Positions 1 to 32,597 of a DNA stretch of 32,597 bases are shown piece by piece. The notes below the pieces were generated by a model that had not been told where the DNA came from, did not search any database, and saw only the letters and a list, made by a program, of their open reading frames with translations. The stretch is from Synergistaceae bacterium (GTDB taxonomy: Bacteria > Synergistota > Synergistia > Synergistales > Synergistaceae). Every line of letters starts with the position of its first letter. Position 1 is the first letter of the stretch. A program made the position numbers and the translations under genes. The stretch spans positions 1 through 32,597 of the forward strand of contig JAISZL010000071.1 of assembly GCA_031269245.1 (NCBI GenBank), given 5' to 3'.

Positions 1-95
1 TCTTGAAGATCATCTGCTTTCAGAACTTCGAAGGCTTGAAAATAATCCTGACATCACAAAGTCAATTTGTTCTTGGCCTTGGATAATTAACGCCC

Positions 96-890
96 TTATG
101 AATTAGAAATAGAATTATACATAAGCCCAAGTTCCGCCTCAACCGCGCTTTCGTCGTCGTGGAACACGCGGAGAAAGCCCTCCTGCGCATCGCGGAACTC
201 CTCCCATGCCCTCCGCGATGCGTGTTCATCCATGCGATGGCGTTCGTCCATGACATATTCGATGTGAGAGCCTTTGTCCTGAATGGCAGATTCCCACTCC
301 CGGAGGCTCTTACCGGATTTGAAAGGCGTGCTCCTAGTGACATCTCCTCCGCCCCATCTTGAAAGGTCCATAACCCTCTGTTCATAGATCGCCAAAGTGT
401 TGTCCCTGAATATATTGGTGATACGCTCCTTGTTCTTGTCCCCGTAAAAAACTTTTACCGCTGCGTTCAACGAACGCCTCAGCACGCGGTCATACTTTTC
501 GGCCATATCCAGCCAAGCGGTCTGCGCCGCCGCAAGAGGTCCGCGAGCGCGTTCATCGACCGACAAATAGAGACGCTCGTACAACATCTCCGCTTTCGCC
601 CTTATCGACAGCAGCCTGGTCTCGTATCTCTCCTCCGGCATATCAGCCGTTTCGGTCCTCGGCGCATATTTATCGAAATGCAGATTTGAAAGAGGAAGAA
701 GATGCTCACTCGCTTCGACAAAAGACGGGCGGCAAAGAGAATGGGCAAAAATGATAAAACTGAACATCGTCAGCACCAAAATTTTCGAGCGCAGACATAA
801 ACTAAAAGGGAGTTGTCTCACAGCGCGTCCCTCAGATATAATCAGAGCGCCGCATCCGACGCAATTTGCGCGATTGCTTTTGACGTTCAT
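96..890 (-). CDS. Secreted hypothetical protein, weak LprI/DUF1311-like features
   Basis: I do not recognise a firm function. From the ATG at 890 the protein is 264 residues. That start is preferred over the TTG at 905 because GAGAGG lies about 7 bases upstream of it. A polar stretch of about 36 residues precedes a hydrophobic core (KILVLTMFSFIIFAHSL) and a possible Sec cleavage near FVEA, so the mature part is probably periplasmic. The mature region is highly charged and helical. Two segments, PLAAAQTAWLDMAEKYDRVL and a later RRAWEEFRDAQEGFLRVF, resemble the AQ-x-AWL helix of LprI-like/DUF1311 proteins (some of which inhibit lysozyme), but the cysteines usual in that family are absent from the mature part. 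The long N-terminal region is odd, and an internal start at 767 (MFSFII) is possible but has no ribosome-binding site. It is probably monocistronic, with the inverted-repeat element at 949-1261 directly upstream. Confidence 0.55.
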   Translation of the reverse strand: MNVKSNRANCVGCGALIISEGRAVRQLPFSLCLRSKILVLTMFSFIIFAHSLCRPSFVEASEHLLPLSNLHFDKYAPRTETADMPEERYETRLLSIRAKAEMLYERLYLSVDERARGPLAAAQTAWLDMAEKYDRVLRRSLNAAVKVFYGDKNKERITNIFRDNTLAIYEQRVMDLSRWGGGDVTRSTPFKSGKSLREWESAIQDKGSHIEYVMDERHRMDEHASRRAWEEFRDAQEGFLRVFHDDESAVEAELGLMYNSISNS

Positions 891-948
891 ACGAGATCCT
901 CTCAATCAATCAACATCCAGCGCTTACCCAAAATGCGACAATTCGCAA

Positions 949-1261
949 ATTGGTATCAACAATGCGACAATTCGCAAAAATGTCGCATTCGTGTTGCGCA
1001 ATATAGCATAAACACTCGGTATTGTGAATAGGGTGAGTGATTTCCCATAATGGGGGACGTTCAATTATCCCAAAAGGCAACCCCCAAGGGGGTTGAAGCG
1101 AGTTGTCTTGTTCATTGTTCCGGCCGGTTTCAATGCTTCCCTCATCTCCGCTATTTCTGAGATCCCTGATCAGATCAACTTCCATCTCCTTCCGCATTGC
1201 CGCTTGAGGCAGTCCGTTTATATGCGACATTTTTGCGAATTGTCGCATTGTTGATACCAAT
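949..1261. repeat. 313-bp element with 40-bp perfect terminal inverted repeats (MITE-like)
   Basis: Bases 949-988 are the exact reverse complement of 1222-1261 (40 of 40). Each arm starts outside with ATTGGTATCAAC and contains its own hairpin: AATGCGACA (961-969) pairs with TGTCGCATT (981-989). A further partial copy of the arm core (18 bases) lies just outside on the left at 932-949 in direct orientation. Inside the element is another perfect hairpin, CAACCCCC (1078-1085) with GGGGGTTG (1088-1095). I see no target-site duplication and no transposase. A minus-strand open frame of about 95-115 codons crosses it but has no recognisable domain or ribosome-binding site. It is best described as a non-autonomous palindromic element. 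Confidence 0.7.
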
Positions 1262-1286
1262 CCGCGATCAGCAGGCTGTTTTTGAT
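1250..1286 (-). repeat. Partial copy of the dispersed ATTGGTATCA repeat, overlapping the rsmA 3' end
   Basis: On the minus strand this reads TCAAAAACAGCCTG, then CTGATCGCGG, then ATTGGTATCAAC. It matches one end of the complete copy at 11579-11687 with only a few differences. The last codons and the TGA stop of rsmA lie within this repeat, and its outer edge also forms the right arm of the 949-1261 element. Confidence 0.6.
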
Positions 1287-2125
1287 GCGCTTGCCCCGCG
1301 ATCGGCGGTCATCCTCGAAGCCAGGGCGCCGTCCCCGTAAAGTTCGAGCCAGGCGGCGAGCGATATCTCCTCTGGACGTGAGAGGGGGCCCAGCGAGTGG
1401 GAGGCGAGTATCCCGATCGACTCGTCTTTGGGCATTCCGAACGAGCCTCCCCAGTTGTTGACGAGCGTCTTTCTGCGGTTGGCGTATGAGCCGGAGAGGA
1501 GGCGCCGCCAGACCTTGTCGCGCGGCAGAGACTGGAACTCCGATCTTCCGCCGTCGAGCTTTATCTCGACGATTGCCGAGTCCACGCGCGGTGTAGGGTA
1601 GAACGAACCGCGGGGGACCGTGCGCTTTATCGCGGGCTCGCCCATCGCCGAGATGGTTATCCCGAGCGGGCTGCTCTCCCTGCCTCCAGCGCCGGAGGCG
1701 AGACGAGCGGCCGCCTCCGCCTGAGTCATCAGCAGCATGTACCTCAAGCCGCGCCCCGGCAGCTCCTCTAGCAGCCGCCACATCAGAGGGGTGGTGATGT
1801 GGTACGGCAGGTTAGCTATGACGTGCGTGGGCGGCGCGCCGAGCCGTGAGTAGTCGAAGCTCACCGCGTCGCCCCAGTGGAGCGACAGCCGCCCGTCTCG
1901 CGCGGCTATCGCCTCCAGGTCGCCGCGCAGGCGGGTGTCCAGCTCTATCGCGTCCAGAGCGGCGCAGTTCGTCCCGAGTATGCCGTTCGTGAGCACCCCG
2001 CTGCCGGGTCCTATTTCGAGCACCCTGTCCCGCAAAGCGAGCGCGGCCCGCGCCATCATCCACTCAACGACGGACCTGTCTCGCAGGAAATTCTGGCCTA
2101 TGTCGGTGTTGTGCCTGAACGCCAT
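1268..2125 (-). CDS. rsmA: 16S rRNA (adenine1518-N6/adenine1519-N6)-dimethyltransferase RsmA (KsgA)
   Basis: The product uses S-adenosylmethionine to dimethylate two adjacent adenines in the 3'-terminal helix of 16S rRNA during late 30S assembly; loss of the enzyme gives kasugamycin resistance. The 285-residue length is normal. Visible family motifs are GQNFL near residue 10, the SAM-binding VLEIGPGSG near 36-44, a motif II acidic ELD near 61-63, the catalytic NLPYHI near 105, and the FYPTPRVDSAI segment in the C-terminal part. It is the last gene of the efflux operon: its ATG lies one base after the outer-membrane-factor stop, so translation is probably coupled. The last few residues (SKTAC) and the stop are encoded by a dispersed repeat, so the tail is likely an acquired extension. 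The function is firm; the tie to a drug-efflux operon is inferred from spacing. Confidence 0.95.
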   Translation of the reverse strand: MAFRHNTDIGQNFLRDRSVVEWMMARAALALRDRVLEIGPGSGVLTNGILGTNCAALDAIELDTRLRGDLEAIAARDGRLSLHWGDAVSFDYSRLGAPPTHVIANLPYHITTPLMWRLLEELPGRGLRYMLLMTQAEAAARLASGAGGRESSPLGITISAMGEPAIKRTVPRGSFYPTPRVDSAIVEIKLDGGRSEFQSLPRDKVWRRLLSGSYANRRKTLVNNWGGSFGMPKDESIGILASHSLGPLSRPEEISLAAWLELYGDGALASRMTADRGASASKTAC

Positions 2126-2126
2126 A

Positions 2127-3581
2127 CTACTCCTCGGTCATGGGGGCCCAGCCGCCGCCCAGCGCCTTGAATATCCGCACCACGTTGGAGGTCATCTGTC
2201 CCTCGCTCACCGTGAACTGGTCCTCCAGCGACAGGAGCGCCGACTGTGCGCCTATGACGTTGCTGAAGTCCGTCAGGCCGTTTTTGTACTTGTCCTCCGC
2301 GATGCCCAGCGCGGCCTTGGCGGCGGCGATCCCGGACTTCAGTGACTCGTTGCGCCGGGTCTCCTGAGCGCTGGCGGCCAAGGCGTTCCTCACCTCCGCC
2401 ACGGCGCTCAGAACCGCCTCCTCGTAGGCGGCGAGATACTGCTCCTCCCTGGCGGTCTGAACTTTTATGTTCTTTCTGATAGCGCCGCCGTGGAATATCG
2501 GCAGCGTGATCCTCGGACCGAAGCTGTACGAGAAGCTGCCGCTCGAGAACAAATTCCCGCCGCTCAACGACTCGAGCCCTATCGAGCCGAATAGGAAGAA
2601 CTTCGGCAGAAGATCCCTCTCGGCGGATCTCTTGCGGGCTATCTGAGAGGCGAGCAGGCGCTCCGCCGCCCTTATGTCCGGGCGCTGCCGGATGGCGTCG
2701 GCGGGGATGCCCAGCAGGTTTACGGCGTGGGGCTTGGGCAGGGATTTCGGCTCCGACAGCATCTCCTCCAGGCTGCCTGGGACGCGCCCCACCAGTATCG
2801 CGAGCGTGTTCATGACGCTCTCTATGCTCGACCTTATGGGGGGGATGGACGCCCTGGTCCCCTCCGCGGTGTACTGTGCCTGGTTCAAGGCGAGCGAGTC
2901 CATCAGCCCCGCCTCGTACTGGGAGCCCAGCATCTCGATGGTCTCCATCTGTAGGGCCAGGTTCCTCTCCGCGATCTCAAGCCTCTCCTGGAGGGTTCTC
3001 AGCGAGAGGTAGTTGAGCGCCACCTCGGACGACAGCGTCACCCACGCCGCGTGCAGGGAGGCGTGCTCGGCCTCCAGAGCCGCGACAGCGGCGTTGGTCA
3101 TCTCGCTCCGCGAGCCGAAGATGTCTATCTCCCAGTTAGCGTCTATGCTCAGCCTGTGGAGCCCGGCGGAGACGCCGCTGCCGGCCGAGTTGACCGGGGT
3201 CTTGCCGCGCGTCCAGCTGTCCGCGTTGTCCAGCCACGGCAGTGTGGCGGCCCTGCTTATCCCGAGAGCCGCCCTGGCCTCCGCGGTCTTCGCGCGGGCC
3301 GCCCGCAGGCTGCGGTTGTTCTCGATGGACCAGAGTATCAGCGTGTCGAGCGTCTCGTCGCCGAGCGTCTTCCACCAGCTCGCCAGGGCCTCCGGCGAGA
3401 GCGAGCCCGGGTTCTCTGCCGCGTCCGCGGCGCCGGGGACGCCGTATCTGCGGACTAGCGTCTCCCACGCGCCGCCGCGCACGTCGGCGTCGTCGGAGAC
3501 CACGGCTTCGCCCGCGAGGCACCGTAGGGAGAAGATCGCGGCGAGCGTAAACGATAGCAGGGTTATTCTAGCGGTCTTCAT
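2127..3581 (-). CDS. TolC/NodT-type outer-membrane efflux protein
   Basis: This is the outer-membrane channel of a tripartite RND pump: a trimer forming an outer-membrane beta barrel and a periplasmic helical tunnel. The 484-residue length fits the NodT/OprM family. Residues 1-24 form a signal peptide ending near CLAG; the cysteine is preceded by SLR rather than a lipobox, so lipidation (common in OprM/NodT relatives) is doubtful. Two OEP repeats follow. Family hallmarks include ASWWKTLGDETLDTLI near 67-82, the SIDANWEIDIFG strand, the NYLSLRTLQERL helix, IRQRPDIRAAERLLASQIA near 296-314, FGPRITLPIF, and YKNGLTDFSNVIGAQSALL in the second repeat. It overlaps the permease stop by four bases (ATGA) and sits one base before rsmA, placing it in the pump operon. 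Confidence 0.93.
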   Translation of the reverse strand: MKTARITLLSFTLAAIFSLRCLAGEAVVSDDADVRGGAWETLVRRYGVPGAADAAENPGSLSPEALASWWKTLGDETLDTLILWSIENNRSLRAARAKTAEARAALGISRAATLPWLDNADSWTRGKTPVNSAGSGVSAGLHRLSIDANWEIDIFGSRSEMTNAAVAALEAEHASLHAAWVTLSSEVALNYLSLRTLQERLEIAERNLALQMETIEMLGSQYEAGLMDSLALNQAQYTAEGTRASIPPIRSSIESVMNTLAILVGRVPGSLEEMLSEPKSLPKPHAVNLLGIPADAIRQRPDIRAAERLLASQIARKRSAERDLLPKFFLFGSIGLESLSGGNLFSSGSFSYSFGPRITLPIFHGGAIRKNIKVQTAREEQYLAAYEEAVLSAVAEVRNALAASAQETRRNESLKSGIAAAKAALGIAEDKYKNGLTDFSNVIGAQSALLSLEDQFTVSEGQMTSNVVRIFKALGGGWAPMTEE

Positions 3582-6500
3582 GGGTCACGCCTCCGATTTT
3601 TTTGAAAAAATAGGCTCGCGATCAATCGCTTTCCCCTCTCCCTGTTGGTCTCCAGCACCGCGTAGAGCCCGGGGATCAGGAATATGCCGAACGTCGTGGC
3701 CAAGCTCATGCCGAAGAACATGGTAGTTCCGACGTGGAGCCTGCTGCCCGCTCCCGCCCCCTCCGCCACGAGCATCGGCGAGACGCCTATGACGCAGGTG
3801 AGGGCCGTCATCATGACGGACCTGAAGCGCTCGCGCCCCGCTTCCGCCGCCGCGTCGAGTATCGAATGCCCCAGGACCTCGTGCTGCTCCTGCGCGAACT
3901 CGATTATCAGGATGGCGTTCTTGGCCGCGAGCCCGACCAGAAGCAGTATGCCGAGCTGCGCGTAGATGCTCAAGGACAGCTTCATTATGAAGAGCCCTAT
4001 CAGCGCGCCCAGGAGTGCCACCGGGAGGGAGAATATGACGCCGAGCGGAACGGTCCAGCTCTCGTACTGCGCGACCAGGAACAGGTAGCCGAATATGAGG
4101 GCTATGACGATGATCATCATGGTCTGCCCGCGCGCCTCCTGCTCCTGGTAGGTCATACCCGACCACTCGGCGACGTATCCGCCGGGCAGACTGTCAGCTA
4201 GCTGGATGACGCGGGCCATGCCCTGACCGGTCGACGAGCCGGGGGCCATAAGCGCGGTTATCTGCGCCGCGGGGTAGAGGTTGTAGCGGCTGATCGACCT
4301 CGGGGCGATGGTCCTCTTCATCGTCATGAAGGTCTCGATCGGGACTCGGGCCCCCGACGCGCTCTTCACGTGTATGTTGGCTATGCTCCCCATCTTGTCG
4401 CGATACATCCAGTCGCTCTGGAGCATGACCTTGTTCACCTGGGAGCCGATGTTTATGTCGTTTATGTAGGCGGTTCCGAAGTACGTCTGAAGCGCGGAGA
4501 ATACGCTGGGGACGGAGATCCCCATCATCAGGGCCTTCTCCCTGTCGATGTCGAGGAATACGTGAGGCGTGTTGGCCGTGTAGGTGCTGAAGCCGTACAT
4601 GAACTCCGGCGACTGGCTGATCCTCCCTATGAACTCCGCCATGACGGCGGCGAGCCTGGCGGGGTCGCTCTCGATCCGCGACTGAAGCTGTATCTCCAGC
4701 CCTCCGGCTATTCCAAGCCCGGATATGGCCGGGGGCGATATTATGTTTATGGCGGCCTCCGGTATTTCGGCGGCTATCGCGCGGGCCTTCTCCATTATGG
4801 CGTTCTGGCTGGTGTCCGGGGTATCGCGGAGCCTCCAGTTCTCGAGCGCCATGACGGCCATGCCGACGTTCTCGCCGGCGGAGCCCATCATGCTAAAGCC
4901 GTCGACGGACATTATGTACTTGACGCCCTCCACGGACTGGAGCCGCGTTGTCAACTTGTTTATGACGGCTCTCGTCCTGCTCTGCGAGGCGCCCTCCGGG
5001 AGCTGTATCATGGCCATGACGGCCCCCTGGTCCTCGTCCGGGATGAACTCGGTCGGCATCGTCCTGAACATGAACCTTGCGGACAGCAGGACGGCGGCGA
5101 AGAGGAGTATGGTGACGACGGATTTCCTGGCGATCCACATGGCGCCCGCCACGTAGCCCTTGGTGCTGGCCTGGATGGCCCGGTTGAACCACGCGAGAGG
5201 TCCTCTCGTCTTTGGCTTGACCCCGCTCAGCATGTGCGCGCACATCGCTGGGCTCAGCGTCAGCGCCACGACGAGTGAGAACACGACGGAGAACGAGATG
5301 GTCACGGCGAACTGGCGGTATATGACGCCGGTGATGCTCTGCATGAAGGCCACCGGCACGAATATGGCTAAGAATACGAGCGTCGTCGCGGTCATCGGCC
5401 CCGTCACGTCTCGCATCGCCTGCACCGTGGCGTCGGCGGCGCTGGAATTGTCGCGGTCCATGACGAATATCACCCGTTCGACGACTATTATGGCGTCGTC
5501 GACGACCGTACCTATGACCAGCACGAGGCCGAAGAGGGTGAGTATGTTGATGCTGAAGCCCAGCACCGAGAGACCGATGAACGTAGCGGTGAGCGATATC
5601 GGTATCGCCGCGACCGGGACGAGCGTGACGCGCCAGTCCTGAAGGAAGAGGTAGCAGACCAGCACGACCAGCGAGAACGTCAGCGCCAGCGTCATGAGTA
5701 TCTCCATTATCGTCGCCCTGACGAAGTCGGTGGAGTCGTACCCTATGACGAACTCGACGTCGTCGGGCAGACTCTTCGTCAGCTCGCCGATGGCCTCGCG
5801 GATGCCTGTCATGACGTCGAGCGCGTTCGCGTCAGCCGCCTGTGAGAGCATCATCATCGCGCTGGGCGAGCCGTTGAGGTTGGCGCTCATGCCGTAGCTC
5901 TCCGCGCCCAGCTCTATCCGCGCCACGTCCCGGAGCTTGACGACTCCGCCCTCCTCCGTGCCGCGGATGATTATCTCCTCGAACTCCCGGACATTGGCGA
6001 GCCGCCCCCTAGTTGTCAAGGAGTAAACTATGACGCTGTCGCCCTTGGTGTCACCCATGCCCGACCCGATGGAGCCCAAGGACGCCTGCCTGTTCTGGTC
6101 CGCGACGGCGGCGGCGACCTCCGACGTCCCGATGCCGCGCGAGGCCATCGCGTCGGGGTCGAGCCATATCCTCATGCTGTACTGAGCGCCGAATATCTGC
6201 ACGTCCCCGATCCCAGGCACCCGCTTGAGGACGTTGAGGGCGTTGTTGAACGCGTAGTCCAGCAGGAAGAGGGAGTCCCGCGTCCCGTTGGGCGATCTCA
6301 GCGCCGCGAAGCCCAGCATGTTGGAGAAGGTCTTGAGTGTCGTGAGCCCCCTCTGCGTGACCTCGGGGGGCAGAAGGGGGGAGACCTGCTGAATCCTGTT
6401 CTGCACGTTCACCAGCGCCATGTCGGCGTTCGTGCCCGTGCGGAACGTGACGGTGAGCTGATAGCTGCCCGCGTTGCTCGACGTCGAGCTTATGTATATC

Positions 6501-6727
6501 ATGTCGTCGACACCGTTCATGGCCTCCTCCAGCGGAGCCGCCACCGTGTTGGCGACCGTCGCCGCGTCCGCGCCGGGGTACTCGGCGAACACCATGATCG
6601 TCGGCGGGGCGACGTCGGGATACTGCTTTATCGGCAGGTTGAGCCCGGCGATTACGCCCGCGATCGTGAGCACGCAGGCTATGACCATGGCGAATCTCGG
6701 CCTGTCTATAAAAAATTTGGAGAACAT
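3578..6727 (-). CDS. RND-family multidrug efflux permease (AcrB/MexB type, HAE1)
   Basis: This is the inner-membrane proton/drug antiporter of the tripartite pump. The 1049-residue length matches AcrB/MexB. The N-terminus MFSKFFIDRPRFAMVI and the first transmembrane helix are followed by the porter domain (YPDVAPPTIMVFAEYPGAD). The proton-relay aspartate pair is present as GTVVDDAIIVVERV (D410, D411), and its lysine partner is in GLAAKNAILIIEF (about K936). The duplicated architecture is complete: 12 expected helices and two large periplasmic loops. Intact catalytic residues suggest a working pump; hydrophobic drugs, detergents or bile acids are the family's usual substrates, but specificity cannot be read here. 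It starts 16 bases after the adaptor stop and overlaps the outer-membrane-factor gene by ATGA. Confidence 0.96.
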   Translation of the reverse strand: MFSKFFIDRPRFAMVIACVLTIAGVIAGLNLPIKQYPDVAPPTIMVFAEYPGADAATVANTVAAPLEEAMNGVDDMIYISSTSSNAGSYQLTVTFRTGTNADMALVNVQNRIQQVSPLLPPEVTQRGLTTLKTFSNMLGFAALRSPNGTRDSLFLLDYAFNNALNVLKRVPGIGDVQIFGAQYSMRIWLDPDAMASRGIGTSEVAAAVADQNRQASLGSIGSGMGDTKGDSVIVYSLTTRGRLANVREFEEIIIRGTEEGGVVKLRDVARIELGAESYGMSANLNGSPSAMMMLSQAADANALDVMTGIREAIGELTKSLPDDVEFVIGYDSTDFVRATIMEILMTLALTFSLVVLVCYLFLQDWRVTLVPVAAIPISLTATFIGLSVLGFSINILTLFGLVLVIGTVVDDAIIVVERVIFVMDRDNSSAADATVQAMRDVTGPMTATTLVFLAIFVPVAFMQSITGVIYRQFAVTISFSVVFSLVVALTLSPAMCAHMLSGVKPKTRGPLAWFNRAIQASTKGYVAGAMWIARKSVVTILLFAAVLLSARFMFRTMPTEFIPDEDQGAVMAMIQLPEGASQSRTRAVINKLTTRLQSVEGVKYIMSVDGFSMMGSAGENVGMAVMALENWRLRDTPDTSQNAIMEKARAIAAEIPEAAINIISPPAISGLGIAGGLEIQLQSRIESDPARLAAVMAEFIGRISQSPEFMYGFSTYTANTPHVFLDIDREKALMMGISVPSVFSALQTYFGTAYINDINIGSQVNKVMLQSDWMYRDKMGSIANIHVKSASGARVPIETFMTMKRTIAPRSISRYNLYPAAQITALMAPGSSTGQGMARVIQLADSLPGGYVAEWSGMTYQEQEARGQTMMIIVIALIFGYLFLVAQYESWTVPLGVIFSLPVALLGALIGLFIMKLSLSIYAQLGILLLVGLAAKNAILIIEFAQEQHEVLGHSILDAAAEAGRERFRSVMMTALTCVIGVSPMLVAEGAGAGSRLHVGTTMFFGMSLATTFGIFLIPGLYAVLETNRERGKRLIASLFFQKNRRRDP

Positions 6728-6743
6728 CTCTCGACAGTCCCTC

Positions 6744-8036
6744 CTATCGCTTGGGCGAGTCGGCCGCCGCGGCGCCGGACGATCCCGCGGGCTTCAGGTC
6801 GTAACCGGACTCCCGCGCGAGCTCCGAAGGGGTCTTGGCGGCATCCTCGTTCCGCGGGAGGGTTGGCCTGACCGGCATCTCCGGCCTCACGTTCTGGAGC
6901 CCGCGGATGATTATCCTCTCCCCCGCGGATATCCCCGACGCGACCTCGCGGACGGTCCCTATCTCGGCCCCGAGCTGAACCGCCCTCTTGCGCGCGACGT
7001 CGTTCTCGTCTATCACGTACACATAGTCGCCCCCCGCGTCGTAGAGCAGCGACTCCTGCGGGATGACCGGGCTCACCCTGCTCTTGGCCGGCTTCACCGC
7101 GACCCGCACCATCGAGCCCGGTATCAGCGTCCCCTTGTCGTTCTTGAAGCGCAGGTACATCATGATGGTGCCGGTTCGTTCGTCCATGGCTATGTCCTCG
7201 AAGTCGCGCTCGCCCTTGAGCTGGTACGCGCTTCCGTCCGCCAGCTCAAGCGTCGTGTCGTAGACGGACGCGCCGGATGTCCTTAGCGCCTCGATCCGCT
7301 CCATGTAGTTCCTGTCGGGCATCGCGAACGACACCCGGACAGGGTCGACCTGCACAATGCTGGCGAGCGGCCCGCCGGCCGGAGTGACGTAGTTCCCCTT
7401 TGTGAACTCCGTGCGCCCGATGCGGCCGGATATGGGAGCCGTTATCTTGGTGTAGCCGAGGTCTATCTGAGCCATCCTGAGCGACGCCTTGGCCTGCTCT
7501 ATGGCGGCTTTTGCCTGAAGCACGTCGTTCGCGGCGATGTCCAGGTCAAGGGCGGAGACGCTCCTCCTGTCCGCCGCCTTCAGGCGCTCGTTGTACTTGG
7601 ACGCGCGGTCGAGGTTCGCCTCGGCCTTGGCGAGGTCCGCCTTCCGCAGGGCCACCACGGCTTGGTACTGCTTGCTGTCCAGCGTGAAGAGTATGTCGCC
7701 CGCTTTCACCGCGGAGCCCTCCTTGAAGTGGACGGACTCTATCTGCCCCGGGACCTGCGGCTTCAGCAGGACGGTCTGAATAGGCTCGATCCTGCCGATG
7801 AACTCGCGCCCGACCGAGAGGTCCGCGTTCTCGACTATGTGCGCCGCGACCGTTGGGGCGGGAGGCGCCGCGGGCGCGGCCGCCTGGCTCTGCGCCGTGG
7901 TGGATTGCTTCGCGAAGTGGGACCACGTAAAACCCGCCAGGGCCAAAATCAGGGCGGAGGCCGCGAGGGACTTGAGTATTTTCGCTCCTGAACCTCCGGG
8001 AAGGGGTGCGTTGCCGATCTTTTTGGGGAAGGTCAT
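6744..8036 (-). CDS. RND efflux periplasmic adaptor (membrane fusion protein, AcrA/MexA type)
   Basis: This is the periplasmic adaptor joining the RND permease to the outer-membrane channel. It has 430 residues, somewhat longer than AcrA. The N-terminus carries one transmembrane or signal segment (about residues 24-42, LKSLAASALILALAGFTW) with no lipobox cysteine, so it is probably membrane-anchored. An Ala/Pro-rich linker follows, then the lipoyl half-motif GQIESVHFKEGSAVKAGDILFTLD, an alpha-hairpin (about 125-195), the second lipoyl half (YTKITAPISGRIGRTEFTKG) and beta-barrel/MP domains with VIPQESLLYDAGGDYVYVID. The C-terminal tail is low-complexity. Its ATG overlaps the repressor TGA by four bases, so it is translated from the repressor-led transcript. 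Confidence 0.94.
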   Translation of the reverse strand: MTFPKKIGNAPLPGGSGAKILKSLAASALILALAGFTWSHFAKQSTTAQSQAAAPAAPPAPTVAAHIVENADLSVGREFIGRIEPIQTVLLKPQVPGQIESVHFKEGSAVKAGDILFTLDSKQYQAVVALRKADLAKAEANLDRASKYNERLKAADRRSVSALDLDIAANDVLQAKAAIEQAKASLRMAQIDLGYTKITAPISGRIGRTEFTKGNYVTPAGGPLASIVQVDPVRVSFAMPDRNYMERIEALRTSGASVYDTTLELADGSAYQLKGERDFEDIAMDERTGTIMMYLRFKNDKGTLIPGSMVRVAVKPAKSRVSPVIPQESLLYDAGGDYVYVIDENDVARKRAVQLGAEIGTVREVASGISAGERIIIRGLQNVRPEMPVRPTLPRNEDAAKTPSELARESGYDLKPAGSSGAAAADSPKR

Positions 8037-8713
8037 TGTAATGTAACACCGTCTCTTTCACTCAAAATAATTTGCCGGCCATTTTTAACGGTGGGGCATG
8101 GATCGCGTTTGAGCGCTTTTTCGAACAAGTCGAACAGAAAATCGCTGTACTTCGAGATGTCGATCATGTATAGCTCGTGGATCTGGAAGAAGAAGAGCCC
8201 GTGGAACATCGCGGACAGCAGTATGGTCATTTCGTCGGGGGGATAGTCGCTCGCGATTTCGCCCCTCTCCTGCGAACGCGCTATTATCTTGGAGACTATG
8301 GCGTTTTCCTTCATGGTCATGTCGCGTATGGACTCGATGACCTTTTCGCACACGTCGTTCGGCCACTCGTGCCTCCTGTGGAACAGCCTGTTGATCATCT
8401 GGATTTGGTCGCTGCTCATGGCCGCGGACAGCTTCTTTTTGAAGAATCCCCGCAGATCCGCGAAGGTCTCCGGCGGCTTGCTGTCGTCGTAGAAATCGTT
8501 CCACGTTCGCGAGAATATGCTCTCCAGCAGCTTCACCAGCAGGTCGTTCTTGTTCTTGAAGTGCCAGTACAGCGCGCCCTTCGAGAGCCCGACCTTCTCC
8601 GCTATGCCGCTCATGGAAACCTTGGAGAGCGGCTTCTCGCACATCACCTCCAGCGCCGATTCGAGGAGTTTTTCCCTGGTCTCCCGCGCGTCCTCCTTGG
8701 TCTTCCTCGCCAC
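8033..8713 (-). CDS. TetR/AcrR-family repressor of the efflux operon
   Basis: This is a one-component DNA-binding repressor, likely released when a pump substrate binds its C-terminal domain. The GTG start at 8713 is chosen because the promoter at 8753-8782 would transcribe from about 8745, so the longer upstream frame to 8815 would begin before the transcript. GAGGGGGCAGG precedes the GTG. The resulting 226-residue protein begins MARKTKEDARETREKLLESA, the same register as AcrR/TtgR proteins. The helix-turn-helix is KVSMSGIAEKVGLSKGALYW, followed by HFKNKNDLL; the C-terminal part (FHGLFFFQIHELYMIDISKY) is the ligand domain. It is the first gene of the operon and overlaps the adaptor by ATGA. 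The palindrome in its promoter implies autoregulation. Confidence 0.92.
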   Translation of the reverse strand: MARKTKEDARETREKLLESALEVMCEKPLSKVSMSGIAEKVGLSKGALYWHFKNKNDLLVKLLESIFSRTWNDFYDDSKPPETFADLRGFFKKKLSAAMSSDQIQMINRLFHRRHEWPNDVCEKVIESIRDMTMKENAIVSKIIARSQERGEIASDYPPDEMTILLSAMFHGLFFFQIHELYMIDISKYSDFLFDLFEKALKRDPCPTVKNGRQIILSERDGVTLQ

Positions 8714-8752
8714 CCACCTGCCCCCTCGCCGATTGCGTATGTAAGCCGGGAG

Positions 8753-8782
8753 ATTATACATACCTTCTGGTATGTATGTCAA
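8753..8782 (-). promoter_or_regulatory. Sigma-70-type promoter of the efflux operon
   Basis: On the minus strand the -35 is a consensus TTGACA (8782-8777) and the -10 a consensus TATAAT (8758-8753), with an 18-base spacer. This is the best promoter in the window. It points at the repressor gene, and predicted transcription starts near 8745. Confidence 0.85.
8757..8776. promoter_or_regulatory. Palindromic operator, probable AcrR-like binding site
   Basis: TACATACC (8757-8764), a TTCT centre, and GGTATGTA (8769-8776) form a perfect 8-bp dyad filling the spacer between -35 and -10. It resembles the TACATACA-type half-sites of the E. coli AcrR operator. A dimeric repressor bound here would block RNA polymerase and give autoregulation of the whole pump operon. 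Confidence 0.8.
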
Positions 8783-8922
8783 GCGGGCGGGCGGACGCCG
8801 CGAAAAGATGATCAAGAATTTCCAAAAATCGCGCGCGCGGTTGTAATGCGCGTAATTCGCTGAAAAATGGAGATATACGCTTATTTTACCGGAAATATCG
8901 CATTATTTGACATTTTTGGGGC

Positions 8923-8951
8923 TTGAGAATGAGGGCGATGATGAGTAAACT
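8923..8951 (+). promoter_or_regulatory. Candidate groESL promoter
   Basis: TTGAGA (8923-8928), a 17-base spacer and TAAACT (8946-8951) lie just before the CIRCE box, which would then cover the start of the transcript. An alternative -35, TTGACA, is at 8907-8912 but lacks a good -10 at the right distance. Confidence 0.4.
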
Positions 8952-8963
8952 TCTTAATTGGAT

Positions 8964-8990
8964 TTAGCACTCGCGCCCAGTGAGTGCTAA
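8964..8990. promoter_or_regulatory. CIRCE element (HrcA operator)
   Basis: TTAGCACTC (8964-8972), a 9-base spacer and GAGTGCTAA (8982-8990) form the perfect consensus inverted repeat. HrcA binds CIRCE and represses groESL until heat or misfolded protein titrates GroE. hrcA itself is not in the window. Confidence 0.97.
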
Positions 8991-9035
8991 CATAAATTAA
9001 AGACAAGCAATAAATTTCGAGGAGGTTTTAACGAG

Positions 9036-9326
9036 ATGAAATTGAAGCCATTGGGTGATCGTATCGTAGTGAAAGCGGCTCCGCACGAGGAGATGACGAA
9101 GGGCGGGCTCGTTCTGCCGGACACGGTCAAGGAGAAGCCGATCGAAGGTATCGTGGTCGCGGTTGGGGCAGGCAAGATCCAGGACGACGGGAAGCGCACC
9201 CCGATGGACCTCAAGGTCGACGACCGCGTGATCTACAGCAAGTACTCCGGTACCGAGGTCAAGCTCGACGGCGAGGAGTACCTCGTCCTCTCCGAGCGTG
9301 ACGTCCTGGCGGTAGTGGAGAAGTAA
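9036..9326 (+). CDS. groES: Co-chaperonin GroES
   Basis: This is the heptameric lid of the GroEL folding chamber in the cytoplasm. The 96-residue length is standard. The protein starts [13 protein letters not shown], has the mobile-loop region ([17 protein letters not shown], residues about 23-39) that docks onto GroEL, and ends with the family strand [16 protein letters not shown] strong GAGGAGG lies upstream of the ATG. It is first in a two-gene operon under CIRCE control, with groEL beginning 46 bases downstream. Confidence 0.98.
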
Positions 9327-9357
9327 AGGACTTTATCATCGTTATCGAATATTTTAA

Positions 9358-11013
<1,656 letters not shown>

Positions 11014-11062
11014 AACCGGCCCGGCTTCGCAAGGCCGAAAAACGGATAAAGCCATAAACATC

Positions 11063-11103
11063 AAGGAAGGCGCCCGGGCGGATCCACGGGCGCCTTCCTT
11101 TAC
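11063..11103 (+). terminator. Rho-independent terminator of groESL
   Basis: AAGGAAGGCGCCCG (11063-11076), a 10-base loop, and CGGGCGCCTTCCTT (11087-11100) form a perfect 14-bp stem ending in a short T run. It lies 50 bases after the groEL stop. Confidence 0.85.
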
Positions 11104-11415
11104 GCTGACGCCGGTTCGCCTGAATTGGTATAAGACGTCATAATTATTTAAAATAGTCACAAAGAATCATTGAAAATGGGACATGCCCCGTTTCCCCGCT
11201 GTGCGCACATTGCCGCAGCATACCGCGAGGCGGCGGCGGGGCAGGGCGAGTTTTTAATTTGGCCGGACGAAAAATCACAAAACCTATATAAACAATGGTA
11301 TTCCCATGTATTATAAGGATATCGAAGATAAGTCATTATAGGGAAAATTATTTTATGGGGAATTCGTTTTGTTATGGCGTACTTGAATTTTATTTTTTAA
11401 AATCTACAGAAGGGT
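11104..11415. other. Intergenic stretch without a recognisable gene
   Basis: This is mostly AT-rich with one GC-rich island (about 11180-11250) containing short hairpins, for example GCCGC pairing with GCGGC, followed by a T5 run. A short fragment, GAATTGGTATAAG near 11119, resembles the edge of the dispersed repeat. No open frame has a ribosome-binding site and I recognise no structured RNA family. Confidence 0.5.
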
Positions 11416-11444
11416 TTGACAACTAAGGGATTTTGGCAGATAAT
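11416..11444 (+). promoter_or_regulatory. Promoter of a candidate small RNA
   Basis: TTGACA (11416-11421), a 17-base spacer and GATAAT (11439-11444) match the sigma-70 consensus at 11 of 12 positions. No protein gene follows; the nearest downstream signal is a terminator about 65 bases later. Confidence 0.65.
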
Positions 11445-11450
11445 AATACG

Positions 11451-11546
11451 TGAAATATGAATGTCATTTGGATAAGGTATCAACCACCCCACAAGCACCA
11501 CCCCGCACAAAAAGTGCGCTCTTCCCCGGAGCGCGCTTTTTGTTTT
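11451..11546 (+). ncRNA. Candidate small RNA with duplicated C-rich motif
   Basis: A near-consensus promoter predicts a start near 11451 and a strong terminator ends near 11546, giving a transcript of about 95 nucleotides. Its single-stranded middle contains ACCACCCC twice (11483-11490 and 11497-11504). C-rich loops of this kind in known small RNAs pair with G-rich ribosome-binding sites of target mRNAs; that role is inferred. A 31-codon frame starting ATGAATGTC crosses the region but has no ribosome-binding site and would run through the terminator, so a coding role is less likely. No family is recognised. Confidence 0.4.
11509..11546 (+). terminator. Strong terminator, possibly bidirectional
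   Basis: AAAAAGTGCGCT (11509-11520) pairs with AGCGCGCTTTTT (11530-11541), with one G-T wobble and a 9-base loop, and is followed by GTTTTT. The A tract on the left side means it could also stop minus-strand transcription arriving from the transporter operon. Confidence 0.8.
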
Positions 11547-11578
11547 TATTAATGGTCTTTTTGACCTCAGGCGCCTGA

Positions 11579-11687
11579 TTGATACCAATTCGCGGTCAAC
11601 AGGCTGTTTTTGACAAGGCCGAATGGTCGATCAGACCTGTTTTTTAAGGCTTCACCCTTTAGGCCTTTAATTTCAAATTGGTATCAC
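11579..11687 (-). repeat. Dispersed repeat, complete 109-bp copy
   Basis: The ends are inverted: TGATACCAATT (11580-11590) and AATTGGTATCA (11676-11686). On the minus strand the interior includes AAAGGCCTAAAGGG and GTCAAAAACAGCCTG. Related sequence occurs at 17291-17392 (full length, more diverged) and at 1250-1286 (one end). The TGA of the adjacent ABC ATPase gene is part of the terminal inverted repeat. A perfect palindrome TCAGGCGCCTGA (11568-11579) abuts the left end. Confidence 0.7.
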
Positions 11688-12523
11688 AGCCTTGGCAGGG
11701 CTGAGAGGAGGGCGCGCGTGTAGGGGTGCGATGGGTTGCGCAGCATGTCGGCCGTGAGGCCCTCCTCCACGGCAGAGCCCCCGCGGAGCACGAGGGCTCT
11801 GGACGCGGCGCGGCGCGCCAGCAGGAGGTCGTGGGTCACGAGTATCATGGACATGCCCTCGGCGACTCGGCGGCTCAGCACCTCCAGCACCTCGCCGCGA
11901 GTCGAGACGTCCTGCATCGCGGTCGGCTCGTCGCACAGCAGGAGCTCGGGCGACAGGATCAGGGCGCGCGCCGCCGCGACCCGCTGGCGCTGTCCGCCGG
12001 AGAGCGAGCAGCGCACGCGCGCTCCCCAAACCTCCTCCGGCAGTTTCAGCTCCGAGAGCGTGCTCCTCGCGCGCTCCATCCCCTCCTCGCGGCGCCCGGC
12101 GCCGTGAACGATTATCCACGGTTCCATCACCGCGCCGAGCACGGTCAGTGTCGGCGGCAGCGAGCTGTAGGGGTCCTGCGGCATGTATCCGCATCGGCGT
12201 CTCGCGGCCAGCCGTTCGTCGTAGGACATGGCGGCGACGGAGCGCCCCCATAGCTCCACGCTGCCGGTCGTCGGGGCGGCCAGGCCGAGCAGGGCCCTCA
12301 GCAGGGTGGTCTTCCCGCTGCCGGACTCCCCGACCACGGAGAGGGTCTCCCCGCGCTCCAGGGACAGGGAGAGGGACTTGACGGCCCACACATCCTCCCC
12401 GGGCCGACCGAATAGCCCGCTGTGCGCCTTGAAGCGGACGCCCAGCTCATTCACCCTCAAGACGGCGTCTTCCGGCGAGCTGGGTAAACTTGTCAGATTT
12501 GGCGAGTCGATCGCTCCGCTCAC
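11684..12523 (-). CDS. Peptide/nickel-type ABC importer ATPase (DppF/OppF-like)
   Basis: This is the second ATP-hydrolysing subunit of a family-5 ABC importer on the cytoplasmic face. The GTG start at 12523 overlaps the stop of the upstream ATPase by four bases (GTGA) and follows GGAGGGAGAG. The protein has 279 residues. Walker A is GESGSGKT (65-72), the Q-loop is in YMPQDPYSSL, the signature is LSGGQRQR, Walker B is LLLCDEPTA, and the H-loop is VTHD. The family C-terminal motif HPYTRALLSALP is present. The Cys in Walker B (LCDEP) and the Q in AMQDVS (usually LD) depart slightly from the norm but leave the catalytic Glu intact. It is the last gene of the operon, and its stop codon lies in the dispersed repeat. 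Confidence 0.92.
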   Translation of the reverse strand: MSGAIDSPNLTSLPSSPEDAVLRVNELGVRFKAHSGLFGRPGEDVWAVKSLSLSLERGETLSVVGESGSGKTTLLRALLGLAAPTTGSVELWGRSVAAMSYDERLAARRRCGYMPQDPYSSLPPTLTVLGAVMEPWIIVHGAGRREEGMERARSTLSELKLPEEVWGARVRCSLSGGQRQRVAAARALILSPELLLCDEPTAMQDVSTRGEVLEVLSRRVAEGMSMILVTHDLLLARRAASRALVLRGGSAVEEGLTADMLRNPSHPYTRALLSALPRL

Positions 12524-13338
12524 GCGCTCTCTCCCTCCATATCCCTGATGGCCCCGATCAACGCCCTCGTGTATGGCTGCTCCGGCGCGGCTACTAGCTT
12601 CCGGGAGCGGCCATACTCGACTATCGAGCCGTCCCTCATGACTATCAGCGTGCCGCATATGCCCAGGGCCAGGGGCAGGTCGTGGGTGACCAGCAGTATG
12701 CCCATGCCTCGCTTGCGCGCGAGGGACGCTATGGTGTCCAGCACCTCTTTTTGGGTTATGACGTCCAACGCGGTGGTCGGCTCGTCGGCCAGCAGGAAAT
12801 CCGGCTCGCACGCCAGCGCGGCCGCGAGCGCCGCCCTCTGCTTCTGCCCTCCCGACAGCTCGTGCGCGTAGCGGGTCAGTATGCCGCGCTCCAGGCCCAC
12901 GGTCTCCATCAGTTCGGAGGCCCGCGCCCTGGCGTCGCCGCGGGACATCTTGAGGTGGCAGTCCAGGACCTCCGTGATGTGCCTCTCGATCGTCAGGTGC
13001 GGGGTGAACGAGTTCATGGCGCCCTGCGGCACGAGCGCTACGCGCCTCCACCGCAGCTTGTTCATGTCCTCCTCGCCGAGCTTCGTAATGTCATTCCCGT
13101 CGAGGAGTATTCGCCCTCCGACGACGGCGCCGGGAGGAAGGAGGGCTGGTATGGCCATGAGAGCGCTGGTCTTGCCGCTGCCCGATTCCCCCACGAGGCC
13201 CGTGATGCCGCCGCGCGGTATGGAGAACGAACAGCCCTTCACCGCGCGAATATCGCCGCGCGCCCCCCTGTACGTGACGGACAGCTCCTGAAGCTCGATC
13301 CCGGACACCTCAGCCGGCCTGGGCCCGCCCGCGGTCAT
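12520..13338 (-). CDS. Peptide/nickel-type ABC importer ATPase (DppD/OppD-like)
   Basis: This is the first ATPase subunit of the importer. The ATG at 13338 overlaps the permease stop (ATGA) and gives 272 residues; a longer frame upstream lies inside the permease gene and is rejected. Walker A is GESGSGKT (50-57), the Q-loop is in LVPQGAMNS, the signature is LSGGQKQR, Walker B is FLLADEPTT followed by ALDV, the H-loop is VTHD, and the C-terminal family motif is QPYTRALIGAI. The usual iron-sulfur cysteines seen in some DppD proteins are not apparent. It would pair with the next gene product as an ATPase heterodimer. Confidence 0.93.
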   Translation of the reverse strand: MTAGGPRPAEVSGIELQELSVTYRGARGDIRAVKGCSFSIPRGGITGLVGESGSGKTSALMAIPALLPPGAVVGGRILLDGNDITKLGEEDMNKLRWRRVALVPQGAMNSFTPHLTIERHITEVLDCHLKMSRGDARARASELMETVGLERGILTRYAHELSGGQKQRAALAAALACEPDFLLADEPTTALDVITQKEVLDTIASLARKRGMGILLVTHDLPLALGICGTLIVMRDGSIVEYGRSRKLVAAPEQPYTRALIGAIRDMEGESA

Positions 13339-14504
13339 TCCTCCGCCTCCATCCGAACGGATCCCTTGGCCGCCGCGGCCAGCCTGGGATCGACCCGCTC
13401 CTCCAGTTTGCGCCCGATGTCCATGAATATCAGGCATATCGCGGATATGCCGAGCCCCGCTGGGAGGATCGTCCACCACGCGCCGTTCGTGAACGCCCCG
13501 TATGTGTGGGCCTCATGCAACGCGCGCCCCCACGACGGGACTCGCGGGTCCGACAGGCCTAGGAACGACAGGCCCGCCTCCGCCAGTATGGCGCCCGGTA
13601 CCCCGAGCGCCACGTTGGCTAAGAGGAGGGGCAGCGCCTCGGGGACGAGGTGGCGGAATATTATGTAGTTCCTCCTCGCGCCTATGGCCCGGAGTCCCTC
13701 GACCCACAGCGCGTCGCGCAGCGAGAGCGTCATGGCGCGGACGGCGCGGGCCGTACCCATCCACGAGAACGCGGAGAGGATGATCACCAGGTTCCAAAGC
13801 CCCTTGCCCCAGGCGCCTGCCATAACCATCAAAATCGGCAGTGTCGGGATGGAGAGCAGCACGTCCGCGAAGCGCATTATCAAGGAATCCGTCACCCCGC
13901 CGGCGTAGCCCGAGATGAGCCCCAGGGACACGCCAAGGAGCGTCGCTATGAGCGTGGCCGTTACGCCGACCAGCAGGGACACGCGAATCCCGCGGACGAA
14001 GAGCGCGGCCGCGTCGCGTCCCCGATGGTCCGTGCCGAGCAATCCCCATCGCCCGCCCTCTATCTTCATGGAGACCGCGCCGCTTCCGACCAGCTCCAGC
14101 TTGTAATCGCCCCGCGACGGGAACAGCGCCGCCGCCATGTTGCCGAACGGGCTGATCCCCATCGCCCTCTTGAACGGTATATCCCTCGCGTCCAGGTCGA
14201 GCTCGCCCGGCGCGTCGGCCAGGATGAACGCTTTGGCTGGCGTGGACCAGCGCACGAATCCGTCATCGAGACGCCCGGTCAGGGCCACCCGCAGCGGCGG
14301 GGCATAGCTCCAGTTCAGCGCGGCCTCGTGCGGATCCCCGCCGCCCGAGGCGTTCAGGACGAGCGTCCCGGCCACGGAGCGGTCCAGCCAGTACGGCTTC
14401 GAGTACGACGGCGCACGCGGCCCGTCGAGGAGGCCCAGCCGCCCGGGGCCGGCCAGGGCGAGGAAAACCAGCAGGGCGAGGCAGATCGCGCTGAGGCGTC
14501 TCAT
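13335..14504 (-). CDS. Peptide/nickel-type ABC importer permease (DppC/OppC-like) with enlarged periplasmic insert
   Basis: This is the second membrane subunit of the importer. At 389 residues it is roughly 80-100 longer than typical DppC. Transmembrane helix 1 (about 5-22) is followed by about 120 residues predicted to be extracytoplasmic, containing beta-like repeats, before the normal core entry GLLGTDHRGRDAAALFVRG (about 152-170). The core has the expected five helices and the EAA loop motif in EGLRAIGARRNYIIFRHLVPE, where the ATPase docks. The end (AGLSFLGLSDPRVPSWG) is typical. It begins 13 bases after the DppB-like stop with AGAGGG upstream. Confidence 0.92.
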   Translation of the reverse strand: MRRLSAICLALLVFLALAGPGRLGLLDGPRAPSYSKPYWLDRSVAGTLVLNASGGGDPHEAALNWSYAPPLRVALTGRLDDGFVRWSTPAKAFILADAPGELDLDARDIPFKRAMGISPFGNMAAALFPSRGDYKLELVGSGAVSMKIEGGRWGLLGTDHRGRDAAALFVRGIRVSLLVGVTATLIATLLGVSLGLISGYAGGVTDSLIMRFADVLLSIPTLPILMVMAGAWGKGLWNLVIILSAFSWMGTARAVRAMTLSLRDALWVEGLRAIGARRNYIIFRHLVPEALPLLLANVALGVPGAILAEAGLSFLGLSDPRVPSWGRALHEAHTYGAFTNGAWWTILPAGLGISAICLIFMDIGRKLEERVDPRLAAAAKGSVRMEAEE

Positions 14505-14517
14505 GCCGCTTGCCCTC

Positions 14518-15486
14518 TCATCCCCTTGGCGCCTCCCGCCGCACGCGGGGGTCCACCAGAACGTACATCAGGTCCGCGCCGAGATTGCAGGCCACGGTCA
14601 GGAGGGCCAGGAGGAAGAACGCCGCCCCGGCCGACGGGTAGTCGTGGGAGTTGGTCGCCTCCAGGAGGAAGCGCCCGACGCCGTTCAGCGAGAACACCGT
14701 CTCTGTTATGACCGCGCCGCTGACGACGCCCGGCAGGGAGAGCAGAAGTATCGTCAGAACGGGGGGCAGGATGCCGCGGAACGCGTGGTTCCACACGACG
14801 CGCCGGCGGGGCAGCCCGCGCGCGCGGGCCATCAGCACGTAGTCCTCGCCCAGCGCCTTCACCATCATGTTGCGTATGTAGAGGGCGAACCCGCCGAAGC
14901 CCAGAACGGTCAGCGATAGCACCGGCAGAGCGAGGTGCCATATGTAGTCGAATAGGGCGGACACCCCCTCGGGCGGCGGTATCGACGTGGTTCCGCGCAG
15001 CGGGAAGAGCGGCCAGAGATAGGCGAAGCACATCAGCAGCAGGAGCTGCACGAAGAACGACGGGAACGAGAACGAGACCGCTCCGGCCAGGAGCGTCAGC
15101 CGCTCGGCCATCGACCCGCGCCTCAGCGCGGCGTGTGTGCCGAGCCAGAGCCCCAGCGCCGACGACAGCGCGAGCGCCGGCAGCAGCAGGGCCACCGTGT
15201 TGGGGACCCGGTTTTTGAGCTCGTCCCAGACCGGTACGCCGGTCATCATGGACAGTCCGAAGCGGAACGACAGCATCTCCCTGACGTAGACCGCGAACTG
15301 CTCTGACAGGGGTCTGTCGAGGCCCCACTGCGCGGCGAGCTGCCGCTTCGCCTCCGGCGAGAACCGTGGATCCACTATGCCGGTCAGAGGGTCGCCGGGC
15401 ATTATTCGGAACAGGAAGAAGTTCAGCACGAGCACCACGGCCAGGACGACCGCCGATCCGCAGACGCGCCTCAGCAGGACGCTCAT
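14518..15486 (-). CDS. Peptide/nickel-type ABC importer permease (DppB/OppB-like)
   Basis: This is the first membrane subunit. The ATG at 15486 overlaps the binding-protein stop (ATGA) and follows GAGGGGG, giving 322 residues; the longer upstream frame is inside the binding-protein gene. The N-terminus MSVLLRRVCGSAVVLAVVLV and the FRIMPGDPL motif are characteristic, as are the LPALALSSALGLWLGTHAA helix, the EAA loop (DYVLMARARGLPRRRVVWNH) and the end DLMYVLVDPRVR. Six helices are expected. It forms the translocation pore with the DppC-like subunit. Confidence 0.94.
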   Translation of the reverse strand: MSVLLRRVCGSAVVLAVVLVLNFFLFRIMPGDPLTGIVDPRFSPEAKRQLAAQWGLDRPLSEQFAVYVREMLSFRFGLSMMTGVPVWDELKNRVPNTVALLLPALALSSALGLWLGTHAALRRGSMAERLTLLAGAVSFSFPSFFVQLLLLMCFAYLWPLFPLRGTTSIPPPEGVSALFDYIWHLALPVLSLTVLGFGGFALYIRNMMVKALGEDYVLMARARGLPRRRVVWNHAFRGILPPVLTILLLSLPGVVSGAVITETVFSLNGVGRFLLEATNSHDYPSAGAAFFLLALLTVACNLGADLMYVLVDPRVRREAPRG

Positions 15487-17192
15487 TTCGCCGCCCCCTC
15501 GTCCGGGGCGAACAGTATGTAGTGCTCGTTCCGGGTCATGTGCACATACTCCCCCGTCCGGGACTCGCGGAACGTAAAGGGCCCCGTCCCTATCAGCTCC
15601 GTGAGCTCCGTGCCGTCCAGGGCCCTGTGCGGCCGGTTGGCGGGCTGCCACGCCCTCCAGTCGGCGACGTTTTGCAGTATGTGTTTCGGCAGCACTGGCA
15701 TCCCCCCGATGTTGTGCAGGTGCCAGTAGCTGGTGTTGGACATGGCGACGCGGATTGTCCTATGTGCCGCGTCGGTCTCGACCGATTCCACGTCCTTCAC
15801 CAGGTCGAAGAAGCGGGGCACGTTGTTGTCCTTGATGAAGCCGATCGTGAAGGCCGCGTCATCGGCGGTGAGGGGCCGCCCGTCCTGCCACTTGAGGTTT
15901 GGGCGCAGCGTGAACGTGAAGACCGATCCCCTCTCCCCCGTAGACACGTCCCAGCTCGCGGCGAGCCACGGCAGGTCCTCGAAGGTGTAAGGGTTGACGG
16001 ACAGCAGGGAGCCGTACACGGTGCCCAGAACGGTCCAGTCGTAGGCTGTCGAGGAGACGAGCGGGTTCAGCGTCCTTATCTCGTCGCCTATGTTCCAGTA
16101 GATGGGGCGCTCGCCCCCCTCCTTCGGGGACATGGATATGAGCGTCAGCTCGTTGTCCGACGCGGAGCGGTCCGTCGTGAAGACGCCGTTCCAGTCCTTG
16201 CGTATCGACGAGATCGAATAGCGGCTGTATATGGGGATCACCGGCATCAGTTCCGACAGTATTTCTTGAGCGCGCGACGCCATATCCCGCGCCGTCCGTT
16301 CGTCGGGCGCGTAGCGCAGCCCGTCGAGCACGCGGTCCAGCTCGGCGTCCGCTATCCCGCTCATGTTGTACCCCCCCTCAACGTCCATCGACGAGTGGTA
16401 GAACGAGTAGAGCACGTCCGGGTCGCGGGACATCGTCCACGCGTTCGTGCAGGCGTCGAAATCCCGAACGTCGATGCGCGCCAGCATCGTCTGAAAATCC
16501 ATCGGCTCCGCCTCGATCGGGACGCCTATGGAGCGCAGCGTCTCCGACACCAGCTCCGCTATCTCCGTGGACGTGGCCGCAGCGGACGAGGGCGGGCACA
16601 AAAGACGTGTCGGCGGGACAGGACGCCCGTCAGGCGCCGCGAGCCACCCGGAGCGGTTCCACGTCCACCCCGCGTCCGCGAGGCGCTTCCTCGCCGCCGC
16701 AACCCCCGGCGTCCGCCTCCCCGCCGCGGGCTCGTGGTAGGGCGAGATATGCGGCAGGAACCCCGTCAGCGGCTCGCAGTACCCGGAAAAGAGGTCGCGC
16801 GTCCATCGCCCGCGGTTCGCGTCCACCGCCTGCGAGGCCGCCTGCCGCAGTGCCGTCTGGTCCCACGGGAACTTGCGTGTGTTGAAGGTGACGAAGAATC
16901 CGTGGAAGCCGGACGCCGCCGACAGTTCCGCGAAGTCCGACTCGGCGAGGCGATCTATGTCCCCCGGCCTGTAAATGTCCGACATAACGTCGAGCTTCTT
17001 CGTCGACATGGCTAAGAGCGCCGCGTCCATATCCCTGGTTATGACATAGTAGAGGTCCCTCATCTTCGGCCCCCGGAACGAGAATATGTCGAACGACGCG
17101 CCCTCCCCCTCCGAGGCCGCGGCGCGTAACGCGCACACCACGAGAAGGACGGAGACCCACAGCGAGCGAAATTTTTTTTTCATGCCGAACAT
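15483..17192 (-). CDS. Family-5 ABC substrate-binding protein with apparent circular permutation
   Basis: This is the periplasmic binding protein of the importer, likely for oligopeptides or a similar ligand. The 569-residue chain has a signal peptide (about 1-27); ATG at 17183 (MKKKFRS) is an alternative start better spaced from GGGGAGG. The order of segments is unusual. Residues 35-345 match the part of SBP_bac_5 proteins normally at the C-terminus: DAALLAMSTKKLDVM (56-70), FFVTFNTRKFPWD (99-111), RQAASQAVD (116-124), ARKRLADAGW (167-176) and ILSELMPVIPIY (311-322). Residues 360-569 match the normal N-terminal part: TLNPLVSSTAYDW (374-386), LPWLAASWDV (407-416), LRPNLKWQDGRPLTADDAAF (429-448), LPKHIL (501-506), GTGPFTF (535-541) and NEHY (555-558). 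Together they make one complete domain set, rearranged. The frame is intact and it leads the dpp-like operon. Confidence 0.88.
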   Translation of the reverse strand: MFGMKKKFRSLWVSVLLVVCALRAAASEGEGASFDIFSFRGPKMRDLYYVITRDMDAALLAMSTKKLDVMSDIYRPGDIDRLAESDFAELSAASGFHGFFVTFNTRKFPWDQTALRQAASQAVDANRGRWTRDLFSGYCEPLTGFLPHISPYHEPAAGRRTPGVAAARKRLADAGWTWNRSGWLAAPDGRPVPPTRLLCPPSSAAATSTEIAELVSETLRSIGVPIEAEPMDFQTMLARIDVRDFDACTNAWTMSRDPDVLYSFYHSSMDVEGGYNMSGIADAELDRVLDGLRYAPDERTARDMASRAQEILSELMPVIPIYSRYSISSIRKDWNGVFTTDRSASDNELTLISMSPKEGGERPIYWNIGDEIRTLNPLVSSTAYDWTVLGTVYGSLLSVNPYTFEDLPWLAASWDVSTGERGSVFTFTLRPNLKWQDGRPLTADDAAFTIGFIKDNNVPRFFDLVKDVESVETDAAHRTIRVAMSNTSYWHLHNIGGMPVLPKHILQNVADWRAWQPANRPHRALDGTELTELIGTGPFTFRESRTGEYVHMTRNEHYILFAPDEGAAK

Positions 17193-17252
17193 ATACCTCC
17201 CCGTCCGCCTGGTCCGCGAGATCCTGTCATTTTTTCAGCAACCCTCGGGAAG

Positions 17253-17280
17253 ATTTTAGTATATAAAGAGGTTATGTCAA
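17253..17280 (-). promoter_or_regulatory. Promoter of the ABC importer operon
   Basis: On the minus strand TTGACA (17280-17275), a 16-base spacer and TAAAAT (17258-17253) precede the binding-protein start by about 60 bases. I see no operator-like palindrome in it. Confidence 0.6.
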
Positions 17281-17290
17281 ACGCGGCGTT

Positions 17291-17392
17291 TTATACTAAT
17301 TGTTGAAAACAAAGGCCTAAAGGGCGAGGCGTTAAAACGGATTTGGAGGACCACGAGAGCCGCGTTGAAAACAACCTGTGTCCGCGCGGCAT
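17291..17392 (+). repeat. Diverged copy of the dispersed repeat
   Basis: This reads ATACTAATTG, then AAAGGCCTAAAGGGCGAGGC, then TTGAAAACAACCTGTGTCCG in the same order as the reverse complement of 11579-11687 but with many substitutions. Its far end is degraded, so the terminal inverted repeat is not clear. It lies just upstream of the importer promoter. Confidence 0.55.
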
Positions 17393-17476
17393 TATCGCGG
17401 TAAAAACGCGGAAAATTATCATCTTTATCGTATAATATTTGCTTATTATGGGTTAAAAAGAATAAAAATTAAGGTC

Positions 17477-17486
17477 GGGGGGGGGG
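17477..17486 (+). repeat. Homopolymeric G10 tract
   Basis: Ten consecutive G residues lie in an otherwise AT-rich leader, inside repeat unit 1 and about 75 bases upstream of promoter-like sequence P1. The second unit has no equivalent tract. Runs of this length are prone to slippage and in other bacteria can alter transcription by changing spacing. Confidence 0.6.
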
Positions 17487-17559
17487 TGCCTTCAAAGTGA
17501 TAGGGCAGCCTGGCAGCTCTAATTACTTTAAAAGGATTTTATCGATATTTTGGCGAGTA

Positions 17560-17588
17560 TTGCTTTTTTTAAAACTTCCTGATATATT
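17560..17588 (+). promoter_or_regulatory. Candidate polysaccharide-operon promoter P1
   Basis: TTGCTT (17560-17565), a 17-base spacer and TATATT (17583-17588) lie in the conserved half of repeat unit 1. The spacer includes a T-rich then A-rich stretch. The same arrangement is duplicated in unit 2. Confidence 0.45.
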
Positions 17589-17597
17589 TTCCGCGTA

Positions 17598-17766
17598 GCA
17601 TAATACCTGTTCATTGCGAGTGAAAAAGAATGGGGTTTAAAGGGAGATGGGGAGAAACATCTTTAAAATATTTGTATTACCTCACAGCCCTAATTACATT
17701 AAAAGAGTCTCGCGGATATTTTGGCGAGTGTTGCTTTTTTTAAAACTTTCTGATATATTTTCCGCA
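17598..17766 (+). repeat. Tandem regulatory repeat, unit 2
   Basis: This begins GCATAATACCTG at the point where unit 1 ends, aligns with it throughout and ends with the same GATATATTTTCCGC. An open frame of 85 codons at 17647-17904 crosses it, but it follows no codon bias and the repeat is non-coding in unit 1. Confidence 0.7.
17731..17759 (+). promoter_or_regulatory. Candidate polysaccharide-operon promoter P2
   Basis: TTGCTT (17731-17736), a 17-base spacer and TATATT (17754-17759) duplicate P1. A transcript from here would carry a leader of about 185 bases before the first gene; that leader contains GGAGG near 17848 and CCTCC near 17884, which could pair. Confidence 0.45.
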
Positions 17767-17951
17767 TTGAATAAAATGGTTTTGGCAAACATGCAACGTG
17801 ATTTTTCGAGGAAATTTATTAAGGAGGTTTACGCAATTCTTGTCAGGGAGGCGCAGCTCTTCTGTCGTTCAAGTCAGAACTTCCTCCATTTAGTATTTAG
17901 TTGAGCGTTAGTTAATTTAAAAAATCATCTTTATTAGGAGGTAATGGTGTT

Positions 17952-18701
17952 ATGAAAAGAGCAGTGATGGTTCTGGGTATTATAGCGTTTTTCGTTGCAA
18001 GCGCCGCCTCGTTCGGCGAGGCCGGCCAGGTAGGACATATTGATTCCGTGGTTACCCCGCCTGTGGCAATCTCTTCGGAGAGCGTTGAGGTAGCACCTAC
18101 TGAGTTGGCGGAGGCTTTAGGCGTAGGGGAAACAGTGACCATAATTTCGGCTGTTAATACTACCGTGGATGAGACTGTCCTGACGTCAGTCGATGTTGAG
18201 GTGAAGAAGACCATTCAACCCACTGTATCGAGCGCCGTAATTACGCCGGTGGTTCTGCCTCCTCTTCCTGTTACAGTAACCTTCGTCAATGATGTAGCTG
18301 CGGTAGCGTTCGCGGTGAGGGAAACGAGTCTCGAGAACGATTTGGATCTTGCCGAGGGTGAGACCATAGAGGGCATCAAAAACGAAATTTATCTCTATCT
18401 TATCAACCCTGACTATACACTATACCAGGTCCCGGATGATGAGTTCGAGATCTTGGTGAAGGACGGCAAGGTGAACATCGTTTTTCTGTTGAAGAAAGCG
18501 AATGCATTATCCTCCGCGAGCGAGAGAGCCGCTTTGGCAGAGGAGTCTATAGTGATAGAGCCTGTCATCGTCCGCATTAAAGACGTCGATCAGCCCAGCG
18601 GCGGTGGCGGCGGCGGTTGCGATGCGGGTTTCTCCGGCGCGGCGGCGCTCGTCGCTCTTGCCGGCGGTCTATGGCTGCGCGGGAAGGCCAGGAAGGGTTA
18701 G
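17952..18701 (+). CDS. Secreted protein with Synerg-CTERM-type C-terminal sorting signal
   Basis: The body has no function I recognise. The 249-residue protein has a signal peptide (about 1-24, MKRAVMVLGIIAFFVASAAS) and a Val/Thr-rich mature region that is probably beta-rich. The C-terminus has a Gly tract and Cys (SGGGGGGCDAGF), a hydrophobic helix (about 228-243) and a basic end (RGKARKG). This tripartite layout matches the Synerg-CTERM putative sorting domain of Synergistetes, thought to be cleaved by an intramembrane protease after export, leaving the protein surface-bound or released. No such protease is in the window. TAGGAGG is 10 bases before the ATG. It is the first gene after the tandem promoter region and heads the polysaccharide export genes. 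It is less GC-biased than the genes after it. Confidence 0.85.
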   Translation: MKRAVMVLGIIAFFVASAASFGEAGQVGHIDSVVTPPVAISSESVEVAPTELAEALGVGETVTIISAVNTTVDETVLTSVDVEVKKTIQPTVSSAVITPVVLPPLPVTVTFVNDVAAVAFAVRETSLENDLDLAEGETIEGIKNEIYLYLINPDYTLYQVPDDEFEILVKDGKVNIVFLLKKANALSSASERAALAEESIVIEPVIVRIKDVDQPSGGGGGGCDAGFSGAAALVALAGGLWLRGKARKG

Positions 18702-18762
18702 CGGCTGGGTGTCAGAGAGAGGGCTCTTCGTACCGCGGCACTTCGGCAAGTAAGTAACGAGT

Positions 18763-20961
18763 ATGAGAAGGGCTCTCTCCCCTGTAATTATCTTAGCGGC
18801 GTTTTTTTTAAGCCCGTTGTTCGCGCCGAGCCTGGCCGAGGCTCAAGGCTCGGCGGCGAACCAGGGTTACGCCGGCCTCTGGGAGTACCCGACGGCGGAG
18901 ATGCCGGACGACGGGTGGGGGCGATTAGGTTACACGAACGCTTCGCCTTACGTGTACGGCTACGTGAATTTGGCCTGGCTGCCTTGGCTGGAGGTAAACG
19001 CGCGCCTCACGACTTTTGACAATATATTCGTCTCGCCTGGGGGCCCCATCAACGACAGGGGCATTGGGCGGGATTACATGGACAAGGCTATAGACCTCAA
19101 GGCGATGCTGCACCGCTCCCGCAACTGGTACATGCCATCAATTGCCCTGGGAATCACGGATCTCATGGGAACCGAGCTTATGAAGGCCTCATATGGTGCG
19201 GCCACCTGGCGAATCGACGGACTTGCCCTCACTGCTGGATACGGCACGGACAGGATGAACGGTTTTTTCGCCGGTGCATCGTGGCGTGTTGCCGACTGGC
19301 TGGAGCTGAAGGCGGAGTACAGCCCGATGGACTACTCGGGTGACGGGGCGGGCGGCTTAAAGGCTCACCCCGCCCCGGCGGACTCGAAGTACAACTTCGG
19401 CGCGGTGTTCGAGGCGCCGTGGGGGGTGCAGGGGTCTGTGAGCTGGCAGAGGGGAGAGGAGCTGGTCTTCTCCGTTTCGCGGAGTTTCAGCCTGGAGGGC
19501 CCGTTTTTGCGGGGCCGCGGGGCCGTCAAGGAGAGGCGTTACGAGGCTCCGGGCGCGGCAAGGGTCGCGGAGTGGGAGGACATAGCGCCGGAGCGAGTCA
19601 GCGAGCGGCTCATCGACGCGCTGTCGCAATACGCGAGGGTGCGCGGCGTCGAGGTTGCGATAGGGGATAGGGAGATCGTGGTGGCGTACGAGAACTACGG
19701 CCACGCGTCGCAGGCCGAGGCGATGGTTCGGGTTTTGGTCATCGCGGCGGCGGTTGTCCCGCACCTTGACGCGGTGTATCTGGTTCCGAGGGTGCGCGGC
19801 GTGCCGGTGGTGTCCGCGAGGTTTCCGGGGGAGATCTTGTACGCGATTCGGACGAGGGACGTGGAGCGGCGTCCGCTGGACGATGCGAGGTTCGCCTGGG
19901 CGGGCGCGGATTTTTTGGACGTTTTTGATGGGTTTGGCGAGTTTGCCGGAGCGGATCGGGAGGAGAGGTTGTTCCGCGGTGAGAAGTCACCGCGGGGGCG
20001 CGCGGATCAGGACATAAAGGCGATGCTGGTTTACGAGCCGCGCATAGACCAGACGCTTGAGGACGACTATCAAAGCCGCTGGAGCGTTGACATGATTTAC
20101 GAGAAACGCTCCTCGAATGGCTGGTCCGCGTTCGCCGACGTGCGTGTCCCTGTTTTCAACGACGTTGATATATGGTGGGAGCCGGACATGAACGACCGGA
20201 TTCGCCTTCAGCAAGCGGTATTGAGTTATTTGGCGAATTTAGGGAATTTAGGGAAGTCCGGGCATGGTCTCTGGTCCTTGAGTGAGTTTGGCTGGCTGGA
20301 CGAGAACTGGTTTGGGGCAAACCAGTGGGCGAGGGTTTACTCGCGTAACGGCCGTCTGTGGGGCGGGGTGAGGTTTGGTGTGGTAAGGGACCGCGACCCT
20401 TTGGCCTTCGCCGGTCTCCCGAAGGGGAGGGTGGAGTACGGCAGGGGTTGGAGCTACGGGGACGACGCCAATCCGTGGCAGCCGGTATGGTGGCTGCAGG
20501 CGGGGTATGTGTTTTCCGGCATTGGACTCGACGTTCAAGCGGACTATGGGCGTTTCATAGACACGGACACGGGCGCGAAGCTGTCGTTGACCCGCAGGTG
20601 GGACGACTCCGCGGTGGGTTTTTGGGTATCGAGGACGGACCGTCTCTCGCCTGGCAAGGATTTCACCGCCGCCGGCATTCATCTGGAGCTGCCCGCGGAG
20701 CGTTGGTTCGGCGACTGGCTGGGGGCTCCGAGCGCGCACATATGGGAGCAGGAGGTGCCGCTTCTTTCGACCTGGCGCATTGACGCCGGCCGGGAGCCGG
20801 GGAGTTGGAGGACTCCGGACAGGGTCCTGTCGCAGTTTCGCCCGGCTGAGCTGAAAAAAAACGTAGAAAAATTTCTGGCGGAGTACTGCGCATACGAGCT
20901 GTCCGCAAAGGACGAACAGAAGATACGCGCTCTAACGGATTACATAATAAAGAAAAAATAA
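18763..20961 (+). CDS. YjbH/GfcD-like outer-membrane exopolysaccharide protein
   Basis: This probably works at the outer membrane in polysaccharide secretion. The 732-residue protein has a signal peptide ending near SLAEA (about 26). Just after it comes GYAGLWEYPTAEMPDDGWGR, matching the 'G-L-x-x-P-T-A-x-M-x-x-D-G' opening of the YjbH family, followed by strand-like segments rich in Tyr/Trp. The middle (about 265-345) resembles a periplasmic alpha/beta region (RLIDALSQYARVRGVEVAIG), and the C-terminal part has repeated amphipathic strands (FGVVRDRDPLAF, WWLQAGYVFSGIGLDVQADY). This fits the double-barrel model proposed for YjbH/GfcD. The ribosome-binding site is weak. No yjbE, yjbF or yjbG homologue is beside it; an SLBB exporter is downstream instead. 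Confidence 0.82.
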   Translation: MRRALSPVIILAAFFLSPLFAPSLAEAQGSAANQGYAGLWEYPTAEMPDDGWGRLGYTNASPYVYGYVNLAWLPWLEVNARLTTFDNIFVSPGGPINDRGIGRDYMDKAIDLKAMLHRSRNWYMPSIALGITDLMGTELMKASYGAATWRIDGLALTAGYGTDRMNGFFAGASWRVADWLELKAEYSPMDYSGDGAGGLKAHPAPADSKYNFGAVFEAPWGVQGSVSWQRGEELVFSVSRSFSLEGPFLRGRGAVKERRYEAPGAARVAEWEDIAPERVSERLIDALSQYARVRGVEVAIGDREIVVAYENYGHASQAEAMVRVLVIAAAVVPHLDAVYLVPRVRGVPVVSARFPGEILYAIRTRDVERRPLDDARFAWAGADFLDVFDGFGEFAGADREERLFRGEKSPRGRADQDIKAMLVYEPRIDQTLEDDYQSRWSVDMIYEKRSSNGWSAFADVRVPVFNDVDIWWEPDMNDRIRLQQAVLSYLANLGNLGKSGHGLWSLSEFGWLDENWFGANQWARVYSRNGRLWGGVRFGVVRDRDPLAFAGLPKGRVEYGRGWSYGDDANPWQPVWWLQAGYVFSGIGLDVQADYGRFIDTDTGAKLSLTRRWDDSAVGFWVSRTDRLSPGKDFTAAGIHLELPAERWFGDWLGAPSAHIWEQEVPLLSTWRIDAGREPGSWRTPDRVLSQFRPAELKKNVEKFLAEYCAYELSAKDEQKIRALTDYIIKKK

Positions 20962-20996
20962 AGAGAAAAATAGAGAAATAATAAAACAAAAAGGGT

Positions 20997-21039
20997 CAAG
21001 GGAGCAAGCTCCCTTGCGGAGTTTGAGGCAGAGCCTCAA
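20997..21039. repeat. Two adjacent perfect hairpins between export genes
   Basis: CAAGGGAGC (20997-21005), AA, GCTCCCTTG (21008-21016) is a 9-bp stem. TTGAGGC (21023-21029), AGA, GCCTCAA (21033-21039) is a 7-bp stem. Neither is followed by a T run, so they look like a REP-type palindromic unit or an mRNA processing/stability element rather than a terminator. Confidence 0.6.
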
Positions 21040-21094
21040 GGTCTTAAGCGGATAAGCGGAAAGGTAAAATGGTAAAAATGGAGGCAGCGAAAAT

Positions 21095-23287
21095 TTGAAG
21101 AGATCGAGCGCATCGACCGTATTGATCATAAGCCTATACGCGGCACTAGCCCTGCTGGCCGCGCACGCGGCCAGCGAGTCGCAAGCGGCGGTGTTAACCC
21201 CGGCGCCCGCGGCGCAGCCGCCCCAAGCCGCCGAGGCCGCCGCGCCGCCCGAGGCCGCGCCGTCGTTCCAGCCCGCGGCGGATACGGCGTCCGGCGCCCC
21301 AGCCGTTGCTCCCGCCCCGGCTGCGGAAACGCCGCTGGAGTCCGATGGGGACGTCATCGACCTTGCCGAGGTGAACCAGTACTTCGAGCGGATGCTGGAG
21401 ACCCCGAACGTGGTGGGAAACCCCGTGGGCTCGCTCATACGCCGTCTCCCGCGCTATGGCATGTCATTCTTCAGGCAGCCGCCGTCGACCTACGCTCCGC
21501 TTGACAGGGTGCCTGTGACCTCCGGTTACGTGCTGGGGCCGGATGACGAGCTTGTGATCACCCTCTGGGGGATGATCGAGGGCAGCTACAGCGTGAGGAT
21601 AAACCGCGACGGCCTGGCGAACGTCCCGCACGTCGGTTCCGTGCGCCTGACCGGGTACACGCTGGAGGAGGCGAAGAGCGCGCTCAAGGCGGGGTTCGAC
21701 CAATATTTCAACGATTACAAGATGAACGTCTCGATGGGCGCTCTGCGCTCCGTCACGGTTTACGTGACGGGCGACGTGAGGAGGCCCGGGGCGTACACGG
21801 TATCGTCGTTCGCGACGCTCGTAAACGCGCTGCTGGCGTCAGGCGGCCCGTCGGGCTCCGGTACGCTGCGCGGCATCGAGCTGAAGCGCGGGGGGAAGAC
21901 CGTGACGACGTTCGACATGTACGACCTCCTTCTGAAGGGCAGCAAGTCCGGGGACGTGAGACTCCAGCCCGAGGACGTCATATTCGTGCCGCCCGTAGGC
22001 CCTCTCGTGGGGTTGGCGGGGGAGGTCCGCCGTCCCGGTGTCTACGAGCTGAAGGGCAGGACGACGGTGCGTGACCTGCTGTACCTCGCCGGCGGCACAT
22101 CGGCGCAGACCTTCAAGGGCCGCGTTCAATACTACAGAATACAGGATTCCCACTACCGCTCGGTGTTCGAGGGCGACGCGGCTGGGTTGTCGGGCACGGT
22201 CCTCTCCGACGGGGACGTTCTGCGCCTCTTCCCGGTCATGGACGTCCCGACGGTCGTCAAGATATCCGGCCCTGTCGGCCGTCCGGGGACATACGGCGTG
22301 GTGCCCGGCGTGACTCGGGTGAGCGAGTTGATATCGCAGGCCGGTGGGCTGCTGGTCACCGCGTCCGGCAGGGCTGAGCTGACGCGCGTCACCCCGACGC
22401 GGGAGGGGCCTGTGACGGCGCGGTTCCAGATCGACCTCCAAGCCGCGTTGAGGGGCGAGCCGGGGGACGACATGGCGCTGGAGTTGAACGATTATCTCAT
22501 GGTGCATATCATCCCGGAGTGGGAGACGCAGCGGATCGTCAACGTGGCGGGCGAGGTGATGTACCCCGGAACGTATGCCGTGATGAAGGGGGAGCGCATC
22601 TCCGACGTGATACGCAGGGCCGGCGGGTACACCCCGAAGGCGAGCCTGAGGGGCGCGGTGTTCACCCGCCGTCGAGTCGCCGTCGAGCAGCGCCGCGAGC
22701 TGAACCGCGCCGCCGACCAGTTGGAGAGGGACTTGGTGGAGGCCGAGAGCAGGGCGGTGCGAAACGATGCCTCGGCGGCGGCGGACGCCCGGCGTCGCGA
22801 GCTGATAAACAGGCTCCGCGATATCGACGTGCTGGGCAGAGTCGTCGTAAAGCTGGACGTGCCGGACGCGATGAGGGGAACCGTGTGGGACATGGAGCTG
22901 GAGGACGGAGACGCCATAAGGGTGCCGGAGGTCCCGTCCACCGTCGAGGTGATGGGCGCCGTCTACGCGGCGTCGTCGCAGGTTTACAACCCGCGCATGG
23001 GTATCAACGACTACGTCAACGCCGCCGGCGGTTACCTGCGGGCGGCGCACAAGAGGATGATCTACCTGTTGAAGGGAGACGGCACGGTCGTGCGCCTGAC
23101 GAGGGACACGAGCGCGTTGTCGAGCGGGAAGTGGACCGCGTCCAAGGGGCTCTCCGCCGCGGTGGAGCCCGGCGACACGATAGTGGCGCCGGTGAAGTAC
23201 TCTAACAGGGAGTCGATTGGCTCGTTCATGGACGCTGTCGACATCGTCTACAAGGTGGCTGTGGCGGTGGGAGTCATATTGAGGTGA
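21095..23287 (+). CDS. Wza-like polysaccharide export protein with multiple SLBB domains
   Basis: This is a periplasmic/outer-membrane polysaccharide export protein. The start is TTG at 21095 with GGAGG about 12 bases upstream, giving 730 residues. A signal peptide (about 1-32) has no lipobox cysteine, unlike E. coli Wza. A long Ala/Pro-rich linker (about 33-90) follows, then the poly-export domain (YVLGPDDELVITLWG, about 148-162; VGSVRLTGYTLEEAKSAL). A series of SLBB domains is marked by repeated motifs VTGDVRRPGAYTV, LAGEVRRPGVYEL, ISGPVGRPGTYGV, VAGEVMYPGTYAV and VMGAVYAASSQVY. A charged helical segment at about 525-575 interrupts them. The C-terminus has a hydrophobic end (VDIVYKVAVAVGVIL). 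It is larger than Wza (about 380), like the multi-SLBB exporters of group-3 systems. The DUF4177-like gene overlaps its stop. Confidence 0.92.
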   Translation: MKRSSASTVLIISLYAALALLAAHAASESQAAVLTPAPAAQPPQAAEAAAPPEAAPSFQPAADTASGAPAVAPAPAAETPLESDGDVIDLAEVNQYFERMLETPNVVGNPVGSLIRRLPRYGMSFFRQPPSTYAPLDRVPVTSGYVLGPDDELVITLWGMIEGSYSVRINRDGLANVPHVGSVRLTGYTLEEAKSALKAGFDQYFNDYKMNVSMGALRSVTVYVTGDVRRPGAYTVSSFATLVNALLASGGPSGSGTLRGIELKRGGKTVTTFDMYDLLLKGSKSGDVRLQPEDVIFVPPVGPLVGLAGEVRRPGVYELKGRTTVRDLLYLAGGTSAQTFKGRVQYYRIQDSHYRSVFEGDAAGLSGTVLSDGDVLRLFPVMDVPTVVKISGPVGRPGTYGVVPGVTRVSELISQAGGLLVTASGRAELTRVTPTREGPVTARFQIDLQAALRGEPGDDMALELNDYLMVHIIPEWETQRIVNVAGEVMYPGTYAVMKGERISDVIRRAGGYTPKASLRGAVFTRRRVAVEQRRELNRAADQLERDLVEAESRAVRNDASAAADARRRELINRLRDIDVLGRVVVKLDVPDAMRGTVWDMELEDGDAIRVPEVPSTVEVMGAVYAASSQVYNPRMGINDYVNAAGGYLRAAHKRMIYLLKGDGTVVRLTRDTSALSSGKWTASKGLSAAVEPGDTIVAPVKYSNRESIGSFMDAVDIVYKVAVAVGVILR

Positions 23288-23616
23288 GGAGAAGGAGGCG
23301 TTTTGTCCCTGAATCGCTTCTGGCGCTGGCGGCGCTCTTGGCGTGGTTCTGCGCCCCGCTCGCCGCTTCGGGCTCGCCGTCGGTCAGGTACGAGTACAAG
23401 CTGGTGAGTCTGGGTTCCCTGTCGGCCCTCCAGAAGGGCGGCGATGCGAGTGACAGGAGGAGTGCTGACGCGGAGGCCGCGCTGAACGAAGCCGGTTTGG
23501 ACGGCTGGGAGATGGTGAGCATCTTCGCTGTGCGCACGACTTTTGACCCGAACGTGTTTTTTGCTGTTATGAAGAGGCCAATACCGGACCAGGGGAAGGA
23601 AGGCGAACGGCAGTGA
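23284..23616 (+). CDS. Small secreted or membrane-anchored DUF4177-like protein
   Basis: The function is unknown. It starts with GTG overlapping the exporter stop by four bases and has 110 residues. A basic N-terminus (MRRRRRF) and hydrophobic segment (about 12-28) form a signal peptide or anchor. The mature part fits the DUF4177 pattern: an opening YEYKLVSLGSL, then EAALNEAGLDGWEMVSIF, the 'LN-x-x-G-x-x-GWE-x-V' signature. It is translationally coupled on both sides (exporter and sugar transferase), so it is probably made in step with the polysaccharide machinery. DUF4177 proteins are usually orphan; this position suggests a periplasmic accessory role, which is inference. Confidence 0.72.
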   Translation: MRRRRRFVPESLLALAALLAWFCAPLAASGSPSVRYEYKLVSLGSLSALQKGGDASDRRSADAEAALNEAGLDGWEMVSIFAVRTTFDPNVFFAVMKRPIPDQGKEGERQ

Positions 23617-25070
23617 AAAGTGAAGGCACAACGGGAATTCACGGCATCACCGCTTTCGGAACGACGCTCTACGGCGTGCTGGAGGCTGCGAAAAGCGCAT
23701 TGACGCAGGTGGCGCAGGCGGCGCTGGACCTTTTGGTTTATTGGATATGCCTGGAGCTGGTGCTGAAGCTGCGAGGCGCATCGCAAACCGGATTTTTGCC
23801 GGAACACGGGCTGTTCTTCTGCGGCGTCATATTCGTCTGCTTTTATTTTCGCGCGCTCTACCAGTTTCGAACCTGGATGTTCTGGGACGAGATGCGGGAG
23901 GTTTTGAAGGCCGCCGCCGCCGCGCTGCTCATAATAGCGGCGTTTCTCTTCGCGGCGAAGCTGCAGCTCTCGCGCGTAGCGGTCGTGGCAGGGTTTGCCC
24001 TATTCGTGCCAAACTGCCTCGCCGTCAGATACTTCTTCAGGAAAGCGCTCTTTTCGCTGGGCCTTCGGAGAACGCCCATATTGGTCATGGGCGCCGCCAA
24101 GACGGGCGAGCTCTACGTACGGAAGGTGAAGAGCCACCCCTTCATGTGTTGCGAGGTCGTGGCGTTTCTGGACGACGACCCGCTGAAGAAGGGCACGGTT
24201 GTCGAGGGCGTCCCGGTTCTGGGGAGGTTGTCGGATTTCCGGAGCGTCCAGCGCGAGCTAGGCGTGTCGGAGGTGGTAATAGCGATCTCCACAGCGTCGC
24301 GCGATCTGCTGGCCCAGATACTGGAGACCGTGGAGATGAGGGTCAAGCGCGTTTCGTACATACCTGACATGTACATGCTGACGACGTTCTCCGCGTCGAT
24401 CCGTGACGTCGACGGAGTGCCGCTGATCTCGGCCTCGCAGGGCCTTTTGAGCCCATTCAACAGGATTGTCAAGGGTGTAATGGACTACGCGGGCGCGGTG
24501 CTGGCCCTGCTGGTTTTCTCCCCCGTCTTTTTGTATGCCGCCTGGAGGATAAAGCGGGACGACGGCGGGAGGGTGTTTTTCAAGCAAAACAGGGTGGGGC
24601 GTAGGTTGAAGGAGTTTAAGGTGTATAAATTTCGGACTATGATCCCGAACGCGGAGTCCATGCTGAAAGACCTGCTGAAGGACGACGACGTGCGGCGGGA
24701 GTATGAGGCGGTGTTCAAGCTCAAGGACGACCCGAGGATAACCAGGGCGGGCAAATTTTTGCGCAGGACGAGCCTCGACGAGATACCGCAGATTTTCAAC
24801 GTCTTGAAGGGCGAGATGAGCCTGGTAGGCCCGAGGCCGTTCGTCCCGTGGGAGATAGAGCCGCGTTACGGAGATGCCGCCGCTCAGATATATAAAGTCA
24901 AACCCGGCCTGACAGGGCTCTGGCAGGTCAGCGGGCGCAACAACATATTAGACTTCCAGCACAGCAGGAATTTGGACCTGTACTATATATACAACTGGTC
25001 CCTCTGGCTGGATATAGTGATAATCATCAGAACGATTCAGATATTGATCAACGCCGACGGGGCTTATTAG
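23613..25070 (+). CDS. wbaP: Undecaprenyl-phosphate sugar phosphotransferase (WbaP type)
   Basis: This starts the repeat unit by transferring a hexose-1-phosphate to undecaprenyl phosphate on the cytoplasmic side of the inner membrane. The GTG start overlaps the upstream stop by four bases. The 485-residue length equals WbaP. Four N-terminal helices (about 30-140) are followed by a CoA-binding-like fold (ILVMGAAKTGELYVRKV and FLDDDPLKKG) and the catalytic bacterial sugar-transferase domain from about 285. Key segments are the membrane-reentrant helix, KQNRVGRRLKEFKVYKFRTM, LRRTSLDEIPQIFNVLKGEM (the DE-x-PQ catalytic region), SLVGPRPFVPWE, and the end VKPGLTGLWQVSGRNNILDF. The sugar (galactose in WbaP itself) cannot be assigned with certainty. 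Confidence 0.93.
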   Translation: MKSEGTTGIHGITAFGTTLYGVLEAAKSALTQVAQAALDLLVYWICLELVLKLRGASQTGFLPEHGLFFCGVIFVCFYFRALYQFRTWMFWDEMREVLKAAAAALLIIAAFLFAAKLQLSRVAVVAGFALFVPNCLAVRYFFRKALFSLGLRRTPILVMGAAKTGELYVRKVKSHPFMCCEVVAFLDDDPLKKGTVVEGVPVLGRLSDFRSVQRELGVSEVVIAISTASRDLLAQILETVEMRVKRVSYIPDMYMLTTFSASIRDVDGVPLISASQGLLSPFNRIVKGVMDYAGAVLALLVFSPVFLYAAWRIKRDDGGRVFFKQNRVGRRLKEFKVYKFRTMIPNAESMLKDLLKDDDVRREYEAVFKLKDDPRITRAGKFLRRTSLDEIPQIFNVLKGEMSLVGPRPFVPWEIEPRYGDAAAQIYKVKPGLTGLWQVSGRNNILDFQHSRNLDLYYIYNWSLWLDIVIIIRTIQILINADGAY

Positions 25071-25085
25071 GGTGGGTGGAAGGGT

Positions 25086-25458
25086 ATGGGTTTTATTGAA
25101 TTAAACAAGACAATATGCAAAAAGATTGGATCAATCTTTCCGAATACGAGATTTAATATTTACAACCATTACGTCGATTTAGTGAAGAGTAAAATTTGCG
25201 ATGGGAATGTCGTGTTGGACATAGGCGGTGGAAAAAGATGCATATATGCAAGACAGATGTTATTTCGGCGCGTTGTCGAGTTTGCTCGAGCGTAACGGCT
25301 TTAGGGATATAGAGTTTTCTTTCAGCTACAATCAGTCGTCGTATTTCTCTTTCTTCCTGCCGTGCTATTGGGTGAGCATAGTCTGGGACTATTGCGTGTA
25401 TCTGCTGGGAGTGAGGAATTTGTGCGCGTATGTTTGTTTTGCGGCGAGAAAACGGTGA
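25086..25458 (+). pseudogene. Class I SAM-dependent methyltransferase, internally deleted remnant
   Basis: The 5' part encodes a normal N-terminus with the SAM-binding motif VVLDIGGGKRCIYARQ (about residues 43-58), then ends 12 codons later. From about 25258 a different frame carries what looks like the C-terminal part of the same family: CYFGALSSLLERNGFRDIEF followed by SYNQSSYFSFFLPCYW and ending NLCAYVCFAARKR. The intervening part of the domain, including motifs II-IV, is missing (I estimate about 140 residues from family layout), and the join near 25257-25262 is out of frame. The family occurs widely in polysaccharide clusters. The gene is not expected to be functional. Confidence 0.75.
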
Positions 25459-25479
25459 ATTTCGTATGAGGTAATTTAT

Positions 25480-25569
25480 TTGGTTAAATTTATATTTTTA
25501 CCTTTCGAACTTGACATGGATTTGAACAGATACTCTGTCTCGGAGGGAGCTTGTGCAAAAGTAAAATGA
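25480..25569 (+). other. 29-codon open frame, possible glycosyltransferase N-terminal remnant
   Basis: A TTG preceded by GAGG opens a frame reading LVKFIFLPFELDMDLNRYSV and ending at a TGA overlapping the next gene. A hydrophobic strand followed by a polar turn is like the first beta strand of GT-B glycosyltransferases. It is too short to assign, and may be the stub of a deleted gene or chance. Confidence 0.2.
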
Positions 25570-26315
25570 GAAATTTGCTCATTGAGGCGGTTAAAAACCC
25601 CGAAAAAATTTTTATAAAAATTTTAGATAATCTAGCGTGGGTGCCGGATCCTTTATATCTGAGGATGCTCTTCAGGCTGAGGACCGGAAAAAAACTTAAT
25701 CTGGAGCATCCTAAGACTTTTAACGAGAAACTTCAATGGTTAAAGTTGTATGATCGCAAACCCGAATATACGCAAATGGTGGACAAATATGCCGCGCGGG
25801 AGTGGATTTGCCGCAAATTGCGTGAATCTGGTTATGAAAACCCCGAAGAATTTCTGCCCGTACTGTATGGAAGATGGAACAGTTTTGATGAAATTGATTT
25901 TCCAAATCTGCCGGATTCATTCGTGCTTAAAACCAACAACGACAGCGGGACTGTTATACTTGTTCCCGATAAGTCGAAGTTTGACGCCAAGGCTGCGAGA
26001 AAAAAGCTCACAAGAGGACTGGCGAAAAATTATTTCAAACATGGAAGGGAGTATCAGTATAAAGATATAAAACCCTGTATCATCGCGGAGGAATATTTGG
26101 GCGATAACATCAATGACTATAAACTCTTCTGCTTTGAGAGGAGAGGAGAGGAGAGGAGAGGAGAGGAAGAGGAGAGGTTCGTGCCGTACAGGTTGATTTT
26201 GACAGATTTTTTAAGCACAAGTGTAATATCTACACGCCGGACTGGGAGCTTATGCCATTGCAGTTATTATACCCTAATGACCCAAGCCGAATATTGCCCC
26301 GCCCTGAAGGTTTGA
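25551..26315 (+). CDS. TupA-like ATP-grasp protein, 5' part, frame lost at a GAGAG repeat (phase-off)
   Basis: This belongs to the TupA-like ATP-grasp family found in teichuronopeptide and polysaccharide clusters, expected to attach an amino acid or similar group to a sugar polymer. The start is uncertain: TTG at 25551 (GGAGGG very close upstream) or ATG at 25566. Family segments present are WVPDPLYLRMLFRLRTGKKL, HPKTFNEKLQWLKLYDRKPE, DKYAAREWI, LPVLYGRWNSFDEIDFPNLP, SFVLKTNNDSGTVILVPDK and IIAEEYLGDNINDYKLFCF. From about residue 196 the frame enters six GAGAG units and emerges in the wrong frame, giving a meaningless tail to residue 254. The true C-terminal half continues in another frame to 26512. 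Removing one unit, or adding two, restores a 318-residue protein (counted with five units). Confidence 0.8.
   Translation: MCKSKMRNLLIEAVKNPEKIFIKILDNLAWVPDPLYLRMLFRLRTGKKLNLEHPKTFNEKLQWLKLYDRKPEYTQMVDKYAAREWICRKLRESGYENPEEFLPVLYGRWNSFDEIDFPNLPDSFVLKTNNDSGTVILVPDKSKFDAKAARKKLTRGLAKNYFKHGREYQYKDIKPCIIAEEYLGDNINDYKLFCFERRGEERRGEEEERFVPYRLILTDFLSTSVISTRRTGSLCHCSYYTLMTQAEYCPALKV
26136..26165 (+). repeat. Pentanucleotide tandem repeat (GAGAG)6 inside a coding region
   Basis: Six perfect GAGAG units run from 26136 to 26165, followed by a degenerate GAAGAGGAGAGG. Five is not a multiple of three, so each unit gained or lost shifts the frame. Upstream codons begin at positions divisible by 3 and downstream family-matching codons at positions leaving remainder 2, so loss of one unit or gain of two makes the frame continuous. 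Confidence 0.9.
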
Positions 26316-26512
26316 CTGAGATGATAAAAATCGCCGAAATCCTATCATCTGGTATTCCGCATCTGCGCGTGGATTTTTATAATTTCCCTGACAGGGTTTA
26401 TATCGGTGAGCTGACATTTTGTCATGGATGTGGTCATCACCCTTTTCGCCCAGACGCATATAGTGAGATATTTGGGGAATGGATTGAACTGCCGGGGACG
26501 AAGTCGCTTTAG
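26174..26512 (+). pseudogene. TupA-like ATP-grasp protein, displaced 3' part
   Basis: In the frame starting GAG at 26174 the translation reads EVRAVQVDFDRFFKHKCNIY, then TPDWELMPLQLLYPNDPS, later GIPHLRVDFYNFPDRVYIGE and LTFCHGCGHHPFRPDAYSEI, ending FGEWIELPGTKSL at a TAG. This is the expected C-terminal half of the ATP-grasp domain, including the VDFY and GELTF segments. There is no internal stop, so the only lesion is the repeat frame. It has no start signal of its own. Confidence 0.8.
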
Positions 26513-26610
26513 ATGCTCTACGCAGGAGATTTGCTCGGGGAGGATTGGTGGATGTGATTGAGAACGGGTTGGCTCGTTTTGCGAAGCGGTGCGAAAGAGT
26601 GAGAGTATGA
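26488..26610 (+). other. Short open frame ending in ATGA overlap with the next gene
   Basis: A frame of about 40 codons reads DEVALDALRRRFARGGLVDV, then IENGLARFAKRCERVRV, and its TGA overlaps the GT2 start. GGGGAGG before a GTG at 26548 could start the last 20 codons. It could be the tail of a lost gene that was once coupled to the GT2, or a coupling leader. No family is recognised. Confidence 0.25.
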
Positions 26611-27458
26611 AACGGGAAATGGCCGCGGGTGCCGCGGCTTACAGCGTGCTGATCCCAGTCTATAAAGGGGATCTGCCGGGACCGTTGAAATTTGCTGTGG
26701 AGAGCATGATGAAGCAGACCATAAAACCCGATGAGATCGTCATTGCGGTCGACGGGCCGATCGGCTCTGAATTGGAAGCCGTAATCGCGGAGTTTGAGCG
26801 CCAAAATGGCGAGGTGTTCAGCGTATATCGATATGACGTAAACGAGGGACTTGGAAAACTGCTGAACAAGACGGTCCCGCTCTGCCGGAACGAGTACATA
26901 GCCCGCATGGATGCCGACGACTATTCGCGTCCTGAGCGCATGGAAAGGCAGTTCGCGGTTTTGAGGGAGTGCCAGGAAATTGACGTTGTGGGCTGTAATG
27001 TCGATGAATTTTCCGGAAGTATTGACAATGTCATTGCCCGCGTCATATTGCCGGAAACGCCTGACGAGGTCTATGCGTTCGCGAAAAAACGCTGCCCCAT
27101 ACGACACCCCGCGCTGCTCTTCAGAAAATCCGATGTGCTCAAAATCGGCAATTATAATGTGCAGGACCGTGTGCAGGACTATGATCTTATTGTGAGGATG
27201 TTACAAAACGGTCTCAAAGTTTATAATATTCAGCAACCATTGGTGCTTATAAGGATAAGCGAGGATTTTTATAGACGCCGAGGCGGATTGCGATATTTAA
27301 AGTGCATCTATACTACGAAGAAGAACTTTCTTAAAAGCGGTTTCATGTCTCTTGGGGAGTTTATAGTCAGTTTTGGAGGACATGCGTTGGTGATTCTCAT
27401 GCCCTCCTGGTTGCGAGGTTTTATATACAATAAATTCTTGAGAAAAAAAGCGGCATGA
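26607..27458 (+). CDS. Family 2 glycosyltransferase
   Basis: This is a cytoplasmic or membrane-associated inverting transferase that extends the lipid-linked repeat unit. The ATG at 26607 is chosen for its ATGA overlap with a preceding short frame; an in-frame GTG at 26589 is the alternative. From 26607 it has 283 residues. The GT-A fold shows YSVLIPVYKGD at about 12-22, VDGPIGSELE near 48, NEGLGKLLNKTVPLCRNEYI, and the metal-binding DADD at 102-105 in ARMDADDYSRPERM. The later region (CPIRHPALLFRKSDVLKIGN and VQDYDLIVRML) matches the ED/QD-x-D acceptor motif. Sugar specificity is unknown. It overlaps the following polymerase gene by four bases. Confidence 0.9.
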   Translation: MKREMAAGAAAYSVLIPVYKGDLPGPLKFAVESMMKQTIKPDEIVIAVDGPIGSELEAVIAEFERQNGEVFSVYRYDVNEGLGKLLNKTVPLCRNEYIARMDADDYSRPERMERQFAVLRECQEIDVVGCNVDEFSGSIDNVIARVILPETPDEVYAFAKKRCPIRHPALLFRKSDVLKIGNYNVQDRVQDYDLIVRMLQNGLKVYNIQQPLVLIRISEDFYRRRGGLRYLKCIYTTKKNFLKSGFMSLGEFIVSFGGHALVILMPSWLRGFIYNKFLRKKAA

Positions 27459-28576
27459 GAAGTTGGCCGATATACCTTTTCGCGCAGTTCTTGACTTTTA
27501 TGTTTTTATTTCCCGGAAGACAGCCCGTGCCCGCGCGAAACTTGAGCGGCGGTGTCGAGGCTGAATCGCGATGGCGCAAGCATTTACTGTTTTTTTCAGC
27601 GCTGCCGCTCTTCATGCTCCTGGCGTTGCGTTATCAGGTGGGGATGGATTATATTGGTTACAGCAACGCTTATGCGGCTATTTCGCGCTATGGTTTCTTT
27701 GAGTCGGTTCAGGGTTATACGGCGTGGCTGGGTAATGGATTTGTGTATTTCTGCAAATTGATAGCGTTGTTTTTCGGGGAAAACTTTCTGTGGTATCACG
27801 CTGTTCTTGCCGCGCTCTCCATTATTTTTCTATATATGGCAATTTTTGAGAACAGCAAAATGCCGTTGCTGAGTTTGTTCATATATTTATGCGACGGCTA
27901 CTATTATATGTCGTTCAATCAAAGCAGACAGGGTCTCGCGATTCTCATCGTGTTTTTTTCCTATAAGTATATTCTTGAAGACCGTTTTATGCCATTCGCG
28001 CTGACAGTCTGGGCCGCTTCGTTGATTCACCCTTCCGCTTGGGTTTTTCTCCCGGCGTTTTTCCTGGCGAAGAGCAAATTCAACGTAAAGACCGCTTTGG
28101 TTTTTGCCGTCGCTGGACTTGTTCTGACGAATGCATGGGGTGTCGTTGAGGGGCTAGTCGTTCTTACTCGTTATTCGCATTATATGATGAGTTCTTATCA
28201 GGGTAACGTCGCGTGGGTTGAGACAACAGTGTTAAGGGCTTTATATCGCGCGGGCGTTTTTGGGCTTTGTTTGTTTTTCAGGAGACCCGTCCTGCAAAAG
28301 TATCCCAACGCTGATTGTTTATATGTATTGTGCACGGGCTCTCTTGTTTTACAAGCGATGTCCCTGCGATCGTATGTTTTTGCCAGAACCGTTCTTTACT
28401 ACTATATTGGCATGCTGCTGCTGATTCCGTATGTAGTGAAGTCGATTGGGAAAAAGAGCCAGGTGATTATTCTCGCTGCCCTGGCCGTTATTTTCACCGC
28501 GGCTCATATTTATTACTTTGCGGCTAAAGCTGATACACTGCTGGCCCCTGTATATCGGACTTTTTTGTGGGAGTGA
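27455..28576 (+). CDS. EpsG-family membrane protein, probable polysaccharide (Wzy-like) polymerase
   Basis: This is probably the polymerase that joins repeat units on the periplasmic face of the inner membrane. The 373-residue protein has about 10 predicted helices. The EpsG pattern is visible: RYQVGMDYIGY after the second helix (family 'R-x-x-x-G-x-D-Y-x-x-Y'), then SFNQSRQGLAILIVFFSYKY and LIHPSAWVFLPAFF, the conserved 'N-x-x-RQ' and 'H-x-S-A' motifs. Wzy proteins are poorly conserved, so the assignment rests on the EpsG motifs and on this being the only multi-spanning protein in the locus other than the initiating transferase. It starts in an ATGA overlap with the GT2. Confidence 0.85.
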   Translation: MRSWPIYLFAQFLTFMFLFPGRQPVPARNLSGGVEAESRWRKHLLFFSALPLFMLLALRYQVGMDYIGYSNAYAAISRYGFFESVQGYTAWLGNGFVYFCKLIALFFGENFLWYHAVLAALSIIFLYMAIFENSKMPLLSLFIYLCDGYYYMSFNQSRQGLAILIVFFSYKYILEDRFMPFALTVWAASLIHPSAWVFLPAFFLAKSKFNVKTALVFAVAGLVLTNAWGVVEGLVVLTRYSHYMMSSYQGNVAWVETTVLRALYRAGVFGLCLFFRRPVLQKYPNADCLYVLCTGSLVLQAMSLRSYVFARTVLYYYIGMLLLIPYVVKSIGKKSQVIILAALAVIFTAAHIYYFAAKADTLLAPVYRTFLWE

Positions 28577-28600
28577 TCCAAATTGCAAGGGGGTAGTGAT

Positions 28601-29677
28601 AAACATATGAAATTGCTGTTTTATATCACGCGGAACAATAACGGCGGCGCGGAGCGCGTGATGACGAACCTCGCGAACGAAATGGCAAGGCGGGGGCATT
28701 CCGTCGCGTTTGTCGTTGCGTTTACCACGGAAAGCGACTACGCGCTGGAGCGCGGGGTGCGGTTGTATGATATGAAAATTAATCACCGAGGCTCGACGCC
28801 GCAAAAATTGATTTGCGCTTTCAAGCGAACAGTTGCTCTGCGCCGGGTGATAAAGAGGGAAGAGCCGGACGCTGTAATAACGTTTTTACCGTATTCCGTG
28901 GTCACGGCCGCGCTTGCCACGAGGTTTTTGAAAACCACGCTGATAGGTTCAGTACGGTGCGATCCGTCCATTAGTTTTAATAAAAACGCCGTAACCAGGT
29001 TCGGCGCGCGCTTTATATACTCGTTGGCCGATGGTTGCGTGTTCCAGACGAAACAAGCGCTGGAGTGGTTCCCCAAAAAGATGCGCGATAGATCGAAGGT
29101 CATCGGAAATCTTATAGACAGAAGATTTTTTCACACCTCGCTCACGCCTGAGAGAAGCGGAATAATTGGCGTTGGCAGACTGTCAAAGGAAAAGAGATGG
29201 GACGTCGCGATCAAAGCGTTCTCAATGGTAGCCGACAGATATGACGGTAGCTTCACAATTTACGGCAGGGATGAAAATGGAAATCTGGACGGCCTGCGCC
29301 GCTTGGCCCGGGAACTCAACCTTGCGGACAGGGTGGTGTTCGCCGGCAGCGTGTTCAATATAGAGCGAAAACTGCGGGAGTCGCGGCTGTTCGTCCTGTC
29401 GTCCGAATCTGAGGGGATGCCGAACGCGTTGCTTGAAGCGCTGGCGGTGGGGTTGCCGTGTGTTACGACCGCATTTGCGGGAGGAGAGTGCGAGTTCGTC
29501 GACAACAATGCAAACGGGCTTGTCGTCCCGGTTGGCGACGCTTCGGTTTTGGCAGAAGCGATGATCGAGGTGCTGAGCGACGATGAACTAGCCGAACGCC
29601 TGGGCCGGAACGCGAAGTCAAGCAGTGCGCTGCGATATGACCCTGACGCTGTATGCGAAAAGTGGGAATCGTTCATT
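28601..29677 (+). repeat. Long direct repeat, copy A (glycosyltransferase)
   Basis: These 1077 bases match 30879-31952 (1074 bases) along their entire length; the match starts at AAACATATGAAA and ends at GAATCGTTCATT in both. The copies flank the Wzz-like gene and lie about 2.28 kb apart. Confidence 0.88.
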
Positions 29678-29716
29678 AAATCAGTGGTTCATAAAAAAGA
29701 AGGGATGATTTCATGA
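28607..29716 (+). CDS. Family 4 glycosyltransferase, copy 1
   Basis: This is a retaining GT-B transferase. The ATG at 28607 (MKLLFYITRNNNGGAERV) has GGGGG about 12 bases upstream; a TTG at 28583 is the alternative. It has 369 residues. The N-terminal NNGGAERVM loop and the C-terminal donor site (GVGRLSKEKRWDVAIKAF near 183-200 and SESEGMPNALLEALAVGLPC near 262-281, the E-x7-E motif) are intact. It is nearly identical to the gene at 30873, with a one-codon difference and an estimated 85-90% identical residues. It overlaps the chain-length gene by ATGA. Confidence 0.92.
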   Translation: MKLLFYITRNNNGGAERVMTNLANEMARRGHSVAFVVAFTTESDYALERGVRLYDMKINHRGSTPQKLICAFKRTVALRRVIKREEPDAVITFLPYSVVTAALATRFLKTTLIGSVRCDPSISFNKNAVTRFGARFIYSLADGCVFQTKQALEWFPKKMRDRSKVIGNLIDRRFFHTSLTPERSGIIGVGRLSKEKRWDVAIKAFSMVADRYDGSFTIYGRDENGNLDGLRRLARELNLADRVVFAGSVFNIERKLRESRLFVLSSESEGMPNALLEALAVGLPCVTTAFAGGECEFVDNNANGLVVPVGDASVLAEAMIEVLSDDELAERLGRNAKSSSALRYDPDAVCEKWESFIKSVVHKKEGMIS

Positions 29717-30876
29717 GCAAGGATGTTACTTTAATTGATTATATGTATATATTCGCAAAAAACGCGAAAAAAATCGCGGGTTGCGCTCTGTTCTTGCTGA
29801 TCGCTTCTTTGCTGTACGCTTGTCTACTTCCCAAAATATACAAGGCGGAATGCCGCATCTTGCCGGTTCTTCACGGGGGAAGTGCCTCGTCGTCAATACT
29901 GTCTCAACTGGTAGGACTTGCCGGGTTGCCTAGCGGCTCGACAACGGGGGAATTGCTGTGCGGGATTTTGCTCGGTCAGACTGTAGTCGACGGTATTATT
30001 GACCAATTTGACCTGATGAATGTGTATAAGCAGGAATCTCGCCTCAAGATGCGCGAAAAAGTCACGTCCGGCATATTGCTCGCCGAAGAGGACGTGAAAA
30101 GCGGAATCGTCACCGTGGCGGTGCTGGGCGAGGATCCGGAGCGCGCCGCGCGGATGGCTAACGCTTTTGTCGAAGAGCTGAAAAAGGTCCTGCGCTCCTT
30201 GGCCATTGGCGAGGCGGCGCAGCGCCGGCTGTTTTTCGAGCAGCAGATGATCGCGGCGCAGAAGACAATGGGTGACGCGGAGGACGAGCTGAAAAGGTAC
30301 CAGGAGAAGAACGGCCTGGTCGCGATGGAGCCGCAGGTGGAGGCGATGCTGAGCTCGATGGCGGCGCTGCGGGCGCAGGCGGCGGCTAAAGAGGTGGAAT
30401 TGTCGGCGCTGAGGACCTACGCGCGGGGCGGCAACCCCGACCTGAGACGCGCGGAGTCCGAGCTGTCCGCCCTGCGGGCCGAGTTGGCTAAACTGGAACG
30501 GGAGCAGAAGGCATCGGAGGGGAGCGCTCCGTCCTCCCTGCGCGAGGCCCCGCGGTTGGGGCTGGAGTACCAGCGTAGGTTGAGAGATGTGAAGTTCGCC
30601 GCGACGATGTACGAGATAATGCTGAAGCAGTTCGAGGTCGCCAAGATCGACGAGTCGAGGGAGGCAATGGTCGTGCAGGTCGTCGATTCCGCCATGCCGC
30701 CGGATTACAAGTTCAAGCCTAAAAGGGCGAAGATCGTCGCGGTTGCGACTCTGGCGGGGCTGTGTCTGGGGATGCTGTGGGCGATATGGTCGGACTATAT
30801 CGAAGCTATGAAAAAAGATCCTGAGCAGAGCCAGGTTTTAGAGGAGATCAGAGCGATGTTCCCGTTCCGGAGATGA
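29713..30876 (+). CDS. Wzz-family polysaccharide chain-length determinant
   Basis: This inner-membrane co-polymerase sets chain length and links synthesis to the exporter. The 387-residue protein has an N-terminal helix (about 21-38, IAGCALFLLIASLLYACL), a Wzz entry segment (PKIYKAECRILPVL), a long periplasmic coiled-coil region (about 155-290: RRLFFEQQMIAAQKTMGDAE, LKRYQEKNGLV and later Ala/Glu heptads), and the Pro-rich motif plus second helix at the end (MPPDYKFKPKRAKIVAVATL, AGLCLGMLWAIW). There is no tyrosine-kinase domain, unlike Wzc. A glycine/serine-rich stretch (GGSASSSILSQLVGLAGLP) resembles the one in GumC-like proteins. It overlaps genes on both sides by ATGA and lies between the two GT4 copies. 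Confidence 0.9.
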   Translation: MSKDVTLIDYMYIFAKNAKKIAGCALFLLIASLLYACLLPKIYKAECRILPVLHGGSASSSILSQLVGLAGLPSGSTTGELLCGILLGQTVVDGIIDQFDLMNVYKQESRLKMREKVTSGILLAEEDVKSGIVTVAVLGEDPERAARMANAFVEELKKVLRSLAIGEAAQRRLFFEQQMIAAQKTMGDAEDELKRYQEKNGLVAMEPQVEAMLSSMAALRAQAAAKEVELSALRTYARGGNPDLRRAESELSALRAELAKLEREQKASEGSAPSSLREAPRLGLEYQRRLRDVKFAATMYEIMLKQFEVAKIDESREAMVVQVVDSAMPPDYKFKPKRAKIVAVATLAGLCLGMLWAIWSDYIEAMKKDPEQSQVLEEIRAMFPFRR

Positions 30877-32009
30877 AAAAACATATGAAACTGCTGTTTT
30901 ATATCACGCGGAACAATAACGGCGGCGCGGAGCGCGTGATGACGAACCTAGCGAACGAAATGTCGGGACGAGGGCATTCAGTCGCGTTTGTCGTTGCGTT
31001 TACCACGGAAAGCGACTACGCGCTGGAGCGCGGGGTGCGGCTTTATGACATGAAAATTAAGCACCGAGAGTCGACGCCGCATAAATTGATTTGCGTTTTC
31101 AAACGAGCCGCCGCCCTGCGCCGGGTGATAAAGCGGGAAAAGCCGGACGCTGTAATAGCGTTTTTACCGTATCCCGTGGTCACGGCCGCGCTTGCCACGA
31201 GGTTTTTGAAAACCACGCTGATTGATTCAGTGCGGAACGATCCGTCCGCCACTTTTAGAAACGTCGTAACCAGGTTCGGCGCGCGCTTTATACACTCGTT
31301 GGCCGACGGCTGCGTGTTCCAGACGAAGCAGGCGCTGGAGTGGTTCCCCAAAAAGATGCGCGATAGATCGAAAGTTATCGAAAATATTATGGACAGGAGA
31401 TTTTTTCACACCTCGCCCGCGCCGGAGAGAAGCGGGATAATTGGTGTTGGCAGACTGTCAAGGCAAAAGCGATGGGACGTAGCGATCAAAGCGTTCTCGA
31501 TGATAGCCGACAGATATGACGGCAGCTTCACAATTTATGGCGGAGATGAAAATGGAAATCTGGATGGTCTGCGCCGCTTGGCTAGGGAACTCGACATTGC
31601 GGACAGGGTGGTGTTCGCCGGCAACGTGTCCAATATAGAGCGAAAACTGCGGGAATCGCGGCTGTTCGTCCTGTCGTCCGACTTCGAGGGGACACCGAAC
31701 GCTCTGCTTGAAGCACTGGCGGTGGGGTTGCCGTGTGTTACGACCGCATTTGCCGGCGGAGGGTGCGAGTGCGTCGACAACAATGTAAACGGGCTTGTCG
31801 TCCCTGTTGGTGACGCTTCGGCTTTGGCAGAAGAGATGCTCAAAGTGTTGAGCGACGATGAGCTAGCCGAACGCCTGGGCCGGAACGCGAAGTCAAACAG
31901 TGCGCTGCGATATGACCCTGACGCTGTATGCGAAAAGTGGGAATCGTTCATTTTATCTGTTGCTACAAACTCCAGTAGGAGACCCCCTCAGGATATTCAT
32001 GATCCCTGA
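30873..32009 (+). CDS. Family 4 glycosyltransferase, copy 2, with antisense-derived tail
   Basis: This is a paralogue of the gene at 28607 with all GT4 motifs intact (NNNGGAERVM, GVGRLSRQKRWDVAIKAF, FEGTPNALLEALAVG). It starts with ATG in an ATGA overlap with the Wzz-like gene; MKLLFYIT begins four codons later. The 378-residue protein diverges from copy 1 at the point where the direct repeat ends (31952). Its last 18 or so residues (LSVATNSSRRPPQDIHDP) are read from DNA that is mostly the complement of the dehydrogenase 3' end. Substitutions are spread evenly between copies, so the duplication is not brand new, and both copies probably remain active with perhaps different acceptors. Confidence 0.9.
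   Translation: MKKHMKLLFYITRNNNGGAERVMTNLANEMSGRGHSVAFVVAFTTESDYALERGVRLYDMKIKHRESTPHKLICVFKRAAALRRVIKREKPDAVIAFLPYPVVTAALATRFLKTTLIDSVRNDPSATFRNVVTRFGARFIHSLADGCVFQTKQALEWFPKKMRDRSKVIENIMDRRFFHTSPAPERSGIIGVGRLSRQKRWDVAIKAFSMIADRYDGSFTIYGGDENGNLDGLRRLARELDIADRVVFAGNVSNIERKLRESRLFVLSSDFEGTPNALLEALAVGLPCVTTAFAGGGCECVDNNVNGLVVPVGDASALAEEMLKVLSDDELAERLGRNAKSNSALRYDPDAVCEKWESFILSVATNSSRRPPQDIHDP
30879..31952 (+). repeat. Long direct repeat, copy B (glycosyltransferase)
   Basis: Second copy of the 28601-29677 repeat, three bases shorter because of one codon missing near 31260. Recombination between the copies would delete the chain-length gene and fuse the transferases. Confidence 0.88.
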
Positions 32010-32597
32010 AGATCGACTTCACATCCACGAAGACACCTTTTCCTCCCCTGAGGCTCCGAATGATCGACTCCGCGCCGTCCATTTTGTACTCGTCGTGAGC
32101 CACGGCGAGTATTACCACGTCCAGGTCGCGCAGGCTCTCCCTTGGGCGTATCTCGATGCCGTACTCCTTCATCGCCTGTTCCGGACTCCCCATGGGATCG
32201 TGAACCAAAACCTCCACCCCGAACTCCCTTAGTTCTCGGAGGATGTCAGGTATCTTGCTGTTGCGGAGATCCGAAACATTCTCCTTGAACGTCAAACCCA
32301 GTATGCCAACTCGCGCCCCTCTGATTTGCGCGCAACTTCGGCAGAGCAGTTTTATGGTCTTTTGCGCTATGAATTTCCCCATGCCATCGTTGATTTTTCT
32401 GCCCGCCAGTATGACCTGCGGAATATATCCCAGCTCCTCGGACTTGTAAGTCAAATAATACGGATCCACACCTATGCAATGACCTCCCACGAGCCCAGGG
32501 CTGAAGGGCAGGAAGTTCCACTTGGTCCTGGCCGCTTTGAGCACGTCATACGTGGATATCCCCATCAGGTCAAATATCATCGCGAGCTCGTTCATCA
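31963..32597 (-). CDS. tviB: Nucleotide-sugar dehydrogenase (TviB/WbpA type), C-terminal part
   Basis: This NAD-dependent dehydrogenase oxidises C6 of a UDP-sugar, in TviB/WbpA UDP-N-acetylglucosamine, to give the uronic acid precursor. Only the last 211 or so residues are in the window; the frame is open at the right edge. The catalytic cysteine is in GLVGGHCIGVDPYYLTYK, and TKWNFLPFSPG before it and the later LTFKENVSDLRNSK segment are typical of the TviB/WbpA branch rather than plain UDP-glucose dehydrogenase. The C-terminal NAD/UDP-binding domain ends YWSL at a TAG. It converges on the GT4 gene and overlaps it by 47 bases. It probably supplies an acidic sugar for the same polymer, although it belongs to a different transcript. 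Confidence 0.9.
   Translation of the reverse strand, partial: MNELAMIFDLMGISTYDVLKAARTKWNFLPFSPGLVGGHCIGVDPYYLTYKSEELGYIPQVILAGRKINDGMGKFIAQKTIKLLCRSCAQIRGARVGILGLTFKENVSDLRNSKIPDILRELREFGVEVLVHDPMGSPEQAMKEYGIEIRPRESLRDLDVVILAVAHDEYKMDGAESIIRSLRGGKGVFVDVKSIFRDHEYPEGVSYWSL

Follow-up and report, generated by a model that had tools for sequence, protein, structure and literature searches.

A TupA-like ligase gene with a frame-shifting GAGAG array, a probable contingency locus in a Synergistaceae bacterium

The window, a stretch of 32,597 nucleotides from a draft assembly of a Synergistaceae bacterium, carries a TupA-like ATP-grasp gene which is very probably an SSR contingency locus, the switching itself being deduced from one assembly. 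Slipped-strand mispairing is the established mechanism for SSR contingency tracts, and by it the (GAGAG)n tract of this gene would gain or lose 5-bp units at replication: one in three unit-number classes (n = 2, 5, 8, 11) would give the full ligase, the remaining two would give a truncated, inactive protein, and the assembly allele (n = 6) would be an OFF allele. As the ligase is predicted to add amino acids or peptides to a polymer, switching would change how that polymer is decorated; we infer all three of slippage in living cells, ligase activity and the surface consequence. The hsdM gene of Haemophilus influenzae has a (GACGA)4 tract whose switching rate is high, like that of long tetranucleotide tracts (PMC2651432), so six GAGAG units could suffice.

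The GAGAG array and the two reading frames

The perfect (GAGAG)6 array, counted directly from the sequence, lies at 26136-26165 on the forward strand inside the TupA-like gene and is the only GAGAG run of at least two units in the window. It is followed by an imperfect tail read from the sequence (GAAGAG plus GAGAG, 26166-26176, forward strand), of which the preliminary description made no mention, and the whole array including this tail measures about 41 bp. The gene falls into two parts:

25551-26138, forward strand, 5′ half of the TupA-like gene, PF14305 positions 1-135 (E 1.4e-29)
26174-26512, forward strand, 3′ half of the TupA-like gene in another frame, PF14305 positions 136-240 (E 1.4e-22)

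The halves score 103.8 and 80.8 bits in their two frames, against a curated cut-off of 25. With six units, as assembled, the 5′ frame runs into a premature TGA at 26313-26315 and the gene is OFF; frame arithmetic gives one open frame at 2, 5, 8 or 11 units and an OFF state at 6 or 7, and five units make a protein of 318 residues, counted from TTG 25551. The start codon is either this TTG or ATG 25566, intact relatives in genome G116 begin at ATG, and ATG 25566 is the more likely of the two. The frame of the conserved protein shifts at the array and nowhere else, with no other stop; the 3′ half is open to TAG 26510-26512 through 114 codons without an internal stop, and by alignment its motifs RVDFY and GELTF are intact (family pattern RxDxY and GE(L/M)TF). 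The array thus places a pentanucleotide, not divisible by three, inside a reading frame, and because GAGAG can be read through without a stop in all frames of both strands, ON or OFF is set by the flanking frames only. Its length is beyond chance, none of eight order-4 Markov simulations of 1.26 Mb having given a tetra-, penta- or heptanucleotide array of such size.

These results agree throughout with the preliminary description, which had the gene starting at 25551 and ending at 26512 with 318 residues at five units, both ATP-grasp halves intact in different frames, the frame changing exactly within a perfect six-unit array, one frame restored by five or eight units, and the gene currently OFF. 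It had also named further stops or decay in the 3′ half, coupled with a fixed count of six units, as speaking against switching, and no internal stop was found there in the window allele.

The units were counted in the draft assembly of one genome, which is in 98 contigs, and short-read assemblers can miscount tandem units, a point which counts against the contingency locus and opens a very improbable alternative in which the true majority allele is in frame and the switchable array is still present; the array of ~41 bp is however shorter than a typical short read, and arrays of up to 20 units were resolved elsewhere in the same genome. Still less credible is programmed ribosomal or transcriptional slippage on this purine-rich, SD-like array, by which the six-unit allele would yield the full protein. 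The array is rich in GGAG/GAGG, which can pause ribosomes, but no known slippery heptamer was spotted by eye, intact relatives of the gene have no array, and similar arrays elsewhere are already in frame.

The mid-gene position of the array also counts against a contingency locus. At five units the ON allele would carry a 10-residue insert, at a site which is a short FCF-D/N-G turn in aligned relatives, and this insert would have to be tolerated in an active enzyme, as it presumably is. A sequence search found no solved structure of a TupA-like relative, and the fold predicted for the 5′ (N-terminal) half without an alignment was not usable (pLDDT 41).

The exopolysaccharide cluster, a decayed neighbour and selection on the 3′ half

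The TupA-like gene lies within an exopolysaccharide cluster (function by homology only), a surface-structure setting, with the following genes around it:

18763-20961, forward strand, YjbH-type exopolysaccharide outer-membrane protein (homology)
21095-23287, forward strand, polysaccharide export protein (Poly_export, SLBB; homology)
23613-25070, forward strand, sugar-phosphate transferase initiating the polymer (Bac_transf; homology)
25086-25458, forward strand, methyltransferase remnant, N and C ends kept and ~0.4 kb missing inside
26589-27458, forward strand, family 2 glycosyltransferase, downstream of the TupA-like gene
27455-28576, forward strand, EpsG family polysaccharide protein
28583-29716, forward strand, group 1 (GT4-type) glycosyltransferase
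29713-30876, forward strand, Wzz/GNVR chain-length protein
30873-32009, forward strand, second group 1 glycosyltransferase, similar to that at 28583-29716
31963-32595, reverse strand, UDP-glucose/GDP-mannose dehydrogenase, cut by the contig end

The two group 1 glycosyltransferases (28583-29716 and 30873-32009) are very similar and lie on either side of the Wzz gene, which may mark a site of duplication or recombination. Separately, an intergenic poly-G10 at 17477-17486 lies upstream of a minus-strand peptide-binding-protein gene (15483-17192) and may be a promoter-spacing tract.

The main rival explanation is a recent pseudogene, in which slippage left the gene permanently out of frame within a decaying locus, and we consider this unlikely. 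The preliminary description had pointed to a decayed methyltransferase just upstream, and this is borne out: compared with an intact 255-aa relative in the sister species G003 (L271), which lies downstream of the same kind of sugar transferase, the window copy misses ~0.4 kb. The remnant is thus real, decay is present in the neighbourhood of the TupA-like gene, and this counts against the contingency locus, although the methyltransferase lesion is a deletion and not a repeat, differing in kind from the lesion at the array. The locus is moreover an AT-rich mosaic, the export genes having a GC of 0.60-0.67 and the TupA-like region one of 0.41-0.46, as for imported cassettes, and elsewhere in the order a few TupA-like genes are disrupted although they contain no GAGAG array. 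Against a pseudogene stand the 114 stop-free codons of the 3′ half, and the fact that the sole lesion of the gene is a GAGAG array whose unit turns up again in other glycan genes, in some cases in frame, in a source genome with many other SSR loci.

Selection on the 3′ half bears on both readings. The window copy is the only TupA-like gene in the source genome (G000) and has no counterpart at the DNA level in any of the ten other species of the genus, and the intact, repeat-free relatives in G116 share 72% DNA identity with it. Compared with these copies, dN/dS is ~0.07 in the 5′ half, whose synonymous sites are almost saturated, and reaches 0.23-0.29 in the 3′ half, the higher 3′ value counting against a contingency locus; the intact G116 pair however exhibits the same contrast (0.17 in the 5′ half vs. 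0.60 in the 3′ half). In a relative-rate comparison to the outgroup G146, the selection check on the downstream half that the preliminary description had called for, the window gene has a 3′-half pN of 0.482, as against 0.481 and 0.469 in the two intact copies of G116, so that its 3′ half gives no sign of faster, relaxed evolution. As the divergence may for the most part be older than the array, the gene could nonetheless have been lost recently. A contingency locus still fits far better than decay, on the recurrence of GAGAG in glycan genes, the mixture of ON and OFF frames, the other SSR arrays and the lack of acceleration in the 3′ half, and the interpretation put forward in the preliminary description is supported by the same recurrence, by SSR arrays in other surface genes and by the selection result.

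Simple repeats in the source genome and across the order

GAGAG arrays of at least four units were surveyed in 183 genomes of the order. Seven were found, in the source genome and five others (G097, G085, G178, G074 and G081), and five of the seven lie in glycan, surface-modification or methyltransferase-like genes. The remaining two, one intergenic (G074) and one in a low-complexity linker of a gene resembling a phage replication gene (G081), were set aside as evidence. The second array of the source genome is a (GAGAG)13 on contig C72 (L031, 4079-4143), in frame within an orphan methyltransferase-like gene (3354-4265, 303 aa) between sensor kinase and chemoreceptor genes; no Pfam family was found in the 303-aa protein, and repeat-free relatives in G031 and G097, 45-46% identical, have a related C-terminal stretch after the position of the array. 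In G097 a (CTCTC)9 lies in a methyltransferase of a glycan cluster, with the apparent proper C-terminus out of frame (OFF). In G085 a family 2 glycosyltransferase has a (CTCTC)4 four codons past its ATG and is out of frame (OFF); when 43 genomes of that genus were examined for unit variation in this gene, its sole real relative proved to be cut at a contig start. In G178 a phosphoglycerol-transferase-like gene of sulfatase fold carries (GAGAG)9 near its start and is in frame (ON). Outside the phylum, a Prevotellaceae MAG has an in-frame (GAGAG)16 close to the C-terminal end of an FkbM-type methyltransferase (L047, 5465-6340, reverse strand). Arrays of at least eight units are rare, with 51 stretches in 84,980 species genomes, many of them intergenic; some of the matched genomes may, going by their sample naming, be termite-gut MAGs.

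The source genome holds other contingency-like loci. In the 1.26 Mb sampled (54% of the genome) there are 12 tetranucleotide arrays (5-20 units), 2 pentanucleotide arrays, 1 heptanucleotide array (12 units) and 10 poly-G/C tracts of at least 10 bases (10-19 bases), set against a null of eight order-4 Markov sequences of 1.26 Mb with 0 tetra-, penta- or heptanucleotide arrays and 2.5 poly-G/C tracts expected. Many of these tracts lie within genes for glycans or the surface, some in an ON and others in an OFF frame, as below, where frames near gene starts were called by eye on the printed sequence and homopolymer lengths, coming from a draft assembly, are less certain than those of longer-unit arrays:

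poly-G19, methyltransferase-GT2 gene, in frame
poly-G17, methyltransferase, out of frame
poly-G11, FemAB-like acetyltransferase, in frame
poly-C13, before the domain of a WbuX N-acetyl sugar amidotransferase, state ambiguous
(CCTG)5, C-methyltransferase, in frame
(AACC)13, start of a formyltransferase-like gene, out of frame
(CAGG)18, L207 3472-3543, start of a surface protein (~1,100 residues, weak match to Synerg-CTERM), out of frame when read from its ATG
poly-C17, start of an outer-membrane TPR protein, out of frame
poly-G11, secreted protein, out of frame
poly-C11, start of another secreted protein, in frame

Several further arrangements were observed in this genome. The (CAGG)18 at L207 3472-3543 and a (GCAG)9 at L202 4337-4372 belong to two genes with a nearly identical start, and one glycan region (L206, contig C69, 3660-15527) with the FemAB-like acetyltransferase and the WbuX amidotransferase holds three poly-C/G tracts of 14, 11 and 13 bases. 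Five intergenic tetranucleotide arrays with different units (L151 875-954, L170 5358-5393, L171 2335-2374, L191 911-954 and L205 447-514) all lie within a few tens of bases of a common sequence close to GCGCATCAGTAAAAACCACTATT, a multicopy intergenic element carrying SSRs. Arrays of (ATTC)7-9 near contig ends (L157 88-123, L168 4027-4054 and L184 54-81) sit in another common multicopy sequence, apparently where the assembly breaks.

Such arrays are unevenly distributed among related genomes. In 400 kb sampled from a complete genome of the same family (G015) no tetra- or pentanucleotide array was found, and of two congeneric genomes (G006 and G004, 100 kb sampled from each) one has two such arrays and the other none. 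Poly-C tracts of 13 bases or longer occur in 61 of the 183 genomes of the order, often in several places per genome, counted regardless of gene context. An orthologous pair of arrays in G023 and G038, (AACC)6 and (AACC)7, differs by one unit but lies outside genes and therefore has no bearing on gene switching.

Taken across these surveys, it is likely, with less assurance than for the window gene itself, that this Synergistota lineage has a phasome comparable in scale with those of Haemophilus or Campylobacter, with at least 12 SSR-switched glycan or surface genes in half of the genome (poly-G/C, tetra-, penta- and heptanucleotide tracts), and that GAGAG arrays have arisen repeatedly in polysaccharide-modification genes across the order. 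Within the analysis, placement in Synergistota followed from how relatives of the same order are named and from the weak match to Synerg-CTERM.

Relation to known phase-variable systems

The opa genes of Neisseria carry CTCTT repeats. These, together with the poly-G/C phasome of Campylobacter (PMC6321876), resemble the present loci in having frame-shifting pentanucleotide or homopolymer tracts in surface genes, whilst the Synergistota genome combines penta-, tetra- and heptanucleotide and poly-G/C tracts. The SSR loci of H. influenzae, among them LPS genes with tetranucleotide tracts, hsdM with its (GACGA)n and a putative LPS flippase that carries TCAGC units (PMC2651432), share with the window gene an out-of-frame coding repeat in surface-polysaccharide genes, and share with its genome the presence of several loci, pentanucleotide units included; the window gene in contrast belongs to another phylum, uses a GAGAG unit, targets a TupA-like ATP-grasp protein and is known from a single assembly. 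PF14305 is named after tupA, the teichuronopeptide synthesis gene of Bacillus halodurans (PMC8153356), and the window product is accordingly a predicted amino-acid or peptide ligase acting on a polymer, yet the B. halodurans TupA serves a Gram-positive wall polymer and the window gene sits in a Gram-negative-type exopolysaccharide cluster.

The preliminary description knew of no such example in this group of bacteria. Our search of the open literature likewise yielded nothing on SSR phase variation for Synergistetes or for termite guts, and no paper with GAGAG; inversions have been reported in one of two Synergistetes species (PMC5903667). The SSR contingency locus is of a kind already known, and for Synergistota there seems to be no earlier account of a multi-locus SSR phasome. 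This suggests that a lineage not known for shuffling its surface does so in the manner of Haemophilus or Campylobacter. If true, multi-locus phase variation would be no speciality of pathogens, and the SSR-switched surface genes of this genome could be tested with existing metagenome reads; the TupA-like ligase, and so polymer decoration, would be an ON/OFF trait, which may be relevant to phage escape and to contacts with the host or the community.
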